IMG/VR virus record: IMGVR_UViG_3300021197_000785
Coordinates: 1 to 61,875 of that record
Source: a virus
Strand: one strand, 5' to 3'
Length of the DNA stretch: 61,875 nt
Part shown: in pieces, positions 1 to 61,875 of the stretch
How positions within the stretch are numbered: the stretch's first letter is position 1
How the letters are laid out: each line of letters opens with the position of its first letter
Notes under the pieces: generated by a model
Told to the model about the DNA's origin: nothing
Seen by the model: the letters and a program-made list of their open reading frames with translations, nothing else
The model's database searches: none
Made by a program: the position numbers and the translations under genes

Positions 1-180
1 ACAACTGCCTTTGCGTGTAAAATGTTTGCCTTGATCTAAGGGCAGACTGTCTAGTTCGTCTGCACATTGTTGCGTTATATCGTCAGGTAAAAAGTTGGGT
101 ATGTTTATCAGTCCATAACTAGGGTGCAGTTGATACTTCAACTTCAGCCTGCTTAGATCAAACTTATCATAGTCTATCAT
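1..180 (-). CDS. 2OG-Fe(II) oxygenase-like protein, N-terminal part (cut by window edge)
   Basis: Reading leftwards from an ATG at 180 gives 60 open codons that run off the window. The start overlaps the stop of the upstream gene as ATGA (177-180), the coupling used throughout this genome. The visible N-terminus (a GLINIPNFLP stretch at about residues 23-32, then FTRKGSC at about 54-60) resembles the N-terminus of a phage 2OG-Fe(II) oxygenase family. The catalytic HxD and distal His would lie outside the window, so the enzyme call is inference from the N-terminus and from the neighbouring dioxygenase-like gene. The gene itself is well supported. Confidence 0.6.
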   Translation of the reverse strand, partial: MIDYDKFDLSRLKLKYQLHPSYGLINIPNFLPDDITQQCADELDSLPLDQGKHFTRKGSC

Positions 181-731
181 CTGTGACCTGTAAGTTGTAG
201 GGTGAATCTTTTGTCTAATCCAATGTTTGCTGCTAAGTGCGGTGTGTCGCTTTCCCAAAAGACATAATCGCCTGCACGCCAATCAGTAATAGGAACACCA
301 TCTACTTCGCTGATGTGACCACTACGCCAATCTTCTAAGAATACAACAACACGAACACAGTCCATTAGTCTAACATTAAATAGTTCTCTGTATTTTTTAT
401 ATGTGTCTTTGTGTGTAGGAAGAATAACACCCGTGCCCATGCGGTAGTAACTGGTACCAACATCTGTCACACTGTAAGTATCCTCAAACCATTTGATGAT
501 TTGATCATTCCAAGCGGGTTGCGGCTTGCGCATGTCACATAAAAATCCAGTGTAATGACTTTGAGGATGCACATAACCCTGTCGCTTCCATTTCATCATG
601 TCACTAGGGTTATTAAAACTTTCAAGAGCGTAGTTTAGTTGTGTATAACTTACTTTACTCCAAAAAGGTTCAATGTGACCTTTATGCCAACGTTCGTGTG
701 TTTCCGTAATGGATGACTGTATATCTGTCAT
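177..731 (-). CDS. 2OG-Fe(II) / Asp-Asn hydroxylase-like dioxygenase
   Basis: Protein of 184 residues with the metal-binding pattern of a double-stranded beta-helix dioxygenase: H107-x-D109 (PTHKDT), distal H165 (DTPHLAAN) and R175 (KRFTLQL), the usual 2-oxoglutarate ligand. An in-frame start exists at 758, but the ATG at 731 has a GGAGAA ribosome site about 9 nt upstream and reduces the overlap with the dehydrogenase gene to 50 nt, so I prefer 731. It sits at the end of a sugar-nucleotide operon. The substrate is unknown; hydroxylation of a sugar, amino acid or protein side chain are all possible. Confidence 0.75.
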   Translation of the reverse strand: MTDIQSSITETHERWHKGHIEPFWSKVSYTQLNYALESFNNPSDMMKWKRQGYVHPQSHYTGFLCDMRKPQPAWNDQIIKWFEDTYSVTDVGTSYYRMGTGVILPTHKDTYKKYRELFNVRLMDCVRVVVFLEDWRSGHISEVDGVPITDWRAGDYVFWESDTPHLAANIGLDKRFTLQLTGHR

Positions 732-1905
732 CTTTAAATTTTCTCCAAGGATCAACAACTACACTGCCGTCACTTAGATAGCAGTATAGTGTATCTTCAT
801 AGTTTTGTCTAGTATATTTGTATGTAGTCTCTGCACTATGTCCTAATAATGCTACTGCTTTGAATGGGCCACGTTGGGGATGTGTAAGTGGATCTACTAG
901 TATAGGATAATAACCCATCTCTTCACAGTAATGTGCAACAAGCAAACTATAACTGCCATCTTTGTATGGCACATCCGGCTTGTATGCAACACCGTGAATA
1001 AGCACAGGAAGGTCGTGCTGTTTTGCTTGTGCTACTAAAAATTCTGCTAGGTTCTTAGCCTGTATTTCACGAGCATTCATAATAGCATCGAAAATGTCAT
1101 AACCTAAATCTAGTTCCTGTGCCATGAAACGCAGGGCAATATTGTCACGCGGATGGCAAGCACCGCCATCACCCATCCCAGCAGTCATATACTGTGGTCC
1201 CATGATCCGTTTAGTTGACTCCGCCAGTGCCGTAGTAACCACGTCAACATTGATATTGCCCTGCTTGATTGCGACATCCTGTATCATGTTTGCTAGTGTA
1301 ATCTTTGTACTAATAAACGTGTTATAAAACACTTTGATACACTCGCACTCGTCCCAGGTACCAACTACATACCGGGGATCATTCTCAATAACAGTTTTGT
1401 ATAGGTCGATTAGTTCTCGTGCATCACCTGTATCACTACCATCTTTAGTGCCGATCATAACCATTTCAGGATTTCTAAAGTCCCATGCAACACTGCCCAT
1501 GGCAATCAAATATGGATTGTATACAAAACGGGTACATGTAACAAGTGGTTCTAACTCTCTGCGCACTGTGCCGGGTAACACTGTGCTAATAAGCACAAGC
1601 ATTTGTGATGGATACATACAAGCATTTGCCTCTATTAGCACATCCTTTACAATATTGTAACTAAAATCTTTTGGATCCAGGTGTGCAGTAGGTGATCTTC
1701 CATCATACGCAGAATCATGTGGAGTAGGGACAGCAACAAATACAATTTGTGCGTCCTTTACTGTAGTTTCTATAGTGGGCATTATTTCTACAAAATTGCT
1801 TTTTACTTTTGCAACATCATAACCTGTAACTTTATGTCCTACCTTAGCAAGTTCCTCAGCACAGGGCATACCTAGTTTGCCGCATCCTATAAATGCTATG
1901 TTCAT
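682..1905 (-). CDS. UDP-glucose/GDP-mannose 6-dehydrogenase family protein
   Basis: NAD-dependent four-electron oxidation of a nucleotide sugar to the uronic acid is the family reaction. Visible: an N-terminal Rossmann motif GCGKLG (residues 7-12), the STVLPGT segment (about 107-113), the conserved E/K/N helix around K191-N195, and the catalytic cysteine C250 in GGACHPRDN. At 407 residues it is close to family length. Its start overlaps the epimerase stop by 4 nt (ATGA). Together with the epimerase and glycosyltransferase upstream it probably makes and places an acidic sugar; the exact substrate (UDP-Glc, UDP-GlcNAc or GDP-Man) cannot be read from the sequence. Confidence 0.88.
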   Translation of the reverse strand: MNIAFIGCGKLGMPCAEELAKVGHKVTGYDVAKVKSNFVEIMPTIETTVKDAQIVFVAVPTPHDSAYDGRSPTAHLDPKDFSYNIVKDVLIEANACMYPSQMLVLISTVLPGTVRRELEPLVTCTRFVYNPYLIAMGSVAWDFRNPEMVMIGTKDGSDTGDARELIDLYKTVIENDPRYVVGTWDECECIKVFYNTFISTKITLANMIQDVAIKQGNINVDVVTTALAESTKRIMGPQYMTAGMGDGGACHPRDNIALRFMAQELDLGYDIFDAIMNAREIQAKNLAEFLVAQAKQHDLPVLIHGVAYKPDVPYKDGSYSLLVAHYCEEMGYYPILVDPLTHPQRGPFKAVALLGHSAETTYKYTRQNYEDTLYCYLSDGSVVVDPWRKFKDDRYTVIHYGNTRTLA

Positions 1906-2837
1906 TTATTATACCATTTGTATGCAGTACTGATAATACTGTCTAAATCGTGTTTGGGTTTCCAACCTAGGATTGTATTTGCTGCGTGTGTATCTGCGAT
2001 TAATGTGCTTGGATCACCTGCACGAGGATCTCCGTATTTTAAATTTACTGTAAGTGGTGTTACGCGATTGATACTATCCACAATTTCAAGATTACTGTAG
2101 CCTCTTTCGCCACCTAGGTTGAATGTATGGGCACCACTAGTTGTACCTAGCAGTTCAATACTATTTAGTATACCCTGCGCAACGTCCTCGACATGTACAT
2201 AATCACGCACACATGTACCATCATCAGTGTCGAACTCTTTGCCAAATAGTGTAAAGTCTTTGCCAGCCATGGTAAGTTCAATTGCTTTTGCAATGATGTG
2301 TGTAGCATCTGGTTCTTGTCCCATCTCACAGTCTGAGTCTGCACCAGCAACATTAAAGAAACGTAAACTAACACTGTTTAAATTATATGCAGTATAGTAG
2401 TCCTGCAATACAATTTCTATCATCTTCTTGCTCCAGCCATATGGCGAACAAGGCTGTGCATACATGTTTTCATGGCACACATCCTCACTTGGTTCACCAT
2501 AAACTCCTGCACTGCTTGCAAATACAAATGTACGCATGTCTGCCTCAACACAGTTGGTTAACAAGTCCAATGTATTACCAACATTGTTTTGATAATATAA
2601 GTCGGGATTCATTACACTTGGTCCAACTAGACTTGTTGCTGCCGCATGAACAACAGCATCAATGCCTCGTAACATGCCAACAGGTATTCGTGCGTAGGAG
2701 TTTATTTCCTTTTGATGATAGTAGTTGTGTTTTGGAACACTGTGATCATTTGCAATAACCTGATGTCCTTGCTGTGTAAGCAGTTTACATACTTGACCAC
2801 CGATATACCCGCTTGCGCCTGTTACTAATACTCTCAT
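1902..2837 (-). CDS. NAD-dependent nucleotide-sugar epimerase (GalE-like)
   Basis: Extended short-chain dehydrogenase of 311 residues. The NAD loop GASGYIGG lies at residues 7-14, the ASSAGVYG strand supplies the catalytic serine/threonine region near 108-114, and the YxxxK pair is Y133/K137 in YGWSKK. The RFFNVAGAD segment is typical of UDP-glucose 4-epimerases. The gene overlaps both neighbours by 1-4 nt, so it is translationally coupled with the glycosyltransferase upstream and the dehydrogenase downstream. Likely role: interconversion of UDP-hexoses for phage-directed glycosylation. A dehydratase or UDP-xylose-type enzyme is a less likely alternative. Confidence 0.88.
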   Translation of the reverse strand: MRVLVTGASGYIGGQVCKLLTQQGHQVIANDHSVPKHNYYHQKEINSYARIPVGMLRGIDAVVHAAATSLVGPSVMNPDLYYQNNVGNTLDLLTNCVEADMRTFVFASSAGVYGEPSEDVCHENMYAQPCSPYGWSKKMIEIVLQDYYTAYNLNSVSLRFFNVAGADSDCEMGQEPDATHIIAKAIELTMAGKDFTLFGKEFDTDDGTCVRDYVHVEDVAQGILNSIELLGTTSGAHTFNLGGERGYSNLEIVDSINRVTPLTVNLKYGDPRAGDPSTLIADTHAANTILGWKPKHDLDSIISTAYKWYNK

Positions 2838-4012
2838 TAGTACTTGCTTTCTGCTACATGGTCACGATACCTATTGCCGCTACGCAACCACTGTTCGCCA
2901 TTGCCCTGCATAATATCAAGCATGCGATCAATTGTTCCATCAGTCCAGTCGCTTATCTTACCCATGCGCGGACTTGGATTATCCAAGTGTGCAATGATCA
3001 TATCCACAGCACTTTCAATGCTCCATGGTGTATAAAGCCTAGTATGATCGTTAGCAAAAGTTTCCGGGAAACTACGATACGCAGGATACACAACATTACA
3101 ACCTAGTGCATCTGCTTCACTTACAGTGTTACTAACCCAATCCTGTAGCGCACAGTTAAACAATACTCTACTGTCATTAACAATGTTGTAGTAATCATTC
3201 TTTTGCAAGTCTTTGTATACTACAAGATCGCCTGTGTATTGTAAACGTTCTGCACGTTCCAAATACACAGCATTATTACTGCGTAGTGGTCCGCCACTTA
3301 GTACTGCAAATTCACAGTTAGGACGTACCTGTCTTACCATGGTAGCAACATCCATAAAGAAATTAGGCTGTTTCTCTTGGTCAAATCGTGCAGCAAATAC
3401 TACACGCTCTGCACGTTCACTAAATGGTTTAATGTTGTTATCAACACGCTCTTGCACTTCTTCTTTGCCAAAACTAAGACCGCTAATATTATAGATAGGA
3501 GCACTCCAGTTTGCAATACGCATGTGTGCAACCATTTCTTCATTGGTTGCTAGGATGTGTACATTTGGAATCTCGTTGCACATCTGTTCATACAAACTCA
3601 TCCACTTGCTCATACCCCATACATGCACAAAGTCATCTGGATCTACTGCTTGTGCTAAACAACGCAAGTATATTGTAGGGCGTTGTTCCTCTGGAATCTG
3701 ACACATAATATATGGCAAACTTTCAATACCAGGTTGAAACATGTCCTCAAAGAACACTGCATCTTCACCTGTACATTCACCATTGCGCATCATCTGCACA
3801 AGATTCATAAGTTGACTCATACCAAAATAACTGCGTCCATGTGCATCAAGCACTTGTCCTACACTAATACTTTTAGTATTGTCAATAGTTGTGCCTGGTA
3901 CAACAACATAATCTATACCACGTTTTCTGAAAGCACGTTCACTCCAGTCTTGCAACTGAAGTGTGTAACGTCCTTCATAGGGCTCAAGTCCCATATAGAA
4001 AAGTTTACGCAT
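2837..4012 (-). CDS. GT-B fold glycosyltransferase (GT4-like)
   Basis: 391 residues. The C-terminal half carries features of retaining GT-B enzymes: a VVFAARFDQEKQPNFF strand-loop, an AVLSGGP strand, and a donor-binding region with SNTVSEADALGCNVVYP, comparable to the E-x7-E/G-rich segment of GT4. There is no signal peptide. The stop meets the epimerase start directly. It probably transfers the sugar made by the next two genes to DNA, capsid or the host surface; the acceptor is unknown. No Walker or methyltransferase motifs argue for another class. Confidence 0.75.
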   Translation of the reverse strand: MRKLFYMGLEPYEGRYTLQLQDWSERAFRKRGIDYVVVPGTTIDNTKSISVGQVLDAHGRSYFGMSQLMNLVQMMRNGECTGEDAVFFEDMFQPGIESLPYIMCQIPEEQRPTIYLRCLAQAVDPDDFVHVWGMSKWMSLYEQMCNEIPNVHILATNEEMVAHMRIANWSAPIYNISGLSFGKEEVQERVDNNIKPFSERAERVVFAARFDQEKQPNFFMDVATMVRQVRPNCEFAVLSGGPLRSNNAVYLERAERLQYTGDLVVYKDLQKNDYYNIVNDSRVLFNCALQDWVSNTVSEADALGCNVVYPAYRSFPETFANDHTRLYTPWSIESAVDMIIAHLDNPSPRMGKISDWTDGTIDRMLDIMQGNGEQWLRSGNRYRDHVAESKY

Positions 4013-4014
4013 TA

Positions 4015-4281
4015 TTAATTTCTCCGACCGCTTTGGAACTTTCCGCCGCTTTTAAAGTTATTATCATTATACTGGCTTAATCTAAACTTTGCATCACGCA
4101 TCCAGTTTTTAGGAATACGAGTACCATTCTTAAAACGTAGATACTCTGCATAGCCCGGAGCATCTTCCCTATATAAATCTGCTTCATCATATGCCCAACC
4201 GAACTCTTTGCAGAAACGCAAATAGTCATCTAGGTCATTAAATACTTTAATAATTTCATTACTCATTGGTTTTCCAGCCAC
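4015..4281 (-). CDS. Hypothetical protein, 88 aa
   Basis: Small soluble protein rich in Tyr, Asp and Arg, ending in a basic GGKFQSGRRN tail. The start used is a GTG at 4281, with a good AAGGGAG ribosome site 8-9 nt upstream; an ATG five codons later (4266) is the alternative. It lies 13 nt after the PTPS-like gene and 2 nt before the glycosyltransferase, so it is part of the same operon. No domain recognised. Confidence 0.7.
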   Translation of the reverse strand: MAGKPMSNEIIKVFNDLDDYLRFCKEFGWAYDEADLYREDAPGYAEYLRFKNGTRIPKNWMRDAKFRLSQYNDNNFKSGGKFQSGRRN

Positions 4282-4293
4282 AATAGTTCTCCC

Positions 4294-4740
4294 TTAGGCT
4301 TTTGGAAAGGTGACAACACAACCGTTCTCACCATCTTCGCTCACTTCAATGTGAACTTCTCTGTTTGATCCGTACTTCTTACGGATCTCTAAAAACATGT
4401 CGTCTGCAATCATTTCACAAGACTTATAGTCCAGTGTCATTACGTTTTCACTAAACAATCGTTGCAGCCAACGACTAAATTGTATGAACTCTACTTCACG
4501 ATCATCATGGAATACTTCAATGCTTACACGGAAGTGAAACATGTGGCGATGTGGGTATCCTAAAAATGACACATCATCCCAATCGCCTGTTGCTAGTTTG
4601 GGATCATCCAGTGCAGCAGGATACTTGTGAATACCCTCTTTCTGAAACGTAACCCAGATCATACGCTTGCTTTTGTGTAGTTGCTGACGCATTGCATCTT
4701 CACGCATTGCATCCAACATCATATTATCCATTTCTGCCAT
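4294..4740 (-). CDS. 6-pyruvoyl-tetrahydropterin synthase / QueD-family protein
   Basis: The PTPS/QueD fold is indicated by a candidate zinc-binding histidine H38 (GIHKYPA), the H64-x-H66 pair (YPHRHMFHF) followed by a beta strand, EFIQFSRWLQ in the place of the family's DF-x-x-L segment, and SEDGEN near residue 134 in the substrate pocket. QueD converts dihydroneopterin triphosphate to 6-carboxytetrahydropterin on the preQ0 route. The catalytic cysteine usually found just before the HxH is absent; C108 (KSCEM) is the nearest candidate, so the reaction may differ. The ATG at 4740 has AGGAA upstream; an earlier ATG at 4761 is possible. A TGT/DpdA-like gene nearby supports a 7-deazaguanine role. 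Confidence 0.75.
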   Translation of the reverse strand: MAEMDNMMLDAMREDAMRQQLHKSKRMIWVTFQKEGIHKYPAALDDPKLATGDWDDVSFLGYPHRHMFHFRVSIEVFHDDREVEFIQFSRWLQRLFSENVMTLDYKSCEMIADDMFLEIRKKYGSNREVHIEVSEDGENGCVVTFPKA

Positions 4741-4742
4741 TC

Positions 4743-5507
4743 TTAATGTTCCTGTTTCCAAAAGTGTGCATAGTAGCCTTTGCCGTTGGTATCGCCACCA
4801 TAATTGTCTACGTCAACACCATCATACTCTACACCGTATACGAGATCCTCACCGTCGGGTGCTTCCTCTGTAGCAAATTTTAACAGATTTTGATTAAAAG
4901 GTAAAGCAGTTTCTATGATAGACTCAAAGAAAGTTCCTTTCTCGTGGCTTTGAAATTGACAAATGTGTTGTCCTTTTTCTGGATACACATTACCATATTC
5001 GTGACCTTCAACATACCCATCATATTCCCAATCGCTTTCTTCTCCAACACGAGATAGAAATTCATTTAGGTCTTCGTGTTCGATAGTTTCTTCCAAGACA
5101 TCTGCATTGTATTCTTCACTGCTGACTTTTTCTACAGTAAGATATGCAGCATCCTGTGCAATGCTATATGTTGCTTCAAACTGATCTAGTGGCTCATAGT
5201 AAGTGCTACCAACACCATCTTCTGGATCGTGCATAAACAGTGCTTCTCGAGGAATAGTTGCAGGATCTATATCATCATAATCTTCTTGCTGTGCAATATC
5301 ATCTGCATGAATATCTTCAGCATTGATAATATAATTCACAACATCACTGTCGCCATGTTCTTCGCCATGTGCTTTCCAGAAGTCATATGCTTGTTTACTA
5401 ATTTTCATGTAACTAGTTTCTGCACCATAACCCCAGAGACGGATACGATAAAAGTGAGGGCCTTTGAAAGCCTCGATTAATTTTTCTTTTTCTTTAGTTG
5501 TAGCCAT
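4743..5507 (-). CDS. Hypothetical acidic protein, 254 aa
   Basis: First gene of a minus-strand operon driven by the promoter at 5545-5572. The protein is very acidic (many Asp/Glu) with aromatic-rich patches such as FYRIRLWGYG near the N-terminus and GKGYYAHFW near the C-terminus. There is no signal peptide, membrane span or recognisable catalytic motif. It precedes the PTPS-like gene by 2 nt. The early-type promoter suggests an early protein, possibly acting on host nucleic-acid machinery, but this is speculation from charge and position. Confidence 0.8.
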   Translation of the reverse strand: MATTKEKEKLIEAFKGPHFYRIRLWGYGAETSYMKISKQAYDFWKAHGEEHGDSDVVNYIINAEDIHADDIAQQEDYDDIDPATIPREALFMHDPEDGVGSTYYEPLDQFEATYSIAQDAAYLTVEKVSSEEYNADVLEETIEHEDLNEFLSRVGEESDWEYDGYVEGHEYGNVYPEKGQHICQFQSHEKGTFFESIIETALPFNQNLLKFATEEAPDGEDLVYGVEYDGVDVDNYGGDTNGKGYYAHFWKQEH

Positions 5508-5544
5508 CTTGCTACCTCATATGTTGTTAACGGATAATATACTA

Positions 5545-5572
5545 ATAATAACACATTCGCTGGATGTGTCAA
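5545..5572 (-). promoter_or_regulatory. Sigma70-type early promoter for the 5507-leftward operon
   Basis: On the minus strand TTGACA (5572-5567) is followed after 16 nt by TATTAT (5550-5545), about 38 nt before the ATG at 5507. The -35 box is a perfect match to the bacterial consensus and the -10 has one mismatch. The -35 overlaps the last codons of the upstream dpdA-like gene. Confidence 0.75.
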
Positions 5573-7068
5573 CCTACTTCTTCAAACAAACTAAAGAACT
5601 GTGTGCTACTGTTGACAGTCTTTTTACCTACATACCCTCGTGTACCAGTAACTCTCATCCATAGTTTTTCATATTGGTTAATCATGTTTATCTGTGCATC
5701 ATAACTATCCAATGCAAATATTTCTGCAATAACATCCTTTACCAGTGTCTCAGTAAATCTATTGTCTGCTAGTTGCCAAGGATATATACCTTCATCAAAT
5801 ACACGATTACCTTCTTGTACACTGCGCAGGTGCTGATAACAACTATGATTCATTAGCAACATGTAACTAAAACTGTCCCAACTTGTTTTGCTTATTTCGC
5901 CTACTTTGTTTTTACAAGTTGGACTATAGGTACAAATATCTTTTACAGTCATCATTTCTGAAAGTGGACTTGGCATCCAGTTTTCATACAACTTGTGACA
6001 GTAATCATCATAGGGAGTAGTGTCTGCATGTAGCGCACGATTGTCTGGAGCAGGCTCCATTAAATAACTCCACTTTCCCTCATGCTCTAAACGATAACCA
6101 CTGTACTGTGTGCCATTACTAACAGCAAGGAAAGGACTTGCACAATCAAATGTTATTGTAAAGTCGGGATTGTGTGCTTTACGAACACCGCGTTGTATAG
6201 CAGTAAGCACCATTGCCCATTCAAGTTTACTTGTACCAAGGAAGTGCATTACATCATGCTTGCCCTGTTCAAGTAGACCATCACGCATCATTGTACACAC
6301 ACGTTTAAGTGAAAGATGAATGTCTGCACAATACTGACCGCCCATGGCCCAGCCATTAAAGTGATTGTCTGGATACAGAACTGGATCACAGTAGCCTTTC
6401 ATTTGGTCATACCAGTCATCTGCTTGTGCAAAGTTTTCACCTTGCAGTACGTTTAAGAACTTACAAGCACCTGTTCTATGCTTCATCCAATATTCATTAT
6501 TGATATTTGTTGCTGCTACTGCTTCTTCATATGTACTAACGCCACTTGCTTTTGCGCCCTCTGGAGACCGTGCAACCCATGCTGGTATATCAAGTATCAT
6601 TCCGTAATCCATGTAAGCATCCATCCAACGAAGAACACCATCACGTTTCTTTTGTGCCATGGGACAATTAGGATCTTTCCAATCGCCTTCCCATACACCT
6701 TTACCAATCTGATACCCACCACTGTCGCCTAATAACCAACTTGTTTCTCTGTTGCGTACACGATACATATCTTCTCTGTACTGGTCTTTTTCAAGATCCA
6801 AACTAGCATGTCCTGCACTGTGCAAACTCCATTTATACTGCCACAGACCTTCTGGTGCAAGCCAGTTTAAACTTTCTACTCCATGTTGCAGTCCTTGCGG
6901 AATTCTAGTAGGATCCACATATGGCTTGCCACTGCCCTTGAGAGTTTCGTCATGTTCTAGTAATCCTCTGCGCTGTCTGCCTACAAATAGTGCATAGAAT
7001 GTACTAAGTGCTGGCAGGAATACTGCATAGTCACTTTGTAGTTCGGTTAGATTAGTTGGTAATGTCAT
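5569..7068 (-). CDS. dpdA: TGT-superfamily transglycosylase, DpdA-like (7-deazaguanine DNA modification)
   Basis: 499 residues carrying the TGT barrel motifs in order: D115-SGGYQ (general acid/base loop), VLQG at 207-210 (like the VQGG strand of TGT), GWAMGG at 239-244 (like GYAIGG), HFLGTS at 275-280, and FDCASP with D308 as the expected nucleophile. TGTs swap guanine for a 7-deazaguanine in tRNA; phage and island DpdA paralogues do so in DNA. It is longer than bacterial TGT (about 375 aa) and lacks the clear Cys3-His zinc site, which favours DpdA over a tRNA enzyme. It overlaps the sulfotransferase gene by 4 nt within the gp45 operon. Family assignment is strong; DNA as substrate is inferred. 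Confidence 0.82.
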   Translation of the reverse strand: MTLPTNLTELQSDYAVFLPALSTFYALFVGRQRRGLLEHDETLKGSGKPYVDPTRIPQGLQHGVESLNWLAPEGLWQYKWSLHSAGHASLDLEKDQYREDMYRVRNRETSWLLGDSGGYQIGKGVWEGDWKDPNCPMAQKKRDGVLRWMDAYMDYGMILDIPAWVARSPEGAKASGVSTYEEAVAATNINNEYWMKHRTGACKFLNVLQGENFAQADDWYDQMKGYCDPVLYPDNHFNGWAMGGQYCADIHLSLKRVCTMMRDGLLEQGKHDVMHFLGTSKLEWAMVLTAIQRGVRKAHNPDFTITFDCASPFLAVSNGTQYSGYRLEHEGKWSYLMEPAPDNRALHADTTPYDDYCHKLYENWMPSPLSEMMTVKDICTYSPTCKNKVGEISKTSWDSFSYMLLMNHSCYQHLRSVQEGNRVFDEGIYPWQLADNRFTETLVKDVIAEIFALDSYDAQINMINQYEKLWMRVTGTRGYVGKKTVNSSTQFFSLFEEVG

Positions 7069-7751
7069 GTTTTAAACTTTTGTAATGTGTTATATAATTC
7101 AAAATCTTGTGAATGTGCATTTTTTAAAATGTCGTAGTAATCTTTGTTTTCTTTTATTATAGCACGAAGTTTATTGTAAATTGCAATTTTATCTGTTGAA
7201 TTTTCTGCAGGGTTTGTGGGCTCTTGCCAGTGCTGGAATTCACTTGTGCCTCCAGTGCTTCTAATATATTCAGTTAAATGTCTGTAAAATCTATTGGGAT
7301 CTGAGATTGCATTGTCTATGTTTCTAGACTGTATATTGATATATGACACATTTTGTGCAGCGCCAATAAATCTGTGTTGATATTCTGTGTGATTGTCAAA
7401 CACAGGATTTAGTCTTATAGTGTGCCAAAATGCATCATTGTCAAGCAATTCTAATATATCTTTGTTTGGCGTGTCAAACTCAGCACCGCCCATGTGTGAA
7501 TTGTCACTCATACACTGTGCAAATCCGCTGATCCATCTTTCTATAGGATCTCTCAGCACAACTATTTTTTTAATAGTATGTGCCGTGAGAATACCATCTA
7601 CTAGATCATCTGTATGACACATTGTCCAGCCATTGACATCTAATACCTTTTGTACAAAACTACTTGCATTTTTTGGTATGTTAATCCAGGCATGTTTTAG
7701 ATCTGGACTTACCATTACTGCATAAGAGCTTGGACGAAAGAAGTCAGCCAT
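7065..7751 (-). CDS. Sulfotransferase-family protein (PAPS-type P-loop)
   Basis: 228 residues. The 5'-phosphosulfate loop is visible as IPKNASSF (residues 25-32), and the 3'-phosphate-binding segment as VVLRDPIERWISGF (about 68-81), the RDP-x-x-R arrangement typical of sulfotransferases. The family moves a sulfo group from PAPS to hydroxyl or amino acceptors. It is coupled to gp45 by a TAATG junction at 7751 and to the DpdA-like gene by a 4-nt overlap, so it is expressed with replication genes. The acceptor is unknown; a modified sugar or host surface glycan is possible. Confidence 0.78.
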   Translation of the reverse strand: MADFFRPSSYAVMVSPDLKHAWINIPKNASSFVQKVLDVNGWTMCHTDDLVDGILTAHTIKKIVVLRDPIERWISGFAQCMSDNSHMGGAEFDTPNKDILELLDNDAFWHTIRLNPVFDNHTEYQHRFIGAAQNVSYINIQSRNIDNAISDPNRFYRHLTEYIRSTGGTSEFQHWQEPTNPAENSTDKIAIYNKLRAIIKENKDYYDILKNAHSQDFELYNTLQKFKT

Positions 7752-8482
7752 TATTTACTCTGTGCTGGTAACAAGTAACGATACTCTGCAAGTCCACTGT
7801 CAACAACAATCTCAGCAACACCATCGTCACTAAACTTGAAAGTTGTATCACCACCAAGACTTAGAATCTTACTTACTTGTTCAACGGGCCATGCCCATCC
7901 GCGTGTTGCCTCACCTGCAACGTCATGTTGGAATACAAAGTTACCAGCATGTGTGCTATGATCACCAAAGTAAAACTTAAGGTTGCCATCTTCTGTCTTA
8001 GCAATAAATGTAGTTTCTTCACTGTTAGCACTGATCATAAACTTGAAACGCTGAATGCTTGCTACTGTAGGCTGAAATTCAATACCCCAGTTTACATCAC
8101 GCATCTTTACTGTTTTAAGTTTTTCGTTAATGATCTCACTTGCCATAAAGCGATAATCGTTTTTAAAGTCACCACCAGCATTTTCAAATGCAATACCAAC
8201 TGGTACACTTTCACCATTACGATCTTGTTTATTGATGCTTATTTTAGCGTCCTCTGCATACTCTGGAATACGCAGGATAACACCAAGTTTGTCCAAGTTA
8301 GGCATACCAAATGTTCCCATAAAGTCTGCTACTGGTGTCTTAGTTGTGGCTTGTAGAATAACACTACGGTCTTCTGCAAGTCCTTCAAATGTTGTGGTTT
8401 TGTCTGTGCCTGTTACTTTAACAAGACTAATGAAGCCAAGCGAATGTGTATGCTTGACTATGTCGAGTAGATAATCTTTCAT
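7751..8482 (-). CDS. gp45: DNA polymerase sliding clamp (T4 gp45-like)
   Basis: 243 residues (T4 gp45 is 228). N-terminal KDYLLDIVKHTHSLGF, a central MRDVNWGIEF segment and a C-terminal SGLAEYRYLLPA match marine T4-like clamp proteins. The clamp is a trimeric ring loaded by gp44/62 that tethers gp43 and, in T4, also activates late transcription with gp33/gp55. It is the first gene of an operon with a perfect sigma70-like promoter 33 nt upstream. The loader ATPase gp44 is at 45993-46916; no gp62 was recognised here. Confidence 0.9.
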   Translation of the reverse strand: MKDYLLDIVKHTHSLGFISLVKVTGTDKTTTFEGLAEDRSVILQATTKTPVADFMGTFGMPNLDKLGVILRIPEYAEDAKISINKQDRNGESVPVGIAFENAGGDFKNDYRFMASEIINEKLKTVKMRDVNWGIEFQPTVASIQRFKFMISANSEETTFIAKTEDGNLKFYFGDHSTHAGNFVFQHDVAGEATRGWAWPVEQVSKILSLGGDTTFKFSDDGVAEIVVDSGLAEYRYLLPAQSK

Positions 8483-8514
8483 CGAAATGTCCTTATGTTT
8501 ATAATAATAGTAGT

Positions 8515-8543
8515 ATTATATTTAGGTTTTGGGGGAATGTCAA
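8515..8543 (-). promoter_or_regulatory. Perfect-consensus sigma70 promoter upstream of gp45
   Basis: Minus strand TTGACA (8543-8538), 17 nt spacer, TATAAT (8520-8515); both boxes and the spacing are consensus. It lies 33 nt before the gp45 ATG at 8482, in the only gap between gp45 and the methyltransferase gene. Confidence 0.88.
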
Positions 8544-8549
8544 TATAAA

Positions 8550-9470
8550 TTATTGCTGTTCGCGTACAATTCTAATACGCGGTGTGTCAGTTTTTTGTGT
8601 GCTGCGCTTACCAGGTTTTTTAACTATCATCCAACTATGTGCATTATCATTACACGCACATTCTTTTTCTATATCAAAACCCATGCTTTGTGCCATTTTG
8701 CCCATTAGTTCTCGTGTTTGGTATGCGCGATAATCATTACCACACAAGTCTAATCCGTGTTCATGCTCACAATCATTGTAAGTAAAGATAAAAATCCCAC
8801 CTGGACGTAGTAGTTCAAATACTTTTTGCATTTCATCTTTAATAGGATCCATGGGCCAAAACTCATAACAACCAATGCTTACTGCTAAACCAATTTGTCC
8901 CTGAGGAAGATCACCTAGGTTATTATAGTACATCAAACGTTTTTCAATATAAAACGGATTAAACTTAGACGCAATGCTATCTTCATCAATAACATTGCCT
9001 GTATACGCATATAAAATATCACAGCCAAGCATTACTCTTGTAAACTTACCAATACTTGGATTAAGTTCCACACCAGCATATTGCCATTCATTGTATTTGC
9101 CTATATCTTTTGATATTTCTGTTAAAAACTCAGGGGCATAATGACTTGCTCTTTCCTCCATTGTCTCCAACGTGGGTTCGCTAAGTGCAAACTTATCATA
9201 GTCGCGCTTTAATACTACAAGTTCCTGTTCTCTTAGTAGTTCTCTTGTTTTAGCATTAATTTTATCAAGGGCTACATTGTAGTTTTCTGCCCAATAAACT
9301 ATTTGTGCTTGGGCATGGTCAATTTCTTGGTGTAGAGATTTATCTTTCCATAACTCTGCTTGTTCTTTCCAATAGTCTTTTCTAGGTCTAATCTCTTCGC
9401 GCATGTTAAACTTGCCACCATTGTTCTTTAAAAATTTTGTGAACAAGATTAATTTATCTACAAGTTTCAT
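8550..9470 (-). CDS. SAM-dependent methyltransferase-like protein with N-terminal helical region
   Basis: 306 residues. Residues about 20-100 are highly charged and helical (KDYWKEQAELWKDKSLHQEI), probably a coiled coil. The C-terminal half looks like a class I methyltransferase: a YAGVELNPSIGKF strand-loop, an LAVSIGCYEFWP segment at the motif-IV position, and LLRPGGIFIFTYND typical of the post-motif strand. The glycine-rich motif I is degenerate. A GAGG ribosome site lies about 7 nt before the ATG at 9470, and a T4-type late promoter lies 17 nt upstream. The target is unknown. Confidence 0.65.
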   Translation of the reverse strand: MKLVDKLILFTKFLKNNGGKFNMREEIRPRKDYWKEQAELWKDKSLHQEIDHAQAQIVYWAENYNVALDKINAKTRELLREQELVVLKRDYDKFALSEPTLETMEERASHYAPEFLTEISKDIGKYNEWQYAGVELNPSIGKFTRVMLGCDILYAYTGNVIDEDSIASKFNPFYIEKRLMYYNNLGDLPQGQIGLAVSIGCYEFWPMDPIKDEMQKVFELLRPGGIFIFTYNDCEHEHGLDLCGNDYRAYQTRELMGKMAQSMGFDIEKECACNDNAHSWMIVKKPGKRSTQKTDTPRIRIVREQQ

Positions 9471-9487
9471 TGACTTTACCTCTACTG

Positions 9488-9495
9488 TATTTATA
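9488..9495 (-). promoter_or_regulatory. T4-like late promoter (TATAAATA)
   Basis: Minus-strand TATAAATA, an exact match to the T4 late -10 element, lies 17 nt upstream of the ATG at 9470 and in the short gap after the gp43 gene. It would allow the methyltransferase-like gene to be made late while gp43 is early. Confidence 0.75.
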
Positions 9496-9503
9496 TGCGT
9501 ATA

Positions 9504-12167
9504 TTACTCAAATGAAAATAAATCATCAAACGTGTTAGCAGTTTGTGTTGCGCCTTTTAAGTCCCAGTCCAGTACACTTAATAAGTTATCAATTTTTTGA
9601 TCTACAATAGTTGCTTCCATTAGTCCGTTATCAAAGGGAAGTTCCTTGAACCACTGTGGCAAATGTGTCTCGTCTGTTGGATAACCAATACTAGTCCAAC
9701 CCAGAGGATTGCTTTTTAGTTTGCATACAATAGTTTTTGCTCCATCCATAATCTCTTGGCTGTACTTGTCGCCATTCATCTTACGCATGTTGTTCCAGTT
9801 CATTGCCGCTCTAACGTGCCCTGGCATGTTTGCTTTGCCTAGTCGCTTTTCTTCTGCACTGTACTTGGTCAAGTTGTTAACACGCTTGGGTGTGCCTTTT
9901 TCCCAACCTGGACGCTCATGAAATGTATTCTTAAACTCTTTTACCTTTTCAATAATTTCTTCGCGCTGACAACCAGTAAGCACATCCAGCAGTAGTTCAC
10001 TTAGAAAATCCTGCATAACCTTAGGAGTATCACTACGTTTGAGATCCAAGCCCATTGCTTTTACTTTGCCTGGCTTGCCATCTGTATCCAAACGGAAACC
10101 TTCTAAATCATAGATCAGTGCTGCATAACGCTTCTTAGTAATGTACAACCCTTTAGTTGCAACAATTTCTCTGCCGCCTCTAATAATCTCACCATTTTCA
10201 CGCGGACAATGAAAAGCACGTTCCATAAACACAGGAAACTCCTCATTGACTTGATCTGCAATACCATCATAGAGTTGTGTAACAATCTCTTTTGTCCACT
10301 CTTGCCGACCTGCTTCTACTTCTTCCTGCATCATGGGCCATGCACTAAAGTACACACTATCTGTATCGCCATATACAATGGCATCGCCTGTGTAATCTTC
10401 ATTGCCTGTTAGCAATCCATTTACAGTTTCAGCCATGCGTTTTGTGATACAGCGACCTGTTAGTGTAGTGCTTTGTCCTATACGGAAATCATAGAATCTA
10501 CAACCAGGATTTAGGATAGCACCATACAAACTGTTCAAGTTAATCTTTTTAACAAGTTGTCGTTTATCCCAATACTCAACATCACCGCCTTCATCCTTGG
10601 CTTTCTTTAGTTCTTTCTGCATAACTTTGCGTTCTGCATACCAGCGTTCAAGTAATGCAGGAATAACTCCCTTGCGTTCATATGTAAAGATAGTGCCATT
10701 AGCACTTAGCGTCCAGGGCTGATTACTATCAAACATTAAACGCCATACATCATATGCACTCAGCGTATCTTCGTCACCGTTCTCCCAGTCAATAGTAATC
10801 TCTGTGCCACGCTCCATTGCCATAACTGCACGATACTCTCTACTTCCAAACTCATTTTCCCAAGCCTGTGCAAAACTTGTACCACTTGCAGTCTTTTCAC
10901 GCAACATGTGTTCAGTCATTGTCTGGCGCAGTTGCCCTACCACAGTTTCTGGACCCATGTTAAGTGCGCGAATCACACTAGGATACAGGCTGTTAATATC
11001 AATAGCACCAATCCAATCATGTAGTCCTTTTTTAGGATACGCAACATATGCACCCGCTGCTACTATCTTTGGACCATCGTCCCTGCTTTTGCGATTAGGA
11101 ACAACCATACCACGACTGTGTGCATCATTAATAATTGCTTGCTCTGTTAGTGCAACAGCACCCATGGTAGTCATTAGTAGCACAGTGTTCTCATGTGCAA
11201 GAATGTTACTTAGATCAATAAAACGTAGTTTCTTATCCAGTTTGTTTAGCAGTGCAGTATCTTGCCTGTTATAATCAATAAATTTTTCAAAGTCCTGATT
11301 GTATAACTGATCGAGTGTGCCTTCATAAGCAACTTTGCGTTCATCAAGTTCATGTTCACCAATAGCATCCAGTGTGTAACTATGACGTTCTTCATAGGTG
11401 TATTTGCGATACAGTTGCATATAGTCCAAGTGTACACGCCCTACTAGATCAAATGTATTGCTTTCTTTACCAAAGCGTTCAAATGTGCGCTTTTTGGGCT
11501 GTTGTCCGAACAAGCACCACTTGCGGTTGTCATCTTTACTAAGCACACGGGTAATACGATTGATTGTGTAGGGTATATCATAACCTTCACTGTTCCAACC
11601 ACTTATAATATCTGCATCATCTAACAAGTCTAGGAATACTTCCAGCATCTCTGCTTCACTTGTAAACAAGTATGTGTTGTCAAAACGTTTTGTTAGATCC
11701 TTAGCAGTTTCCATTGTCATACCACTGGGCGGGATAGCAAGTGTTACAAGCGTATCTGTCCAGTCCAAGTATATACTAATTGCTGTAATTGGATTAAAAG
11801 GATCGTCAGGACTACTATAGCCTTTTTCTTTATGAAAATCTACTTCAATATCAAAGAACGCTGTTTGTAGTTTAGGTGCTTCTGCTCCTAGATAGTTTTC
11901 TTCCAAACAACGGAACACTGGATTGATGTCGCTCTCATATGTGCCTTTGTCTCCTTGTATTTTTAGTTCACGCTGAAACTCTTTGCGATTGCGTGTTGCA
12001 AATCGACTTACAGGCGTATCAAAGATAGTTTTATATTTGCCACGTTGATCATCATAATAAAACACATAGTTAGCACTATACTCTTTGTATTCTCGTTTGC
12101 CATCTACACGTTCCACTACATGGATACGATCACGTTCTCTATCAAAATAAGCGTCTACATAACTCAT
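9504..12167 (-). CDS. gp43: Family B DNA polymerase (T4 gp43-like)
   Basis: 887 residues (T4 gp43 is 898). Exonuclease motifs: FFDIEVD (D106/E108), GWNSEGYDIPY, and YNRQDTALL. Polymerase motifs: A as AIDINSLYPSVIRALN, B as KKINLNSLYGAILN, C as YGDTDSVYF, then KKRYAALI. Replicates phage DNA with 3'-5' proofreading, tethered by gp45. Reading could begin at 12227, but the ATG at 12167 forms a TAATG junction with the small membrane-protein gene upstream and matches family N-termini, so I use it. Transcribed with the DsbA-like gene from the promoter at 12737-12765. No inteins or split sites are seen. Confidence 0.96.
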   Translation of the reverse strand: MSYVDAYFDRERDRIHVVERVDGKREYKEYSANYVFYYDDQRGKYKTIFDTPVSRFATRNRKEFQRELKIQGDKGTYESDINPVFRCLEENYLGAEAPKLQTAFFDIEVDFHKEKGYSSPDDPFNPITAISIYLDWTDTLVTLAIPPSGMTMETAKDLTKRFDNTYLFTSEAEMLEVFLDLLDDADIISGWNSEGYDIPYTINRITRVLSKDDNRKWCLFGQQPKKRTFERFGKESNTFDLVGRVHLDYMQLYRKYTYEERHSYTLDAIGEHELDERKVAYEGTLDQLYNQDFEKFIDYNRQDTALLNKLDKKLRFIDLSNILAHENTVLLMTTMGAVALTEQAIINDAHSRGMVVPNRKSRDDGPKIVAAGAYVAYPKKGLHDWIGAIDINSLYPSVIRALNMGPETVVGQLRQTMTEHMLREKTASGTSFAQAWENEFGSREYRAVMAMERGTEITIDWENGDEDTLSAYDVWRLMFDSNQPWTLSANGTIFTYERKGVIPALLERWYAERKVMQKELKKAKDEGGDVEYWDKRQLVKKINLNSLYGAILNPGCRFYDFRIGQSTTLTGRCITKRMAETVNGLLTGNEDYTGDAIVYGDTDSVYFSAWPMMQEEVEAGRQEWTKEIVTQLYDGIADQVNEEFPVFMERAFHCPRENGEIIRGGREIVATKGLYITKKRYAALIYDLEGFRLDTDGKPGKVKAMGLDLKRSDTPKVMQDFLSELLLDVLTGCQREEIIEKVKEFKNTFHERPGWEKGTPKRVNNLTKYSAEEKRLGKANMPGHVRAAMNWNNMRKMNGDKYSQEIMDGAKTIVCKLKSNPLGWTSIGYPTDETHLPQWFKELPFDNGLMEATIVDQKIDNLLSVLDWDLKGATQTANTFDDLFSFE

Positions 12168-12451
12168 TAAAGAGCCCCTATAAGTTGTATAAGTGCCCAC
12201 AAATTCATCAATGTGAACCAGAAACATAGTATAAGAGCAAAAGCCGCTTTGCGTATCCAGGTACTAATAATTGCTAGTATACTTCCACATAGATATAGTG
12301 GAACAAACTGCCAACCATTGGGATCAAGAATTGTAAAACTGAGAATAGCACTTGCAGTAATAAGCATCACTGCTTCTACTAGTTCACAGTAAAACGCTAG
12401 AGGACTTAGTCTATAACTATTCCTAAAAAACTTGTAAATTTTACGATACAT
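12167..12451 (-). CDS. Small membrane protein, 94 aa
   Basis: Basic N-terminus (YRKIYKFFRNSYR) followed by about three hydrophobic segments near residues 25-45, 47-62 and 68-92. The stop overlaps the gp43 start (TAATG at 12165-12169), and its own start directly follows the DsbA-like stop, so it is tightly coupled between two replication/transcription genes. Function unknown. Residual frame-overlap with the longer gp43 reading is avoided by the 12167 start. Confidence 0.8.
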   Translation of the reverse strand: MYRKIYKFFRNSYRLSPLAFYCELVEAVMLITASAILSFTILDPNGWQFVPLYLCGSILAIISTWIRKAAFALILCFWFTLMNLWALIQLIGAL

Positions 12452-12709
12452 CTAGATCTTGCCAACTGTGGCTAAGATGTTCTCCAGTTGTGAATAATCA
12501 TCACTGTGCTTGTCAAAGTCTGCTTTGTACGCTGTGCGCACTGCTTTTTTTAGCACTGTGGGTTTGATCTGCATTTCTTCTGCAATTGCTTTAATTGTAT
12601 CATTGAGACCATCATTAAGATCATCAACTTCCTGCATTACAGTAAGACCTTCATTGACTAGTTGTGTCAGTTTTGCTTTTTCTTCGCTCGAAAAGACTTT
12701 ATCACTCAT
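12452..12709 (-). CDS. DsbA-like double-stranded DNA-binding protein
   Basis: 85-residue, charged, helical protein with length and pattern similar to T4 DsbA, which binds dsDNA and enhances late transcription. The central LNDTIKAIAEEMQIKPTVLKKAVRTAY resembles the family's helix followed by a 'xxxKxLNRLxxxY' helix. It is the first gene of the gp43 unit and has a perfect sigma70-type promoter 28 nt upstream. The family assignment rests on size and pattern only. Confidence 0.65.
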   Translation of the reverse strand: MSDKVFSSEEKAKLTQLVNEGLTVMQEVDDLNDGLNDTIKAIAEEMQIKPTVLKKAVRTAYKADFDKHSDDYSQLENILATVGKI

Positions 12710-12736
12710 GTGAATACTCCTTGTTGATTATGCTTT

Positions 12737-12765
12737 ATTATATATGGATGTGGGAGAAGTGTCAA
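12737..12765 (-). promoter_or_regulatory. Perfect-consensus sigma70 promoter for the DsbA-like/gp43 unit
   Basis: Minus-strand TTGACA (12765-12760), 17 nt, TATAAT (12742-12737), followed 28 nt later by the ATG at 12709 with AAGGAG in between. All twelve box positions match consensus. Confidence 0.88.
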
Positions 12766-12781
12766 GTAATATGTTTAAATA

Positions 12782-13666
12782 TTACCACTTGCGACATGAC
12801 CAATAACGTGCTTTTGTCTTAGGTCCTGGATTATCACAGTTATGTCTAGCACGGAAACTCTTACGAGCTTTTGGATTGCTTTTGCGAATACGCATTGTCT
12901 TACCTTTTACACTGCTTCCGCCATGTCCAAAGTTGACTTTAATTACGTTACCCTTTTTATTCTTAACGTAAACTTTAAACTTTTTTACATCGCCTTGCAT
13001 TGGCTTGTTTAGTTTGACCTTACGTCCTCTATATTCTGCTTCAAATAAATCATTTTCATCAATGCTGTATCCAAGATATCCAAAGTCCTCAAAGAACTGG
13101 TCATCATCTTCAAATGTTAGTTCTGATACATCTTCATTTACTAATGCTGCTTTATACATAATTACTGCTTTTGCAAAATTCTTATCTTGCATCATGCGTT
13201 TTGTTTCAGGATGATCTGGATTATCCACAGCCATACGCACACTACTGCCATCTATGTTGTTTTCTTTTTTAAAGTCCATATATGCCTGCATCTTTTTTGG
13301 ATCTATTTCACGAGCTTCTGCTATTGCATATTCAAATGCTTCGTTAATATCATCCATTGCTATCTGTGCTGTACTTGTTGCTTTAGGAAATGTTACAGGT
13401 TTAACACGTTGAATAGTACTTGCGCCTGCGCCTTGTCTCTGATCTACTTGAGCTTGCTTCTGCATTGCTGTTTGCACACGTTTGTCAGACTTTTTAATAG
13501 CATCTTTTGTTGCCTGTGAAGTATACTGATAACCGCCATCCTTTTGCATTTGTTGTTTAAACTTCTGCATCCTCTGGTCACCCATAGAGATATTCTTATC
13601 TGCTATAGGTGTATTAGTAACTGCAATAGTTCCTGGCTGTTCTGTTAGAAAATCGCTGGCTCTCAT
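12782..13666 (-). CDS. Probable head-associated protein with capsid-targeting-like N-terminus, 294 aa
   Basis: Starts MRASDFLTE, like the T4 internal-protein capsid-targeting pattern M-K-x-x-x-[DE]-F-[IL]-x-E. The middle is Gln/Lys-rich and low complexity, then acidic (DDDQFFEDFGYLGYSID). The C-terminus is strongly basic with a conserved marine-phage tail (FRARHNCDNPGPKTKARYW, then SCRKW) containing two cysteines and a histidine. No enzyme motif. It ends the head-protein block; translation is coupled to the upstream gene by a 4-nt overlap. A structural or ejected DNA-binding role is inferred. Confidence 0.75.
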   Translation of the reverse strand: MRASDFLTEQPGTIAVTNTPIADKNISMGDQRMQKFKQQMQKDGGYQYTSQATKDAIKKSDKRVQTAMQKQAQVDQRQGAGASTIQRVKPVTFPKATSTAQIAMDDINEAFEYAIAEAREIDPKKMQAYMDFKKENNIDGSSVRMAVDNPDHPETKRMMQDKNFAKAVIMYKAALVNEDVSELTFEDDDQFFEDFGYLGYSIDENDLFEAEYRGRKVKLNKPMQGDVKKFKVYVKNKKGNVIKVNFGHGGSSVKGKTMRIRKSNPKARKSFRARHNCDNPGPKTKARYWSCRKW

Positions 13667-14220
13667 CTGTCAGTCCTTGTTATTGTTTGTGACTTTGGAG
13701 TAGGTGTCAATGTTTTATTAACTACTCTACCCAGTGCGCTGCTAAAGTCTCCTTTACGCAATTGGTCTAGTGCTTGTGGAAATGTTTTGCCTGCACGTTC
13801 TGCAGCCTTCTTAATAGCACTTAAATCGCTGCCGCTAATATCTACATCAATATCAATTTGTTTCCCGTCTGGACTTATTGCAGGATAAGAGCCGCTAGGA
13901 AACTTGTTTCTTACACGCGCCGCTACTGCTTTTGGTCCGAAATAAGGGACTTCCATTGCTGCTTGTGCATCTTTAAAATCTTTTTGTAAAACAGGATCTT
14001 TATCTGCTTGAGGAGCCATTTTTTGTGCTTGTGCAGCACCTTTGCTTGCTATGCTAAACAGTTCTTGATCACTAAGATCGTCTAAACTTTTGCCCGTGCT
14101 TTTTTCCAAATACTGACGAATTTCGTCCACATCTTTACCTAGACTACGCATTGTTTTAACAATCTGTGCTGCTTCTTTACTGCCTTCTATCAGTTCAATT
14201 TGTTCTAACAATAGTCCCAT
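13663..14220 (-). CDS. Hypothetical protein of head-protein block, 185 aa
   Basis: Begins MGLLLEQIELIEG, which contains an L-I-E site like those cut by the T4-type prohead protease. Then helical, Ala/Asp/Lys-rich sequence without cysteines or enzymatic motifs. Overlaps both neighbours (4 nt and 1 nt). Contains a segment VAARVRNKFPSGSYPAISPDGKQ and ends Thr/Lys-rich. Function unknown; position suggests a packaged protein. Confidence 0.75.
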   Translation of the reverse strand: MGLLLEQIELIEGSKEAAQIVKTMRSLGKDVDEIRQYLEKSTGKSLDDLSDQELFSIASKGAAQAQKMAPQADKDPVLQKDFKDAQAAMEVPYFGPKAVAARVRNKFPSGSYPAISPDGKQIDIDVDISGSDLSAIKKAAERAGKTFPQALDQLRKGDFSSALGRVVNKTLTPTPKSQTITRTDR

Positions 14221-14507
14221 TAGTTTTTAACATTCTTTGCTTTACCCCTACGATTCTTTTTAGGGTCTTGTCTACGTTTTCTTTTTACTGCTTTAGCAAT
14301 TTCTGCTTTGCCACCTTTGGCTCTTAAACTTGCAGCCCTGCTTTTACTTAAACACTTTGGTTTGCCTTCGCCTTTTTTTCTATCACCACATTTACCAATT
14401 CGTTCGCCTTTGGTATTGTAACGATCCCAGCCTCCGCCTCCAGCACCACCTTTTTTTCCTTTGCCGAACCAGTCACGTAAATCCTCATGTAGTTCAACAA
14501 TACGCAT
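14220..14507 (-). CDS. Small very basic protein with Gly-rich and Cys motif, 95 aa
   Basis: Starts MRIVELHED (capsid-targeting-like). A Gly-rich stretch (GKGKKGGAGGGGW) leads to RIGKCGDRKKGEGKPKCLS, a C-x14-C segment, then a Lys/Arg-rich helix and the tail KNRRGKAKNVKN. Such modules recur in marine T4-like phage head-region proteins. The charge suggests DNA binding. Coupled by TAATG-type single-nucleotide overlaps on both sides. Confidence 0.78.
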   Translation of the reverse strand: MRIVELHEDLRDWFGKGKKGGAGGGGWDRYNTKGERIGKCGDRKKGEGKPKCLSKSRAASLRAKGGKAEIAKAVKRKRRQDPKKNRRGKAKNVKN

Positions 14508-15139
14508 TATTTCTTCTTACTGTTGCCCCAGTTGGCTGCACCAACTTTGCGGCATTTTACAAGTGCGCCACTAGCATATGCACTGGGCCATACTTTGTAG
14601 CGTGATTTTACTTTACGATAGCAAGCATCTTTTTCACCTGCTTTTTCATCAAACTGTTCTTCTGTAAGTGATTCTTCAACACTTTCACCTGCTGCTTTTT
14701 TAAACAAGTCTAGTTGTGTGCCTTTTGGAATCTCAATTACTTTAGGTTCTTTTTTCTTGTTTCTGTCCTGCAATCTAGCCATTGCATCCAAACTTGACCT
14801 GTTGCGTAGACTTGCAATACTTTTGTATTCTTCAAGTTCTTCTTCAGTAATACCTTCGCTCATGCCAGTTACTACCTTCATTGCACGATCTAACATACCG
14901 AGGTTTTGATCTACACTAATTTTAAGATCTGGATCATTGCGTTTTGCTTCTAGCTCACGCTTGGCAAGTGCTGTAAGTTTCATAGCAAGTTCTATCTTGT
15001 CGCCCTTGCCCATCTGCACAGCACGAACAAGTTCAAGCACTTCTGCTTGCACTGCTTTACGCTCAGGACTGAAAGATTTTTTCATAATCTCTACTGTGTC
15101 ATCCATTGCAGAGTTTTCTGAAAACTGATGAAAACGCAT
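14507..15139 (-). CDS. Head-block protein with conserved Cys-containing C-terminal module, 210 aa
   Basis: Begins MRFHQFSEN (capsid-targeting-like, F-S-E). The centre is helical and charged. The C-terminus carries the module DACYRKVKSRYKVWPSAYAS followed by GALVKCRKVGAANWGN, a motif I recognise as recurrent in marine T4-like phages, with two cysteines. No catalytic signature. Likely virion-associated; position and N-terminus are the reasons. Confidence 0.75.
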   Translation of the reverse strand: MRFHQFSENSAMDDTVEIMKKSFSPERKAVQAEVLELVRAVQMGKGDKIELAMKLTALAKRELEAKRNDPDLKISVDQNLGMLDRAMKVVTGMSEGITEEELEEYKSIASLRNRSSLDAMARLQDRNKKKEPKVIEIPKGTQLDLFKKAAGESVEESLTEEQFDEKAGEKDACYRKVKSRYKVWPSAYASGALVKCRKVGAANWGNSKKK

Positions 15140-15654
15140 TAGCCTTCCTCAGCCTGCTTTACTGCATACATGTGTGCATCTTTAAGAGCTTGGAATGCTT
15201 CAGCAATCTTCTCATGTGCTACATTCAAATAACTTTCGTCACCGCCCTCGGCAATTACTCCACCACTAAGTTGTCCACCTTCTGCTGTAATGTCAACAAG
15301 TTGTTCCATTACTTTGTATGTACTACTAAACATACGATCAAGTTTTGCTGCACCAATGTTTGTTTCTGCAACTGTTGTAGCAACTGTGCTAAGATCATTG
15401 CCAGCCTCAACTTCACTTTTCATAAAGTTGCGATAGCGTGTTGCCATGTCATCAGTTTCTTCAACTTCTTCTGACTCAACAACAACTGGCTGATAAGGAT
15501 TCTCTGCACTAATAGCATTGAACTTGCTTAGTAGGTTTGCTGTTTCAGCAATCTCTACTGGCTTTGTGCTTGGAGCACTTTCAACAACAACTGAAGTTTC
15601 CTTGTTCTCTTCGATGTCGTTTAGTTTCTGTACTAGTTTAAAAAAGTCAGACAT
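15139..15654 (-). CDS. Hypothetical helical protein of head-protein block, 171 aa
   Basis: The ATG at 15654 is preferred because it forms a TAATG junction with the upstream stop; an in-frame start at 15669 also exists. N-terminus MSDFFKLVQKLNDIEE contains a D-I-E site. Acidic, Ala/Glu/Val-rich, with no cysteine; the region ATRYRNFMKSEVEAGNDL begins a long helical part. Unknown function. Confidence 0.75.
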   Translation of the reverse strand: MSDFFKLVQKLNDIEENKETSVVVESAPSTKPVEIAETANLLSKFNAISAENPYQPVVVESEEVEETDDMATRYRNFMKSEVEAGNDLSTVATTVAETNIGAAKLDRMFSSTYKVMEQLVDITAEGGQLSGGVIAEGGDESYLNVAHEKIAEAFQALKDAHMYAVKQAEEG

Positions 15655-16880
15655 TATTTTTTGCTCCATTCACTGAATTTACTTTGTCTTAGGATGCCAC
15701 GTGGATCGCCTGTTGTTTTATCCTGTCCCATACTCATATTAGGCTTTGATTTAGGAAGTGCCATTTTGTTTGCCATTTTTTGTTTTGTTTGTGCAGGCAC
15801 TGCAGGTTTACTTTTTGGCATTGGCATTCTTTCTTTGGTCTTGCTTAGACTTGCAATGATGTCACCAATAACATCTTCTTCTTCAACTGCATCCTCAATT
15901 TTAACTCCCATTAACTTATCATAGCCCATCTTCTTAAAGTGTGCCTTGCTAGGTTCACTTTGATTAACAAGAGATCCATCAGGATTCATTTGATACTTTC
16001 TAATTCTTTGTTTCAAAATGTCTCGTTCTGCTGGCTTCATGTCATCAATAGTTCTACCAGGAGCAGCATCAATTGCATCTTGTTGTGCTTTTGTTAATTC
16101 TTCCAGATTTTCTAATGATTCACCTTCCATCATCTTCATATCAAATCCACTTACTTTGACACCATAACGATCTTCTAGTTCGTCGGCAACCATATCAAAA
16201 ATTTCATCTTCGCCGTCGCCAGGATTAACCATTACTTTTACATTTACATCTGTTGGAAGTTTATCAAGTGCTGGTCCATCATATTCAATGTTTGTTGCTT
16301 TAACCATTACTTCACGATCTTCTGAGATCACTGCTTCTTCAATATTTTCGCTAACCAAGCCCAGTTTCCTTGCAGCGTTATACAATGCTTCTTGGTAGTC
16401 GCCCATGTCAGCATACTTACTTTCATCGCCAACCATTGCTTCAATTTTGCGAGCAGCATCTTTGTCCATGCTGGCAAGTTGTCTCATGCTCATGCGACCT
16501 TCTACAACTTCTTCTTCATGTACTTCTTGTACATTTTCTTGTGGCATTGTCATAGCGTCTGTCATATCACCAGCAACAGGAACAACTGCTAGTTCTACGT
16601 CTGACATAATTTGACCTTCCATATAATGTTTAACACTACCAAGATAATCAGCGGCTTTGGTTAATTTACTTGCAACCCAGCCATCAATGCCTTCCATTTC
16701 GCTTACGTCTTTAAGCATCTTGTGAATTGATACTGCATATTTTGCACTTTTATAGCAATCGCTTCGCGCCATTTGTACTTCATGATCCTTTTCAGCCTCA
16801 TGTGCCATGTCGCCCAAGCCTTCGTTGAGTTGTTCTTTTTCAACATTTAGTTGTTCTAATTTTGTAATAATATCACGCAT
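15654..16880 (-). CDS. Hypothetical head-block protein, 408 aa
   Basis: First gene after the late promoter at 16908-16915. N-terminal residues 1-110 are helical (RDIITKLEQLNVEKEQLNEG). A central acidic segment contains a possible ferredoxin-like unit around VMVNPGDGEDEIFDMVADEL. The C-terminus is Lys/Pro/Met-rich with a repeated PKSKP motif (MPMPKSKPAVP, LPKSKPNM), then FSEWSKK. No enzyme motif. Candidate scaffold or packaged protein. Confidence 0.78.
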   Translation of the reverse strand: MRDIITKLEQLNVEKEQLNEGLGDMAHEAEKDHEVQMARSDCYKSAKYAVSIHKMLKDVSEMEGIDGWVASKLTKAADYLGSVKHYMEGQIMSDVELAVVPVAGDMTDAMTMPQENVQEVHEEEVVEGRMSMRQLASMDKDAARKIEAMVGDESKYADMGDYQEALYNAARKLGLVSENIEEAVISEDREVMVKATNIEYDGPALDKLPTDVNVKVMVNPGDGEDEIFDMVADELEDRYGVKVSGFDMKMMEGESLENLEELTKAQQDAIDAAPGRTIDDMKPAERDILKQRIRKYQMNPDGSLVNQSEPSKAHFKKMGYDKLMGVKIEDAVEEEDVIGDIIASLSKTKERMPMPKSKPAVPAQTKQKMANKMALPKSKPNMSMGQDKTTGDPRGILRQSKFSEWSKK

Positions 16881-16907
16881 AGTAATGTCCCTGTTCTACT
16901 GTAGTGT

Positions 16908-16915
16908 TATTTATC
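16908..16915 (-). promoter_or_regulatory. T4-like late promoter (GATAAATA)
   Basis: Minus-strand GATAAATA, 27 nt before the ATG at 16880, overlapping the stop codon of the upstream 71-residue gene. Drives the leftward part of the head-protein block. Confidence 0.65.
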
Positions 16916-17126
16916 GTCTTGCCATTGTAGTGCCCATGATATTACTCTTTACATCAAGTGCATTTTTTGCAGTACCGTCTGGATTCTTTGCCTGAGGAGC
17001 AACTGGTAATCCATTTTTATCTCTTTTAAGTTTTTGTCTTGCTTGAATAGGATTTGCAACCGCAGCAATGTTTCCACTTGCTGTTGCTGTTGCGCTTGCT
17101 GATTCTGTTATTTCTTTAATCTTCAT
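16911..17126 (-). CDS. Small protein with capsid-targeting-like N-terminus, 71 aa
   Basis: Begins MKIKEITES, closely matching the capsid-targeting pattern with an I-T-E cut site at residues 6-8. The rest is Ala/Thr/Asn-rich then Lys-rich (ARQKLKRDKNGLPVAPQAKN). No cysteines. It overlaps the upstream gene by 4 nt. If cleaved after Glu8, about 63 residues would remain in the head. Confidence 0.7.
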   Translation of the reverse strand: MKIKEITESASATATASGNIAAVANPIQARQKLKRDKNGLPVAPQAKNPDGTAKNALDVKSNIMGTTMARR

Positions 17127-17350
17127 GGCTTTTCCTCAGTAACTGAATAGTCTATCAAGTCAACAGGCACATCTGTCAAACTTTGAACTGTAAGATTGTA
17201 TTCAGGACTTTCAGTTATATACAGTTCTAAATTATTGCTAATGACACTTTCATCCAAACTATAATATCTTTCTGTAATAAGTTCATCATTGAGAAATATT
17301 CTGTATGGAGTGTTATCTTTTTCACATTTCATTACTGCTTCTATATACAT
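17123..17350 (-). CDS. Hypothetical protein, 75 aa
   Basis: Small, mixed alpha/beta-looking protein (MYIEAVMKCEKDNTPYRIFL start) that would form several short strands. It lacks the capsid-targeting pattern of its neighbours. Linked by a 4-nt overlap downstream and a 1-nt gap upstream. No recognised domain. Confidence 0.7.
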   Translation of the reverse strand: MYIEAVMKCEKDNTPYRIFLNDELITERYYSLDESVISNNLELYITESPEYNLTVQSLTDVPVDLIDYSVTEEKP

Positions 17351-17351
17351 T

Positions 17352-17648
17352 TCAATCCCTCATATTAAACGCAAAACTTACTTGCCTTGCTAGTTGTATG
17401 CCTTTGTCACGTTCGGCTTTTTTAGTACTCTTTTTCATTTTGTTTGCCTTAGCACGAAGTCTTTTTAAATCCGTTTTGCTAAGTTTATCTCCGGCGCCCT
17501 TACCTAAATACATTGCTGCTTTACGTTTTAAACTCCCTGGTCGGCTGCCTGGTTTTTCTGCTCTTTCATTAAAGTCCTCAGTTAGTTGTTGTAGTTCCTC
17601 CATCAGACTGTTGATTTTGTTGTTGTGTGTTGGCTGATCGTTGTCCAT
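17352..17648 (-). CDS. Basic hypothetical protein, 98 aa
   Basis: Starts inside the 3' end of the 1096-codon gene (71-nt overlap); an internal ATG at 17603 would cut the overlap to 26 nt. The conserved part is RPGSLKRKAAMYLGKGAGDK and a very Lys-rich helix after it. No cysteine. Seen size and charge fit a nucleic-acid-binding packaged protein, by inference only. Confidence 0.7.
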   Translation of the reverse strand: MDNDQPTHNNKINSLMEELQQLTEDFNERAEKPGSRPGSLKRKAAMYLGKGAGDKLSKTDLKRLRAKANKMKKSTKKAERDKGIQLARQVSFAFNMRD

Positions 17649-20600
17649 CGTTCTGCTCTTTTTGTTGCTGGATCCACGCTAGAGCTTTTCTGTTCTTAGG
17701 TGGAGTGTTTAAAAATCTCTGTGTCTCAACGTACACTTTATCAAAGTTTTTCTGTCTATCAATGTCTTCTAATCCTCCACTGTTGTCAATGATATGGAAA
17801 CGATCTGCACCAAAAATCTGCTGAAATTGCATTAAGTTTTGTTGTACGTTATTCCACATTTTTTCTACTTCTGCAGGTTTTAAACTGCGTTCTCTTTGCT
17901 TGTTGCGTTGTTGTGCAACTTCTAGGCTTGTGTTTACATATATCATACTAGTTTCATAACCAATGGCTTTTAGTTTTTGTGCCATAATTTGATACTTACT
18001 AACATCTTTGCCTGTGCCGTCAATAATCAAACCTAAACGTCCATCCAAGTAAGTTGCTTCGCGCCTACGGGATAAACCTTTTGCTCGATCACGGATCTCT
18101 TGGCCCTGGGGTGAATAGATAGTCTCAGGATCCAGAGAAAGACCCTGCTTATTCATTAAGTATTCATATACTTCATCGCTATTAATGCTACGCAATCCTG
18201 TGCCACCTAGTATGTTTTTAGCAACAAAACTTTTGCCAGCGCCTGGACCACCTGCTAGGAACACTGCTTTAAAGATGTGTGGGTCGTTTACGCCTTCGTC
18301 AACTTGTGCTTCTTGCACTGGCTCTTTCATTAAACTAGCAATTTGCTTTGCTAACTTGCTATTACGAGGAGCATCAGGCAGATCTGTCATTCTTAGTTTA
18401 CGAACTTCTGCAATCCGTGTGCCTTCATTTTTTTCAAATCTGCTAACAACTTCTTCTTGTGTGCCAGGACCATCAAAGTCATACATTGTATTGCCTTTTT
18501 GCACCACTGCATGATCAGCAGTTCCGTCATTGCGTACCAATGCCATAAGTTCGCCGCCGTGTATTAACTGTAATGCTTGCGCCACAACAACACAGCCTCC
18601 ATCAAATGGTCCAGCACCAATATTATCTAATAGCAGTTCATATACTTTGTCACTTGCGTCCTCGTCTACTTTATCCTTATCAAAGTAACCCTTAAATTTA
18701 TTTTTAATCTTATCATACATACTAGGTTCGTCAGGATCTTTTTTCTTATATCTATCACCTAGTCCAATTAGATCTGCAATGCGCTTGTCTGCGTCTGCTT
18801 CTTCTTTAGTTGGCTTACCATGTTTGTTATGTTGTGCCCATGCTATTGCATAAGGTGCACCTGGATCATCAAATTTCTTTTTTAGTTTTCTTACTTGTTT
18901 TTCTCTACCCGGAGGTGCTTCCTCAGTTTTTTTCTTTTTGCCTGCGCAGTGTGCTTTTTGCGAGAAACCTTTTGGATTGCTGCAGTTTATACTCTTTTTA
19001 TATTTTGCACTCCAGCCTTCTACTGGAAACTCTCTGTTAGGAGTCTTAAAATCTTTCTTACGCATAACAGTTTTAGCAATTAAGTCTAGTTCATTGTTGT
19101 CTTTGTCATACTGTAGTGCAAACGGCAAGTTAATATCTGTTTGCAAGTCTTTCATTACTGCTTCTTGTCCAGGTCCCATTTGCGCAATAGGCTTGCCGTA
19201 ACGTTTAAACTCTTGCTTAAACAGTCTAGTAAGTTCCGCCATTGTAATAGGCTTTACGTTACGAGCATCATTTACACGATCTAAGAAGTGACGTGTGAAC
19301 TCTACATCAATGCCTACTTTAGCAAACAGTTTGTCTGCAAACGTTTCTAGTTGATCTAAGTCAACAGAGGTAATTGCTTCGTTTGTTACTTTAGTCCAAT
19401 TGTTTGCATCCGCTAATAGAGATTGCGCATATTCTAAATAGTCATGATCATCTGCAATACTATATTCTTGTGGTTGGATAAAACTAATAGACTTGTCAGG
19501 GTTTACTCTAACAGTGATATTTTCTTCATTGTGTTTATAGATTCCTGATTCAAGTGCGTGTCTTAAGTCTACATCTTCGTATTTTAGTTTACCTGGTGTA
19601 CTCTTTTTAATCTTAAGTGGGCGGTGTGGAAACAGTGTCATTACAAGTCCACTACTAAACGGAACACCAATACTACCACGCTCATATATGTCTTTGTAGT
19701 ATGTTTTTTCAAACTTGTTTACTAGGTCATATAGTTCGTAAGCAGGCAAGTTAACACGGAACACATTTAAGTCTGCGCCTGTGTTAATAGCAACTAGCCA
19801 TCTATGATGCCCGTCCATGATGTAGTCGTCGCTACTCGCAATAACTGCTTTTCTGTTTGGTCCTTGTTCAATGTTCTTCATTAACTGCTTCATAATGCCT
19901 TCGTCGCTAAACTCTTTTTGCATTGCTTTTAGGTCACGAGCAGGGATAGTTTCTTTGGTAAACTTAGCACCATTCTTTTGTAGATAGTCTATAAACTCTG
20001 CATAGTCATCGCTTTTTACTTGCGGCATTTCTTTACGCAGTACACCTAGTGTGTCTTTAGGATCTGGTTTTTCAATGCGTAGTTCATTCATCTTCTTAGT
20101 TTTTTTCTTCATAGCATTTATATAGCGTCTGTACACTGCGGCGGCACTTGATTTGCCTGCTGCTTTTGCACGTTGCTCCATTGCTATAGCGGCTTGTATC
20201 TTATGTGCATGTTTCTTGCCTGAACTTTTAATCTTACGCACACTGGCTTCTGCATCCTTAACTGTTGCAAATTTTAGTCCTTGTATTGTACCTTTTGGAT
20301 TCTCATCTGTGTATAGATCACTGTGCTTTTTGCTACCAGCCTTTTGTCCTTTTTTACGAGGTATGCGTTTGCCTTCTGCCATCATTAACGCACTTGTTGG
20401 AATAACACCTTTGTATGCCAGTGTGCTATCATCATCCATTACATTTGGATCATCATCTAGTTTATCCATGTCCAACTTGCTAGTATCAATAGCAAATACA
20501 ACAATATTATCAATGTATTCGTCTGGCACTTCTTCATTTGCTTCTGCATGACTTTCTGCTACTTCCGGATCTTTAGCAAGATATACATATCCTGGTTTAC

Positions 20601-20868
20601 TATCTTCCCACTGTTGCTGGGCACCTGCACCGCCTAGTCCGTTTTTCATAATACTGTCTACAAATGCTCCGTAGGTAGCATGATACAATACATCAGCATC
20701 CTCAGAGATGCCTAGGTTAAACAGTGTGTTAGGGTCACTGTTCTTTGCTGCAGTAGGATGTAACAAGCCAAGTTTTTTAGCCTGACGTTTTGTTTCGCCT
20801 GGTTTAACATCCTTGGTTGTATTCTGTGTGGTAATTATACCAACGCCTGCAACTTCGCCTAGTTTCAT
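17578..20868 (-). CDS. Giant multi-domain 'polyvalent' protein: ART-like, ParB-like, cysteine-peptidase-like and P-loop kinase modules
   Basis: 1096 residues. N-terminus MKLGEVAGVG resembles the block's targeting pattern. Residues about 58-165: ADP-ribosyltransferase/KptA-like unit with LYHAT (H63) and GYVYLAKDPEVAESHA. About 170-260: basic helical module. About 300-400: ParB-like domain with the DGHHRW box (352-357). About 500-605: a domain with DVEFTRHFLDRVND. About 627-645: INCSNPKGFSQKAHCAG cysteine motif. About 745-800: papain/NlpC-like triad candidate C759, H786, D797/D799. About 865-1065: P-loop kinase resembling zeta toxin/T4 Pnk, with GGPGAGKS (873-880) and IIDGTGKD. Such mosaics are known as phage polyvalent proteins, thought to be delivered with DNA. 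Domain calls after the P-loop and ParB ones are tentative. Confidence 0.82.
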   Translation of the reverse strand: MKLGEVAGVGIITTQNTTKDVKPGETKRQAKKLGLLHPTAAKNSDPNTLFNLGISEDADVLYHATYGAFVDSIMKNGLGGAGAQQQWEDSKPGYVYLAKDPEVAESHAEANEEVPDEYIDNIVVFAIDTSKLDMDKLDDDPNVMDDDSTLAYKGVIPTSALMMAEGKRIPRKKGQKAGSKKHSDLYTDENPKGTIQGLKFATVKDAEASVRKIKSSGKKHAHKIQAAIAMEQRAKAAGKSSAAAVYRRYINAMKKKTKKMNELRIEKPDPKDTLGVLRKEMPQVKSDDYAEFIDYLQKNGAKFTKETIPARDLKAMQKEFSDEGIMKQLMKNIEQGPNRKAVIASSDDYIMDGHHRWLVAINTGADLNVFRVNLPAYELYDLVNKFEKTYYKDIYERGSIGVPFSSGLVMTLFPHRPLKIKKSTPGKLKYEDVDLRHALESGIYKHNEENITVRVNPDKSISFIQPQEYSIADDHDYLEYAQSLLADANNWTKVTNEAITSVDLDQLETFADKLFAKVGIDVEFTRHFLDRVNDARNVKPITMAELTRLFKQEFKRYGKPIAQMGPGQEAVMKDLQTDINLPFALQYDKDNNELDLIAKTVMRKKDFKTPNREFPVEGWSAKYKKSINCSNPKGFSQKAHCAGKKKKTEEAPPGREKQVRKLKKKFDDPGAPYAIAWAQHNKHGKPTKEEADADKRIADLIGLGDRYKKKDPDEPSMYDKIKNKFKGYFDKDKVDEDASDKVYELLLDNIGAGPFDGGCVVVAQALQLIHGGELMALVRNDGTADHAVVQKGNTMYDFDGPGTQEEVVSRFEKNEGTRIAEVRKLRMTDLPDAPRNSKLAKQIASLMKEPVQEAQVDEGVNDPHIFKAVFLAGGPGAGKSFVAKNILGGTGLRSINSDEVYEYLMNKQGLSLDPETIYSPQGQEIRDRAKGLSRRREATYLDGRLGLIIDGTGKDVSKYQIMAQKLKAIGYETSMIYVNTSLEVAQQRNKQRERSLKPAEVEKMWNNVQQNLMQFQQIFGADRFHIIDNSGGLEDIDRQKNFDKVYVETQRFLNTPPKNRKALAWIQQQKEQNDGQRSANTQQQNQQSDGGTTTTN

Positions 20869-21642
20869 TTATTTTGGCTCGTTTGTATTAATAATAGACA
20901 TAACTTTGTCTTGTGCTGCTTTTTTCATATTGATTAGCGGATCAGCAATGTTCTTATATACCCAACTGTTTTTGTTTACTTTGCCCTGTCTAGCATTATC
21001 AATTGCTCGTAGTACATCTTGTCCTACCTCAGTGCGTTTGAGTTTGTCAGTTGTTTGCCTAATACGATCATATACATCATTCTCTAATTCTTGACCAGGG
21101 CCGCGTGGTGGATTTAGATTTAACTTAGGATCTGTCATTTGTGCATAACGTTGTGCTTTGCCTTTATCTGTACTTGCAGGTTCCATAGGCTGTGGCTTAC
21201 GCTTTATTGGATTGTACATAGGCTTGCCAGCGTCAGGTAATCCTGCTACTGTTTTCTTTCCAAGGTTTGGTCCTGTAGCATATGCCTTAAATGCGTATGC
21301 ATTGGCATCTTTACCAGGCGCATACTCTGGCGCATATTTGTCCCGTAGTAATCTTAAATACAGTGTACCAATTTCAGCATTTTTATTTGCATCCTGTAAA
21401 TCATTCATAGTAAAGTTTGTGCCAAAATTAGCGTTGACATCATCCAGTGCAGGCTTGCGTACTTGCGCAATGCCAATTGCTTTATTTTTTAAGTGTTTAT
21501 CACCTACTTTAACATTGCCCTTGTTGTCTCTGTGCTGTTTATTAGATTCTTTGTCTAATCTCTTATTAAGAAGATCGGAACTTACACCTGCATCATTAGC
21601 AATCTTATCTATTTCCTGTTGTGTTAACTCGCTCAATCGCAT
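20869..21642 (-). CDS. Lytic transglycosylase (SLT-like) domain protein
   Basis: 257 residues. The SLT fold is indicated by the catalytic glutamate E32 (RLDKESN), AIGIAQV at 55-61 (family GxxQ strand), and AYATGPN at about 117-123 (family AYNxG/GP). It cleaves the MurNAc-GlcNAc bond of peptidoglycan. The N-terminus MRLSELTQQE again resembles a capsid-targeting sequence, suggesting a virion-borne enzyme that opens the wall during DNA entry rather than a lysis enzyme. Residues about 130-257 are Pro/Lys/Asn-rich without a known domain. Coupled by 1-nt overlap with the nucleotidyltransferase. Confidence 0.8.
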   Translation of the reverse strand: MRLSELTQQEIDKIANDAGVSSDLLNKRLDKESNKQHRDNKGNVKVGDKHLKNKAIGIAQVRKPALDDVNANFGTNFTMNDLQDANKNAEIGTLYLRLLRDKYAPEYAPGKDANAYAFKAYATGPNLGKKTVAGLPDAGKPMYNPIKRKPQPMEPASTDKGKAQRYAQMTDPKLNLNPPRGPGQELENDVYDRIRQTTDKLKRTEVGQDVLRAIDNARQGKVNKNSWVYKNIADPLINMKKAAQDKVMSIINTNEPK

Positions 21643-23639
21643 TATGCTTTTCCTTTACCAAACAGTTGTTTGCGTTTCTTAAAATCATCTTTAAATTTAT
21701 TCACTACGTCAGTAAATACGTTTTCTTCTAGTCCAATATTCTTTCTACACCCGTCAATCATTTTCATAACTTCAAAATGTTCTGGACTACCTGGCTGACA
21801 CTGCATCTCTTTTTTATAAAGTTTCATTAGCAGTATACGACCTGGCTTGTGTTCATGTGCCATTGGATCACCACAGTGTTCGCCTAGTTCTTTTTCTTCA
21901 TTTTTTCTTGTGGCTTTTAATCCTTTTACTAATTGTTGATAACGCAAAAGTTCTATAAACGCCTTTTCGGCATCAGCCAATGAAGCACTTGGTTCCATAA
22001 CACTCAATCTGTCGCTGGTGTCTTTAGGTATACGGACTAAATCCTTGTCGCTTTCTTGTATATCTTTGTCAATGCCACGACTTGCTGTGCCACCACGCTT
22101 GCGCTGTTGTGCTAGTTCGCGATATGCTTCTTGAATGCCATTATTGTAGGTTGCTAACAGATCCATATAGCGATCAAAGTTGTCTTGTATTCCTTTAGCA
22201 TCTTTAACTTTAGCAAGGTTCGCAACAGTCATTGCCATTTCGCTAACTTCTTTAAGCGCACTGCTAATACTCATTGTACCAATACCGCGAATAGCAATAA
22301 CACTGTTCATCGGATCTTGTTTATTGAAGTCTGTAATTTCTTCATTGGCAGGTGTAAAATGTTCTCTGATACTTTCTGCGTAGTAAGGATTCTCTGGATC
22401 TGCATCTCCTGCTTTATCGGGCCACCATTCTAATGAAAACTTCATACCGCGCTTAAACATATCCTTCATTGAAAGAATACGTTTTTCATATTCTTCTTTT
22501 TCAGGCTTAGTTCTGCCATACACTACATCCAAGCAAAAATTTAGTGTTACAGCATTTGCAGTTAAACTTCCGCAACGTGCGCCAACTTCGTTCTTAAGGT
22601 GATCAATAAGTATACTTCCACTACACTTGGCAAGTTCATCACTGAGATCCTCATCAACTTCTAGATCAATATAACTGTAAACAAAATCATAGTGTGGTGC
22701 TGGTGATCCGTGCAGTATATATTCGTCTCTTACAACAATACGCTTGAATCCATCTTTATTATGCCAAACAGTTTGTTCATCAGTTGCTTCGTCAGGTTCG
22801 CCAAATGTTTTTTCCAAAAACTGGCTATAATCTGCTGCTTCTGGATGATCCCATTTACTATAATCTGCTTCTCGCACAATTTCATTTTCAGGCAGTGTGT
22901 GTCCACCTTCCATAATTGCTTGGTATAATGATTTTTTTCTTTGTTTCATATTAAGGTTCTCTACAAGTGTGTCAACTCTAATGCAGGCTTCTAAGATGTA
23001 GCAATCATCTGCACCCAACTCAATAAGTTGATCTAGTATTTGGTCTGCGCGAACAAGTTGTTCGTTAATTTTTTGTGACATAGTATTGTGTATTTTTGGA
23101 TCATACTGTCCAAATAAATCTGTAATCATTGCCTTTTGTGTTTCATTGTCTGCTTGTGCAAAGTTTGCTCTAAACTCACTGGCACTGCGCATAGGCTTGC
23201 CCAGCACATTAAACTGTAGTGTAGGCACTGTAACAATGTAGCCATGCTTGTCAAAGCCCTGCATGTCTTTGCTTGCTGGCTGATAATAACTTGGTTGTCC
23301 GTCTTTGCGAGGTTTGAATGAGAAGCGAGGATCTTCAGCCATGTCTTTGTCACTGACTGCAAACAACGCGATTGTGTTTTGGGGATCAAAGTTGTCTGTA
23401 ATTTCAGTTGCTTGGTATGGATTTTTTACTTGAACAACACGGCTTGGATCAACACCTGTTAGTGCCATCATTGCTCGCTTCTCATCAAATGTGAATGGGG
23501 ATTTTGGGGGATCTACCTTATTACTGGTAGCGATGTATACACGATTCTTACCGAAACGCTTTACAAGAGCATCGTAAACACTCTTATGACCTTTATGGAA
23601 CGGGTGAAAACGCCCCGGATAGATTACGACTGTATCCAT
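21642..23639 (-). CDS. Nucleotidyltransferase (HxGH class) fused to a long C-terminal extension
   Basis: 665 residues. The N-terminal ~180 residues form a cytidylyl/adenylyltransferase-like domain: GRFHPFHKGH (9-18) is the canonical HxGH site, and FRANFAQ near 165 may be the second site. Family enzymes make CDP-, NAD- or coenzyme-type dinucleotides. The remaining ~480 residues contain ELGADDCYILEACIRVDTLV, acidic segments, and a conserved LRYQQLVKGLKATRKNEEKE stretch. This architecture recurs in marine T4-like phages in the head region. Preceded by a late promoter at 23662-23669. Substrate unknown. Confidence 0.8.
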   Translation of the reverse strand: MDTVVIYPGRFHPFHKGHKSVYDALVKRFGKNRVYIATSNKVDPPKSPFTFDEKRAMMALTGVDPSRVVQVKNPYQATEITDNFDPQNTIALFAVSDKDMAEDPRFSFKPRKDGQPSYYQPASKDMQGFDKHGYIVTVPTLQFNVLGKPMRSASEFRANFAQADNETQKAMITDLFGQYDPKIHNTMSQKINEQLVRADQILDQLIELGADDCYILEACIRVDTLVENLNMKQRKKSLYQAIMEGGHTLPENEIVREADYSKWDHPEAADYSQFLEKTFGEPDEATDEQTVWHNKDGFKRIVVRDEYILHGSPAPHYDFVYSYIDLEVDEDLSDELAKCSGSILIDHLKNEVGARCGSLTANAVTLNFCLDVVYGRTKPEKEEYEKRILSMKDMFKRGMKFSLEWWPDKAGDADPENPYYAESIREHFTPANEEITDFNKQDPMNSVIAIRGIGTMSISSALKEVSEMAMTVANLAKVKDAKGIQDNFDRYMDLLATYNNGIQEAYRELAQQRKRGGTASRGIDKDIQESDKDLVRIPKDTSDRLSVMEPSASLADAEKAFIELLRYQQLVKGLKATRKNEEKELGEHCGDPMAHEHKPGRILLMKLYKKEMQCQPGSPEHFEVMKMIDGCRKNIGLEENVFTDVVNKFKDDFKKRKQLFGKGKA

Positions 23640-23661
23640 TGTTAATCCCTAAAACACAGTG

Positions 23662-23669
23662 TATTTATG
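23662..23669 (-). promoter_or_regulatory. T4-like late promoter (CATAAATA)
   Basis: Minus-strand CATAAATAC, 22 nt before the ATG at 23639. The gap between the two genes (32 nt) contains little else. Confidence 0.65.
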
Positions 23670-23671
23670 CG

Positions 23672-24124
23672 TTAAAGGTTTTCCAATAACCAAATGTAAA
23701 TAGGTGTACTAAATTTTAGTGTAGTCTTGCCGTTCCACGCAAGTTTTGTAGACTCAAATCCATGTGTTGCATAACCTTCTGGATCAATTGGTTCATACTT
23801 AAATGTATCAGGATCTGTTAATTGAAAAAAGTCTAGTTCAATATCATCAAAACTAATATTGTTAATTTCAATACGCTTGTCTGCAACTGGCATGCCATCT
23901 TCGCCTAGCACAACATCATGTCTGGCATCTTTGTTATGATACTCAATGGTTAAAAAGTTTGTTGTATTATCTTCAATCTCAACGTCAATGTCAACCACAG
24001 TATCTCGTTCACAAATTTCCCCAAACTGTGGAAAGCCATTTAGACTAATGTTTACAAACGGATGCTCTTTGACTGCATCATGTGTAAAAATACTTAGATC
24101 GATCTTTATGTTAATTGTTTCCAT
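23672..24124 (-). CDS. Hypothetical beta-rich protein, 150 aa
   Basis: Alternating hydrophobic/charged strands (METINIKIDLSIFTHDA, TTNFLTIEYHNKDARHDV). No cysteine-metal or nucleotide motif. The pattern NKDARHDVVLGEDGMPV followed by RIEINNI resembles carbohydrate-binding or fibre-associated beta-sandwiches, but this is weak. Overlaps the glycosyltransferase gene by 14 nt. Probably structural. Confidence 0.7.
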   Translation of the reverse strand: METINIKIDLSIFTHDAVKEHPFVNISLNGFPQFGEICERDTVVDIDVEIEDNTTNFLTIEYHNKDARHDVVLGEDGMPVADKRIEINNISFDDIELDFFQLTDPDTFKYEPIDPEGYATHGFESTKLAWNGKTTLKFSTPIYIWLLENL

Positions 24125-24758
24125 TATTAATTGCTCCTAAATCTGGCATAAATTTATGATAACCTGTGTGTGCAAGTGCTACTGTAGTATCTGCATACAC
24201 AGTGCCTCCTAGTTGCCTCCAACGTCTACAAAAACTCCAGTCCTCGGTGAGGTATTCTCCATTACTATCTATAGTGCAGTTGTAAAAATCATATGCTATA
24301 CCACCTGCATCTTTGTATTTGGCTGCACCACATTCTATCATTTTTTCAAATACTCCGCGCTTGATTAACATAAAACCAGTACCAATTGTGCCTACTTCCA
24401 GCAAGTTTCCCTGTCGTTTGCCTGTTTTAATTGTGTTCACAACCATGCGAGGCGGCAGTGTTTTTTGTGGATATATACCACCTACAATATCCACGTCATG
24501 GGACATAAGTTTAATAATACCTTCAGTGTTCCACTGTATGTCAGCATCAACAAACATTAGGTGTGTTGCATCTCCTGCGAGAAACTTTGCTGCACAACTG
24601 TTACGGGCTTTATTTACATTGCTTTCATTGGCAAGTGTATCTAAATCAAATGAAACTTTTTCCTTGACAGCAAATGCTGTCCATTGTAGATAACTGTTAA
24701 AGCATGCTTCTGTGATATTGCCACCATAGCAAGGTGTCATAAAATGTATTTTACCCAT
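24111..24758 (-). CDS. GT-A fold glycosyltransferase with DxD motif
   Basis: 215 residues. Starts with a GT-A strand (KIHFMTPCYGG), a segment NKARNSCAAKFL, the metal-binding FVDADIQW (D71-A-D73), and a C-terminal EDWSFCRRWRQLGG with the family ED catalytic-base position. GT2-like. It would transfer a sugar from an NDP donor with Mn2+. Overlaps the next-upstream gene by 8 nt; both form a glycosylation pair. Confidence 0.82.
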   Translation of the reverse strand: MGKIHFMTPCYGGNITEACFNSYLQWTAFAVKEKVSFDLDTLANESNVNKARNSCAAKFLAGDATHLMFVDADIQWNTEGIIKLMSHDVDIVGGIYPQKTLPPRMVVNTIKTGKRQGNLLEVGTIGTGFMLIKRGVFEKMIECGAAKYKDAGGIAYDFYNCTIDSNGEYLTEDWSFCRRWRQLGGTVYADTTVALAHTGYHKFMPDLGAINNGNN

Positions 24759-25962
24759 GATATTCCAGTTTGTTTAGTAAATTGTTTATCCTGTGTACTT
24801 TTGGCATTAGAAAATTCTTCTGATTATGTTCCAGTGTATCAGCAATTATAGTTTGTATACGCAAATGGTGTTTTTCACTTAGGGTACACAAATCAAAACT
24901 CATTTTTAACAAACTGCTCATGCGATCCTTGTGATCTTCTACAAGATCATAATCTTCTTTGATTACATCAGTAAACGTTTTATATCCAAGGCTTTCTAAA
25001 AGTCTTAAACTGCCTGGGTTGCCTATGATAATAAAAGGCTGTAAGTTAAGTATAGGCTTAAAAGTCTTTTCTGTCAAGAAGATTGTGTCATTGTCAAAGT
25101 GTGTTTCTACTACAAAGTTCCAGTATGCATTTTGGTAGTAGTCCTGATTAATCAACTTGTGATTGTTATGATCATCATCTGATAGTTCATCACATTTTAT
25201 AGGAGTTTTCATTTCAAAACTTAATAGGTCTTGTACTAGTGTATCATCATACTGTTCCCATTTGGATAAATCATCAACGCCTTTGTGACTTGTTTGATAT
25301 TTGTAACCTGTATAACTAAAATACCCAGTGTTAGTGACATCAAGCGAATGCAACATTGCTGCATATATTTTACGCCAGGATTTGTCAGCGCGGATTAAAC
25401 AAGTAAACCTTTTATCTCTAGTTTGTAAATTATGACTTTTTACATAATTATTTTCTATTACATGCAGGTATCTATAGTAAAGTTCATCATCTGGAAAGTA
25501 AACAAAAGGCAGTGTGTCTTTTAGTTTGTAATTTGCAATAACAAAACGTATACTATCCTTGCTTACATTGTGTGTGGCACACATACGATCTAAACTGTTG
25601 TTAATTTCTGGGTTAGGATTATCACCTTCACTGTAATAAAATAGAACACGAAAGTCTCCACTTTTAAAACGTTGTAGACTGCGTTTATCCATGAGTGCAA
25701 TGTAGTCTATGTCAGGGTCAAAAAAGTTTAAATTAATTGGATAGTATGCACTTGCTGTTCCTGTTATGTAATCATTTACTAGTGTGCAATGCTGCACTAC
25801 TCCGTCTAGTTTACAATATTTTAAGAAGCGGAACTCGTACGAAAAAGGTGGGTTAATACATAAGTCCCACCAAGCACTGGTATTGGGTTCCAGTGTTTCG
25901 TCTTTTATTAGGTTCGGAAGAAACCCATGCTGGTTCCTTTTATCGAACAACCATTGTATCAT
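24751..25962 (-). CDS. Putative GT-B/fucosyltransferase-like protein, 403 aa
   Basis: The C-terminal third has NDTIFLTEKTFKPILNLQPF followed by IIIGNPGSLRLLESLGYKTF, which looks like the donor-site 'TEK-x-(F/L)-x-P-(I/L)...P-(I/F)-x-x-G' segment of GT10/GT47-type glycosyltransferases. The N-terminal part has aromatic-rich strands (AWWDLCINPPFSYEFRFLKY). The pairing with the GT-A gene supports a sugar-transfer role. The assignment is by motif resemblance only; a structural role cannot be excluded. Confidence 0.6.
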   Translation of the reverse strand: MIQWLFDKRNQHGFLPNLIKDETLEPNTSAWWDLCINPPFSYEFRFLKYCKLDGVVQHCTLVNDYITGTASAYYPINLNFFDPDIDYIALMDKRSLQRFKSGDFRVLFYYSEGDNPNPEINNSLDRMCATHNVSKDSIRFVIANYKLKDTLPFVYFPDDELYYRYLHVIENNYVKSHNLQTRDKRFTCLIRADKSWRKIYAAMLHSLDVTNTGYFSYTGYKYQTSHKGVDDLSKWEQYDDTLVQDLLSFEMKTPIKCDELSDDDHNNHKLINQDYYQNAYWNFVVETHFDNDTIFLTEKTFKPILNLQPFIIIGNPGSLRLLESLGYKTFTDVIKEDYDLVEDHKDRMSSLLKMSFDLCTLSEKHHLRIQTIIADTLEHNQKNFLMPKVHRINNLLNKLEYHG

Positions 25963-25974
25963 CGAATGTGGTCC

Positions 25975-26229
25975 TTATTGACCGGTTGCTTCTACTGTAA
26001 AATCTTCTATATGTGTTGCAAGACTATCTATTATTGCCTCTACAACACGCTCATCTAAATCTTCTGCTACGCTAAATTCTATGCTCTCACCTAGTTCTGT
26101 ACTATAATATGTTGCATCATTATCATCATCTTCCAAGCATACTGTTTCTGCAAACATGTTTACAGCCGTAGCAATTGTTTCCATTTGCTCGTCACTTAAA
26201 CTATTTGCTGTAAAACGAATGTAACTCAT
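25975..26229 (-). CDS. Hypothetical acidic protein, 84 aa
   Basis: Short acidic protein (SYIRFTANSLSDEQMETIAT start, then EDDDNDATYYSTELGES). No membrane span. Its start overlaps the upstream stop in a TAATG junction. Unknown function; in a run of small late genes under the promoter at 27216. Confidence 0.75.
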   Translation of the reverse strand: MSYIRFTANSLSDEQMETIATAVNMFAETVCLEDDDNDATYYSTELGESIEFSVAEDLDERVVEAIIDSLATHIEDFTVEATGQ

Positions 26230-26603
26230 TAGTGTGCCATAAAGATATTGTTAATAGTGCCAGCAGTAAACGCAGTTACTTGTATACGAATCCAAACAAA
26301 GTTTCCTGTAAAATTATTAAAGAAACTATCTGTTATTGCAGTGCTACCATCACTGGTCACTACACTTGCAATGTCAACAAAGTCTGTGCTTGCTGGATCT
26401 TTAACAAGTGTACCTTGTATTTTTACTGTACCAATTAAATTTGTACAACGAGTCTGTACTGTGTGTACGCCGTCACTGAAGCCATAGTAACCATCGCCTT
26501 TGACTTTATCACTATTGAATGATGTTGAGCTGCCATCGTAGTTTCCTACAGCGGATCCATGTGCGGTTGTTACCAATAATGTAGTACTAGTTGTTGCTGG
26601 CAT
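26229..26603 (-). CDS. Hypothetical beta-rich, probably virion protein, 124 aa
   Basis: Thr/Ser/Val/Gly-rich beta protein (TTSTTLLVTTAHGSAVGN) with no cysteine cluster except one near TRCTNLIGTVK. Compatible with a small capsid or fibre decoration protein. Coupled to the 55-codon gene upstream by TAATG. Function unknown. Confidence 0.75.
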   Translation of the reverse strand: MPATTSTTLLVTTAHGSAVGNYDGSSTSFNSDKVKGDGYYGFSDGVHTVQTRCTNLIGTVKIQGTLVKDPASTDFVDIASVVTSDGSTAITDSFFNNFTGNFVWIRIQVTAFTAGTINNIFMAH

Positions 26604-26770
26604 TATGTTTCCTGAATAAGTTCTACTACTTTGCCTGCACCTGCTAGTTCGCCAATTACTGCTTCTAGTTGTACAATGATTTCTGGAGCAAGCGGCGGAT
26701 GTGCCTCTTGATCGTCTTTAAGCAGTTCACTTACTTTGATTACTAGCATTTGTTCATTAAGTTTAGCCAT
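26603..26770 (-). CDS. Small hypothetical protein, 55 aa
   Basis: An uninterrupted reading frame from ATG at 26770 to TAA at 26605-26603, starting MAKLNEQMLVIKVSELLKDD and ending KVVELIQET. It is joined to both neighbours by exact TAATG junctions, which strongly supports it as a real gene. Helical, with a QEAHPPLAPEI hinge, so two helices are likely. No known domain. Confidence 0.78.
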   Translation of the reverse strand: MAKLNEQMLVIKVSELLKDDQEAHPPLAPEIIVQLEAVIGELAGAGKVVELIQET

Positions 26771-27186
26771 TAACTAGCACCTGTAAATGCCATTACACCT
26801 TCAGTTGTTAGTGCGCCAAAACTACGAATTGGTAGTACATCTGATCCACTGATGTCAATATCATTAGGGCCAATACTTGTTGTACTTGCGCCACTGTCAA
26901 CACCAATACGTCTGATACGAGTCTGTAACTCTGCGTGATCATCAACATTTTTGTCCATAATTAGTGCAATTGTTCCAGCATTGCTGTTTGTTACAAAATA
27001 AGCAAGTGGAGCAATTTCCATAATGATCGCTTCTACTGCTTCGTTGACTGCATCATCTTCTGCTCTGAGGTCAATTGCACTGTTAGATGCGTTTTGCACT
27101 GTTAACAAATAACAGTGACAGCCTACTTCATGTTGTACTCCAACTGTCATATGACTGGTGCCGGTACTTCTTGTTACTGTTGGCAT
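26770..27186 (-). CDS. Hypothetical protein of late small-gene run, 138 aa
   Basis: First gene after the late promoter at 27216. Begins MPTVTRSTGTSHMTVG, with a HEVGCHCYLL segment (two Cys, two His) and a C-terminal Ser/Thr/Gly-rich part. Contains a helix RAEDDAVNEAVEAIIMEIAP. AGGAGA ribosome site 9 nt before the ATG. A structural role is plausible from context. Confidence 0.75.
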   Translation of the reverse strand: MPTVTRSTGTSHMTVGVQHEVGCHCYLLTVQNASNSAIDLRAEDDAVNEAVEAIIMEIAPLAYFVTNSNAGTIALIMDKNVDDHAELQTRIRRIGVDSGASTTSIGPNDIDISGSDVLPIRSFGALTTEGVMAFTGAS

Positions 27187-27215
27187 GGGTTTGTATCTCC
27201 TATATTAATATAGTA

Positions 27216-27223
27216 TATTTATG
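27216..27223 (-). promoter_or_regulatory. T4-like late promoter (CATAAATA)
   Basis: Minus-strand CATAAATATA, 29 nt before the ATG at 27186, next to the stop of the upstream gene, with AGGAGA between. An AT-rich inverted stretch (TATATTAATATA) follows it. Confidence 0.68.
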
Positions 27224-27224
27224 C

Positions 27225-27974
27225 CTATGCTTGGTTAGTCATTATTAGAATACTTAACTTGGTTTTTATGCCTCTTGCTAAAAAATTGTCTGCACAGTGT
27301 AGTTGTGTTTGATCCCAAACTACTGCACTGCCAGGCTTCCATTTATATATAGTTTCTATCTCTAATCCTTCAGCCCAATCGTAGGGCATGTGACTCATAT
27401 ATGTGTTCCAAGTTTCTTCGTCTATCTTATACCCATCACAGCAACCTTCTACATTACTTTGGTTTATTGGTCTTTTCCAACTTGATTGATTAGTGTTGCC
27501 TGTTTGTCCAGTGTTTGAATTGGCGTTGTTTCTTAAATAACTACGCTGTTTAAAGGTAATGCTATATGTGTCTGCCCAGCCTGTGTCATCGGCAACTACA
27601 TCAAGGGGTATTAATATAACTTTGTGTGGTATCTTATCCGCATACCATCGTAGGTCAGCATGTATTTTCCATGGCTTAATTGCTTCTTGCCAAGCAAAAA
27701 AATCTAACTTGTGGTCGCCTATTTCGCTTACTAACTTGTCGTGAAATATCTCTTGCATAATAGGACCATAGGGAGGATGTTCATAGGCACTTCCAGCATA
27801 CTTACTTGTACTGCCATGTTCTGGATATTCAACTGTATCAATAAGTTTGCGTAGCTCAGTCAAATCACTACTGCTAATTAAGTCATCTATTACCCAAGAG
27901 CCAGAATCTGATTCCTGCATTCTAGCAATTTGTTCATCTGTATAACTGTTATCCAAATAAACGTGTTGCGACAT
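27225..27974 (-). CDS. 2OG-Fe(II) dioxygenase-like protein
   Basis: 249 residues from the ATG at 27974, which has AAGGAAA upstream; a longer in-frame reading to 28046 would overlap the upstream gene by nearly 100 nt. Metal site candidates: H105-x-D107 (KIHADLRW) and a distal His in QLHCADN about 20 residues before the C-terminus, followed by IKTKLSIL where a Lys replaces the usual 2OG-binding Arg. DSBH fold likely, chemistry uncertain because of that substitution and an inserted Asn/Gly/Ser-rich loop near residues 145-170. Confidence 0.65.
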   Translation of the reverse strand: MSQHVYLDNSYTDEQIARMQESDSGSWVIDDLISSSDLTELRKLIDTVEYPEHGSTSKYAGSAYEHPPYGPIMQEIFHDKLVSEIGDHKLDFFAWQEAIKPWKIHADLRWYADKIPHKVILIPLDVVADDTGWADTYSITFKQRSYLRNNANSNTGQTGNTNQSSWKRPINQSNVEGCCDGYKIDEETWNTYMSHMPYDWAEGLEIETIYKWKPGSAVVWDQTQLHCADNFLARGIKTKLSILIMTNQA

Positions 27975-28236
27975 CTTTTGGTTTCCTTCCACGTTTTTTA
28001 TGTTCTTTGTAAGTGCCGTCAGGTTTGATGTTGTATGCTTTAGCAAAACGCTCAGGAATCATGCCCTCAATATCATGAATAGCGCCTGCAGGCATATCTG
28101 GATACCAATACACATCCTTTTTAATAAAGATGTCTTTGCCGCCCAAGCCTTTACTTTTAACGTTTGCATACACAAGTGTTTCCTCTGTTACAAGTTTGCG
28201 CTCTACTAGTGTACTAAGAAGTGAGTTATTCATCAT
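27949..28236 (-). CDS. Hypothetical protein with AT-hook-like tail, 95 aa
   Basis: Contains VSKS-less beta/alpha sequence with KKDVYWYPDMPAGAIHDIEG and a basic tail KKRGRKPKDVATRLFG; GRKPK resembles an AT-hook/R-G-R-K-P DNA-minor-groove motif. Starts at an ATGATG pair that overlaps the upstream TGA. Possibly DNA-binding; unproven. Confidence 0.72.
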   Translation of the reverse strand: MMNNSLLSTLVERKLVTEETLVYANVKSKGLGGKDIFIKKDVYWYPDMPAGAIHDIEGMIPERFAKAYNIKPDGTYKEHKKRGRKPKDVATRLFG

Positions 28237-28922
28237 TTATTTGTTTTCCTTATTTGATATTCAATAATTTTGTTTACTTTTGACCCAAGTTTAAATTGTA
28301 CAAGTTGTAGTAATCGTTCATTGGTTACATATCCAATGTTTTCGCCACACCATGTACCCCATCTGCGCACTGTGTCACTGTTGTTTATTTGAATATCATC
28401 TGGATATTGCATTGCCCAACGTGACCAATCAGTAAATTCTTCGAATGACATACGTTCGCCTACTATCTGAAATTTAAATTTATTATATGGTAAGCGTTTT
28501 TTTCTATAATGTATGTTACGATCTGCCTGTGTGCCAGGAAAATACCGAACACTTACAAGTTCCAGTATTGTATCAGTAACATCCGATTCTTTACTGTTAA
28601 GACGATTTACATACTGTATAACCTGATCTATATTATCAAGGTCACTAGTATAATAATTAAGTATTGTTCTTTCAACACGCACTCTATCATTGTGTCTTTT
28701 AGCAAATCGTCTTACTGTTCCACTAAAACTTTTTTGTATTTCTGTATCAACTTTGTATCCCCACCAGTCAACTGTTCTGACCTTCATTAACTCTGGCACA
28801 CGGTACTGATACATTAATACTTCAAGACGATAAAGATACTTGCCGTAAAAAAGTCTATCGTTATGCTTTAACGCTAGGTTGTGCTGATTGCTCAGCGTCT
28901 CCAACTTCTGCAGTTGATCCAT
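28233..28922 (-). CDS. Hypothetical protein, 229 aa
   Basis: Starts within the last 62 nt of the Clp gene; an AGG ribosome site about 7 nt before supports this ATG. Basic, Tyr/Arg-rich, with aromatic segments KVRTVDWWGYK and DWSRWAMQYPDD. No catalytic motif recognised. Its transcription follows dnaJ-clp, so it may belong to the same chaperone-linked unit. Confidence 0.75.
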   Translation of the reverse strand: MDQLQKLETLSNQHNLALKHNDRLFYGKYLYRLEVLMYQYRVPELMKVRTVDWWGYKVDTEIQKSFSGTVRRFAKRHNDRVRVERTILNYYTSDLDNIDQVIQYVNRLNSKESDVTDTILELVSVRYFPGTQADRNIHYRKKRLPYNKFKFQIVGERMSFEEFTDWSRWAMQYPDDIQINNSDTVRRWGTWCGENIGYVTNERLLQLVQFKLGSKVNKIIEYQIRKTNK

Positions 28923-31134
28923 CTTTATACCTAAACTTTATTAATAGACTATTGTTTGAATTTCTAACTTTAATTTTACAGCCAATTGCTGGTTTGTCAA
29001 CTAATTTCTTTGCAATAGGCATGCGTAACATTGTATCTATAGCACGAGCCATGGGCCTTGCTCCCATGCGTTCATCATATCCCTGTTCAAGAATAATATC
29101 AACACTTGGTTCATCAACGCTAAGTGCAACTCCTTTGTCTTTGAGTTGCTCCTGCAATTCTTGTATAAACTTTAGTGCTACTTTACGTTTTGCAATTTCG
29201 TCCAATGCGCCAAATGCGCACACTGCATCAATACGATTACGGAACTCAGGAGCAAAGAACTTTTTATAGGCATCTTCTGCTGCCCCTTCAACACGATCTC
29301 TACCAAAACCAATGGCGTTCTTTTCACCTTCGCTTGCGCCCAGATTTGTTGTAAGAATAACAAAACAGTTTCTAGCATCTGCACGTTTGCCGTTTGATCC
29401 TGTCACAAAGCCTTCATCCATAAGTTGTAGTAGTACATTGCTTACATCTGGATGTGCCTTTTCAATTTCATCAAACAATATTACTGCATGTGGATTACGT
29501 TCAATGTCACGAATAAGTAATCCTCCACCAAGGTTACCATCTTCAAATCCAACATATCCAGGAGGTGCACCAATAAAACGTGCTACAGTATGACGCTCTT
29601 GATATTCGCTCATATCATAGCGTAGTAATTTCATGCTATTTGCACTAGCAAGTTGCTTTGCAAGTTCTGTTTTGCCTGTGCCTGTTGGTCCAGTAAACAC
29701 AAATACGCCCAGTGTTTTATCGCGCTTGTTAAGTCCTGCTTTAGCAACCCATACTTTATCAAGTACACTGTCAACCGCTGTATCCTGTCCATAGACCTTG
29801 CTTTTAATTCTATCACTAATTGCATCTGGCTGTATCACAGATTCCTTCTTTTCACCTAATTGGCTAATAGGAATCTTTGCATACTTGCTAATCTCCTCAA
29901 GAATATTTTGACTATCAATTACAGGATTTTCTGTTCCTAGTCTACGTTGTTTTGCACTTGCGCTGTCAATCATATCAAATGCTTTATCAGGTAGTCGCTT
30001 GTCTGTCAAATAGCGCACACTCAAATCCACAGCATCATTCACTGCTTGTGCTGTAATCTTACAACTGTGAAACTTCTCATAGTATTTTTTACTGTTCATA
30101 AGAATCTTTTTAGCAAGTTCAGATGAAGGTTCGTCAACAGTAATGTGATAGAAGCGACGCATCAGCGCACGATCTTTTTCAAAACTACTGTTGTATTCCT
30201 CCCATGTAGTACTGGCAATAACTTTTAGTTTGCCTCTACCCAAATAAGGTTTTAACATATTGGCAAAATCAGTCCCACCATTGCCGCCGGCACCTGCACC
30301 TTTAAGTGTGTGTGCTTCGTCAATAAACAGTATACACTTGCCTTTTTCAATCAGTGCACCTAATACTTCTTTAACACGTTCTTCAAACTGTCCACGGTAC
30401 TGTGTACCAGCAAGCATGTTTGCTACATCTAGATTATATACAATGTGATCTTGTAAATATACAGGCACTTCTTTTCTTACTATTTTTACAGCAAGTCCTT
30501 CTGCTACTGCAGTCTTACCTACACCTGGATCACCTACCATAAGCACATTGCTTTTATTGCGGCGTGCAAATGTTTGTGTTATATCATCAATGACGTCGTC
30601 CCTGCCAATTACAGGATCTAGTGTCTTTGCCCGTGCCTGTTCATTTAAATCTTCACAGTATTCATTAACAATACCATCAAGATACTGTTCGTGTTTCTGG
30701 CTTAACTGACGGGTTTTATTATTGGTTTTCATAAACCGCATAAACTCGTCTTTGGATACATTGTATTTCATTAAAAAGTAACTACTGTGACTGTTTTGTT
30801 CACTAGTAATGCTTATAAACAAATCAAATAGTGTTAGTGTTTCTCTGCCACTAAACAACACACTGGTCATTGCACGATTGAATACACGTTCCAAGGATTG
30901 CGTTTTGATTTGTCCTGTGCCGTCCACACTTGAAAATGCGTCCACTAAGTGGCTTTCTAAATCAAGTTGCAGTTCGTTTAGTTGTACTCCGAACTCCAGT
31001 AAATTTTTTGCAAACTCTTTATTTTTTAATATAGCAAGCAAAAAATGTTCTGTACTTAGGTACTGATGTCCATACTTGCTTGCTATTTTGCCAGCAAAGG
31101 CTAGTGTTTGATCTACTTCTTTAGCAGTTTTCAT
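28861..31134 (-). CDS. ClpA-like AAA+ unfoldase (Hsp100)
   Basis: 757 residues (E. coli ClpA 758). N-domain about 1-140; AAA-1 with Walker A GDPGVGKT (201-208) and Walker B CILFIDEAH; AAA-2 with GPTGTGKT (482-489), Walker B VILFDEIEKAH (551-561), and the FRNRID arginine/sensor region near 631. There is no ClpB-type middle coiled coil, so it is ClpA/C-like. An IGF tripeptide at 608-610 sits where ClpA has its ClpP-docking IGL loop. Unfolds proteins for a peptidase or remodels complexes in the cytosol. Cotranscribed with the J-protein (4-nt overlap). No ClpP in the window, so host ClpP may be the partner. Confidence 0.93.
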   Translation of the reverse strand: MKTAKEVDQTLAFAGKIASKYGHQYLSTEHFLLAILKNKEFAKNLLEFGVQLNELQLDLESHLVDAFSSVDGTGQIKTQSLERVFNRAMTSVLFSGRETLTLFDLFISITSEQNSHSSYFLMKYNVSKDEFMRFMKTNNKTRQLSQKHEQYLDGIVNEYCEDLNEQARAKTLDPVIGRDDVIDDITQTFARRNKSNVLMVGDPGVGKTAVAEGLAVKIVRKEVPVYLQDHIVYNLDVANMLAGTQYRGQFEERVKEVLGALIEKGKCILFIDEAHTLKGAGAGGNGGTDFANMLKPYLGRGKLKVIASTTWEEYNSSFEKDRALMRRFYHITVDEPSSELAKKILMNSKKYYEKFHSCKITAQAVNDAVDLSVRYLTDKRLPDKAFDMIDSASAKQRRLGTENPVIDSQNILEEISKYAKIPISQLGEKKESVIQPDAISDRIKSKVYGQDTAVDSVLDKVWVAKAGLNKRDKTLGVFVFTGPTGTGKTELAKQLASANSMKLLRYDMSEYQERHTVARFIGAPPGYVGFEDGNLGGGLLIRDIERNPHAVILFDEIEKAHPDVSNVLLQLMDEGFVTGSNGKRADARNCFVILTTNLGASEGEKNAIGFGRDRVEGAAEDAYKKFFAPEFRNRIDAVCAFGALDEIAKRKVALKFIQELQEQLKDKGVALSVDEPSVDIILEQGYDERMGARPMARAIDTMLRMPIAKKLVDKPAIGCKIKVRNSNNSLLIKFRYKDGSTAEVGDAEQSAQPSVKA

Positions 31135-31949
31135 TTATCATCCCGTAATTTCTTGCATATATTTAATTGTTGTTCAGTTAAGTTTTCAGGTATTTTAACC
31201 AATACTTGTACAAGCAAATCACCTCTTGTACTAGTCTTTGTGTACATACCATGATTGGGTATTTTCAGCGTTGCACCGTATTGTGTGCCTGCTGGAATAT
31301 TTAGGTTGAGTGTCTTATTTTCAATAGTATGTATTTGAACTACTGTACCTATTATAGCATCCCATGCGCCTATTGTCAAGTGCATTTTTAGGTTGTCATT
31401 GTCTCGGGTAAACACTTCGTGGTCTAGCATATTAATTGTAACAGTAAGGTCACCAGGACTTAAATTACTATGTATGTAATCTCCTAGTCCACTATATTTA
31501 ATTTTTGTACCATTGTTGACTCCAATTGGTATCTTTAAATTTACAAGATGCCTTGAACCGTTGGTGTGTCTTATGCTAACTGTTTTTTGTTGTTCGCTTA
31601 GTATTTCTTCCAGTGTGCAGTCCACTGTGATGCCCAGGTTTTTATTTGATTTTACACGTTGGTAATCGCGTTTACTAGGATGGAATCCTGCACTGCCAAA
31701 TACAGTAAACATGTCATCATAAACATCACTAGTGTTTATCTTAATGTTTTGCCTACGACTGTTGCGAACGTCAAATGCTGCACGTTTATGAGGATCTTTA
31801 AGAACTTCATATGCTTCTGCAACCGCGTGGAAAGTGTCAACATCTCCGCCGCTGTCAGGGTGATGCTGTTTTGCTTTGTTGCGATATGCTGATTGTATAT
31901 CTTTAGGACTACATGTAGGTTCCAGTCCTAGTACATCATAATAGTTCAT
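31131..31949 (-). CDS. J-domain co-chaperone (CbpA/DnaJ-like)
   Basis: 272 residues: J domain about 1-65 with H30-P31-D32 (KQHHPDSGG), a linker, then two DnaJ C-terminal beta domains (from about 105, with IGVNNGTKIKYSGLGD and IPAGTQYGATLKI). The zinc-finger cysteines of DnaJ are absent, so it is CbpA-type. J-proteins stimulate DnaK ATPase and select substrates. First gene of the unit, with a promoter just upstream, coupled to the Clp gene by ATGA. Expected to redirect host DnaK. Confidence 0.88.
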   Translation of the reverse strand: MNYYDVLGLEPTCSPKDIQSAYRNKAKQHHPDSGGDVDTFHAVAEAYEVLKDPHKRAAFDVRNSRRQNIKINTSDVYDDMFTVFGSAGFHPSKRDYQRVKSNKNLGITVDCTLEEILSEQQKTVSIRHTNGSRHLVNLKIPIGVNNGTKIKYSGLGDYIHSNLSPGDLTVTINMLDHEVFTRDNDNLKMHLTIGAWDAIIGTVVQIHTIENKTLNLNIPAGTQYGATLKIPNHGMYTKTSTRGDLLVQVLVKIPENLTEQQLNICKKLRDDK

Positions 31950-31956
31950 AACTGTA

Positions 31957-31985
31957 ATTATACTATACTAGGACTGGATTGTAAA
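31957..31985 (-). promoter_or_regulatory. Sigma70-type promoter for the J-protein/Clp unit
   Basis: Minus-strand TTTACA (31985-31980), 17 nt, TATAAT (31962-31957), 8 nt before the ATG at 31949. One mismatch in -35, perfect -10. The short leader means the mRNA would begin close to the start codon. Confidence 0.68.
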
Positions 31986-32336
31986 TTACTTTTTAGGCTT
32001 TGCTTGCATTGCTTGCGCACCAAAAAATGCAGCAACAATAGCAGCAACAGATACAAAGTATACTGCAGCCATATCACCTAGGATCTTAGCAGCCTGATCC
32101 ATGCCAATAAGATTTGCAATCAATACAATTGCTGGATATAGTAGCATACCTGCTAGACTAAACCAAGCCATCTTACGCTGTGCATCGCGCATTGCATCTG
32201 CATCTTCTAATTCTTTACGTTTAAATTCCAAGTACATCGCCTCTTCTTCAGGACTAACTTTTCCATCACCATTGCTGTCTGCTGGATGGTATGCTGCTCT
32301 TGCTGCAGCAATATCTTCTTTAGTTGGTTCAGCCAT
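31986..32336 (-). CDS. EF-hand membrane protein, 116 aa
   Basis: A canonical 12-residue EF loop occupies D20-E31 (DSNGDGKVSPEE), followed by a charged helix and two hydrophobic segments (about 53-73 and 83-108). Such a layout suggests a calcium-responsive inner-membrane protein with the EF loop on the N-terminal side. Overlaps the 94-residue membrane-protein gene by 8 nt. It lies between the lysis cassette and chaperone genes; a role in lysis timing is possible but unproven. Confidence 0.78.
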   Translation of the reverse strand: MAEPTKEDIAAARAAYHPADSNGDGKVSPEEEAMYLEFKRKELEDADAMRDAQRKMAWFSLAGMLLYPAIVLIANLIGMDQAAKILGDMAAVYFVSVAAIVAAFFGAQAMQAKPKK

Positions 32337-32613
32337 CTTCTCTCTCCATCTTGGCTATACGAGCCTCTAACTCGTCAATTTTATTTGTAATCTTTGGATA
32401 CTTTGTACGCCAGGCATTTGGATCATTTTGTAACCAGGTCCATCCCCACTTAGTAGCCAGGCATTCTAGACTTGCATCAAACTTGCGCACTGCCCAGATA
32501 GCCATGCGTGTATCTTTAAACCAAAAAAGAAAAGCCGCGCCAAATAAACTACCTGCTATGCCTGTATAGATCCATAAGCGATCACTCGCCATGCTCTGTA
32601 TCATGTCCCACAT
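32329..32613 (-). CDS. Small membrane protein, 94 aa
   Basis: One N-terminal hydrophobic span (about residues 13-30), a conserved RMAIWAVRKFDASLECLATK middle, and a C-terminal coiled-coil helix (KIDELEARIAKMERE). The ATG at 32613 has GGAGG 10 nt upstream. Overlaps the FkbM gene by 32 nt. Function unknown. Confidence 0.75.
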   Translation of the reverse strand: MWDMIQSMASDRLWIYTGIAGSLFGAAFLFWFKDTRMAIWAVRKFDASLECLATKWGWTWLQNDPNAWRTKYPKITNKIDELEARIAKMEREDG

Positions 32614-33397
32614 TGTTTTGTATCCTCCAGTTCATACGCTCAACAGTGTCGTCTCTGTCCACTACTGGTTGCAGTGTTGTATTTAACTGTTTGGAACTAC
32701 AAATCCAATTAATAACTCCATGCTGTGAGCCAAATACGTCCACGGTTTCATGTTTAAAATTATTTGGGTTGAATGTTGGTACAGGAAGCCAATACATATA
32801 GTAGTCAAATATAGTTAAGTAATCATATATCTTACTATATGATGTTTCGTCTTGCATTTCTATAAGCATATCAGGCTTTAGATGTGTCAGTGTATATCCC
32901 ATGCCCTGCAGTATTCTATACTCGTAACCCTCCGTGTCCAACTTTATAAAGTCAATTTTATCCATACTATAGCCGTCAAGAGTTTTTGATCTTCTAGTTT
33001 TCTCGCCAGGTTGTTCTATAAATTTAGTTTTGCCAAAATCAAATTCTGTATAGCCAAATGCTTTATTATCACTTATTGCTTTGTGCGAAACAGTAATGTT
33101 TCCGTGAGGTTTTGTGTTTATTTCTAATAGATAATAGTTGTGATCGTCAGGTTCCCAGGCATGAACATGTTGTACATAGGGAGCAATGCTTATACTATGT
33201 GTGCCTATGTTTGCGCCTATATCCAGATACACAGTGTCTTTGTTTACCATGCTTAGTATTTGTTCTATTTCTGGATGGCAGTATTCACCATAAACTTCTA
33301 AACTACGACCAATACTAGGATCATCCGTGTAGTAAGTCATAGGCCCATAACGTGTATTAGTTGTTTTAATTATTGGTCTGTGGTGGTACTGACTCAT
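32582..33397 (-). CDS. FkbM-family SAM-dependent methyltransferase
   Basis: 271 residues. Motif I YLDIGANIG (58-66) and the following AWEPDDHNYYLLEIN strand bind SAM; DFIKLDTEGYEYRIL is the hallmark FkbM segment. Family members O-methylate sugars or small molecules. It stands beside the lysis genes, overlapping the lipoprotein by 32 nt. With the glycosyltransferases elsewhere it may cap a glycan; target inferred only. Confidence 0.85.
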   Translation of the reverse strand: MSQYHHRPIIKTTNTRYGPMTYYTDDPSIGRSLEVYGEYCHPEIEQILSMVNKDTVYLDIGANIGTHSISIAPYVQHVHAWEPDDHNYYLLEINTKPHGNITVSHKAISDNKAFGYTEFDFGKTKFIEQPGEKTRRSKTLDGYSMDKIDFIKLDTEGYEYRILQGMGYTLTHLKPDMLIEMQDETSYSKIYDYLTIFDYYMYWLPVPTFNPNNFKHETVDVFGSQHGVINWICSSKQLNTTLQPVVDRDDTVERMNWRIQNNVGHDTEHGE

Positions 33398-33779
33398 CAG
33401 GCTTCATTGCCTCTTCGTAATAGATTATAATCTCTTTTTGTTGATTGATAAAACGGCGAAGTTCTGCTACGTTTAGTGCTAAATTTTCGTAATCTTTGAC
33501 GCTAAGTGCAACATAAGCCAAGTCGCCATTTTCTGCCTTAAAGTCTTGTATAAACTTTTGAAGGTTTGCTTCGTTGACAACATATACGCGGGTGTCAACT
33601 AAATCAATTGGCTTTGGTCGTGTCGCTATCGGTACTGATAGTTTCTCCACCTGGGTTACTACTTTGATCTCCGGCTCCGGCTGGAACCGACTGCAACCAC
33701 TTAGGAAGAGGACGGCTACTGCCATCAGTACTGCCGGTCTCGCCCATGATTTCACGCCATAGTTTTGCTGTTGCGCCAT
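33366..33779 (-). CDS. Rz1-like outer-membrane spanin lipoprotein
   Basis: 137 residues. Basic N-terminus, hydrophobic core AVLMAVAVLFLSG, and a lipobox LSGC (C29 or so), so the mature protein would start with a lipidated cysteine in the outer membrane. The rest is periplasmic, acidic, ending PPQTNN. The gene begins inside the i-spanin gene, out of frame, with a 176-nt overlap, the architecture of Rz/Rz1. ATG 8 nt after AAGGAC. Joins with the i-spanin to disrupt the outer membrane at lysis. Longer than classical Rz1. Confidence 0.78.
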   Translation of the reverse strand: MAQQQNYGVKSWARPAVLMAVAVLFLSGCSRFQPEPEIKVVTQVEKLSVPIATRPKPIDLVDTRVYVVNEANLQKFIQDFKAENGDLAYVALSVKDYENLALNVAELRRFINQQKEIIIYYEEAMKPDESVPPQTNN

Positions 33780-34104
33780 TCATACGTCCTTCTAGATTCG
33801 CTGCATCTCGTAATGCATCTCCAAGCAAGTCCAATTGACGAAGTTTTTTACGAAGGTTATCACCATATGCTTCTGCTTCCTGCAACTGTGCTTGTAAGTT
33901 TTGTTGTAATTTTGCGTTTTGTTCTGCTTCTGCTCTTAGTGTATCTATGCTTGCTTCACTGGTTTCAATAGCAACTTCTAGTTTAGCATTGTTGTCTCTT
34001 AGTGTTGCTATTTCTGCTTGCGTTGTGTCATAGTAATACTTGGCACCATATCCAGCGATGCCAAGAACGCCTATGAGCGCAATTAGTGCATAGACTTTAA
34101 ACAT
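33604..34104 (-). CDS. Rz-like inner-membrane spanin
   Basis: 166 residues. N-terminal signal-anchor (ALIALIGVLGIAGYGA, about 6-22), then a long coiled coil (TLRDNNAKLEVAIETSE...; about 33-95) and a Pro/Gly/Ser-rich C-terminus. This is the topology of an i-spanin reaching across the periplasm. Its 3' half encodes the Rz1-like lipoprotein in another frame. One base separates it from the small membrane-protein gene upstream. Lysis role inferred from architecture and the lysozyme two genes upstream. Confidence 0.78.
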   Translation of the reverse strand: MFKVYALIALIGVLGIAGYGAKYYYDTTQAEIATLRDNNAKLEVAIETSEASIDTLRAEAEQNAKLQQNLQAQLQEAEAYGDNLRKKLRQLDLLGDALRDAANLEGRMNGATAKLWREIMGETGSTDGSSRPLPKWLQSVPAGAGDQSSNPGGETISTDSDTTKAN

Positions 34105-34269
34105 TTACTCGCTCTTATAAATTGTCCATGCGCCATATGCAATAGCAATATATGCTGCTAGTTTAGCAAATGGACCTGCAATAAGAATAACGAGTCCAAC
34201 ACCAATTAGCATTGCGCCGTCCCATGAGGTACGTTCTTCAATTCTACTGTTTATCCACTTTTTAACCAT
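34105..34269 (-). CDS. Small membrane protein, holin-candidate, 54 aa
   Basis: Open frame from ATG 34269 to TAA at 34107-34105, starting MVKKWINSRIEERTSWDGAM and ending AYGAWTIYKSE, with two short hydrophobic stretches (about 19-32 and 36-50). Located directly between lysozyme/zinc-ribbon genes and the spanins. Small size, charged N-terminus and two short spans fit a holin or antiholin, but no family is certain. Start overlaps the upstream stop by 8 nt. Confidence 0.72.
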   Translation of the reverse strand: MVKKWINSRIEERTSWDGAMLIGVGLVILIAGPFAKLAAYIAIAYGAWTIYKSE

Positions 34270-34411
34270 CCTGATAATTCTCCACTATACATAGTTTGCA
34301 TCTACATTGTTTACAAACTTCTATTATATCATGTCCACCTTCGTAGTTGCGTTCCTCTCTATGTAAAGGTCCGCCGCAATGACTTTCGTGTCCACAATTT
34401 AAACAACTCAT
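34262..34411 (-). CDS. Small zinc-ribbon-like protein, 49 aa
   Basis: Open frame starting MSCLNCGHES at the TAATG junction with the lysozyme stop (34411) and ending CIVENYQDG. Eight potential metal ligands: C3-x2-C6, H8, H11-C12, then C33-x2-C36-x-C38-x2-C41. Two CxxC pairs indicate a zinc ribbon or rubredoxin-like knuckle. Perfect translational coupling on the upstream side and 8-nt overlap with the holin candidate downstream support a real gene. Function unknown. Confidence 0.72.
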   Translation of the reverse strand: MSCLNCGHESHCGGPLHREERNYEGGHDIIEVCKQCRCKLCIVENYQDG

Positions 34412-34854
34412 TATGCAAGAGCCCGCATGCGATCAACAAGACGTTGTGCTCTTTTAGTAACTTGACGATACCATCCACTGTCAACCATTTCATCTGCGGC
34501 ATCGTTCCAATCGCGATTATCAACGCCACGCTTCATACCCTTGAACTTGCTTAGTCTAGGACGGCCCATGTTGAACATCATATTGGCAACAATTAACTGC
34601 ACTTCTTCTGGCAAGTCATCAAAGTCTGGATAAAGGATTTGACAATCCGCTAGTACAATTTCACAGTCTTTTTGGAAAAGTTCTGTAACACGTTCCTCTG
34701 TTACTGGAGTACCAACATCAGCACCGTACTCGGGGTCACTCTCAAGGATAAGATGCCCAATGCCAACAGTAGGCAAACCCAGATGATCCAGGTATACTTC
34801 ATATACTACGCCTTCGTCAGTCGCGAGATCTTCTTGTAAACGCTCTAAATTCAT
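34411..34854 (-). CDS. T4-type lysozyme (endolysin)
   Basis: 147 residues (T4 e protein 164). Catalytic triad E14 / D23 / T29 keeps exactly the T4 spacing E11 / D20 / T26, within DEGVVYEVYLDHLG and PTVGIGH. Hydrolyses the MurNAc-GlcNAc bond. No signal peptide, so it would need the holin for access. It precedes the zinc-ribbon, holin-candidate and spanin genes as a lysis cassette. The C-terminus RAQRLVDRMRAL is the family's closing helix. Confidence 0.88.
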   Translation of the reverse strand: MNLERLQEDLATDEGVVYEVYLDHLGLPTVGIGHLILESDPEYGADVGTPVTEERVTELFQKDCEIVLADCQILYPDFDDLPEEVQLIVANMMFNMGRPRLSKFKGMKRGVDNRDWNDAADEMVDSGWYRQVTKRAQRLVDRMRALA

Positions 34855-35350
34855 TGATGTCTCCTTTTGTGCGAGGTACTCTCGCTGTATTTAATATGCT
34901 TTCAATAGCAATTGCTGCTGTTTTTGTGTCTCTGTATTTCTTTGGACTTAGTGGAACACTTGCTTCCAGTGCTTCAGTGCTTAATGGTTGTACTGGATTT
35001 TTCTTACTATCTGGCTTGTCAAAATACACCATCATCCAATCTTCTACATCTGTGAGATTGTTTAGATCATTAATCATACTCATAAATTTTTGCGGGTAAC
35101 TATTACGGCGTTCTGCTTCTACAAAAACAATATACCGACCTTCGCTGATCTCACCTGCGCTAGTCTCTGCATCAATTACCCAGTCATAGCCCATTTCAAT
35201 AAAGTTCTCTAGGTCCTGCGCAGGCTGCTTGCCAAACACTTTAAATGTTGCAACAATTACTGCATCATCCTTGCCCATCTTTGGCTTGTACTCGTCAAAG
35301 TGTACAGTGCTTTCAATGCGACCTTCAAGGTCTTGTGGATCAAGCGCCAT
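34817..35350 (-). CDS. Conserved hypothetical protein, 177 aa
   Basis: Alpha/beta protein (STVHFDEYKPKMGKDDAVIV) with a helix-strand pattern and a Pro/Leu linker, then a basic C-terminal RVPRTKGDINEFRAFTRRSR tail. The sequence GYDWVIDAETSAGEISEGRY implies a compact domain. Overlaps the lysozyme gene by 38 nt. No recognised motif. Confidence 0.75.
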   Translation of the reverse strand: MALDPQDLEGRIESTVHFDEYKPKMGKDDAVIVATFKVFGKQPAQDLENFIEMGYDWVIDAETSAGEISEGRYIVFVEAERRNSYPQKFMSMINDLNNLTDVEDWMMVYFDKPDSKKNPVQPLSTEALEASVPLSPKKYRDTKTAAIAIESILNTARVPRTKGDINEFRAFTRRSRD

Positions 35351-35867
35351 CCTGTTGTTCCTCGTCTGTTTTAATACCCATAAGTTCGCTCTGATCTAAG
35401 CCTTCTTCATAAGCATCATCAATCTCTTGTAAATCAATTTCGCTGCCTTCAATATCTAAGTATCCATCTTTAAATTCTTTAATAAGTTCAACAGGAAGTT
35501 TAACTTTTACTAGCCAAACTGGATCTTCGCGCAATTTAGCCTTCTTAGTGCCAGGACGAAAATCATCATATCCTTCAATTTTAACAGGTGTACTAAGTTT
35601 GCTTTGCTCATATGTTACTACAGCATTGTAGCCTAGTAGTCTCTTTGCACCATCCGGATCAGGCATTGCCTTCTTGGGCCACATAAATGTTGCTTCTACC
35701 CAATGCTTTTTGCGAATAGGACCTTCTACTAGTTCGCCCTTTTTCCAATTCTTAAAAGCATACATGTCTAAACTATCCATGACACGCTCAATGTCCATCA
35801 TGGTTTCGAGACTGCTCTCGCTCATGTAGATTGTTTTTGTATTTTTGATTATGTCAACAACGTCCAT
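35340..35867 (-). CDS. Hypothetical protein, 175 aa
   Basis: Acidic C-terminus (EEGLDQSELMGIKTDEEQQD) and a central beta-rich part VEATFMWPKKAMPDPDG. It is 10 nt overlapped with the next gene and starts right after the SGNH gene stop, with a late promoter motif just upstream (35890). No domain recognised; could be a small structural protein. Confidence 0.72.
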   Translation of the reverse strand: MDVVDIIKNTKTIYMSESSLETMMDIERVMDSLDMYAFKNWKKGELVEGPIRKKHWVEATFMWPKKAMPDPDGAKRLLGYNAVVTYEQSKLSTPVKIEGYDDFRPGTKKAKLREDPVWLVKVKLPVELIKEFKDGYLDIEGSEIDLQEIDDAYEEGLDQSELMGIKTDEEQQDGA

Positions 35868-36592
35868 TACACTATCCTATCGTATAACATATTTATCCAT
35901 TCTATATGTGCAGACTCAGTAGGATGAGTGGTATAAAACTGTTGTTCTGTTCGCTTTGCCCAATTAAACATGCCTTCATCATGTGCAAACCAGTTAATAC
36001 TCTGTCTTAGTGTTGTTAAACTAGTATCCATTGGAATATTACAAGCAAACAAACTGTCATCTACGTTTAGAAATGCATATGGAATGTCTTGATTATCCAA
36101 ATAGTTTTGTAACATAACTATTTCACACCAACTTGTATATAGTTCCCAATACTCTGTTTGTGCTACGTTTTGTACATAACTTCTAGCAAAATCGGCAATA
36201 CCCGTTGCTTCTGCATTTGATCTGTTTGCTTGTTGTGCTTCAAGTACTAGATCATCTTTGTTAAAAAAATGATCTTCAAATTTGCTATCATCATACGTCC
36301 AGGGGTTAATACTATACCAGGGTGTATCAGCATGTCCAGTATCATATGCAAAGCGAAATTCATAACGATTAGGAAAACTCCACATTACAGCAACAAACAA
36401 GTCTAGATCCTTGTACTTGTTTACTGCGTCCATTACATTGCGACGTATACTACTATTACTTGCCGCAGGTTTACTAGTATTACAAATGTTCCATCCTTTG
36501 CGCTGCGCAACTAGGTTAGCCCAGGCATGTTCCTGACTGGGCAACTCACTTCCATATGTAAAACTATCTCCTCCAGCAATTAACACTGTCAT
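35867..36592 (-). CDS. SGNH/GDSL-like hydrolase
   Basis: 241 residues with the block-I GGDSFTYG (nucleophile S10), ASNSSIRRN as the block with the oxyanion Gly/Asn, and THPTESAH (D/H block V with H at the C-terminus). Family members deacylate polysaccharides or hydrolyse esters. Four nt overlap with the NmrA-like gene. Possible role in trimming host surface esters or editing the phage's own glycan; substrate unknown. Confidence 0.78.
   Translation of the reverse strand: MTVLIAGGDSFTYGSELPSQEHAWANLVAQRKGWNICNTSKPAASNSSIRRNVMDAVNKYKDLDLFVAVMWSFPNRYEFRFAYDTGHADTPWYSINPWTYDDSKFEDHFFNKDDLVLEAQQANRSNAEATGIADFARSYVQNVAQTEYWELYTSWCEIVMLQNYLDNQDIPYAFLNVDDSLFACNIPMDTSLTTLRQSINWFAHDEGMFNWAKRTEQQFYTTHPTESAHIEWINMLYDRIV
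35890..35897 (-). promoter_or_regulatory. T4-like late promoter (GATAAATA)
   Basis: Minus-strand GATAAATATG, 22 nt before the ATG at 35867, within the last codons of the SGNH gene. Confidence 0.55.
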
Positions 36593-37359
36593 AGATTTTT
36601 ATCCTCTGCAAAATTTTGTGTAAAGATATGCTGATCATCTTTTATGAACTGATCAAATGTTCTGCTGTCTAAATTAAAAATACGTTTAAGATCCAGACTT
36701 GCATGGGGTGTCCAGTTTTCAGTTACATATCTAGAACCCAGTGTTTTCATTAATGCAAAATCATGTGTATAGTTTTCCAATGCAGTGTGTGTCTTTGCAT
36801 ACTGTGCATTAGCAATTTTAGTTACAGGAAAGCCATTTGCAATCATAGTATTTGCTACTTGTTCAATACCAAGTTGTACTATGCCAGTGGCATTATAGTT
36901 CTTGTAATAGTGTGAACTATCAAGTACACATGCTTCAATCGCAGTTGCTAAACACTGAGGATCTAGATAGGGTGCAGTAGCACGACCTCTGTAGTTTTCT
37001 AATACACCATTGCTGTACTGCTCTGTAAAAATATTATTCATTAGTGGAGCAATATCAAAACTTGTATAGGGTATCCTTGCTTCACGCATAAAGGAGTCTA
37101 GTTGGCTGTGTATAAGCCTCCATGGACCAAGACTACCTATTTTTACAATGTGTTTGATATTGCTATCCATTACACTAAGCATAAAACGCTTTGCGTCATC
37201 TAGCACAGTTTCAGTTTTAGGCAGTATAAGAAACACAGCGTCACTGTCAAGTAACTCAGCCCAAGTGTCACTATTGCCTATGTCGTAACTAGTGTACAGA
37301 TAATCACCTGTAAAGTATTTGCCAATCTGACTGTTACAACCTGTAAATGTGATTTTCAT
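36589..37359 (-). CDS. NmrA-like / atypical SDR NAD(P)-binding protein
   Basis: 256 residues. N-terminal Rossmann strand KITFTGCNSQIGK with Gly pattern, then AVFLILPKTE and HIVKIGSLGPWR, resembling NmrA-type proteins that bind NAD(P) without an obvious catalytic Tyr-Lys. Such proteins may be redox sensors or reductases. It lies 7 nt from the transporter protein gene and shares 4 nt with the SGNH gene. Confidence 0.65.
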   Translation of the reverse strand: MKITFTGCNSQIGKYFTGDYLYTSYDIGNSDTWAELLDSDAVFLILPKTETVLDDAKRFMLSVMDSNIKHIVKIGSLGPWRLIHSQLDSFMREARIPYTSFDIAPLMNNIFTEQYSNGVLENYRGRATAPYLDPQCLATAIEACVLDSSHYYKNYNATGIVQLGIEQVANTMIANGFPVTKIANAQYAKTHTALENYTHDFALMKTLGSRYVTENWTPHASLDLKRIFNLDSRTFDQFIKDDQHIFTQNFAEDKNL

Positions 37360-37366
37360 ATTTTGA

Positions 37367-38416
37367 TTACTTTACCAGCTCTGCTTTGTAAACACTCTTT
37401 AGTCCAAGTGCTTCTGTGTTAAACTTAACTAAGTTGCGCAGTGCTGGCTCTGTGATAAATGTCATAAGCACATCTCTGTGTGCATTGCCATCAGCACCGA
37501 TCTTCCAATCATACACGCCAACTTTCTTTTGAATGTTTGCAGTTGCTTTTGGATCTTTGCTCATTGCAGTTAGTGCTGCTTGTAGTGCCGCTGCATTTGG
37601 ATTGTCTTTGCGCACCCACAATGCTTTTTGCATACCGTCACGGAAACTTTTAACAAGTTTATATGCATCGTAAAACTCACCACTTGGTGCTACACCGTAC
37701 TGTTTAGCAAACATTTCTTCAAACTGATAACCAGGATAGTTTGGATCTGCTACATGACTTTTACTTGCTGCATCCAGGATACCATGATGGAACCATAGTT
37801 CAGCGTCTGCGTTTGAAGCAACATGTTTTTTGTATGCTGCTGGATTTTCACGAGTGCCGTTTAGTTCGCCACGCTTAAATGCAAGACGTCTTTCGCCACC
37901 GCTCATGCCACTTACCCAGGTTACATTTTTATCAAAGCATTGTGCATACTCATCTATTGTAAGTCGTGGACCACACATAAGCATTGTCATTGCAAATGCT
38001 TCTGGCACCATACCTGATCCTGCTGCAAAACTAACTTTGTCTCCTGCTTGATAGTCTTTGCGGATACCTGCAATAATGTTTAGGTTCATAAGTCCAACAC
38101 TGGTGTAGTCTGCATAGTTATAGTCTACGTTCTCTTGTAGAAAACTAACACCATTGCCGCCGTGTGACACCATTACAGTTTTGTCATCTGCTTGTAGTTT
38201 GTTGTGAAATTCGTTAAAGCCAGGAATGTCACGAGCACCTGGAATAGTTTTAATAATAATCTTCTCACCCAAGAACGGCTCAAGTTCTTTGGCAACAATC
38301 TCTGCCCAAACAGTGGTACCACCGCCTGGCTTTTGTGGAACAACAAATGTATAATCTGCACTTGCTGTTGTGGTCATACCTAGCACAATGGCTAGACTCA
38401 TTAGTAATTTACGCAT
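37367..38416 (-). CDS. tctC: TctC-type periplasmic substrate-binding protein of a tripartite tricarboxylate transporter
   Basis: 349 residues. A signal peptide (RKLLMSLAIVLGMTTTASA) is followed by TFVVPQKPGGGTTVWAEIVA, matching the Bug/TctC 'PPGGGTD' opening, then a two-lobed binding fold. TctC-type proteins bind carboxylates such as citrate, tartrate or other small organic acids. It overlaps the permease gene by 8 nt. The C-terminus (LGLKSVYKAELVK) is complete. Slightly longer than average Bug proteins (about 320 aa). Confidence 0.85.
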   Translation of the reverse strand: MRKLLMSLAIVLGMTTTASADYTFVVPQKPGGGTTVWAEIVAKELEPFLGEKIIIKTIPGARDIPGFNEFHNKLQADDKTVMVSHGGNGVSFLQENVDYNYADYTSVGLMNLNIIAGIRKDYQAGDKVSFAAGSGMVPEAFAMTMLMCGPRLTIDEYAQCFDKNVTWVSGMSGGERRLAFKRGELNGTRENPAAYKKHVASNADAELWFHHGILDAASKSHVADPNYPGYQFEEMFAKQYGVAPSGEFYDAYKLVKSFRDGMQKALWVRKDNPNAAALQAALTAMSKDPKATANIQKKVGVYDWKIGADGNAHRDVLMTFITEPALRNLVKFNTEALGLKSVYKAELVK

Positions 38417-39863
38417 AATCTAATCTCCTTTTAGAGGTTATACCCCAAGCAAACACACCCGTGGTCACTAGTACAAGTATAACAAATATTGGTCTTGTAA
38501 TCAATGTATCAATTGAATACAGTGTTGTCATTTGTAGTGTTAGAGCCTCTACACGCTCTGCTAGTATAAATCCAATAACCATTCCTGGTCTACTGAACTT
38601 GTAAGTCTTACACAGTATGCCTAAAGCACTACATACTGCAAGTATAAAGTAATCTTCCCAACCACCTGTGTACTGAACACATGCCCAGGTAATAAACACA
38701 AGCAGCAACGGAAAATAGTATCGGTATGGCACACGGGTAATAGCACTGATGTAGCGTGTGAATAACAAACACAGTATGCCTACCAGCACAGTTGCCCACA
38801 TAAAACCAAATGTTAAACTGTCAAAGAAACGTTGATCATATGCTAAGTCAGGTGTACCTAATTCAAATCCCAAGTACATAAACAGTGCTATAATAACAGC
38901 CGCAAATGGAGCACCAGGAATACCAAACAGCACAGTGGGAATCATGCTGGTTGCTTTTTGTGCATTGTTAGCACCCTCTGGTCCTATAACACCTTTGATG
39001 TTTCCATCGCCGAACTTGTCGTTTGGGTGGGCGGCAACAGTTGAACCATAAGCCATCCAATCTGCCATCGCGCCGCCCAAACCAGGCAGTAATCCGATAA
39101 ACGCACCAATAAATCCACCTCGGAGTGCATCGAATTTATTAGCCCATACTGCCTGCACACCTGCTACAGTTTGACCAAATTGATCAGTACTGTCTGTAGT
39201 AGCAAGTCTACGTTTTAATCCATCAACCAGTTCTGGTACTGCAAATAACCCTGCAACAAATGGCATAAGTTGTATGCCGTTGCCCAAGTAATCCCAGCCC
39301 ATTGTATAACGATCTGCATTAGTAGTAGGGTCAGTGCCTATAAAGCCTAGCCCAATGCCCACAGCAATAGCAATCAAACTGCGCACCCACCAACGACTTG
39401 ACACAAAGCCAACAGTGGCTAGTGCAAGCATGGTAAACGCCCAGAGTTCAGGAATGCCCAGGATCATTAACAAGTTTGTGTACCAGGGCAACAATGCAAA
39501 CGTTAGTGTTCCCCACAGCAAGCCATTTACAGTGCTTGTTGTCACTGCGGCTGTTATTGCGTATGTTGCTTGACCTTTTTGCGCAAGAGGAAAACCATCC
39601 ACCATTGTTGCGGCTGCACTGTTAGCACCTGGTATACCCAGCAACACACCTGTGTATGTGTCACCTGTTGTGCTGGCTGCTACCACTGCCATACAAAAGA
39701 TAACACCCAAGTAAGGATCATTTACAAAGTATGCAATGAATCCAAACAGTGCCACAAGTCCAGTAGTAGCACCAGCACTTGGGATGATGCCAATTAATAG
39801 TCCATATAATGTACCTGCCACAAGGGCATATATTTCAGCCATAGAGAAATCACAGTCGCGCAA
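38409..39863 (-). CDS. tctA: TctA-type permease of a tripartite tricarboxylate transporter
   Basis: Multi-span membrane protein of up to 484 residues. Hallmarks: GTLYGLLIGIIPSAGATTGL near the start, LPGLGGAMADWMAYG centrally, and PEGANNAQKATSMIP followed by TVLFGIPGAPFAA, which match the TctA 'PE-x-ANNA...IP...GIPG' signature. TctA uses a sodium or proton gradient with TctC and TctB. Start is unclear: TTG at 39863 has AAAGG about 11 nt before; ATG at 39842 lacks one and would be shorter. The small TctB subunit is not present in the window. A late-type promoter and a 5' leader hairpin precede it. Confidence 0.88.
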   Translation of the reverse strand: MRDCDFSMAEIYALVAGTLYGLLIGIIPSAGATTGLVALFGFIAYFVNDPYLGVIFCMAVVAASTTGDTYTGVLLGIPGANSAAATMVDGFPLAQKGQATYAITAAVTTSTVNGLLWGTLTFALLPWYTNLLMILGIPELWAFTMLALATVGFVSSRWWVRSLIAIAVGIGLGFIGTDPTTNADRYTMGWDYLGNGIQLMPFVAGLFAVPELVDGLKRRLATTDSTDQFGQTVAGVQAVWANKFDALRGGFIGAFIGLLPGLGGAMADWMAYGSTVAAHPNDKFGDGNIKGVIGPEGANNAQKATSMIPTVLFGIPGAPFAAVIIALFMYLGFELGTPDLAYDQRFFDSLTFGFMWATVLVGILCLLFTRYISAITRVPYRYYFPLLLVFITWACVQYTGGWEDYFILAVCSALGILCKTYKFSRPGMVIGFILAERVEALTLQMTTLYSIDTLITRPIFVILVLVTTGVFAWGITSKRRLDYA

Positions 39864-39898
39864 ACACGAACTGTGCCTTTAGTTTTATTGGGGGATTT

Positions 39899-39934
39899 GA
39901 AAACTGAACTTCTATTGGTCGAGCGTTAGTTTTC
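39899..39934 (-). promoter_or_regulatory. Leader hairpin between late promoter and tctA
   Basis: An inverted repeat: 7-nt arms (39899-39905 and 39928-39934) with a bulged 3-bp extension toward the loop. It lies in the roughly 80-nt leader of tctA, an unusually long non-coding stretch here. It could be a mRNA-stability or translation-control element, or incidental. Confidence 0.35.
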
Positions 39935-39943
39935 GTTGTCTTT

Positions 39944-39951
39944 TATTTATG
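39944..39951 (-). promoter_or_regulatory. Late-promoter-like motif (CATAAATA) upstream of tctA
   Basis: Minus-strand CATAAATAA, 80-100 nt before the tctA start, in the 109-nt gap between tctA and the upstream methyltransferase gene. Confidence 0.55.
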
Positions 39952-39971
39952 CATGACCCGCAGGTCAATGT

Positions 39972-40676
39972 TTAGTTTTTGGTTCGCCACACAAAGTATA
40001 TTCTACCTCTGTGACTATCCGTGCGTATATCCAGTATGTCTACACCCAGTTGATCTGCGCAGTTTACAATAAATGTACTGTCCCACGGGTAAAAGTATAT
40101 CCATTTGCTGTGTTCTTTGCCCGTGGGTCTGTTTGCTTCATCATGTGGCAGTCCTGGATTAACGCGAAAGAACATTACTGCTCCTGGATTACACAAACTA
40201 ACAGCATGTTCTAGTTCTGCAAAAATCTTATCTGTACTACCAAAGTTTATACTGCCCAGTGCAAGTGTAGCATCATACTTTTCATTTGGATGATGATCTA
40301 ATAGTTTTACATGCAAATCTGCTGCATCATTGTATGGATCAATACCTACAATATTGTCGATCTTGTGTTTGAACTCGTGATAACCACATCCAATGTCCAA
40401 GACCTTGCGCGGCTTTAAACTGTTGATTTCGTCAATCAGTGCAAGCCCACTATATTTGTACTTTTTCATTTCGCCTTGCCAATGATGTCGAAAGTATTTG
40501 TCCAACACTTTGTCATCAATAGCATCTACAAGTTCGCCAATGTTACCGTGCTCAACACTGTCAATATCAATGTCAAATGTGCCTTGTATAGCCTGTTGTA
40601 GTGTGCGTGGATTACGCAACAACTGTGGGCTAGTATGGATCATTTGTTCAAGTTTGTGTAGGATTTTATGATTCAA
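39972..40676 (-). CDS. Class I SAM-dependent methyltransferase
   Basis: 234 residues. Motif I KVLDIGCGY and the acidic GIDPY strand two are clear, followed by YDATLALGSINFGS at motif IV. N-terminal 65 residues are helical (LHKLEQMIHTSPQLLRNPR). The start is TTG at 40676, overlapping the upstream TGA; an ATG at 40640 is the alternative. Target unknown, and there is no recognition-domain evidence for DNA methylation. Confidence 0.78.
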   Translation of the reverse strand: MNHKILHKLEQMIHTSPQLLRNPRTLQQAIQGTFDIDIDSVEHGNIGELVDAIDDKVLDKYFRHHWQGEMKKYKYSGLALIDEINSLKPRKVLDIGCGYHEFKHKIDNIVGIDPYNDAADLHVKLLDHHPNEKYDATLALGSINFGSTDKIFAELEHAVSLCNPGAVMFFRVNPGLPHDEANRPTGKEHSKWIYFYPWDSTFIVNCADQLGVDILDIRTDSHRGRIYFVWRTKN

Positions 40677-41203
40677 GGTTTATATGTTCCTATGAAAATG
40701 TCGCTATGTTTGTGATGTTGTAACCATTGTACACTGTGTTTGCATCCAAAGTCAAGTATTAAGTTGTTCTGTTCTTCAATGCGTTTGGTCATCCAGTAGT
40801 CTGTTTCATACCAATCATAGTTTGGATAGGTAATGTCAAACCCGCCTGCTTGCTTCCACCATAGGAAACTTGCCCAGTCTGGTCTGTATATTAACTGTAT
40901 CCAAGCAAGTGGATAGGCATCTTGTATAGCATCAAAGTGGTAGGGCCACTCATGACTCATAAGCAGTTTACACCCTGCTTTGCTAGTGTAGGGTGCATCC
41001 AAATTATTACGATCTAAACTACAATCAAACTCCATGCCTGTGCCAAAATAACTGTCACAGTGTCCATTAAAGTCACCATGTTTGTATACACGATGTTCAG
41101 CACGATCTGTGGTGTTGTACCCAGGCTGACTTTTAATTTCCTGTGCAATACCACTCCAGCGTGAACCAGGCACACCTGTATAAAATATATATTCTGGAAT
41201 CAT
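40673..41203 (-). CDS. P-loop/sulfotransferase-like protein, 176 aa
   Basis: N-terminal strand-loop FYTGVPGSRWSGIAQ (7-21) looks like a phosphate-binding loop of the sulfotransferase/kinase type, with Ser/Arg instead of a Walker Lys. A second conserved piece is QLIYRPDWASFLWWKQAGGF, like the RPD/RNP 3'-phosphate strand of sulfotransferases. The rest is Trp/Tyr-rich. Likely a small sulfotransferase-family protein of marine phages; the chemistry is unproven. Confidence 0.62.
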   Translation of the reverse strand: MIPEYIFYTGVPGSRWSGIAQEIKSQPGYNTTDRAEHRVYKHGDFNGHCDSYFGTGMEFDCSLDRNNLDAPYTSKAGCKLLMSHEWPYHFDAIQDAYPLAWIQLIYRPDWASFLWWKQAGGFDITYPNYDWYETDYWMTKRIEEQNNLILDFGCKHSVQWLQHHKHSDIFIGTYKP

Positions 41204-41359
41204 AAAATTATTTATCCATTATGTACGCACTTAATTCATATATACACATATAACACTAAGGATACCACTGTAAATATTATTAGAAAGGGAGGCATTTATT
41301 CTGGTCTTCATACAATTCGATTATATGCTTCTCTATGCAACAAGGAGATAGCATAACAA

Positions 41360-42103
41360 ATGGCAAAACGAAATCGTAAGCGTCAGCAACGTGCGCAAAC
41401 ACATGCTGAATATCTAGAATCAAACGTTCACTACTTACCTCAAGCACAAAAACAAAAGCAAGTCCTACTACAAGGGCGTAATCCTAACCAAGACGAGTAC
41501 ATTAAAAAACTCTTGGATCCCTATCAAACAATTATATTTTCAACAGGCCCTGCAGGCACGGGTAAAACCATGCTGGCTGTACTTGCGGCTGTGAAAGCAC
41601 TAAAGGCTCGCACTATTGAAAGAATTATTGTTACACGCCCAGCAGTAGGAGTAGATGATGAAAAACACGGTTTCTTACCTGGTGACCTTAATGCAAAAAT
41701 GGAACCATGGACCAAGCCTATATTCGATGTTGTTAGAGAATACTACAATTCCAAGCAAATACAAACCATGATTGCTGAAGGTGTGATTGAAATATCTCCA
41801 CTTGCTTTCATGCGGGGTCGAACTTTTAAAAACGCTTGGGTCATTGCAGATGAAATGCAAAACGCTACACCTAGTCAAATGAAAATGTTGTTAACAAGAA
41901 TAGGCGATGAAAGTCGTATGGTTATTACAGGAGATATTGCACAAACTGATCGCAAAGAATATGAAAACGGACTTATGGATTTTCAAAAATTATATGCAAG
42001 ATATAAACACAGTGAGTTTATTAGTGTATGCGAGTTTGATCACACTGATATTGAAAGGCATCCAGCAGTTGCAGAAGTATTGGACATCTACGGAGATAAA
42101 TAA
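41360..42103 (+). CDS. phoH: PhoH-like P-loop ATPase
   Basis: 247 residues. Walker A STGPAGTGKT (61-70), Walker B AWVIADEMQNA, and a later sensor MVITGDIAQTDR. PhoH-type proteins are ATPases/RNA helicase-like, common in marine phages and often tied to phosphate stress. It is on the plus strand, divergent from the methyltransferase/sulfotransferase pair. An AAGGAG ribosome site lies 12 nt before the ATG. The 156-nt gap upstream holds AT-rich promoter-like sequence but no confident consensus. Confidence 0.9.
   Translation: MAKRNRKRQQRAQTHAEYLESNVHYLPQAQKQKQVLLQGRNPNQDEYIKKLLDPYQTIIFSTGPAGTGKTMLAVLAAVKALKARTIERIIVTRPAVGVDDEKHGFLPGDLNAKMEPWTKPIFDVVREYYNSKQIQTMIAEGVIEISPLAFMRGRTFKNAWVIADEMQNATPSQMKMLLTRIGDESRMVITGDIAQTDRKEYENGLMDFQKLYARYKHSEFISVCEFDHTDIERHPAVAEVLDIYGDK
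42095..42102 (+). promoter_or_regulatory. T4-like late promoter (GATAAATA), plus strand
   Basis: GATAAATAAC overlapping the phoH stop codon, 34 nt upstream of the ATG at 42137, with ACGGAGAAG between. It would express the adhesin-like gene late. Confidence 0.65.
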
Positions 42104-42136
42104 CACGTCATAACAAAAATCTAACGGAGAAGAATT

Positions 42137-42646
42137 ATGGATTATAAATTTTTGGTGTCCGCTCATCAGGACGCTGCTGGTAGTGAAAATGCCAAAATAA
42201 AAATTGAAGTTGAGGGTGCAGTAGCAGTTGCTGAAGCAGAGATTACAAGCTCTGATGTTGATAATCCTACTAATATTGTGTTTGAAGTTACTGGCTTAGA
42301 TGCAACAAGCGATTCAACAACAATAGATGTAAAATATACACTACTCAATGATTATTATGTAGATGCTAGTACAGATAGAAATGCTATTATACATCAGATG
42401 GCTTACCATGATAAAACTAATGGTGTAGCATACCAGCGTAATGAAATAAACGCTGGGGTAAATAGTTTTGTAACAACTACTAATTTTGATTTTTTAACTA
42501 TGGATTCCGCAGAAATGACTGCAATTAATCCTGCACCTCCTGGGGATTTTACACTAGGATATCATATTATTTTAAGCGATGATACACCATATACTGTAAC
42601 ATATAAACTTCCGTTAGCAGCAAACAGAACATCCATTAGTTTATAA
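42137..42646 (+). CDS. CBM36/60-like carbohydrate-binding or adhesin protein, 169 aa
   Basis: Beta-rich protein. Residues about 22-30 (KIKIEVEGA) and a segment LLNDYYVDASTDRNAIIHQM strongly resemble the calcium-dependent xylan-binding CBM36/60 signature 'NDYY...DRN...'. It is secreted or virion-attached in concept; no signal peptide, so virion placement is more likely. Expressed from a late promoter, in contrast with the upstream phoH. May attach the phage to a surface glycan. Confidence 0.65.
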   Translation: MDYKFLVSAHQDAAGSENAKIKIEVEGAVAVAEAEITSSDVDNPTNIVFEVTGLDATSDSTTIDVKYTLLNDYYVDASTDRNAIIHQMAYHDKTNGVAYQRNEINAGVNSFVTTTNFDFLTMDSAEMTAINPAPPGDFTLGYHIILSDDTPYTVTYKLPLAANRTSISL

Positions 42647-42650
42647 TAAT

Positions 42651-42724
42651 TGGCAGAGGATGTAGGAGTCGAACCCACGCTTACAGGGTTGGAGCCTGTC
42701 GTGCTACCGTAACACTTATCCCCT
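42651..42724 (-). tRNA. tRNA-Trp (CCA)
   Basis: Cloverleaf readable by eye on the minus strand: acceptor AGGGGAT paired with ATCCTCT (one GU), D stem GTGT/GCAC, anticodon stem ACAGG/CCTGT with loop CTCCAAC (anticodon CCA), T stem GTGGG/CCTAC, and genome-encoded CCA. 74 nt. Good tRNA geometry, so likely functional. Confidence 0.9.
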
Positions 42725-42729
42725 ATATT

Positions 42730-42805
42730 TGGTACTCCGTACGGGACTCGAACCCGTGTTGCTCGCGTGAAAGGCGAGTGTCCTAGACCGCTAGACGAAC
42801 GGAGC
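42730..42805 (-). tRNA. tRNA-Glu (TTC)
   Basis: Minus strand: acceptor GCTCCGT paired with ACGGAGT (a G-T pair at 1-72), anticodon stem CTCGC/GCGAG around CTTTCAC (anticodon TTC), T-loop GTTCGAGTC, encoded CCA. 76 nt. Confidence 0.9.
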
Positions 42806-42809
42806 ATAT

Positions 42810-42885
<76 letters not shown>

Positions 42886-42886
<1 letters not shown>

Positions 42887-43032
42887 TATAACTTTGTGTT
42901 GCGCTTGCCAGCCCTACGAAGTTTGCGTAATCTATTAAACTTCCGCTCTAGACAATCACAAACTATGTCTTTTAGTTTACGGCGTTTTGATCGTGCCGCA
43001 TCACTCTTTGCAATCCGCTTGGCTTTATTCAT
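42886..43032 (-). CDS. Small basic protein, 48 aa
   Basis: The ATG at 43032 follows GGTGGAG (ribosome site) and overlaps the stop of the 188-residue gene by 8 nt, so this start is better than the longer 63-codon reading. The protein is Lys/Arg-rich (MNKAKRIAKSDAARSKRRKL) with one C-D-C. It ends at a TAG whose last base is also base 1 of tRNA-Arg. Basic, possibly RNA/DNA-binding; a ribosomal S21 resemblance was considered but is not convincing. Confidence 0.65.
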
Positions 43033-43591
43033 GTTCTCCACCGGGATCATTTGGATCAAGCATAACTTTCTTACCATTGATCCACATATGTCCTCTTGTG
43101 CGACTTACAGAATGATAACCATCCGAGCGCAAGTTAAAAAGTGATGGATTGTTTTTTGCTACAGCAAATGTTCCAACTGTAATTGCAATTGCTGCCAGCA
43201 CAATAACGTGTGCAATAGCAGTAATGCCAAACATCCACATACTACCAAAATAACTACTAAACACAATACACCACATCCATGCTAGTACCTGCATAACCAT
43301 ATGGCGTGTATTTAAATCTGGAATATTACGCAATGGATTCATATTATGATCCATCACTGCGTTCCAACCATTAACAATAAATGTTCTCACCGGGTAAACT
43401 CCTTTTTCATATGTAACTTTAAGTGGATAGTGAGCATCCACTATGTCTTTAAACTCTATGGCATCATACTGGTCAACAAAGTATCTGACAACTTTATGGT
43501 CTTTGAAATATCCACTAACCCTGTACAATGTCGTATATCTCTTTCCAGTTCTTAGCAAGCGGAAAGTCCTTGTTGTCCATGTTAAAGCCAT
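43025..43591 (-). CDS. Hypothetical membrane protein, up to 188 aa
   Basis: Two hydrophobic segments (about residues 99-120, MVMQVLAWMWCIVFSS region, and 121-145) flanked by a beta-like N-terminus and a C-terminus with HMWINGKKVML. It begins inside the HAD gene (77-nt overlap) at ATG 43591; a TTG at 43528 with GGAAAGAG upstream is a plausible shorter start. Function unknown. Confidence 0.65.
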   Translation of the reverse strand: MALTWTTRTFRLLRTGKRYTTLYRVSGYFKDHKVVRYFVDQYDAIEFKDIVDAHYPLKVTYEKGVYPVRTFIVNGWNAVMDHNMNPLRNIPDLNTRHMVMQVLAWMWCIVFSSYFGSMWMFGITAIAHVIVLAAIAITVGTFAVAKNNPSLFNLRSDGYHSVSRTRGHMWINGKKVMLDPNDPGGEHE

Positions 43592-44087
43592 GTTCTACCA
43601 GGATAGGCTTTAGTCCCTGCTTTTGTCCAGCAAGTGCGTTCTCAGGCTTATCTTCTACCCAATACATGCCGCTTCCTGCATACTTTGCAAGTGCATCATC
43701 TTTGTCTGCGCCTGTTGCCAAACATGTAACAGTTTCAAACGTGCCTTCTCCAAACAGTTTGTCCAAGTTCCGTTTCCGTAACTTTTGTGCATACTTGTTT
43801 GTGCTGAGGCTTGTAATTGCAATAAATGTCCAACCTTCGTCTGCCATCTTTGTTACATACTGTACTGCATCACGCAGTGGCGGGAGGTAACCAATTGCAG
43901 CACTTTCGTTGAAAATCTTGACTAGTTTTTTGACCTGTGGCTTATCAATGCCATAACGTTGTGCCATATCATACAAGTAATTTGCACCTTCTACTTTGGT
44001 AAATCCATGCTCTTGCATAAAAATATCAAAAGCATATTCCCAATTAAGAACTACGCCATCACAGTCTACTAGTATTGTCTTTTTCAT
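43515..44087 (-). CDS. HAD-superfamily phosphatase / 5'-nucleotidase-like
   Basis: 190 residues. Motif I VDCDGVVLNW (D8 nucleophile, D10), a Thr/Ser region FIAITSLS (motif II), and the motif IV-like YWVEDKPENA. The small cap and DCDGVV form fit deoxyribonucleotidase/5'-nucleotidase-type HADs, which could recycle nucleotides. An AGGAGAT ribosome site and its own sigma70-like promoter upstream mark it as an independent early gene. Confidence 0.8.
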   Translation of the reverse strand: MKKTILVDCDGVVLNWEYAFDIFMQEHGFTKVEGANYLYDMAQRYGIDKPQVKKLVKIFNESAAIGYLPPLRDAVQYVTKMADEGWTFIAITSLSTNKYAQKLRKRNLDKLFGEGTFETVTCLATGADKDDALAKYAGSGMYWVEDKPENALAGQKQGLKPILVEHGFNMDNKDFPLAKNWKEIYDIVQG

Positions 44088-44116
44088 ATTATCTCCTCAA
44101 CATCAACTTACTCTTT

Positions 44117-44144
44117 ATAATAGCACAGTATTAGATGTTGTCAA
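44117..44144 (-). promoter_or_regulatory. Sigma70-type promoter for the HAD gene
   Basis: Minus-strand TTGACA (44144-44139), 16 nt, TATTAT (44122-44117), 29 nt before the ATG at 44087. The -35 box lies in the last codons of the upstream dioxygenase gene. Confidence 0.72.
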
Positions 44145-44679
44145 CCTTTTTAGTGTATACAATCATAGTATATCTTGTGTGTAGACCAGCATTGGCTGCA
44201 CTGTGTATTAGGTTATCAAAACTATACACATCGCCTGCACTATACTTTGTAAGCACTTGTTCGCCTACAAACAGAGCCTGTCCGAATGCACTGTCCTCTA
44301 AAGGTATCCATAATCTTACAACTTCATCTACGTTAAAATTGGGATTATTACGAAGCGCATGGTTAAATTTATCAACATGCGGTACACTAAACGTAGCAGG
44401 ATCTACTCTAAGCACTATAACATTATCAGGTTTATCAATACCATGTTCTTGTAAAAATGCGTCTGGAATAATATCTTTATACCAGTCTTTACAATACTCA
44501 TTAATAAGACAATGGTCATAGTGTATGTAATTTTCAACAGGCAATTCAAAGGCGAAGTCTACTACATTTTGTGCATGAGTTTTACCATCTACATGTTTTA
44601 CTACACGATCAGGATCACGACCTTTAACATCATCTAATAACTTTTGTGGAATATCAATATTTCCTAATAAGGTTATCAT
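44131..44679 (-). CDS. 2OG-Fe(II)/Asp-Asn hydroxylase-like oxygenase
   Basis: 182 residues. Metal/2OG signature: H101-x-D103 (SVPHVDKF), H159 (NLIHSAAN) and R169 (THTRYTM region). Strands before it (NVIVLRVDPA) fit the DSBH core. 4-nt overlap with the next gene. The substrate is unknown. Confidence 0.72.
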   Translation of the reverse strand: MITLLGNIDIPQKLLDDVKGRDPDRVVKHVDGKTHAQNVVDFAFELPVENYIHYDHCLINEYCKDWYKDIIPDAFLQEHGIDKPDNVIVLRVDPATFSVPHVDKFNHALRNNPNFNVDEVVRLWIPLEDSAFGQALFVGEQVLTKYSAGDVYSFDNLIHSAANAGLHTRYTMIVYTKKVDNI

Positions 44680-45323
44680 GTTACAACTTTCACATAGTTA
44701 AGCACAGTTTCTTTTCCACCGTGAAACTTGCTAACCTGATGACGTTTTACCTTGGCACTTATCTCACAGTTTTTGCCCCAATGCTCCGCTGGATGTTTGG
44801 TAAAGAAGCATACAAGTGCTCCATTTAACTCAGCATTTACAACATGGCATTGTAGACTCTGTATAAAACTACAGTTTAGTACACTAATTTGTCCCTGGAT
44901 ATTATCACCTTCAGTGCCTATATGCCCGCTAGTAGTGCTTAGTTTACGCATCTGATTATCTGTTTCATCGCGTTTTACACTGCGAAAATATGCTTTGGGT
45001 AAACTTGCAATGATACCAATATCCCTGCGATCGCATTGTCCACTCTGTATAATAGCGAGAACTTTTTGTTCAAAGTCATTGATCTTAGCACCCATTGCTT
45101 TAAATGTAAGACCCTTGTAATACTGGATAATATTTTCTGCAATCTCTTCACATTCTTTTGTGATATGATCCACAAACAATGTTTGTGTACCAGGAATAAC
45201 TCCTAAGTGACTTTGTATGATTCGCTTATTTGTAACTGTGCCATAGTTTGCATAAGTCTCACCTTTTTGAAAGTGTGCAGATACAGCGTAAGTCATCACA
45301 GTTTTAAGGTCATTAGTATCCAT
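44676..45323 (-). CDS. OB-fold nucleic-acid-binding-like protein, 215 aa
   Basis: N-terminal charged helices (TITKECEEIAENIIQYYKG region) and a C-terminal half with alternating strands, GDNIQGQISVLNCSF and NGALVCFFTKHP, then KVKRHQVSKFHGGKETVLNY, the pattern of an OB-fold single-strand-binding or regulatory domain seen in phages. It has its own sigma70-like promoter, suggesting an early replication or host-takeover role. Family identity not certain. Confidence 0.6.
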   Translation of the reverse strand: MDTNDLKTVMTYAVSAHFQKGETYANYGTVTNKRIIQSHLGVIPGTQTLFVDHITKECEEIAENIIQYYKGLTFKAMGAKINDFEQKVLAIIQSGQCDRRDIGIIASLPKAYFRSVKRDETDNQMRKLSTTSGHIGTEGDNIQGQISVLNCSFIQSLQCHVVNAELNGALVCFFTKHPAEHWGKNCEISAKVKRHQVSKFHGGKETVLNYVKVVT

Positions 45324-45358
45324 TTTTTTGGTCCTCGAGTAATTTAATCATTAAATAT

Positions 45359-45386
45359 ATTATAGCACCAATGGAAAATTTGTCAA
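45359..45386 (-). promoter_or_regulatory. Sigma70-type promoter overlapping a divergent gene start
   Basis: Minus-strand TTGACA (45386-45381), 16 nt, TATAAT (45364-45359), 35 nt before the ATG at 45323. The -35 box lies inside the first six codons of the plus-strand dioxygenase gene. Confidence 0.72.
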
Positions 45387-46009
45387 CCTCACAGTGGAAA
45401 AAATATCAAGATTACACTATAGAACGTTTTAATTCTACTAGTGTTGAGTATGATCCTTATTGGCATATTTTTATTGAGGACATATTGCATCCTGAATTGT
45501 TCCAATTAGTACTAGCAGAATGGCCCGACTTTGAAGCAGGACAATGTCAGTGGGCTTTTAGTAAAAATGCACCAGATCAAAGCCCAAATCGCAAAATATA
45601 TCAACCTAATAGACCAGACGGATACCAGTTTTGGAAACAATATTATGACAATATGATTGATAATCCAAACATTATTAGTGCAGCATACAGACTAGAAGGT
45701 ATAGAAACAACACCTGATTATGTAACTGCAAGTATTTGGGAGGATTATCATGGGTACGCTGTGGGCAATCATGTTGACCACCACACTATTGATCTTGCAT
45801 GGCAAACATACGTTTATTGCAGTGGGGGCGAAGGTTGGGGTACTAGCATGAATAACTCCGAGGGCGAACAACTAAAGCGTTTTCCATTCAAACAAAACAG
45901 TGGTTGGCTAATGCGTGTTGATGCAGGTAGTTGGCATAGTTGCGATCCAGTAGACTGTGATGTGCGTCGTAGTATTATGGCACGTTTTATGACTAAGCAG
46001 AGAGGCTAG
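45371..46009 (+). CDS. 2OG-Fe(II) oxygenase-like protein
   Basis: 212 residues on the plus strand. H134-x-D136 (GNHVDHHT), then H189 (GSWHSCDP) and R199/R200 (DVRRSIM) give the full Fe/2OG site. N-terminal residues (WHIFIEDILHPELFQLVL) look like the helical start common to phage 2OG enzymes. It runs against neighbouring genes and its 3' end overlaps the gp44 3' end by 17 nt (convergent). Its own promoter is not obvious. Function unknown. Confidence 0.78.
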   Translation: MENLSTSQWKKYQDYTIERFNSTSVEYDPYWHIFIEDILHPELFQLVLAEWPDFEAGQCQWAFSKNAPDQSPNRKIYQPNRPDGYQFWKQYYDNMIDNPNIISAAYRLEGIETTPDYVTASIWEDYHGYAVGNHVDHHTIDLAWQTYVYCSGGEGWGTSMNNSEGEQLKRFPFKQNSGWLMRVDAGSWHSCDPVDCDVRRSIMARFMTKQRG

Positions 46010-46916
46010 TAAGTTCTACTAGTGTTGCTGCCAAGTTAATTTCTTGGTCTGCTACCATTGGAATGTTACGCAATCCTTTTGCAATGATGAGGATAGCAGC
46101 ATCCTTTTGCTCATCTGTAGTTCCCCACAGTTCCAAGTTATCATACATCCAACGGAACAATTCATCCATTTCCTCAGGACGCACTTGACTGCACAGCATC
46201 TTACGAGCCTCAAGTATCTTGCCTTGTTTAAACAAGTCTACTACTGCTAGTTTATAGTCTGCTGTCGCACTGTCACCTTCATTGGGCTTTACAAGTTTGC
46301 CGTCAATGGTGTTCATCTGACATAAGTTCAAACATTTACGCAAGTCAGGATATGTTGCTTTTACATAACTGTCCAGTGTATCAATATCAATCTCTACACC
46401 TTCTTCAACACACACTGTTGCAATGCGGGCAGTGAACTCTGTGTGATCAATTTTTTCAATATGAAAGCCCTGACATCTACTGTGCAGTGCAGGAATAACT
46501 TTGTTTGGATAGTTACAAGTTAGAATAAAACGGCTACTGCTTGCATAGGTTTCCATAACACCGCGTAGTGCCGCCTGACCATTTGGACTAATATAATCAG
46601 CCTCGTCAAGTAGTACAACCTTAAACTCACCAAAAGGCATAGTTTGCACAAAGTTAGTAATCTTGTCACGCACATTTTCAACACTGTTCTCACGACTAGC
46701 GTTGATCTCTAGTACATCATACTCATCAATATCCAGCATATTGATAAGCACTTTTGCAAGAGTTGTTTTGCCTGTGCCTGGAGCACCACTGAACAACAAG
46801 TGTGGAATAGTTTTACTATCTACCCAGCCCTGTACTTGTTTACGTTGTGCATCATCGCGGAACACATAGTCGTCTAGTGTGCTAGGGCGATACTTCTCAG
46901 TCCATAGTTCTTTCAT
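45993..46916 (-). CDS. gp44: Clamp-loader ATPase (T4 gp44-like)
   Basis: 307 residues (T4 gp44 319). Walker A GAPGTGKTT (44-52), Walker B VVLLDEADYIS, and the SRC motif HSRCQGF. It forms the loader with gp62 that opens the gp45 ring. It starts 8 nt after the aminotransferase stop, so it appears to be expressed from that gene's promoter, an unusual coupling. No gp62 gene is recognised in this window. Confidence 0.9.
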   Translation of the reverse strand: MKELWTEKYRPSTLDDYVFRDDAQRKQVQGWVDSKTIPHLLFSGAPGTGKTTLAKVLINMLDIDEYDVLEINASRENSVENVRDKITNFVQTMPFGEFKVVLLDEADYISPNGQAALRGVMETYASSSRFILTCNYPNKVIPALHSRCQGFHIEKIDHTEFTARIATVCVEEGVEIDIDTLDSYVKATYPDLRKCLNLCQMNTIDGKLVKPNEGDSATADYKLAVVDLFKQGKILEARKMLCSQVRPEEMDELFRWMYDNLELWGTTDEQKDAAILIIAKGLRNIPMVADQEINLAATLVELTSLSA

Positions 46917-46924
46917 AGTTTACC

Positions 46925-48118
46925 TTAATATAATTTGTGAACATTATCTTTTGCACTTGAATACGCACTAATAGCAGCACCCACGCCACTGCCTGGTTTA
47001 AACTGAACATTTAGATCACGCATTGCAAGCTCAACACCACCGAGAACACCCAACACCATTGTTTCATTAAGCCATCCAAGATGTCCAATTCGGAATACAT
47101 TTCCATTAAGCGGTCCAAGTCCTGCTCCTAAACTAATGCCATATTCATTGTATGCATGTAGTATAACATCATTTGCATCTGTTTGTCTATCTACAACAAT
47201 ACTAGTTACTGTATCACTTGCTGTGCTAGGATCTTTTGCGGCAATAGTAAGTCCCCAAGCATCCACAGCAGCTCTTACACCGCTGGCTAATCTATTGTGC
47301 CTTGCCCACACATTTTCCATGCCTTCTTCCAACAGTATGTCAGTGCCAGTACGCAATCCGCGCATCAGAGTCATTGCAGGTGTATAAGGAAAATAGCCAG
47401 TTTCGTTACTACTAAGCATAGTGCCAAAATCATAATACTTTATTTTGCTTTTCCACTTGCCGCCCTTGATGATGTTTATCACACGCTCACTAAGTGCTAC
47501 AACAACTAGTCCAGTGGGCATCATGAAACCTTTTTGTGATCCTGCAATTGCAACATCAACACGCCATTCATCGTGTCTGTATTCAATACAGCCAATGCTA
47601 CTGATGCCATCCACCATAAGCAGTGCAGGATGATCCAGTTCGTCTAGCAGTTCGCGCACTGCGCCAACATTACTAGTGACACCAGTTGCAGTTTCATTTT
47701 GACACACCATCACCGCTTTGATCATTTTACTTGTGTCACTTTCTAAAACTTCACGATAACTATCAAGTGGTGTTGCTTCTCCCCATTCAACACTTATATC
47801 ATGCACTGCAAACTTCATGTCCTGGCACATTTGTACCCATAGTTTGCTAAACTGCCCAAACTGGCTAACAAGCACACGATCACCTTCAAATAGCAAATTT
47901 TCTAAACCTGCTTGCCAGCCTCCTGTGCCAGTGCCTGGAAATACAACTACACTGCCTGTTTCAGTTTTAAATACTTTTTTTAGATCTTCCATGAGGGGGG
48001 TTACAAAACTAGGCAAGTCAGGTGCTCTGTGATCCTCTGTAGGAATATACATACTTTGTGATATTCTGTTAGGCACGTTCGTAGGTCCGGGTACTGCTAG
48101 TGTTCTGTTCCCAATCAT
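46925..48118 (-). CDS. Serine-glyoxylate/alanine-glyoxylate-type aminotransferase
   Basis: 397 residues. N-terminal LAVPGPTNVP (class V family start), PLP-binding D170 (MVDGISSIG), and Schiff-base lysine K196 in GSQKGFMMPTG. Length and motifs match AGXT/SgaA-type enzymes that move amino groups between serine/alanine and glyoxylate, giving glycine and hydroxypyruvate or pyruvate. AAGGAG 8 nt before the ATG. Directly upstream of gp44 with a sigma70-like promoter. Unusual in phages; substrate (Ser, Ala or Asp; glyoxylate) is inferred from family and not determined by residues seen. Confidence 0.88.
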   Translation of the reverse strand: MIGNRTLAVPGPTNVPNRISQSMYIPTEDHRAPDLPSFVTPLMEDLKKVFKTETGSVVVFPGTGTGGWQAGLENLLFEGDRVLVSQFGQFSKLWVQMCQDMKFAVHDISVEWGEATPLDSYREVLESDTSKMIKAVMVCQNETATGVTSNVGAVRELLDELDHPALLMVDGISSIGCIEYRHDEWRVDVAIAGSQKGFMMPTGLVVVALSERVINIIKGGKWKSKIKYYDFGTMLSSNETGYFPYTPAMTLMRGLRTGTDILLEEGMENVWARHNRLASGVRAAVDAWGLTIAAKDPSTASDTVTSIVVDRQTDANDVILHAYNEYGISLGAGLGPLNGNVFRIGHLGWLNETMVLGVLGGVELAMRDLNVQFKPGSGVGAAISAYSSAKDNVHKLY

Positions 48119-48255
48119 TTCAAAGTCTCCTTGTATGAACCGTCTAAGTTATAGTGTTTACCATTATATATGAAACAACCCAATGCTGTCAATATTCCAT
48201 ATTGCTTTCTTAGTTGTTTATACCATGCTATGTAATGTTTAATTGAGTTCGCCAT
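48115..48255 (-). CDS. Small hypothetical protein, 46 aa
   Basis: The ATG at 48255 overlaps the upstream gene by 17 nt and its stop overlaps the aminotransferase start as ATGA. Basic, Tyr-rich (SIKHYIAWYKQLRKQYGILT) with one possible short span. The promoter boxes at 48163-48192 lie inside it, so it could be merely the leader; translation is plausible but uncertain. Confidence 0.5.
   Translation of the reverse strand: MANSIKHYIAWYKQLRKQYGILTALGCFIYNGKHYNLDGSYKETLK
48163..48192 (-). promoter_or_regulatory. Sigma70-type promoter for aminotransferase-gp44
   Basis: Minus-strand TTGACA (48192-48187), 18 nt, TATAAT (48168-48163), 44 nt upstream of the ATG at 48118. Both boxes are perfect but the spacer is one nt long; lies inside a small open frame. 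Confidence 0.65.
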
Positions 48256-49210
48256 AAACCAATATACTCGTTCTAACTTTGTCGCCTTCATGTATAACTG
48301 CATGAGGATGTTCAATTGTATCTAATAATAATGGTTTATCTAACGGAAGTATTCCGCCTCTGCCCTGTTTGAAATACACACCTTCATGTGCTTTGCATGC
48401 CCAATACAGTTTTTTGCATCCCCGCATATAAGGATATGCTGCCCTTTTATAATGGTCATCTCTGTGTATATCAATGTAGGTGCCTGGACTAAGTGTTTGT
48501 ATACTAATGTCAAGTATTCTTGTATATCCAACACTAGTTACAAAGTCTCGTACAAGTGGACTACTAATATCATCTAGTTCAATAAAGGGCAAGTCACTTG
48601 CATATTCTTTAATTTGACTAATACAATATCCACGATTATATCTTTCTTCTGTGTATTTCATCATGGGCTGTAGTTCTGACAAGAGCTCGTCTGTATCATA
48701 CTCTGGTAAATTACAATAACGCCAGGGCACCATATCTTCTTTGTACCACCACTGTGGTCCATGTGCAGTTGCATAAAAACTGCGTATGCGTTCGGGCCAG
48801 TTACCCGTTGTGATCAAAGGTCTATCTACAGTAAGTGTATAATTTTCAAATAAATTTTGTCCATAATCACCATTGCGTATTGCTTCATATATACGCGAGT
48901 ACATTTCACCAATCTCAGTGTGTATCCATATGGTAAAAACACATCCCGTGTCCCATACTGCAGTAGCAGGCTGATGCACTGTTCCATTACCGTCAGTGCA
49001 ATACCCAGTATAAATCATGTGTTTTATACTGTCTCCGTTTATTTGTATGTCTGAAATTTCTATTTTAGTGTCAACATATTCTACACATAGTTCATACCAA
49101 CCACGTGGAATATTTTGTTCTGTGTCTAATGAAATTTGAAAAGTAGTGTTACTAAGGTCTTTTAGGTAAAAGTTTTGTAATGGATTATCACTAGTTACTG
49201 ATAGTTTCAT
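48239..49210 (-). CDS. Two-part protein with C-terminal Asp/Asn hydroxylase-like dioxygenase domain, 323 aa
   Basis: ATG at 49210 used; a TTG three codons earlier is also open. The C-terminal ~130 residues have H249-x-D251 (DIHRDDHY) and EHPHAVIHEGDKVRTSIL with candidate distal His (303 or 307) and Arg (313), typical of aspartyl beta-hydroxylase-like enzymes. The N-terminal half is beta-rich and unrecognised (LYLKD-like strands, WDTGCVFTIWIHT). Overlaps the sulfotransferase-like gene by 20 nt. Substrate unknown. Confidence 0.68.
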   Translation of the reverse strand: MKLSVTSDNPLQNFYLKDLSNTTFQISLDTEQNIPRGWYELCVEYVDTKIEISDIQINGDSIKHMIYTGYCTDGNGTVHQPATAVWDTGCVFTIWIHTEIGEMYSRIYEAIRNGDYGQNLFENYTLTVDRPLITTGNWPERIRSFYATAHGPQWWYKEDMVPWRYCNLPEYDTDELLSELQPMMKYTEERYNRGYCISQIKEYASDLPFIELDDISSPLVRDFVTSVGYTRILDISIQTLSPGTYIDIHRDDHYKRAAYPYMRGCKKLYWACKAHEGVYFKQGRGGILPLDKPLLLDTIEHPHAVIHEGDKVRTSILVYGELN

Positions 49211-49736
49211 ATAATTCAAAATCCTCTTTATAAAGGTTTTCTACTTCACATTCTTCGATAAAGAAGTTTATAAGTGCAATAAGTGCAGGGTCTGCGTTCT
49301 CTGGATATAATTCAAAAGACTCATAGCCATTGTCAGTTGCCCAAGTGCTAAAGTTATCTAAACTTACAAACTGCCAATCTATCTTTTTATATCGTTCACT
49401 TGCTGCAGTTTGCTTCTGTAAGTGTACTGGATCAATATTATACCAATCCTTGGGATCATCCTCAAGTGTTTCACGCAATAGTTCTTCTGTGTCTGACCAT
49501 TGTGCCATAGGCTCTTTGCCCTGCGCACTTGCATAACGCTTGATCACAGTTTGAATCTGTTTTGGCAACCTACCGTTAGGATTCCTAACAAGATAAATTG
49601 CTGTTGCTTCTTCAATCTTTTTTACATCTGCATCACCAAGTTGTACAAAGCCGTTTTGTTCGCCCCATGCAATAATGCTGCGTCTAGCACATTTGGGACT
49701 AGTCCCTATCAGATGTTTTCCGTTCCATATCACCAT
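49191..49736 (-). CDS. Sulfotransferase-like P-loop protein, 181 aa
   Basis: Opens with a short strand and GTSPKCARRSII (a phosphate-binding loop with Ser-Pro-Lys like PAPS enzymes), followed later by IYLVRNPNGRLP, the RxP 3'-phosphate strand. A start three bases earlier (TTG) is possible. Charged C-terminus. It is the third sulfotransferase-like protein here. Acceptor and even the reaction are uncertain. Confidence 0.62.
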   Translation of the reverse strand: MVIWNGKHLIGTSPKCARRSIIAWGEQNGFVQLGDADVKKIEEATAIYLVRNPNGRLPKQIQTVIKRYASAQGKEPMAQWSDTEELLRETLEDDPKDWYNIDPVHLQKQTAASERYKKIDWQFVSLDNFSTWATDNGYESFELYPENADPALIALINFFIEECEVENLYKEDFELYETISN

Positions 49737-49887
49737 CAACTAAATTTGCAATACGTTTATACAATGTATAAACCTGTTCTTGCAGTTCCTTTATATTGTG
49801 TCTTAACAACTCATTCTCTGCTTGTGTTGCTAACATTTGTTTTCTGTATACTTCTGTATCACTTTGGGTATGATCTTCAAAAGACAT
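49699..49887 (-). CDS. Small coiled-coil protein, 62 aa
   Basis: A heptad-like helix (RKQMLATQAENELLRHNIKE) fills most of the length. GGAGG 5 nt before the ATG at 49887, right after the GroES-like stop. Overlaps the next gene by 38 nt. Unknown; possibly an assembly factor with the co-chaperonin. Confidence 0.65.
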   Translation of the reverse strand: MSFEDHTQSDTEVYRKQMLATQAENELLRHNIKELQEQVYTLYKRIANLVDGDMERKTSDRD

Positions 49888-50271
49888 TTATACCTCCAGT
49901 TTGCCTACACTTACGTTGCCTTCATATGCCCTGGTCTGATGTCCTGCTGTTGGCATCATTACTGTGTTGCTAGGTGCTTCGTCTTGTACAACCAGAACAT
50001 CTTTGGGATCCACTGTACGGGTAGTAACCCCATTTAGTTCGAATCCGCGACTCCAACGACCATGTGAAACTAATATCCATTGTCCTACTGTTACATCTTC
50101 TTGCTCTGGTCCAACGTGTGTAACTTCAGCCCAGCGAGGATGTATTCCACTGACCTTGCCATTATCACTTGCAATAATTAATCCACTTTCTGTGCGTGTT
50201 TCACCAAAGTCCATTTCTGCCACAGCAATACCATTGCGCAAGGGTTTAAAATTTCCATTTACTTTTGTCAT
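49888..50271 (-). CDS. GroES-like co-chaperonin (gp31-type role)
   Basis: 127 residues. Opening FKPLRNGIAVAEMDFGETRT then SGLIIASDNGKV and AEVTHVGP match the GroES barrel, and ESGLI occupies the mobile-loop position. Pairs with host GroEL to fold capsid protein, the role of T4 gp31. The C-terminal 25 residues (TAGHQTRAYEGN) are extra. In a late-type cluster with an unknown 121-residue gene. Confidence 0.85.
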   Translation of the reverse strand: MTKVNGNFKPLRNGIAVAEMDFGETRTESGLIIASDNGKVSGIHPRWAEVTHVGPEQEDVTVGQWILVSHGRWSRGFELNGVTTRTVDPKDVLVVQDEAPSNTVMMPTAGHQTRAYEGNVSVGKLEV

Positions 50272-50273
50272 AC

Positions 50274-50639
50274 TTACTCCTTAGTTGCTGCTATAGCGGC
50301 TGCTAAACCGCCTGTTGCACTTGTGGGTTCTACTTCCACAGTTTCTTCAACTGCTTGTTGAGGTGCTTCCCAGTCTTTCCAATCATCATCGTCTGCTTCT
50401 ACTGCACTGCTCTCACGGATTGTTCCGTCCTCAGGAATCATTGTGTTTAGTTTGTGATATTCACGCATAATTTCTTCGCGACTTTTTGTAATGTTTCCTG
50501 CTGCGTCAATCTGGTCACCACGGGCATTAACATTCATGTTACCAAGTGCAGGTGCAGTTTCATTAGCAAGTATCATTGCTCCAAAGTCTATATTTTTTCC
50601 ATTTGCTGTTCTATAAGTCTTGCCCTTTTTAGGTGCCAT
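50274..50639 (-). CDS. Conserved hypothetical protein, 121 aa
   Basis: Basic start (MAPKKGKTYRTANGKNIDFG), the segment NMNVNARGDQIDAAG, then an acidic, Ala-rich tail (DDDDWKDWEAPQQ). This pattern occurs repeatedly in marine T4-like phages, but I do not know its function. Overlaps the oxygenase gene by 1 nt. Confidence 0.75.
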   Translation of the reverse strand: MAPKKGKTYRTANGKNIDFGAMILANETAPALGNMNVNARGDQIDAAGNITKSREEIMREYHKLNTMIPEDGTIRESSAVEADDDDWKDWEAPQQAVEETVEVEPTSATGGLAAAIAATKE

Positions 50640-51172
50640 TAGATTCTCCTTAGTGCATAATCAATTGCAAAACGTTTTTTGTCTGTTGTAATATCCTTTG
50701 AGGCATGAATAATGCGCGGATCAAATACAATAAAGTTTCCTGGTGTCATTTTGTACTGCTTGTTGTCGTGACTAAAATCACCACCCATAGTTTCAGGATC
50801 CCAAAATGCATCCAGTATACCTAATATTTTAATATTATCATCTTCATCATAGTCAGTATGAAAATTATCCCTGCGTGTGCGATCCTTAATACTAATTTGA
50901 CAACTAACTACTTCCCATTCATCAAACAATCCAGGATGCGTTGCTTGTACTGCTTCATCCATTTGTACAAACAATCCTAGTGCCATACCTGCTAGTACGC
51001 CAGTTTCTACAACTGGTTCTTTGTTTATCAAACGTAGTTTTGCAAAACGGTTTTCTATTTCTTTTACGTTCATGGGCCAGCGCCAGTCCCAATGCGGACT
51101 ATCTTCTGCGTATACCTTCATTGTAGCCAAGTAGTTTAGGCTACATGCGTTTTCTATTACTACTGTTTCCAT
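50639..51172 (-). CDS. 2OG-Fe(II) oxygenase superfamily protein
   Basis: 177 residues. H105-x-D107 (NFHTDYDE), H156 (RIIHASKD) and R167 (KKRFAID) give a complete Fe/2OG site, with GNFIVFDPR as the strand before the distal His. Resembles phage prolyl-hydroxylase/PhyH-like proteins. A sigma70-like promoter lies upstream. Substrate unknown. Confidence 0.78.
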   Translation of the reverse strand: METVVIENACSLNYLATMKVYAEDSPHWDWRWPMNVKEIENRFAKLRLINKEPVVETGVLAGMALGLFVQMDEAVQATHPGLFDEWEVVSCQISIKDRTRRDNFHTDYDEDDNIKILGILDAFWDPETMGGDFSHDNKQYKMTPGNFIVFDPRIIHASKDITTDKKRFAIDYALRRI

Positions 51173-51195
51173 TTTTAATCCTAATATATGCGTAT

Positions 51196-51224
51196 ATTAT
51201 ATACTTATCTTAAAAATTCTGCAA
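51196..51224 (-). promoter_or_regulatory. Sigma70-type promoter before the 2OG oxygenase gene
   Basis: Minus-strand TTGCAG (51224-51219), 17 nt, TATAAT (51201-51196), 23 nt before the ATG at 51172. The -10 is perfect, -35 is 4/6; it overlaps the upstream gene's end. Confidence 0.55.
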
Positions 51225-51720
51225 TATCTAAATCATAGTAAAGACTGTCAATTTTGTGTATGCCTATCAAATATAGTACATAACTTGCTACACTTGATCC
51301 TCTACCTACGCCCCATACAACATCTTTATCACGCATTGTATCTACTAGATACACAAGAAAGCACAGCAAATCAAACATCCCACGTTCCTGATACAACAAT
51401 AACTCTGTACCTACACGCTGCAGTTGTGCATCTGTATTACACAGATTAAGCAAATATTCTGCAATATCTAATTGCTTGTATTTGTCTGGCATGCTCCAGT
51501 TATGTCTATTATCAGCATGGTATTGTTCTACATCTATGTCAAGTTCATCTAATTGTGTTACAAATGTGTTTAAATGTAGTTTTTTACTTGCACCATTGAA
51601 CTTGCTTACATCTTCTAAACATAGGTTACTAACATCCAGTGCAGGATTAGCATACAGCATATTACACGCTTGATCTTCGTTTAATACCTGTCTACTATAG
51701 TTGTCAAGCAATATCGTCAT
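51205..51720 (-). CDS. DNA polymerase III alpha (DnaE) palm-like fragment, 171 aa
   Basis: Residues about 100-171 align by eye with the start of the DnaE palm: a helix ending in MFDLLCFLVYLVD, then VVWGVGRGSSVASYVLYLIG (like 'VGPGRGSAAGSLVAYALGI') and KIDSLYYDLDIAEFLR. It ends just before the 'PDFDVDF' catalytic aspartates, so it is not a polymerase. ATG 51720 has AAAGAG 5 nt before it; a GTG two codons earlier is possible. The N-terminal 100 residues are unrecognised. Could be a decoy or a dNTP-binding regulator; the phage uses gp43 for replication. Confidence 0.7.
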   Translation of the reverse strand: MTILLDNYSRQVLNEDQACNMLYANPALDVSNLCLEDVSKFNGASKKLHLNTFVTQLDELDIDVEQYHADNRHNWSMPDKYKQLDIAEYLLNLCNTDAQLQRVGTELLLYQERGMFDLLCFLVYLVDTMRDKDVVWGVGRGSSVASYVLYLIGIHKIDSLYYDLDIAEFLR

Positions 51721-52324
51721 TATCACTCTTTGGTGGCTTTTTAAAATCTTTCAAACTAATTACATCTGCTTCTTTTGGCTTATCATCATACTGTAAGTCA
51801 ACTTCTTCCCAAGGATGATCTACAAGTTTAAGTCCTTCATGTAGTAAAAACAATTGCGGTGTTGGCTTGTACCAATACTTAACATACTGTTCTAAATCAG
51901 GTTCATCATCAAATAGTTCTAGCAAGTTTTCATTACCGCCATCTGCTTCACTAAAGTTATGACTTACACTTCTTGCCTGATGACTACTAATACTAATACT
52001 GTCCACATAGAATACTTCTTCACATATACTGTTGATCTTAGTATACAAACACATTGCAATTAAATGATCCCATGGGTCATCAGGGAATACATGCACCTGT
52101 GCTTTAAAAGGAATCTCACTTAACAGTTTAAGGTTATGACACCCTAAAAATATACTATTATCAAGAATCTCTTGTATGTAGTATTGTACACGTTCCATTG
52201 CTTTATTGTAAAGTTTATTTTTAGCAGTGTTTGGAATCAGTTGTACATGCAAATTCCAAGTGTTAGGAATAATAACATCTTCGATTACCATTGTAGTACA
52301 AAATGTTTCTTTAAGTTCTATCAT
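51704..52324 (-). CDS. Conserved hypothetical protein, 206 aa
   Basis: Alpha/beta N-terminus (ETFCTTMVIEDVIIPNTW), an F-L-G-C-H region (NSIFLGCHNLKLL), and an acidic C-terminus with a short basic end (ISLKDFKKPPKSDND). Overlaps the DnaE-like gene by 17 nt and follows a small helical gene. Not recognised; marine-phage-specific. Confidence 0.72.
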   Translation of the reverse strand: MIELKETFCTTMVIEDVIIPNTWNLHVQLIPNTAKNKLYNKAMERVQYYIQEILDNSIFLGCHNLKLLSEIPFKAQVHVFPDDPWDHLIAMCLYTKINSICEEVFYVDSISISSHQARSVSHNFSEADGGNENLLELFDDEPDLEQYVKYWYKPTPQLFLLHEGLKLVDHPWEEVDLQYDDKPKEADVISLKDFKKPPKSDNDDIA

Positions 52325-52573
52325 TTAAATGTCGATTAAATCGTCCCAGTTTTTGCCTTTGCTTTCGGCATTGTCGTTTTCTTCTTGATAGCGTTTGTGG
52401 TCTCTGCGTTGTGATTCTGCTCTATAATCATTGAGCATAAGTTCTATTTGAGAAATCATATTTGAATTGCCAGTTTGATGACCAAATATCATACGCTTTT
52501 GCAATTCAGTTTGTTTTTTCATCAAATCACTGTCACTTAGTTGTGATAAATCAGGTGTTAGTGGATGGTTCAT
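52325..52573 (-). CDS. Small helical protein, 82 aa
   Basis: Predicted helical hairpin (LSDSDLMKKQTELQKRMIFG, then SQIELMLNDYRAESQRRDHK) with an acidic KGKNWDDLIDI end. Similar small proteins accompany marine T4-like gene clusters, perhaps structural. 4-nt overlap with the membrane protein. Confidence 0.7.
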   Translation of the reverse strand: MNHPLTPDLSQLSDSDLMKKQTELQKRMIFGHQTGNSNMISQIELMLNDYRAESQRRDHKRYQEENDNAESKGKNWDDLIDI

Positions 52574-52773
52574 CTTAGTCCGTCCCTTCGCTGTTCACAG
52601 TATGTATTGAATGTTGTCCAATTGCGCCATATTAGCCAAGCACCTAGCGCACTCCATATCATGCTAGGAATCAGCATTAGTTTAAGACTAAACGTTAAAA
52701 GTACAGCAAACGTTGCACAAACTATATGATCTTTAGAGGTCACCGTCTTGCCTGTTCTCGCTGTAGTATGCAT
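52570..52773 (-). CDS. Small membrane protein, up to 67 aa
   Basis: Two hydrophobic segments (about residues 18-36 and 37-52) and a basic Arg-rich C-terminus (YCEQRRDGLR). The ATG at 52773 overlaps mazG by 41 nt; a GTG at 52743 with AGG upstream is an alternative start. Function unknown. Confidence 0.6.
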   Translation of the reverse strand: MHTTARTGKTVTSKDHIVCATFAVLLTFSLKLMLIPSMIWSALGAWLIWRNWTTFNTYCEQRRDGLR

Positions 52774-53140
52774 CAAAACTACCGCCTGGATAACGCTTCT
52801 CTAGTTTGCGGACATTCTCTGCAATTACTTCGTTAGGGTCTAAGTTAAGGGCGCGGCAACTGTTAATCCAGTACCACATAATATCGCCCAGTTCTCTTTT
52901 TGCATGAAACTGTGTTTCTTCACTAAGTGGTTTACCTTGAAAAATGCACTTCTTTACAATTTCCATGAACTCACCGCCTTCGGCACTAATACCAACAGCA
53001 CCTGTTAGAAGCAAACTTACATTTACGCCAGTTTCTTCTAGTCTGCTAATAGCCATAGACATTTCGCCACTATCATTAGATTCTTGTGAAGTTACTTCTT
53101 GTACGAAGTCTTGATATTTGTTTAAGTCAATTTTGTTCAT
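52733..53140 (-). CDS. mazG: MazG-like NTP pyrophosphohydrolase
   Basis: 135 residues, a single MazG-fold domain: EGGEFMEIVKK provides ExxE, and ELGDIMWYW the ExxD pair, followed by EKRYPGGSFD. Hydrolyses NTPs or (p)ppGpp-like nucleotides to monophosphates plus pyrophosphate. Common in marine phages. Own sigma70-like promoter upstream; first gene of this leftward unit. Confidence 0.87.
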   Translation of the reverse strand: MNKIDLNKYQDFVQEVTSQESNDSGEMSMAISRLEETGVNVSLLLTGAVGISAEGGEFMEIVKKCIFQGKPLSEETQFHAKRELGDIMWYWINSCRALNLDPNEVIAENVRKLEKRYPGGSFDAYYSENRQDGDL

Positions 53141-53165
53141 AGATACCTCTGTTTAATATCTATAT

Positions 53166-53193
53166 ATTATACATGTTATAGAGGTTAAGTCAA
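53166..53193 (-). promoter_or_regulatory. Sigma70-type promoter upstream of mazG
   Basis: Minus-strand TTGACT (53193-53188), 16 nt, TATAAT (53171-53166), 25 nt before the ATG at 53140. One mismatch in -35, perfect -10. Confidence 0.72.
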
Positions 53194-53196
53194 CTA

Positions 53197-53925
53197 TTAA
53201 ATTGCTTGTAGAACTAGTTTTTTCCAGATTATTGTTGAGCCATCATATGTGCCAGTGCAAACATATAAGTTTGTTGCGTCAGCGGCAATGTCGCCTGCTT
53301 TGTCACCTGCTTGTCCAGCCGCTACTGCAGTGCGAACTTCAATTGCTCTGTTGTTGCGCAAACAATCAATTACAGCAATACTTGTCCCTGCATCATCTGT
53401 TACAAATTCAAAGATGTGTACCCCTGTTCTATCTGGGGTAATAACACGGGCACCATTACTGCCTATAAGTTGATCTTGTCCAATGTCCACTGCACTTGGT
53501 AGTGTAATCGTGTGCGCAACACTTGCAACATTAACTTCAACACGAAGTGTTCCTACTTTTCCACTTGCTGGAAAGTTTGAAAATGCAAATGTAACACTGC
53601 CACTTGTTGTTAGTGTTTGATATGGACCTTGAGAGTAGTCAAAGGTCTGTGATCCACTGGTAGTGCCTTTTGCAATACGAGTTTCACTCATATCCTTCAT
53701 TTCAAAGTCTTCAATTACCGCTCCGGCGCCATCGTTGCTTAAACTGTCGCCTGAGAGCGCACTCTTTAGAACTGCTTTCGCTTCTAAATCAGTGATCTCT
53801 GTTTTTGCAACATCCAATGCTGCTTTTAAATTTGTAAAGTTATCACGAAACCCTTGGCTGTCATTATCCTGACCTGCCACTGGATACGCGGTATCAATAT
53901 TTGTTGTTACTATGCTACTTGCCAT
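53197..53925 (-). CDS. Tail-fibre-like structural protein, 242 aa
   Basis: N-terminal 45 residues (DNDSQGFRDNFTNLKAAL) resemble the attachment segment of the next fibre genes ('GTGDPLRTAFDKVNDNF'), and the remainder is Ser/Thr/Val-rich beta with IGSNGARVITPDRTGVHIF. Ends GTYDGSTIIWKKLVL. Late promoter upstream. Probably a short fibre or fibre-adaptor. Confidence 0.75.
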   Translation of the reverse strand: MASSIVTTNIDTAYPVAGQDNDSQGFRDNFTNLKAALDVAKTEITDLEAKAVLKSALSGDSLSNDGAGAVIEDFEMKDMSETRIAKGTTSGSQTFDYSQGPYQTLTTSGSVTFAFSNFPASGKVGTLRVEVNVASVAHTITLPSAVDIGQDQLIGSNGARVITPDRTGVHIFEFVTDDAGTSIAVIDCLRNNRAIEVRTAVAAGQAGDKAGDIAADATNLYVCTGTYDGSTIIWKKLVLQAI

Positions 53926-53954
53926 GTTTAACTCCGGTTATGGAAACTGTATGT

Positions 53955-53962
53955 TATTTATC
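53955..53962 (-). promoter_or_regulatory. T4-like late promoter (GATAAATA)
   Basis: Minus-strand GATAAATAAC, 29 nt before the ATG at 53925, at the end of the Ig-like fibre gene. Confidence 0.62.
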
Positions 53963-56540
53963 TTTCCGTGTAAGGCAGTCTATCAAAAACTCCTACCTGT
54001 GGGAACTTGAGATAAATGTCACCTTCATCCTTGTCTGCGTATGTATCAATGAATGCCATGAAACGGGTACCATCACCATCAAATGTTGTTGTTGTAGCAG
54101 TGACATCAAATGTTGTTTCTTTTGTTACAACATAACTCCCGCCTGTTGGACTATAGTACTTGCTAAGGTTATTATCTAAAATAAGTCTATCTATTTCAAA
54201 ACTAATAGTTTTAATATCATAACCATCACTGATAACACGTTGATTTAACCTGTATGTAATCTTTGCACTTGTGCCTGGTTTACAATAAACTACAGGAACA
54301 GCAAGCGTCCAACCTAGTACGCTATTGTCTTCTTGTTTGTCCTGCATCCAGTCTGGTAACACTTCACGTTCCAATACTTGATATCCTATTTGACTTGTAA
54401 GTCTACTACGCATATTTTCTATACTGTTAGGATAGACATTGTAATCATTTGCTTGTGATGCTAGATAATGACCATGACTTACGTCTGGATTAGTATCTGA
54501 AACAGGTATTGGATTAGTCCAGGTATCTTCATTACTGCGTACATCTATTTTCATTGCAGGCTTGCTTGATAATAAACTAGTTGGATCAATGCCCATTTTG
54601 TTATCAATAAGTTCTATATACACAACTTCATACTTAACTGTACCATCTGTGTTCAATGCTCTCGCTGTTTTAAACTCACCAAAACGTAGTGTGTTATTGT
54701 AGAAGTTTTGCGCCATTGCTTCTACATAATCAGTTTCAACTTTTGGATTTAGTCCTGCACTAATTAGTGTGCGTATATCCCGCTGGATACCAAATGCATA
54801 ATCACTTGCACGATAGACGTCTTCCTGTGGAATGTCATCATTGTTCTGTATAAGTGCGTTATATATATTTCTTTGTGCAACACTGCTTAAACTACGAGCA
54901 TATAAGTTTTCGTATGGTTTCTTAGTGTCTGGATTAATTGTAATTGTAAACTTTTTGTATGTATCAACAACGCCGTCACTACTAAACACTCTTGCTACAA
55001 ATGTATACACACTTTCAAATGTAGTTTCGTTGGTGTAAAGATCCTCTTTATCAAACGTAACACCTCCTGTATCAAACATCATGTTTTCAAAACTAACTCT
55101 GCCTACAATTAAACCATCTTCATTTAAACGTAACCCTTGTGGCAGTTTGTTTGTTCCCAAACTTGCAGTGCCTGTGCCAGATCCTATATCTGTTGCCGTA
55201 AAAATAGTTCCAACTGTATTATTTGCACTACCTATGCTAATAAAATCAGTTGTACCTGCAGATACAATTGTGTAAGTCTGCCCAACTACAAAGTTCCCTG
55301 CTACAATTGCTTGCAATCCGCTTTTTAGTTCATACTGTACTGGTCTGCCGTCACTAATTGTTGCAATTACATCCAATTGGCTCTGTTCGCCTGTACGAAT
55401 ACTAAGTTGATCACTGGGCCATGTAACAGTGCTATCTACATCACCTTCAACTATAATACTAAATGAGGTACCTGCGCTAATAAATTCTGGGCTATTTTTC
55501 TTGCGAACTTGTATTGTAAAAGTAAACGTTGTTTCTGTTGCACTAAAACTAGGGAGTGTGCCTGAAAGCCAACCACTTGTTGGATCAAGACTAAGTCCTG
55601 TTGGAAGTGTGCCACTGCCTAATATATACTCAACTGGATCTCCGTCAAAGTCTTTACTTGTAAACTGAAAATTATAATTGTTGTTGTGTTTTATTCTACC
55701 TAACCCACTGCTAGGAGTAAGCAATGCTGGTACACGCAAACTAGTTTGACTTGCATCTAGTAATTCATATAGACCGGGTGTAAGAGTTGCACTACCTTCT
55801 AGTGCGAGAAGTTGCTCTGGTGTTAGTGTAGATTTGTCTAAGTCTGCAGTTGCAGCATCACTGTCAGCAGTAACACTATTTCTACTAACGCCAAATAGGC
55901 TATAAGTTTTTACATCAATTTGTTTGCTGTCTGTGACTTGCACAACCCATTCATAGGTCTTGTCTAAACTTCTAGTACGGAAGTCCCAGGGCACCATATC
56001 AAAATTTACTACATCAAATCCAGGGTTACCATCATTATCCAGAAAAGGTTCTATGTATCCACTAATACGTCCTGTTGAACTTACTGTAACACCATCAGGA
56101 ATATCACCGCTCTGATAACTCCAAGTGTGTGTGTCGCCTGGATCTGGATCTGTTAGTGTTAGTTGTGCTTCAACATAATCTCCATCGAAGTATGTGCCTA
56201 AATCAGGCAGTGGAGTGCTATCAATACTGGGCGCATCCTGACCTGTCACAGTCATTTCAAATACACGATCTGCTACTGAGCCATCTGCGCTAACTGCCCT
56301 AACAATAAATTTACTAGTAACATCCTGTGCAATTTCTTTGGGCACACCCTGAATGTAATCATAGTTTTTTGGATTGCCTTCAAGTATGCCATTTTCTGTG
56401 ACACGAATTCCAACAGGAAGCACACCACTTAAATATTGAAATCTAGTGCTATTAGTTGCATCTAATTGTACTTGATAAAATTCACCTTCAACTACAGTGC
56501 CCAAATCACCAGGTGGTGTAACCCATACTGGAGCCGCCAT
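53958..56540 (-). CDS. Large Ig/cadherin-like (He_PIG) tail-associated protein, 860 aa
   Basis: Repeated Ig-like modules of 'putative Ig' type: GTVVEGEFYQVQLDATNS, YLSGVLPVGIRVTENGILEG, and again YQSGDIPDGVTVSSTGRISG and ILGSGTLPTGLSLDPTSGWLSG. At least four such 'LP-x-G(L/V)...G-x-(I/L)-x-G' repeats. The C-terminal third is less repetitive, with QVLEREVLPDWMQDK. Likely a tail-fibre or baseplate-wedge extension used in adhesion. No enzyme motif. Confidence 0.82.
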   Translation of the reverse strand: MAAPVWVTPPGDLGTVVEGEFYQVQLDATNSTRFQYLSGVLPVGIRVTENGILEGNPKNYDYIQGVPKEIAQDVTSKFIVRAVSADGSVADRVFEMTVTGQDAPSIDSTPLPDLGTYFDGDYVEAQLTLTDPDPGDTHTWSYQSGDIPDGVTVSSTGRISGYIEPFLDNDGNPGFDVVNFDMVPWDFRTRSLDKTYEWVVQVTDSKQIDVKTYSLFGVSRNSVTADSDAATADLDKSTLTPEQLLALEGSATLTPGLYELLDASQTSLRVPALLTPSSGLGRIKHNNNYNFQFTSKDFDGDPVEYILGSGTLPTGLSLDPTSGWLSGTLPSFSATETTFTFTIQVRKKNSPEFISAGTSFSIIVEGDVDSTVTWPSDQLSIRTGEQSQLDVIATISDGRPVQYELKSGLQAIVAGNFVVGQTYTIVSAGTTDFISIGSANNTVGTIFTATDIGSGTGTASLGTNKLPQGLRLNEDGLIVGRVSFENMMFDTGGVTFDKEDLYTNETTFESVYTFVARVFSSDGVVDTYKKFTITINPDTKKPYENLYARSLSSVAQRNIYNALIQNNDDIPQEDVYRASDYAFGIQRDIRTLISAGLNPKVETDYVEAMAQNFYNNTLRFGEFKTARALNTDGTVKYEVVYIELIDNKMGIDPTSLLSSKPAMKIDVRSNEDTWTNPIPVSDTNPDVSHGHYLASQANDYNVYPNSIENMRSRLTSQIGYQVLEREVLPDWMQDKQEDNSVLGWTLAVPVVYCKPGTSAKITYRLNQRVISDGYDIKTISFEIDRLILDNNLSKYYSPTGGSYVVTKETTFDVTATTTTFDGDGTRFMAFIDTYADKDEGDIYLKFPQVGVFDRLPYTER

Positions 56541-56563
56541 ACTATATACTCCTCATTATCTAG

Positions 56564-56571
56564 TATTTATC
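56564..56571 (-). promoter_or_regulatory. T4-like late promoter (GATAAATA)
   Basis: Minus-strand GATAAATAC, 23 nt before the ATG at 56540, with GAGGAG between. Confidence 0.7.
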
Positions 56572-57420
56572 CTAGGGTGCTGACGATTTATATGTGTGAT
56601 CAGATGGTAAATTGCCTTCTAAACCCCATTTGTGAGCAAGGTAACCTTCTGCTTTTATGACAGTTGAGATGTCTGTGCTGCCTGTGCCAGGAATACTTGC
56701 TACTGAGAAAAATTCTGCCATTCTACCTGACATACGTTCGTTTGCTCTGTTACGCATTATGCGTAGATCCAAATTGGTGTCTAGTGAGTTGTCATAGTCA
56801 TTCACAGGTGTAAACGCATCATCTCCGTCCACTCTAAGTGCGATTTGGTTGCCTGTTTTGTTGAATATAACAACCATGATTACCCAAGTGTTTTGTGCTA
56901 CACCTGAATCGAAATCCTGTTTGTTTCCTATAGTTGACGAGATTCTACCTGTAATCAGTCCATCCAAATCTAACTCACCATCAAAGTTACTGGCACCAGC
57001 ACTGATAGCATAGTCTCTTTTGTTTGTTATTGACCCGCTGTTATTTTCAGTACTCCAGAAACTATCCTGTGAGTCGTTGCGAGTGTTCCATTGCATAACT
57101 CCTATTGCCCAGTGATTGCCACTGCTGGCTTGTGCAACCTCATCAGTGGTAAAATCTTCGCTACTACCTGAGAATGCAAAAACCTTATAACTATTCAATG
57201 TGTTGCTGACATTAGGAGTGCCATTTACTGTAACAGTGGCATTGCCTGCTTTGTCTGTTACTGCTGTTACATTTGATCCACTAAGTGAATAACTGCTAGT
57301 ATCTGAAGCATCAAACCAAATTGCAGTAGTTATGTCTGAAGCAGGATTCCAAGACCCGCTGTATGCAGTTGATCTACGTCCTGCAAAAAAACTTCCGTTT
57401 ACTGATGCAAGTATTGGCAT
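56572..57420 (-). CDS. LamG/concanavalin-like fibre protein, 282 aa
   Basis: A jelly-roll domain: ITTAIWFDASDTSSY near the start, ALRVDGDDAF, and the conserved ending GYLAHKWGLEGNLPSDHTYK, which is characteristic of marine LamG-like phage fibre domains. Likely binds glycans. One base overlap with the upstream fibre gene. No late promoter of its own; expressed with that gene. Confidence 0.8.
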   Translation of the reverse strand: MPILASVNGSFFAGRRSTAYSGSWNPASDITTAIWFDASDTSSYSLSGSNVTAVTDKAGNATVTVNGTPNVSNTLNSYKVFAFSGSSEDFTTDEVAQASSGNHWAIGVMQWNTRNDSQDSFWSTENNSGSITNKRDYAISAGASNFDGELDLDGLITGRISSTIGNKQDFDSGVAQNTWVIMVVIFNKTGNQIALRVDGDDAFTPVNDYDNSLDTNLDLRIMRNRANERMSGRMAEFFSVASIPGTGSTDISTVIKAEGYLAHKWGLEGNLPSDHTYKSSAP

Positions 57421-59669
57421 TATGTAAAGTCTACCATCTGTCCAAGCACAACAAAAGTACCACCATCATTTAGTATTGTAAATGAAAAAGCATCAATGCC
57501 GTTTGCATTTCCTGTAGGAGCACTGCCGCCTTGCCAGTTTAGTGTCTGTGACGCTCCACCTATCTGTACTGCAGTGACTTCATAAGGTGTACCACCTTGA
57601 TTGATAATTACTGTCAAGTTGGTGGCATATTCTGCAGTCAGTCCTAGGTTTGTAAAGTTTGCTGTGATATCACCTGTACAACCTGTTTTGTAGAATACAT
57701 GTCCGTTGGCACAATCCAGTGCAGTGACGCCAGAAGCACCTGTCACAGTGGCGAACTTTTCTTCTACACCTGTGTTAAATTTAACATCTGCATTGAATGT
57801 AGTTTCGGAAGATGCAGTGATAGTTCCTGAAACTGTTAAATTACTACGGATCTCAACTGCACCAGTGCCGTTAGGGACAAGGACAATATTGGCATTACTT
57901 TGTGTGCCTTGTATATTATTATCTACAATTTTTAAACCAGTTGTGCTGATACTTTCAATGCCTGTGATGTCATCTGCTAGACTGAAAGATAATGCACTAC
58001 CTGCGGCATTTACATTTATTTCATTTGTTGTACCCAGTGCCTGTAGTGTATCACCTACACCAATACTTCCTGAACCAGTATTACCAGCAGTTGCTATAGC
58101 ACCTTGAACAGCACTAGTCAGTGCAAGAGTACCAGCAGTTGACGGAAGTGTTATAGTTACGTCAGCGGTGCTTGCAGGACCAATAAGTGTAACACCATTT
58201 GTTCCATTATCACTATCTTCAAAAAACTTAACAAAACCAGCACTTGTTGCACCATTTTTAAGTAATATTCCATTATTTGCAGTTGGTGTTGTAAGTGTGG
58301 GAGTGGTTAGTGTTTTATTTGTAAGAATATCTGTAGTTTCACGCCCTACTAGTTGATCCGTTGCTGCTGGCAATGTGATTGTAACATCACCAGTGCTTGC
58401 AGGACCTATAAGCGTTGCTTTGTTAGTACCGTTATCACTGTCTTCAAAAAATTCAACAAAGCCTGCACTAGTTGCACCGTTCTTTACACTGAGTCCAGCA
58501 TTAAACACGTCTTTACCCGTGCTTGTGTTAGCACCGCTAGTTGTTATTCCACTGCGGATTTCAACTATGCCAGTGCCGCTAGGATCTATTACTATATTTT
58601 CATTTGTTCTTGCACTAGTAATATCGAACCCGTTTAGATCAAGGTTACCTCCCAGTTGTGGTGATGTATCCTCGACTACATTATTAATACTGTTACCGTC
58701 AACATAAGACTTGTTTGCAGCGTCTGTTGCTGCAGCCGGTGTTGCTACACTGGTAATTTTATTACTGCCCATGTCAATGGTTTGCGTACCATTAACTTGG
58801 AATGTGCCTGTAACACGGAACTGTCCGTCCACGTCTACAATTCCTGTTCCCTGTGGTTTAAGGACAAGGTTTTGGTTACTTATTTCTGTTGTAATAGTAC
58901 TACTTTCAATAAGCACATTACCTATTTGTGCTTGATCACCATGCAGTACGTCAGCAAATACATTCAAATATTTTTTAGTGCTACTACCAATATTATATGT
59001 GCCGTCGGTGTTAGGAACAAGATGACCGTCAAGTTCTGCATTTACACTAATATTATCTGTATCTGCATCACCAATAGTAATATTACCGCCTATGGTTACA
59101 TTACCAGTTACGTCTAAATTGCCGCCTACTGTTGCGTTACCAGTTGTATCTATTGTTGCGCTGTAAATATCTTTCCAACGCAGACTACTGCTTCCTATAT
59201 CTCTTGCATTGTTTGTGCTAGGCACAAGATCACTAGCAAAACGTGCAGTAGTAGTTATTGTATCACTAGTTGCATTACCAAGAGTAGTATTTCCTGTTAC
59301 CACAAAGTCAGTAGTTGTAAAAGCACTGGGAGTAAATGTTGCTGCAGTAAGTGTACCTGTGATATCTGCGTCGCCATTTACTTGTAAACCTGTGCCAGTG
59401 ATATTACCTGATGATTCTAAATTACCTGCGACTGTTGTAGGTGCCTCTAGTTGTAGTTCGCCTGTGCCATTTGGATTAAGAATTAGATGTCCATTGGTAT
59501 CGTCAGTTGTAATTGTGTTACCACTAAAGCGAACATTGCTAAGAGCAGTTCCACCTAATTCATTGTAAACTTCAGTGAAGTTGTCGTTAACTTTTACAAA
59601 TGCAGCACGGAGATTATCTCCGGTGCCGTCATCTTGGTTAGTGCCTACATTAATAATCTGTTTAGACAT
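57420..59669 (-). CDS. Tail-fibre protein with internal repeats, 749 aa
   Basis: N-terminus INVGTNQDDGTGDNLRAAFV, then KVNDNFTEVYNELGG is the fibre attachment segment. The shaft has many TITG/VTGN-type short beta turns. Two copies of a 'KNGATSAGFV-x-FFEDSDNGTN' unit start 225 nt apart. The C-terminal tip ends SFTILNDGGTFVVLGQMV. A typical long fibre of marine T4-like phages. Coupled by 1 nt to the LamG protein. Confidence 0.85.
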   Translation of the reverse strand: MSKQIINVGTNQDDGTGDNLRAAFVKVNDNFTEVYNELGGTALSNVRFSGNTITTDDTNGHLILNPNGTGELQLEAPTTVAGNLESSGNITGTGLQVNGDADITGTLTAATFTPSAFTTTDFVVTGNTTLGNATSDTITTTARFASDLVPSTNNARDIGSSSLRWKDIYSATIDTTGNATVGGNLDVTGNVTIGGNITIGDADTDNISVNAELDGHLVPNTDGTYNIGSSTKKYLNVFADVLHGDQAQIGNVLIESSTITTEISNQNLVLKPQGTGIVDVDGQFRVTGTFQVNGTQTIDMGSNKITSVATPAAATDAANKSYVDGNSINNVVEDTSPQLGGNLDLNGFDITSARTNENIVIDPSGTGIVEIRSGITTSGANTSTGKDVFNAGLSVKNGATSAGFVEFFEDSDNGTNKATLIGPASTGDVTITLPAATDQLVGRETTDILTNKTLTTPTLTTPTANNGILLKNGATSAGFVKFFEDSDNGTNGVTLIGPASTADVTITLPSTAGTLALTSAVQGAIATAGNTGSGSIGVGDTLQALGTTNEINVNAAGSALSFSLADDITGIESISTTGLKIVDNNIQGTQSNANIVLVPNGTGAVEIRSNLTVSGTITASSETTFNADVKFNTGVEEKFATVTGASGVTALDCANGHVFYKTGCTGDITANFTNLGLTAEYATNLTVIINQGGTPYEVTAVQIGGASQTLNWQGGSAPTGNANGIDAFSFTILNDGGTFVVLGQMVDFT
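58144..58262 (-). repeat. Internal fibre repeat, copy B (119 nt)
   Basis: Direct repeat of the unit at 58369-58487, offset exactly 225 nt, encoding the KNGATSAGFV...GPAST-VTITLP module. Differences are mostly third-position and conservative. Confidence 0.75.
58369..58487 (-). repeat. Internal fibre repeat, copy A (119 nt)
   Basis: First copy in translation order of the 225-nt-offset repeat in the fibre gene. Probably supports recombination-driven change of shaft length. Confidence 0.75.
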
Positions 59670-59679
59670 TAACTACTCC

Positions 59680-60726
59680 TTAACTAACTGTTGCACTGAA
59701 TGGGCTTGCTTCTGTACCACTTGCTTGTAACATGCCACTAACAACATATTGGTTTGCAATAAGATCAGTAATTTCTACATAATCACCTATTGACACCCCG
59801 CCAGTTGTTGTACCATTAATTGTTATTGTATCATCTGTGCCATCTGCTTTCCAGCCAATTACACCTGCTGCACCACCTTCTGTGCTGTCATCTTGTACAA
59901 GCACTTGACCTTTAATTGTATGAGCTGCATCAGGGACTTTGATAACATAGTTACTTGTGTTAACAACACCAACAACAAACCGATATACGTCACCAGTTCC
60001 AGTTGCAGCAGGAAGTGTAAATGTACACAGTGCGTTGCCACCAACCTCTGCCATGCTTAGTGTTTTACCAGCATGTGCTGCAGCAGTAATTGCACCTGTT
60101 GCTGTGAGTACAACAACGCCAGTGCTAAATGTAGTTGGTTGTAAACGACCAGTAGTTGTTACTGTTGTTGTTCCTGTTGGAATCTCTAGAACATCTGCAT
60201 CAGCATCATTCTTAATTGTAACGTCATTGGTCGAACCTTGTCCAGTAAGGATAAGACCTTCTGCTGCAGTGTAACCAATTGCTGCATCGTCGCCTGCTGC
60301 AGTATCGCCAGTAGCAAGTAAAGTTGAACCAGTAACGTCACCTGTTGCTGTAATTGTAGTTGTTGCTGCAACAGATCCTGTCACTGCTAGTGCTGAACTA
60401 CCATCATATGTTAAGTTACCACTAAGTGTTAGGTCGCCATCTGCATCTACAAATGCAATAGCATTGTCAGTGTGATCTGTAAAACGTATTTCACTACCAG
60501 TTGCCATTACCAAACGACCCGTACCATTTGGATCTATAATTACATCTCCGTTGGTATTATCACTTGCAATTGTGTTGCCTGTAATGGTAATGTTGTTTGT
60601 GCTTGTAACCGTACTATAAAGGTACAGTTCATCAAAGTTATCATTAACTTTATCAAAGGCTGTGCGTAATGGATCACCTGTTCCATCATTGGCGCTACTG
60701 CCTAAATTAATTGTTTGTTTTGCCAT
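59680..60726 (-). CDS. Tail-fibre-like protein, 348 aa
   Basis: Starts MAKQTINLGSSANDGTGDPL then RTAFDKVNDNFDELY, the same attachment module as the 749-residue fibre. It has Thr/Ala/Gly-rich repeats (ATTTITATGDVTG) and a C-terminal tip with KGQVLVQDDSTEGG and NGTTTGGVSIGDYVEI. 10 nt precede the fibre gene downstream. Late promoter upstream. Confidence 0.82.
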   Translation of the reverse strand: MAKQTINLGSSANDGTGDPLRTAFDKVNDNFDELYLYSTVTSTNNITITGNTIASDNTNGDVIIDPNGTGRLVMATGSEIRFTDHTDNAIAFVDADGDLTLSGNLTYDGSSALAVTGSVAATTTITATGDVTGSTLLATGDTAAGDDAAIGYTAAEGLILTGQGSTNDVTIKNDADADVLEIPTGTTTVTTTGRLQPTTFSTGVVVLTATGAITAAAHAGKTLSMAEVGGNALCTFTLPAATGTGDVYRFVVGVVNTSNYVIKVPDAAHTIKGQVLVQDDSTEGGAAGVIGWKADGTDDTITINGTTTGGVSIGDYVEITDLIANQYVVSGMLQASGTEASPFSATVS

Positions 60727-60752
60727 TTGTGTGGACTCCTAATTCTATTATG

Positions 60753-60760
60753 TATTTATT
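60753..60760 (-). promoter_or_regulatory. T4-like late promoter (AATAAATA)
   Basis: Minus-strand TAAATAAATACAT, 26 nt before the ATG at 60726. It is just upstream of, and in opposite orientation to, the plus-strand zinc-finger gene. Confidence 0.62.
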
Positions 60761-60779
60761 TAATAGTTTACCTAGCCGC

Positions 60780-61058
60780 ATGCTAAATATTTCTATGGTA
60801 ATTGGTCATCATTATGAATATGCAGAATATTCAAGAAACAGAAACGGCAAAAAACATAAACTTGTAAGACGACACAAGGTATATGAGTTGCGCTGTGATG
60901 AATGTGAAAACGTTTTTATGAAAACTAGTACTGAGTTACGCAAGCCGCACGGTAGTCATTGTTGTAGTAATTGTAATCACTATAAATTTGCACAAAAACA
61001 AAGTGCAATACTAAGACAATATAATAAGTGGGATGCTAGTAGTAGCAGAAGAATTTAG
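60780..61058 (+). CDS. Zinc-finger/HNH-like small protein
   Basis: About 92 residues from the ATG at 60780; an ATG at 60795 is an equally plausible start and an earlier in-frame one (60711) would overlap the fibre gene start. Two cysteine knuckles: RCDECENVF (C-x2-C) and HCCSNCN, with a KFAQKQSAILRQYNKWD tail. The arrangement is that of a small zinc finger of marine phages, possibly nucleic-acid binding. Ribosome site weak. It converges with the gene at 61055. Confidence 0.62.
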   Translation: MLNISMVIGHHYEYAEYSRNRNGKKHKLVRRHKVYELRCDECENVFMKTSTELRKPHGSHCCSNCNHYKFAQKQSAILRQYNKWDASSSRRI

Positions 61059-61261
61059 GTGCTAGTAGAACCAAGCGGACGGCACTGCCATTCAACCGTG
61101 TCTGGTGTACCATCCTGAGGTATTTGTATATACTGTGGAAGCATAATCTCACACTGTTCTTGTGGATTGCCCATTGGACCATGTTCAAAGCGTTGCACTT
61201 CTTGCATTCTGCAATCGCTACCCCAGCATACAGTTAGATATATGGCCCAAAGAATTTCCAT
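61055..61261 (-). CDS. Small Cys-containing protein with hydrophobic N-terminus, 68 aa
   Basis: The ATG at 61261 overlaps the Fe-S carrier stop as TAATG, so I prefer it to a start at 61291. Opens with a short hydrophobic stretch (EILWAIYLTVCWG), then three more cysteines (SDCRM, EQCEIM, WQCRPL). Possibly a secreted or membrane-anchored protein; unknown function. Confidence 0.68.
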   Translation of the reverse strand: MEILWAIYLTVCWGSDCRMQEVQRFEHGPMGNPQEQCEIMLPQYIQIPQDGTPDTVEWQCRPLGSTST

Positions 61262-61566
61262 TACACTGCAAAACTTTCTCCACATCCGCAACTGGCTGTT
61301 GCGTTTGGATTAATTACTGTTAAGTAACTACCACCTAGTTCATTTTTGTAATCAATAGTACATCCTGCTACAAACATTTCTGCCATTGGGTCTAGCACAA
61401 GCGCATCCTCGTAGGGCTCGCTCCAGTCTACATCGGGCCAGTTATTTTTAAAGTCCCACACATAAGTGAAGCCGGAACAGCCACCACCCTTTACGCCCAG
61501 TGTAACGTAGTCGTCATTGCGTACTTTGTCTAAATATTCTTTTGCTTCTTGAGTAATTGTTAACAT
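61261..61566 (-). CDS. A-type iron-sulfur carrier (IscA/ErpA/HesB-like)
   Basis: 101 residues. The three-cysteine signature is complete: GGGCSGF (C35 region) and SCGCGESF near the C-terminus, with ITQEAKEYL at the start. A-type carriers hold and pass Fe-S clusters or iron. Found in several marine phages. A TATAAATA motif sits 8 nt upstream. Function as a cluster carrier is by family; target unknown. Confidence 0.88.
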   Translation of the reverse strand: MLTITQEAKEYLDKVRNDDYVTLGVKGGGCSGFTYVWDFKNNWPDVDWSEPYEDALVLDPMAEMFVAGCTIDYKNELGGSYLTVINPNATASCGCGESFAV

Positions 61567-61574
61567 ATTACACC

Positions 61575-61582
61575 TATTTATA
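61575..61582 (-). promoter_or_regulatory. T4-like late promoter (TATAAATA)
   Basis: Minus-strand exact TATAAATA, but only 8 nt before the ATG at 61566, so the mRNA would be nearly leaderless. AGG follows inside the motif region. Confidence 0.5.
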
Positions 61583-61636
61583 GTTACTAGGGCAGGTTTA
61601 CTAATAGTCTTGCCCTATTATTTAATTGCCTGCGGA

Positions 61637-61875
61637 TTATTTTCTTGTATATTGTAGTGTAAACTTACTATACTGTTTATTGATATGAGTACGCAATTCA
61701 AAACTGCTATCCAATACAAAGCCATTGCCACGCATCACTAGATCTAAAAAGTGTTTACCCCGGATAAATTGGTTACTATCTTTATAATATGTCCAGGGTC
61801 CTGACAGTGTCACCTCGCTACTTTCTTGTTCTGTAAAATTCTTATCATTAATAAATGTTCCAACAATAACTATAG
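61637..61875 (-). CDS. C-terminal part of a hypothetical protein (cut by window edge)
   Basis: Open minus-strand frame from the window edge to a TAA at 61639-61637, giving 78 residues that end LRTHINKQYSKFTLQYTRK. Beta-rich with alternating hydrophobic/polar residues (EVTLSGPWTYYKDSNQFIRG), no recognised motif. The upstream part lies outside the window. Possibly fibre- or baseplate-related from position. Confidence 0.6.
   Translation of the reverse strand, partial: IVIVGTFINDKNFTEQESSEVTLSGPWTYYKDSNQFIRGKHFLDLVMRGNGFVLDSSFELRTHINKQYSKFTLQYTRK

Follow-up and report, generated by a model that had tools for sequence, protein, structure and literature searches.

A gene block with T4-type leaders in a jumbo phage contig that probably encodes head-packaged proteins

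The locus described here raises the question of whether a block of phage genes whose products have unrelated bodies, several of them opening with a peptide like that of the T4 internal proteins, encodes proteins that are packaged in the head and injected with the DNA. The window is the whole stretch of 61,875 nt analysed (positions 1 to 61,875 of IMG/VR virus record IMGVR_UViG_3300021197_000785). The original prediction implied a marine T4-like genome, but the contig groups instead with jumbo phages of the Atu_ph07/RaK2 kind; it is a fragment from such a phage, kin of Agrobacterium phage Atu_ph07. For the leader counts the block was taken as 12 genes, p1-p12, spanning 12782-23639 and all on the minus strand, as follows (a slash marks a putative cut).

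12782..13666, minus strand: p1, 294 aa, tag MRASDFLTE (nt 13640-13666); C-terminal phrog_7595 domain (E 7e-12)
13663..14220, minus strand: p2, 185 aa, start without a leader; conserved [IL][IL]E/G at residues 10-13
14220..14507, minus strand: p3, 95 aa, tag MRIVELHE (nt 14484-14507), then a DLRDWFGKG domain (phrog_727)
14507..15139, minus strand: p4, 210 aa, tag MRFHQFSE (nt 15116-15139); C-terminal KDACYRKVKSRY...ALVKCRK domain (phrog_727)
15139..15669, minus strand: p5, 176 aa; an unconserved IEE at residues 19-21 is a candidate late site
15654..16880, minus strand: p6, 408 aa, MRDIITKLEQLNVEKEQLNE/G
16911..17126, minus strand: p7, 71 aa, tag MKIKEITE (nt 17103-17126)
17058..17102, minus strand: p7 residues 9-23, SASATATASGNIAAV, copy of the predicted post-cleavage N-arm of the capsid protein
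17123..17350, minus strand: p8, 75 aa, untagged; ELITE internally
17352..17648, minus strand: p9, 98 aa, conserved LTE/D at residues 22-24
17578..20868, minus strand: p10, 1096-aa putative polyvalent protein, degenerate tag MKLGEVAG without the cut-site Glu; C-terminal zeta-type kinase at 867-1038
20869..21642, minus strand: p11, 257 aa, SLT-type lytic transglycosylase domain; degenerate tag MRLSELTQ without the cut-site Glu
21642..23639, minus strand: p12, 665 aa, untagged; N-terminal nucleotidyltransferase (NMNAT/cytidylyltransferase-like; PF01467, 7e-7)

The T4 leaders, taken from T4's own genes, are MKTYQEFIAE in ipII and ipIII and MKTFKEF...TITE in ipI, with SFLTE at the known cut of gp23. 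A leader of this type, about ten residues long with a basic residue at position 2, an acidic or amide residue followed by a hydrophobic one and a hydrophobic-x-Glu end, is found in full (M[KR]xx[DEQ][FLI]x(1,2)E) in p1, p3, p4 and p7 (starts 13666, 14507, 15139 and 17126) and not in p10, p11 or p12. All six N-termini claimed by the original prediction are present on the minus strand where it placed them, but the likeness to T4 internal proteins extends to the cut-site Glu in only four, p10 and p11 lacking it. The N-termini of p2, p5, p6, p8 and p9 (starts 13663, 15139, 15654, 17123 and 17352) have no leader peptide. Some of the non-leader genes have a conserved hydrophobic-x-E further inside (LIE/G at 10-12, LNE/G at 18-20 and LTE/D at 22-24), and homologues retain IELIEG, IELLEG or IEILEG for p2 and LTED or IAED for p9. 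The case for p5 as a member of the set is weak. Orthologues of p1 begin MRANEFITE, MRASEFITE, MKASEFITE and MRAKDFITE, distant homologues of p6 begin MKTTDFLNE and MKSSHFLGE, and in other phages the DLRDWFGKG domain of p3 occurs in fused form with a hydrophobic-x-E preceding it.

Short N-termini rich in Lys/Arg and Glu are typical of phage proteins, and with a short motif and a window count of four the resemblance might be fortuitous. The enrichment argues against this. The motif M[KR]x(2,3)[DEQN][FLIV]x(1,2)E occurs in 4/12 genes of 12782-23639 and in 0/67 other called genes of the window (Fisher p = 3e-4, with start codons called simply and the leader motif fixed only after part of the data had been seen), and 2% of internal methionines match a looser motif. 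In the relatives, families with at least half of their members tagged number 18/122 upstream of PolB and 0/88 downstream (p = 6e-5) under coverage-based clustering; an earlier test with single-linkage clustering was non-significant (5/54 versus 2/56, p 0.27) because multi-domain proteins had been fused into one cluster. The tag is moreover conserved in p1 homologues whose bodies are 29-52% identical. A chance origin is therefore unlikely, and we consider it very improbable indeed.

The leader is also enriched in Atu_ph07 (11/47 versus 8/781), mostly in one paralogous array. No leader match was found in the related record G001, because that contig stops 4 kb upstream of PolB and the block is absent. 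The members of the Atu_ph07 array, gp54-gp66, are true paralogues, and there is domain similarity among p3, p4 and a G002 protein; both would suit shared ancestry, in which genes were duplicated, their bodies diverged and the N-termini persist as a relic with no targeting role. Against this, 30 tagged proteins from four genomes fall into 16 body-similarity groups, so the leader is common without a common body, and the NMNAT domain occurs both tagged and untagged. In cyanophage S-CREM2 an SAM hydrolase, an NMNAT and a kinase, which are unrelated enzymes, have the leader in common and are detected in virions by mass spectrometry. We regard a relic of shared ancestry as improbable.

The virion data come from cyanophage homologues of the block families. 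Published mass spectrometry detected S-CREM2 gp160, in which homologues of p3 and p4 are fused, in the cyanophage virion; p4 is 61% identical to it over 64 aa (E 1e-20), and the match of p3 to a stretch of it is weak alone (E 0.004). The same kind of published data show tagged NMNATs in the virions of S-CREM2 (MKNFSSFLTE) and S-SZBM1 (MRFRQFIIE), and S-SZBM1_140 matches the p12 domain at 36% over 56 aa (E 0.001). Carry-over is possible in such detections according to the S-CREM2 authors. When leaders were sought at in-frame ATG codons, F[ILMFV]xE was found in 4/47 MS-detected S-CREM2 open reading frames and in 0/175 others (p = 0.002, a value that is exploratory because this test replaced another after its result was seen). 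The earlier, looser test gave 4/49 versus 7/159 and was non-significant, because the start calls had overlooked annotated starts and the motif was too permissive.

Cleavage of the leader calls for a prohead protease, and a search for a gp21-type enzyme in the rest of the genome had been proposed. A gp21-type (S77) protease is present in G001 (PolB 87% identical), G002, G003 and six further records, and all of the related records longer than 110 kb that were searched encode one. The 62-kb window itself contains neither an S77 protease nor head genes, so the proposal that a protease-less genome would tell against packaging does not apply to a fragment of this kind. Alternatively, the peptide may stay uncut and bind the scaffold, the portal or another partner such as a nearby Clp chaperone, with the Glu forming part of a helix. 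Both p10 and p11 retain the first part of the peptide but not the Glu, and genes for a ClpA-like protein and DnaJ, identified through synteny with Atu_ph07, lie close to the block (28861-31949). However, the Glu and its preceding hydrophobic residue are among the most constant tag positions in homologues of p1, p3, p4 and p7, and in p7 they align with the predicted cut junction of the capsid protein. An uncut binding peptide is, in our view, unlikely.

The p7 alignment extends beyond the putative cut. Behind its tag, p7 reproduces both the junction at which the group's major capsid protein is predicted to be cleaved and the mature N-arm of that protein, the capsid junctions having been predicted from T4 gp23 and alignment. 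A profile built from the p7 family alone ranked the capsid cut junction first in G001, second in G002 (behind its own p7) and second in Atu_ph07 (behind gp53). Across 4.07 million residues the junction pattern gave ten distinct sites, in four capsid proteins, five p7-like proteins and Atu_ph07 gp53, with none in five shuffles. An ungapped search for the arm copy was negative in several T4-like records (G029, G020 and G019). Since p7 resembles the capsid N-arm, and a Ser/Thr-rich stretch likewise follows a short N-terminal leader in the T4 minor capsid protein gp24, the p7 family could derive from the capsid N-terminus and be a small component or decoration of the capsid rather than cargo, and the block could be a mixture of late genes. 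This has a low probability in our estimation, as the arm copy is also found at the C-terminus of Atu_ph07 gp53 (an effector-like kinase protein), close to the C-terminus of the p6 homologue in L066 and towards the N-terminus of S-CREM2 gp160, where it matches the capsid arm of that phage itself. More tentatively, and with somewhat less than even confidence, we suggest that cargo of T4-related marine and jumbo phages may copy the junction and N-arm of its own capsid, lineage by lineage, as a docking and processing signal, and that large polyvalent effectors may be polyproteins cut by the prohead protease at interdomain hydrophobic-x-Glu sites.

The original prediction counted the lytic transglycosylase and the polyvalent protein in the set. 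The N-terminal pattern does not place p10 and p11 there, because the cut-site Glu is absent. Three full-length homologues of p10 keep MKL[GS]E[VF] and likewise have no such Glu. The p10 kinase matches PF06414 (1e-11, 44.8 bits against a cut-off of 22.3) and PF13671 (5e-13); a sequence search of the kinase domain against solved structures gave adenylate-kinase matches only, all weak. Other regions of p10 match phrog_2859, phrog_23027 and phrog_14518 (function not known) and, weakly, a ParB-like family. A fold prediction from four sequences had a mean pLDDT of 36 and was set aside, as was the treatment of every [LI]xE within p10 as a cut site, such sites being too common. Atu_ph07 gp53 is a homologue of the p10 kinase domain with a complete tag, MKWNDLNE, and it is through this protein only that p10 may be tied to the tagged set. 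The SLT assignment of p11 is marginal (PF01464, 1e-4, 22.3 bits against a cut-off of 21.3); it has no homologue among the loci of the relatives compared and no match in a sequence search of solved structures. For p12, distant homologues of the nucleotidyltransferase domain carry MYISELAE/, MFINELAE/ or MFAHELYE ahead of it.

The leader on the block, together with the capsid-cut copy in one small gene, indicates that the block probably encodes packaged, pre-loaded injected proteins. In our view its products are quite likely to be cargo that a marine jumbo phage packages in its head, with targeting, cleavage, ejection and the role of the arm copy proposed from sequence. The predicted family of head-packaged effectors gains from the leader on unrelated bodies, the S77 protease of the relatives and the block families in S-CREM2 and S-SZBM1 virions, but not from the Glu-less leaders of p10 and p11. 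As we picture it, the block proteins would be made late, and the M[KR]xx[DEQ][FLI]x(1,2)E leader would recruit them to the prohead's scaffolding core. During capsid maturation the gp21-type protease would cleave after hydrophobic-x-Glu, and the mature proteins would be ejected along with the DNA and act as first-wave effectors (a nucleotidyltransferase, a kinase, a wall hydrolase and small basic cysteine-containing domains). The junction and N-arm copy, in p7 and at the ends of larger cargo in relatives, may make a good protease substrate or may take the place of the arm on the inner wall.

With a leader recognisable in the sequence, the injected proteins of marine and jumbo phages that have never been cultivated could be listed; most of these proteins are now filed as hypothetical. 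The capsid-junction copy would add a second signal that allows cheap prediction of cut sites. Virion proteomes already exist for phages with cultured hosts, namely the two cyanophages S-CREM2 and S-SZBM1, and Atu_ph07 of Agrobacterium. The leader is also a candidate mechanism for the head entry of polyvalent effectors and virion NMNATs, which the available portions of the literature infer from gene context or leave open.

Several known systems can be compared with the block. The virion NMNAT/cytidylyltransferases of S-CREM2 and S-SZBM1 resemble p12 in the nucleotidyltransferase domain and are present in virions, but have a T4-like leader whereas p12 has none; the leader goes unmentioned in the accessible parts of the papers describing them. 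With T4 IPI, IPII and IPIII the block shares a short basic-hydrophobic leader with a hydrophobic-x-Glu end on otherwise unrelated proteins and, in its relatives, the S77 protease. It differs in its larger enzymatic cargo (NMNAT, kinase and transglycosylase) and lineage-specific leader forms, and residues 1-40 of the T4 internal proteins showed no copy of the capsid cleavage junction. The phage polyvalent proteins, for which packaging was predicted from gene context, are a possible parallel for p10, in which several regions match different phage families and a kinase domain is also present; a leader or prohead-protease site is unmentioned for them in the available portion of that account (Iyer et al., 2017; PMC5512222). 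The ejection proteins of the SPN3US/phiKZ type are prohead-protease-processed head cargo of jumbo phages, as is proposed for the block, but their propeptides run from about 20 to more than 250 residues, mostly 111-254, whereas the leader described here has 8-10.

The original prediction proposed marine T4-like genomes for comparison; the polymerase and gene order of this DNA point to a jumbo phage. At 51%, the DNA polymerase (PolB) is closest to that of Sinorhizobium phage Phosso, followed at 47% by that of Agrobacterium phage Atu_ph07, both jumbo phages, with the RaK2-like group next. The gene order matches Atu_ph07 in the regions of PolB, of ClpA with DnaJ, and of replication factor C (RFC), the RFC and ClpA names being based on synteny and reading of the sequence. 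Relatives with 84–97% identical PolB are common among viral contigs, and contigs with PolB at 71–87% identity extend to 134, 220 and 289 kb. Given these polymerase relatives, the agreement in gene order and the long related contigs, the window, which is the entire virus record of 61,875 bases, is a piece of a jumbo phage and not of a standard marine T4-like one.

Features of the window
682-2837, minus strand: UDP-glucose/GDP-mannose dehydrogenase adjoining an NAD-dependent epimerase; surface-sugar or nucleotide-sugar pathway
9504-12227, minus strand: DNA polymerase
12782-23639, minus strand: block of 12 genes, p1–p12
16911-17126, minus strand: p7, 71 residues
37367-38416, minus strand: signal-peptide-like N-terminus, as in a secreted protein; no Pfam match; could be the binding protein of the neighbouring TctA
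38409-39863, minus strand: full-length TctA (PF01970, E 2e-88), the large membrane component of a tripartite tricarboxylate transporter; an unusual gene for a phage to carry
42651-42886, minus strand: tRNA genes for Trp, Glu and Arg, next to one another
46925-48118, minus strand: class-V aminotransferase (PF00266, E 6e-22) resembling serine/alanine-glyoxylate aminotransferase; possible auxiliary metabolic gene

All six N-termini quoted in the original prediction are present in the window, but the T4-type leader, M[KR]xx[DEQ][FLI]x(1,2)E with a predicted cut after the glutamate (shown as /), is complete in only four.

N-termini of six block proteins
p1: MRASDFLTE, full T4-type fit
p3: MRIVELHE, full T4-type fit
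p4: MRFHQFSE, full T4-type fit
p7: MKIKEITE, full T4-type fit
p10, polyvalent protein: MKLGEVAG, terminal Glu missing
p11, transglycosylase: MRLSELTQ, terminal Glu missing

The last two, although named as members, lack the cut site; the glutamate is also missing from full-length p10 homologues. The nucleotidyltransferase p12 has no tag in the window, and the leader is not at the start of five genes within the span. With simple gene calls and motifs refined in the course of the analysis, the motif was found in four of 12 block genes versus none of 67 other window genes (p 3e-4), and families in related contigs were mostly tagged in 18 of 122 cases upstream of PolB versus none of 88 downstream (p 6e-5). 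The strict motif occurs in 11 of the 47 called genes of Atu_ph07 CDS 31-76 versus 8 of 781 elsewhere, but these 11 represent fewer independent events than is apparent, since most form one paralogous array. The Atu_ph07 authors report 29 virion proteins from this cluster by mass spectrometry (MS). Within this virion-protein-rich region, positions 41844-54191 of Atu_ph07 (MF403008) hold an array of some twelve tagged paralogues (M[KR]WxQL[TN]E), which have YRGM...SFICTTS...EVWVSG motifs and appear ADP-ribosyltransferase-like by eye.

When the bodies alone were compared, 30 tagged proteins from four genomes fell into 16 groups; judged by sequence, the leader is a tag and not the sign of one protein family. 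The p12 N-terminus opens straight into its enzyme domain, which distant homologues prefix with MYISELAE, MFINELAE or MFAHELYE, and p6 homologues open with MKTTDFLNE or MKSSHFLGE. Hydrophobic-x-Glu precedes the p3 domain both in the free-standing gene (LHE/DLRDWF) and inside fused proteins (MTE/DLKDWF, VNE/DLRDWF, VTE/NLRKWF), a recurrence that is suggestive only, because the sequences are related to one another. The leaders in the T4 genome read MKTYQEFIAE (ipII, ipIII) and MKTFKEF...TITE (ipI), and T4 gp23 reads SFLTE/AE at its known cut. In T4 Ip1-3 the leader is the sole shared part, and it packages foreign proteins (PMC12373910, PMC3012670, PMC9958956).

After its tag, p7 resembles the capsid-protein junction of related phages. 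It reads ITE/SASATATASGNIAAVAN; the capsid proteins read LME/NATAGATSSGNVAVLN in Atu_ph07, LAE/NATAGSTQAGNVATLN in contig G002 and LKE/AATTGASAAGNVATLN in contig G001, whose PolB is 87% identical to that of the window. In each, a conserved IRRVMP stretch follows a short way on; T4 gp23 is cut at the corresponding place, and by analogy the capsid proteins of this group would be cut there too. A profile of seven p7-family sequences only, run over all called proteins, ranked the capsid site first in G001 (40,659 windows; z 6.2, runner-up 4.7), second in G002 after its own p7, and second among 137,226 windows in Atu_ph07 (z 7.8, next 4.8) after residue 731 of gp53, a tagged kinase protein with the junction copy fused at its C-terminus. 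With the profile enlarged by two sequences, a scan of all six frames (about two million windows) gave hits above threshold in p7-family members, the three capsid proteins, the C-terminal regions of Atu_ph07 gp53, of a p6 homologue (locus L066) and of a protein of locus L051, and one low-complexity sequence, and nowhere else. Across 4.07 million residues the junction pattern matches at 10 distinct sites (four capsid proteins, five p7-like proteins and gp53), with no match when the sequence is shuffled five times. For a T4/cyanophage-type junction pattern the corresponding figures are 14 distinct sites (two in capsid proteins, the other 12 mostly in small proteins) and one match in the shuffles. 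In cyanophage S-CREM2, gp160 has GFTGAAAPEGPVAGYDPLM and the capsid protein GFTGAAAPGGPNAGFDPVM, the gp160 site being the only one above threshold across the proteome. An ungapped search did not detect the copy in several of the T4-like records tried. The arm copy may make its bearer a good protease substrate, or may position it against the inside of the capsid.

The gp21-type (S77) protease expected under the original prediction was found above cut-off in G001, G002, a third related contig (G003) and six further related records; it is absent from the window, a fragment without head genes. The S-CREM2 virion proteome is published with coordinates (PMC10665884).

Tagged S-CREM2 proteins, all MS-detected and non-structural
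gp154, NMNAT: MKNFSSFLTE
gp6, SAM hydrolase: MKDFDSFLEE
gp14, kinase: MKRFDAFLTE
gp13: MKDLHSFLTE
gp136: MQTFSMFFSE

An F[ILMFV]xE leader, a motif likewise refined in the course of the analysis, begins four of 47 MS-detected ORFs versus none of 175 others (p 0.002), gp14 being missed by the ORF rule used; by the authors' own account, carry-over is not excludable (PMC10665884). MS-detected gp160 joins p3 and p4 homologues in a single polypeptide (p4 match 61% over 64 residues, E 1e-20). The S-SZBM1 NMNAT was also detected by MS (PMC9146016), and its N-terminus is MRFRQFIIE. The MS-detected S-CREM2 gp12 (OR473000, 7704-10313), annotated as a Cas9-like nuclease, has LRFASFMAE/AAV about 25 residues from its start, which fits the cut rule.

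We propose that the block encodes head cargo, which the leader would direct into the scaffold core, the S77 protease would trim at hydrophobic-x-Glu along with the capsid protein, and the phage would eject together with its DNA. In the host, such cargo would probably serve early takeover or counter-defence. NAD metabolism could be a target of p12, and the p10 kinase and p11 wall hydrolase could act on entry. This would extend a known packaging principle, the T4 capsid targeting sequence, to an uncultivated marine jumbo-phage lineage and tie it to polyvalent and NMNAT cargo. The capsid-junction copy is apparently undescribed; the capsid-targeting papers found in the open literature concern T4, P1, P22 and SPN3US-type phages.

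Follow-up and report, generated by a model that had tools for sequence, protein, structure and literature searches.

The J-protein and the ClpA-like unfoldase encoded side by side in the window, i.e., the whole 61,875-nucleotide stretch that was analysed, may form a phage-encoded front end which selects substrates for the ClpP protease of the host, together with a ClpS of the phage and the DnaK of the host. We give this reading a probability of about one half. With its 62 kb, the window covers only part of a genome that is probably much larger, and its source is presumably a T4-superfamily phage. Both genes are real according to domain profiles, the PHROG match and alignments with ClpA structures. 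Their coordinates, frames and residue numbers, re-read from the sequence, agree with the sequence-only reading that preceded this analysis (Table 1).

Table 1. Features of the J-clpA locus, with positions in the window
Feature	Position	Strand	Basis
P1 promoter, sigma-70-type, TTTACA-17-TATAAT, fills the gap before J	31957..31985	-	consensus match, conservation
J-protein gene, 272 aa, class B (CbpA/Hdj1-like)	31131..31949	-	ORF and domain profiles
HPD motif of the J-domain, residues 30-32	31854..31862	-	sequence; relatives
P2 promoter, extended -10, TTGACA-17-TATAAT, inside the J gene	31351..31379	-	consensus match, conservation
ATGA overlap, J stop/clpA start	31131..31134	-	sequence; possible translational coupling
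ClpA-like AAA+ unfoldase gene, 757 aa	28861..31134	-	ORF, profiles, structure alignments
Walker A, first AAA+ module, GDPGVGKT, residues 201-208	30511..30534	-	sequence
Walker A, second AAA+ module, GPTGTGKT, residues 482-489	29668..29691	-	sequence
Substrate-gripping pore loop GYVG, second AAA+ module, residues 526-529	29548..29559	-	sequence, relatives
IGF tripeptide, ClpP-docking loop, residues 608-610	29305..29313	-	sequence, alignments

The unfoldase consists of a Clp_N domain, two AAA+ modules and a D2-small domain. It matches the PHROG profile phrog_4871 over its full length (residues 5-735, 747 bits, 3.9e-224), and structures of E. coli ClpA, including ClpA from ClpAP complexes, align with it end to end (7-713, 7e-174). 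The protein is collinear with residues 6-722 of E. coli ClpA in one stretch, and a middle-domain insertion is absent. Its score with the NCBIfam equivalog TIGR02639 is 754 bits, below the cut-off of 993, and it is therefore filed as a phage ClpA-like protein rather than as a cellular ClpA orthologue.

In the ClpP-docking loop, I608-G609-F610 aligns with I617-G618-L619 of E. coli ClpA. Among 82 phage relatives the tripeptide is IGF in 78, MGF in two, and IGI and IGM in one each; within the window's own clade it is still IGF. The entropy at the three positions is 0.12, 0 and 0.23 bits, against 1.5-2.6 bits at the flanking positions 607 and 611-616. The tripeptide is a conserved island within a hypervariable loop and is not due to chance, which argues that docking on ClpP has probably been retained by the phage unfoldase. 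Residues 608-612 form a low-confidence flexible loop in the structure model, and this matches the expectation for a free docking loop. The tripeptide had been described as a ClpX-type IGF in the docking position. The position and the conserved loop were confirmed, but the attribution to ClpX was not. ClpX profiles gave only weak local matches to the unfoldase, and IGF was found in 50 of 80 sampled cellular ClpA/ClpC loci (xGF in 79 of 80). IGF is the usual state of cellular ClpA and was rejected as a ClpX signature.

As for the supply of substrates to host ClpP, also proposed from the sequence, the window's own clade speaks for it, but most phages with ClpA encode a ClpP. Neither ClpP nor ClpS was found within the window, and ClpP was not found in any searched record of its clade (~1 Mb of incomplete genomes). 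The clade relatives nearest to the window that span the slot in which ClpP lies in G021, G022 and G079 are G002 and G007 (203 kb of one, ~124 kb of the other); other genes fill it in both, and ClpP was found in neither. At the density of the sister clade (9 ClpP in ~4.7 Mb), ~2 copies would be expected in the clade's ~1 Mb, with a chance of zero of ~0.15. The zero is therefore weak evidence, and the two empty slots do not settle that ClpP is absent from the clade. ClpS, on the other hand, is present there. Both the family model and solved ClpS sequences identify it in G007 and G091, and the latter and G002 are one virus (99.98 percent across 21 kb).

These observations have to be weighed against a self-contained phage ClpAP, in which ClpA would dock on a phage ClpP encoded in the unsequenced part of the genome, leaving host ClpP uninvolved. 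We regard this as possible, though rather unlikely. All six records of at least 280 kb among the first 27 tested have both ClpA and ClpP, and the ClpP-bearing records of at least 200 kb all have ClpA as well (5/5). ClpP is also encoded by seven of eight additional ClpA-bearing genomes (isolate or assembled) and by the outgroups Atu_ph07, Phosso and PA5oct. ClpP sequences from phages are canonical and keep Ser/His/Asp; in an alignment of five, identity to one reference ranges from 82 to 61 percent. Moreover, ClpP of the sister clade is usually located ~45-90 kb upstream of clpA, outside the 30 kb upstream of the gene that lie inside the window. The filled slots of G002 and G007 argue against such a system, as do G011 (167 kb) and G097 (172 kb), in which ClpA and ClpS are present and ClpP was not found. 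G079, a 72-kb record with ClpP whose sample also yielded a close ClpA relative, was considered as the missing part of the lineage and rejected; its median identity to G007 is 42 percent versus 62 percent for the window. G075 also bears ClpP and comes from the sample that yielded a more distant member of the clade. It has no gene in common with the window, with G002 or with G007 and is therefore uninformative. Leucyl/phenylalanyl transferase, which would belong to a fuller N-degron pathway, is absent from 24 of 24 records.

The J-protein matches the profiles of the DnaJ domain (3.8e-19) and of DnaJ_C (4.5e-34). Both features of a class B J-protein are present, i.e., a J-domain with HPD and, after a flexible linker of ~30 residues, two C-terminal beta domains (the DnaJ_C modules) without zinc finger. 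The HPD is invariant among relatives with a complete N-terminus. DnaK was found neither in the window nor in the large relatives G002 and G007; a DnaK gene is carried by 3 of 27 relatives' records. Given the invariant HPD and the lack of DnaK in these three, host DnaK is likely the partner of the J-protein, as had been suggested. By inspection, some relatives carry Hsp20.

ClpA alone is able to remodel proteins. J and ClpA could also act as a protease-free chaperone pair which, with DnaK, would remodel or disaggregate phage replication or virion-assembly proteins and degrade nothing. The genetic pairing of clpA with a J-protein gene, the DnaK and Hsp20 of some relatives and the assembly roles proposed by earlier authors (PMC7824862, PMC6102473) fit such a pair. 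Its docking tripeptide could drift freely, yet it is conserved, and drift did occur in the RaK2-like members of phrog_4871, whose degenerate tripeptides are IGV, MNM and IGG. The unfoldase also has no ClpB-like middle-domain insertion for contact with DnaK, and the ClpS carried along with it points to ClpAP. A role restricted to chaperoning is thus improbable.

Wherever a viral locus leaves room for it (80 loci), the gene immediately upstream of clpA, on the same strand, is J. The same adjacency is found in the phages Atu_ph07, Phosso and PA5oct, although their ClpA is only ~37-41 percent identical and their hosts differ. Judged from this distribution, J and ClpA have long been paired as a unit in phages. 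A peptide deformylase between the two genes, as seen in Phosso, is not general (2/27). Mere neighbourhood, in which general synteny would keep the genes adjacent with no joint action, is quite unlikely. Other neighbours are syntenic too, in 72 and 59 of ~80 loci, and the internal promoter P2 would let clpA be expressed without J. However, none of these neighbours is universal, the adjacency outlasts the divergence of the three phages named, and in the window as in its nearest relatives the coding ends of J and clpA overlap.

The locus was also said to have an early-type promoter for both genes. A conserved sigma-70-type promoter, P1, does precede J. It matches the consensus at 11 of 12 positions, and of 80 J genes, 63 are preceded by a P1-type site scoring at least 10/12, where 2.2 would be expected. 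The end of its -10 box is separated from the ATG of J by 6-7 nt, and a leaderless J mRNA is predicted from this spacing. Sigma-70-type sites are dense along the entire coding strand (14 score at least 11/12, against 2.1 expected), so that early timing can only be presumed. P2, a second sigma-70-type promoter, had been overlooked. It is a perfect match to the consensus with TGC ahead of TATAAT, ~220 nt upstream of clpA, and the synonymous sites of its codons within J are frozen in close relatives.

In a tree built by a quick method, phage ClpA forms a separate clade with 100 percent support, and the window's own clade has 99 percent support. According to this tree, the clade of phage ClpA is old, and a recent capture of the gene from a host is not supported. 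The SAR11 or other alphaproteobacterial host once suggested is not supported either, as phage ClpA is this old and no host evidence was found. Counter-defence, in which the phage J-protein would compete with host DnaJ where phage sensing depends on DnaJ, and ClpA-ClpS would remove defence proteins, is very unlikely: conserved sigma-70-type promoters that could act early, the place of the pair in a region with replication genes, with DNA polymerase on one side and clamp loader on the other, and the DnaJ-dependent sensing reported for bNACHT25 (cited in PMC12619734) are compatible with it, but the case is purely inferential.

In the favoured reading, J and clpA are one expression unit. The J-protein is predicted to bind misfolded or multimeric clients and to stimulate the DnaK of the host. 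These clients would be readied by J and DnaK for ClpA, or refolded. The ClpA hexamer would then thread its substrates through the pores and dock on ClpP via six IGF loops. Since no ClpP is known from the clade as far as it is sequenced, host ClpP is the most likely docking partner, and the phage very probably supplies the ClpS adaptor in this clade. In this way, the host protease would gain a selector encoded by the phage; capture of host ClpP by the clade is plausible on sequence grounds. It is more doubtful that the whole sequence of events took place, i.e., that the lineage lost ClpP, kept ClpA, J and a ClpS with a remodelled N-degron pocket, and takes over the host ClpP barrel in infection, with J translated from a leaderless mRNA, and clpA expressed also from the promoter inside J.

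Clp and DnaJ genes of jumbo phages have already been listed in genomes, where virion assembly, aggregate clearance and host takeover were left open as roles (PMC6102473, PMC7824862, PMC12619734). The contrast between clades with and without a phage ClpP, both with the docking tripeptide intact, raises the question whether a phage unfoldase runs on host ClpP. If true, this would be a case of a host protease captured by a phage that substitutes its own unfoldase and adaptor for those of the host. Furthermore, two conserved promoters, one predicted to be leaderless and one nested in the coding sequence of J, add a regulatory feature that can be checked.

Several known systems resemble the locus. 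The cellular ClpA of ClpAP (TIGR02639; PDB 6w1z, 1r6b) has the N-domain, the two AAA+ modules and the D2-small domain in common with the phage unfoldase, at ~40 percent identity, and shares the docking loop (I/L/V/M)-G-(F/L). In contrast to it, the phage protein belongs to the separate phage clade and is preceded by a J-protein gene. The jumbo-phage ClpA of phrog_4871 (Atu_ph07 gp292, RaK2-like phages) is of the same family and of similar length, and a ClpA of the 'moraphages' is listed as VOG02072. Atu_ph07 has DnaJ directly upstream of ClpA, plus ClpP and ClpS (PMC6102473), whereas no ClpP was found in the window's clade and the slot is empty. CbpA, Hdj1/DNAJB1 and Thermus DnaJ share with the phage J-protein the HPD J-domain, the linker, the two C-terminal beta domains and the lack of a zinc finger. 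The phage protein differs in its short linker and in sharing an operon with clpA, and it scores low with the curated CbpA/DnaJ models (136/178 bits against 403/377). Compared to ClpS, the N-degron adaptor of ClpAP, the clade ClpS has Phe in place of the gatekeeper Met, and the pocket His of Caulobacter is replaced by Asn in G091 and by Ser in G007. These changes of the pocket suggest an altered recognition.

The two genes under study overlap by four bases (ATGA), and the coordinates proposed for them in the sequence-only reading agree exactly with the called ORFs on the minus strand. The 61,875-base record has no end repeats and is a fragment. It encodes T4-superfamily replication and baseplate proteins, and the J-ClpA pair is flanked by DNA polymerase and the clamp loader. 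The J-protein combines a DnaJ domain bearing HPD with DnaJ_C, and the zinc finger is absent. Its predicted structure has a mean pLDDT of 84, with residues 66-96 (the linker) disordered, and resembles Thermus DnaJ and human Hdj1; the protein is accordingly placed among the class B J-proteins. The ClpA-like protein consists of Clp_N, two AAA+ modules and D2-small, is covered end to end by PHROG phrog_4871 and is collinear with E. coli ClpA when the two are aligned. Since it scores 754 bits against the NCBIfam ClpA equivalog, under the cut-off of 993, it was filed as phage ClpA-like.

Coordinates of features in the window
Feature	Position	Strand	Description
J-protein gene	31131-31949	-	272 aa
ClpA-like gene	28861-31134	-	757 aa
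Promoter P1	31957-31985	-	upstream of J
Promoter P2	31351-31379	-	inside J
1096-aa protein	17578-20868		C-terminal zeta-toxin/polynucleotide-kinase-like P-loop domain; other phage-family matches along its length
Sugar genes	682-4012		consecutive UDP-glucose dehydrogenase, nucleotide-sugar epimerase and glycosyltransferase-like genes
tRNA cluster	42651-42886		Trp, Glu, Arg; near a PhoH-like gene

The two genes are consistently paired in the viral contigs scanned. Among these contigs, 80 relatives of the window ClpA were identified, and a same-strand J gene lies immediately upstream of clpA in all viral contigs with room for it; the sole relative lacking one begins 88 bases from a contig end. 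In the neighbourhood analysis, J is the only universal clpA neighbour (80/81 loci), the next commonest neighbours reaching 72 and 59. Spacing between the genes stays within -28 to +82 nt; the exceptions are one contig and Sinorhizobium phage Phosso, the latter with a peptide deformylase gene in between. The same order is annotated in Phosso, Agrobacterium phage Atu_ph07 and Pseudomonas phage PA5oct, while RaK2, Munch, XaC1, Hallingskeid, Vibrio 2.275.O and Salicola SCTP-2 have another annotated clpA neighbour. In a tree built by a quick method, the phage ClpAs group in a single clade that excludes every cellular ClpA sampled (100 percent support). They therefore appear to be a viral lineage of long standing, not a gene lately taken from a host. 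The best cellular matches of the window protein are mostly alphaproteobacterial (41-42 percent), but the phage clade is not nested there. Evidence for the SAR11 or alphaproteobacterial host suggested in the sequence-only reading was not found.

The window protein carries IGF at residues 608-610, aligned with the docking motif IGL of E. coli ClpA, whose role has been described (PMC7707817; PMC8745299). Of 82 phage ClpA sequences, 78 have IGF at this position and two have MGF, with IGI and IGM occurring once each. In a set thinned to 63 sequences, its entropies are 0.12, 0 and 0.23 bits, against 1.5-2.6 bits at residue 607 and residues 611-616, and residues 608-612 form a low-confidence loop in the predicted structure. 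A conserved tripeptide in a variable loop is the pattern expected if ClpP docking has been retained. The label "ClpX-type" given to this motif was misleading, as IGF is found in 50, and xGF in 79, of 80 cellular ClpA/ClpC loci; IGL was confined to an Erwinia locus and E. coli ClpA among the cellular sequences examined. IGI and IGM belong to two sister ClpAs (L049, L076), in whose partial records ClpP was not found. RaK2-like and Vibrio 2.275.O phages (L324, L326, L327, L328) have degenerate tripeptides (IGV, MNM, IGG) and a divergent ClpP, possibly a co-evolved private pair or a case of lost docking.

ClpP was present in all six records of at least 280 kb among the first 27 tested. Of eight additional ClpA-bearing phage genomes, seven have it. 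Reciprocally, all five ClpP-bearing records of at least 200 kb contained ClpA. The catalytic residues are in place in phage ClpPs of the J-ClpA group. With most ClpA phages encoding their own ClpP, gene content indicates that feeding of host ClpP, as had been proposed, is not a general rule.

The clade of the window itself, which comprises 11 rows of the tree with 99 percent support, is different. ClpP was not found in about 1 Mb from its members, although the numbers are modest: at sister-clade density about two would be expected in these bases, and the chance of none is about 0.15. The window is collinear with two clade records, G007 (203 kb; 57 shared ORFs, median identity 62 percent) and G002 (101 kb). 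In G079 the ClpP slot adjoins a UvdE-like gene, and more loosely so in G021 and G022; in G002 and G007 other genes occupy the slot. G091 and G002 represent one virus (99.98 percent over 21 kb); with G091 added, about 124 kb of it is covered, in which ClpS is present and ClpP still was not found. ClpS also occurs in G007. The empty slot together with ClpS favours, but does not prove, the idea that ClpA, ClpS and J form a phage front end that would run on host ClpP. Two other records (G011, G097) have ClpA and ClpS, and ClpP was likewise not found in them.

Several side observations concern ClpS. In the clade's proteins (L111 of G007, L419 of G091), Asn or Ser replaces the conserved pocket His and Phe the gatekeeper Met; most sister-clade ClpS retain the His. 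An Hsp20-looking small heat-shock protein lies beside ClpS in several sister-clade phages (L104, L105, L106, L107, L108), and in G023 ClpS is adjoined by DnaK.

DnaK is carried by three of 27 records; it was not found in the window or in the other 24, Atu_ph07 and Phosso included. In the window's clade J would probably work with host DnaK, as had been suggested.

Two promoters are associated with the pair. P1 (TTTACA-17-TATAAT) occupies the gap from the upstream stop codon to the J start. A promoter with at least 10/12 matches lies within 75 nt of 63 of 80 J genes, compared with 2.2 in shuffles. Among the 70 J genes with nine or more matches, 58 have 6 or 7 nt between the end of the -10 box and the start codon, a count with some freedom, as start codons were re-chosen beside a conserved N-terminal motif. 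Normal start-site spacing would put the mRNA start at the AUG or one base before it, and a leaderless J mRNA is thus predicted. A -10 box adjoining the start codon and leaderless expression are described in Deinococcus-Thermus (PMC12340547). The layout recurs in a few percent of other genes of these phages; within the window, J alone has it. In G002, G007, G079, G021 and G022 (L286-L319) these genes, UvdE and clamp-loader genes included, have a strong sigma-70-type promoter whose -10 box stops 5-8 nt short of the start codon, usually 6; they may represent a class of leaderless phage mRNAs. At L022, L027, L032 and L037, a terminator-like hairpin upstream of J holds the -35 TTGAC in its loop and is followed by the -10, as in GGCAG-TTGACCA-CTGCC-TTTTTT, a compact terminator-promoter element.

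P2 (TTGACA-17-TATAAT, with TGC preceding the -10) is located within the J gene. Its codons (Leu TTG, Ala GCT, Ile ATA, Ile ATA, plus neighbours) are frozen in 13 close relatives, where single-codon columns make up just 19 percent of conserved codon columns. More distant loci (L021, L022, L027, L035, L061 and L062) have P2 in the corresponding position. The early-type promoter proposed for both genes is supported as a conserved promoter. The coding strand in general has more sigma-70-type sites than expected (14 vs 2.1), so their presence alone is no proof of early timing.

In the open-licence literature, no report was found of J as the universal neighbour of ClpA, of the pair of conserved promoters or of a ClpP-empty clade. 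Clp and DnaJ genes in jumbo phages were already known. ClpA, ClpP, ClpS and DnaJ were listed for Atu_ph07 in 2018 (PMC6102473), jumbo-phage DnaJ, ClpP, ClpS and ClpA were surveyed in 2021 (PMC7824862), and DnaJ, DnaK, Hsp20 and ClpA were described in 2025 as features of the aquatic 'moraphages' (PMC12619734).

Follow-up and report, generated by a model that had tools for sequence, protein, structure and literature searches.

A serine-glyoxylate-type aminotransferase gene beside the clamp-loader gene of a T4-like phage, a candidate auxiliary metabolic gene

The closest solved relative, by sequence, of the phage protein described here is Arabidopsis AGT1 (PDB 6pk1, E=1.5e-103). In this enzyme, the substrate is surrounded by Pro15, Gly16, Tyr35', Arg36', Thr148, Lys201, Thr250' and Arg347 (PMC6797613). 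A bacterial member of the superfamily, the BhcA of Paracoccus, likewise accepts serine, either with glyoxylate (KM 2.1 mM, kcat 8.8 per s) or with oxaloacetate (PMC9436414). Auxiliary metabolic genes are already known in phages. In the literature searched, which left most subscription papers out of reach, no report of a phage serine-glyoxylate aminotransferase (SGAT) as an auxiliary gene was found.

The DNA analyzed, hereafter named the window, is a stretch of 61,875 nucleotides from a virus. It carries an intact ORF for an SGAT-type class V (fold type I PLP) aminotransferase at 46925-48118 on the minus strand (397 aa, ATG start; Pfam Aminotran_5, PF00266, E=6.2e-22). An 8-nt spacer (GGTAAACT, 46917-46924) separates its stop from the ATG of a gp44-type sliding-clamp loader subunit on the same strand (45993-46916, 307 aa), which matches the clamp-loader family phrog_168 over its full length (residues 2-303 of 307, E=4.2e-79). 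On the other side, the stop of a small minus-strand ORF (48115-48255, 46 aa) overlaps the SGAT start (ATGA). A perfect sigma70-type promoter, TTGACA-N18-TATAAT (48192-48163 on the minus strand, 12/12 match), is located within this small ORF, 44 nt upstream of SGAT. The first-pass annotation had described an aminotransferase with Lys196 in a GSQKG motif and Asp170, followed after 8 nt by gp44 in one same-strand unit and preceded by a sigma70-like promoter; each of these features is indeed present. On the far side of gp44, an ORF on the plus strand (45371-46009) converges on the gene and shares 17 nt with its end; the next gene on the minus strand (44676-45323) is preceded by a perfect promoter of its own (45386-45359). 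Hence, SGAT and gp44 would most simply be the only genes on a transcript from the 48192 promoter.

Perfect TTGACA-16..18-TATAAT sites occur five times in the window (8515-8543, 12737-12765, 31351-31379, 45359-45386 and 48163-48192), all on the minus strand. As shuffled sequences gave an expectation of 0.12, this is more than chance would produce. All 14 sites with at least 11/12 matches also lie on the minus strand. The five perfect sites precede minus-strand genes, including that of the DNA polymerase gp43, with none on the plus strand, and may serve as a map of the likely host-sigma70 promoters of the phage. Among relatives carrying gp44, which are not independent of one another, 27 of 80 have a site of at least 11/12 upstream of this gene, compared with 21 of 400 random control stretches. 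In one of the contigs encoding a close SGAT homolog (L002), the promoter reaches only 9/12 although the gene order is that of the window.

The SGAT structure was predicted by AlphaFold with 26 rows (pLDDT 90.9), and the best PDB match of the model is again 6pk1 (TM 0.96/0.95). The residues equivalent to those of the plant enzyme are P10, G11, H30, R31, T143, K196, T246 and R343, so that all listed substrate and PLP residues are kept, with the sole exception of Tyr35', replaced by a histidine. The PLP-binding (Schiff-base) Lys196 is accompanied by the upstream Asp170 in a class V fold, and Arg343 (Arg347 in the plant enzyme), T143, T246, P10 and G11 are found in all three phage proteins of the window's clade. 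Of the serine side-chain pair Tyr35'/Arg36', the arginine is kept as Arg31 and the tyrosine corresponds to His30. A histidine at this place is, as far as the alignment tells, normal among bacterial relatives: it is present in all 30 SAR116-order rows, in 13 of 14 BhcA-like rows and in many other bacterial rows. Glu69 is replaced by Gln in the three phage proteins; the other 185 of the 188 rows all have Glu. Residue 69 directly follows the PLP phosphate loop. Overall, the tree, the predicted fold and the active-site residues assign the protein to the group of plant AGT1 and bacterial SGATs, as first proposed, and the tree does not place it within the cysteine desulfurases or kynureninases. Matches in INPHARED were below 30% identity, in unannotated records, and were discarded as close kin.

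A member of the same family could catalyze another reaction, as an aspartate-glyoxylate (BhcA-like) or alanine/pyruvate aminotransferase, and would then affect the flow of aspartate/oxaloacetate or of nitrogen instead of the use of serine. BhcA (NF045640) is the best NCBIfam match, His30/Arg31 are common to the SGAT and BhcA groups, and specificities overlap, since the Paracoccus enzyme takes serine. However, the score of 502 bits is below the equivalog cut-off of 650 bits, whereas the cellular BhcA rows that exceed it score 654-758 bits and are found elsewhere in the tree. Identity with BhcA was therefore rejected. In addition, a D-2-hydroxyacid dehydrogenase of the hydroxypyruvate-reductase type lies near SGAT in cellular Silicimonas (L033) and G596 (L193), which fits a route from serine to hydroxypyruvate and glycerate. 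We regard a reaction other than serine use as unlikely, though a serious candidate. As BhcA also accepts serine with glyoxylate, Ser, Asp and Ala are all compatible with the sequence as amino donor.

The origin of the gene was examined with two maximum-likelihood trees, of 96 and 50 rows, whose topologies agree. The SGATs of the window, L002 and L003 form one phage clade (support 100/100), the window protein being 95% identical to that of L002 and 79% to that of L003. This clade is nested with five SGATs from the order of genome G254 (100/100), an alphaproteobacterial order that is probably Puniceispirillales (SAR116). The donor lineage is thus one alphaproteobacterial order, probably SAR116 and not SAR11, and the link to SAR11-type hosts drawn in the first-pass annotation is not supported. 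Small-genome alphaproteobacteria, possibly including SAR11, have more distant SGAT copies (about 42-47% identity). In the G254 order, the cellular SGAT adjoins an ORF with an ScfR start motif in 30 of 30 loci (L113-L115, L163-L189), a motif seen in just 2 of the 80 cellular loci from elsewhere; the ScfR neighbor was confirmed with Pfam in L192 and in the close relative L033. This pairing suggests that the host controls SGAT by short-chain acyl-CoA status. The host of the phage itself can only be presumed. Its three tRNAs have similarly good matches in many alphaproteobacteria (at best 92% over 78 nt in class-wide genomes, and 89% over 81 nt or 95% over 63 nt in the G254 order).

A transporter gene was also considered with respect to this lineage. 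At 37367-39863 (minus strand), the window encodes the TctA of a tripartite tricarboxylate transporter (Pfam 1.8e-88), uncommon in phage, and the ORF just downstream reads like its solute-binding partner TctC, with no Pfam match. In the G254 genome (L190, 1022-4110 and 6807-8030) and in Neomegalonema (L036, 622-5161), SGAT lies near genes reading as a tctCBA-type operon. Capture of TctA and SGAT as one module from the G254 order was rejected, since the window TctA shows no more than 37% identity with that order's TctA.

The insertion site is defined by a near relative of the window, L210, whose gp44 is 98% identical and which has no aminotransferase. L210 has the same upstream gene (homolog of that at 49191, 86%) and the same small ORF, which runs into the start of gp44 in the way that the window's small ORF runs into that of SGAT, with a TTGACA-18-TATAAT promoter at the same place upstream of gp44. 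A window ORF between the small ORF and the 49191 gene (48239-49219) is also absent from L210. Hence, SGAT looks like a clean cassette, either inserted between a pre-existing promoter/small ORF and gp44 or cleanly lost in L210; gain is favored, as SGAT is rare among gp44 relatives. Within the stretch examined for each, only 1 of 80 such relatives has it, namely the L002 contig itself, and 24 relative records searched over their full length gave no match. The SGAT-gp44 order is common to the window and L002. In L003, the neighbors of SGAT are a UDG-like gene on one side and, on the other, a small ORF that follows dCMP deaminase; UvsX and a DnaB-type helicase are encoded in the same region. The proposed tie to gp44 is not conserved, with the gene located elsewhere in L003, one of the three members of the phage clade, and missing from the stretch examined in 79 of the 80 gp44 relatives. 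The SGAT-less sister L210 would offer a natural with/without pair for the effect of one auxiliary gene.

A further 27 contigs (L006-L032), several of which also hold gp44, encode SGATs of another clade (support 99-100). A tree in which all phage SGATs are constrained to a single clade is 102 log units worse and is rejected by the AU test (p-AU 0.0005). A single origin is therefore discarded, and phages acquired SGAT at least twice. Within this second group, L022, L025 and L031 have ORFs that by reading resemble rubrerythrin and a small cytochrome of the c type (about 5159-6913 in L022 coordinates), and in L006 and L007 SGAT is followed by ORFs reading like PstS, which binds phosphate, and a porin.

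The window gene is cell-derived, nested in a cellular clade, and has phage genes on both sides, which bears out its earlier designation as a candidate auxiliary metabolic gene. Comparison with L002 gives a dN/dS of 0.12, and in the comparison with L003 synonymous sites are saturated while the proteins are still 79% identical; SGAT is thus under purifying selection. These features point to a genuine auxiliary metabolic gene that looks functional and lies under the promoter of gp44. Alternatively, SGAT could be a recent passenger, a captured host gene without benefit kept by chance in few phages. Its rarity among gp44 relatives and in whole records would suit such a passenger, but the purifying selection, the kept catalytic residues and the fact that phages captured this family a second time, independently, make this improbable. 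Involvement of the enzyme in DNA hypermodification or another phage-specific transamination was also considered, given its place within the replication module and the dCMP deaminase and C5-cytosine methylase nearby in L003. However, no hydroxymethylase, base kinase or amino-acid:DNA transferase was recognized near SGAT and the substrate site keeps its residues for small amino acids, so that we hold this to be very improbable. Finally, an assembly chimera or host contamination is effectively refuted, even for a metagenome-derived virus record, since the independent contig L002 has the same gene at the same place, with a 95% identical protein and phage genes on both sides.

Glycine supply for purine and one-carbon synthesis would be the best explanation of SGAT. 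A T4-like phage would have captured the gene from an alphaproteobacterium, probably a member of the SAR116 order, with the point of insertion exactly between gp44 and a sigma70 promoter/small ORF already present. Both genes would be transcribed jointly by the host RNA polymerase in the early or middle stage of infection. With PLP as cofactor, the enzyme would then transaminate glyoxylate, using serine or another compound as amino donor and yielding glycine and hydroxypyruvate, and glycine would feed purine synthesis and, via glycine cleavage, provide one-carbon units for nucleotides. We give this whole explanation a probability of about 0.6. The subset of window ORFs scanned yielded no other gene of glycine or one-carbon metabolism. 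Glyoxylate/glycine metabolism is known to limit the growth of streamlined marine cells (SAR11). A broader proposal, which we put forward tentatively and at less than even odds, is that T4-like phages took up SGAT on two or more occasions, from different bacteria, and that the enzyme serves to convert glyoxylate, whose sources could include phytoplankton glycolate, into glycine for purines. The window copy, under the clamp-loader promoter, would hard-wire precursor supply to replication and escape ScfR-type host control. If so, phages of abundant marine bacteria would redirect glyoxylate/glycine metabolism.

Other window ORFs were assigned by reading or motif. Those at 177-758, 27225-28046, 44131-44679, 45371-46009, 48239-49219 and 50639-51172 resemble 2-oxoglutarate/Fe(II) oxygenases, with no Pfam match among those scanned. 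At 28861-31949 (minus strand), a ClpA/C-like AAA+ ATPase lies beside a DnaJ-like ORF.

Compared with known systems, the phage SGAT is closest in structure to A. thaliana AGT1 (6PK1), a peroxisomal serine/alanine/asparagine:glyoxylate aminotransferase, with a fold TM of 0.96, 42-44% identity and a common Lys/Asp/Arg/Thr active-site set including the Arg36' equivalent. It differs by His30' in place of Tyr35' and by being a phage gene, with no organelle involved. With BhcA, an L-aspartate:glyoxylate aminotransferase, it shares the superfamily branch and His30/Arg31, but neither a score above the family cut-off nor the clade. The SGATs of the G254 order, which include the phage clade's sister group, have the same active site at 56-66% identity, whereas the phage copy lacks the ScfR-type neighbor and sits on a long stem branch (0.68-0.79). 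The second phage clade likewise places SGAT on phage contigs, several with gp44, but stems from an independent acquisition (46-50% identity), and its SGAT is not beside gp44. Like known phage auxiliary metabolic genes, the window SGAT is a metabolic gene of host origin, carried by a phage genome of lytic type and placed under a phage-side promoter.
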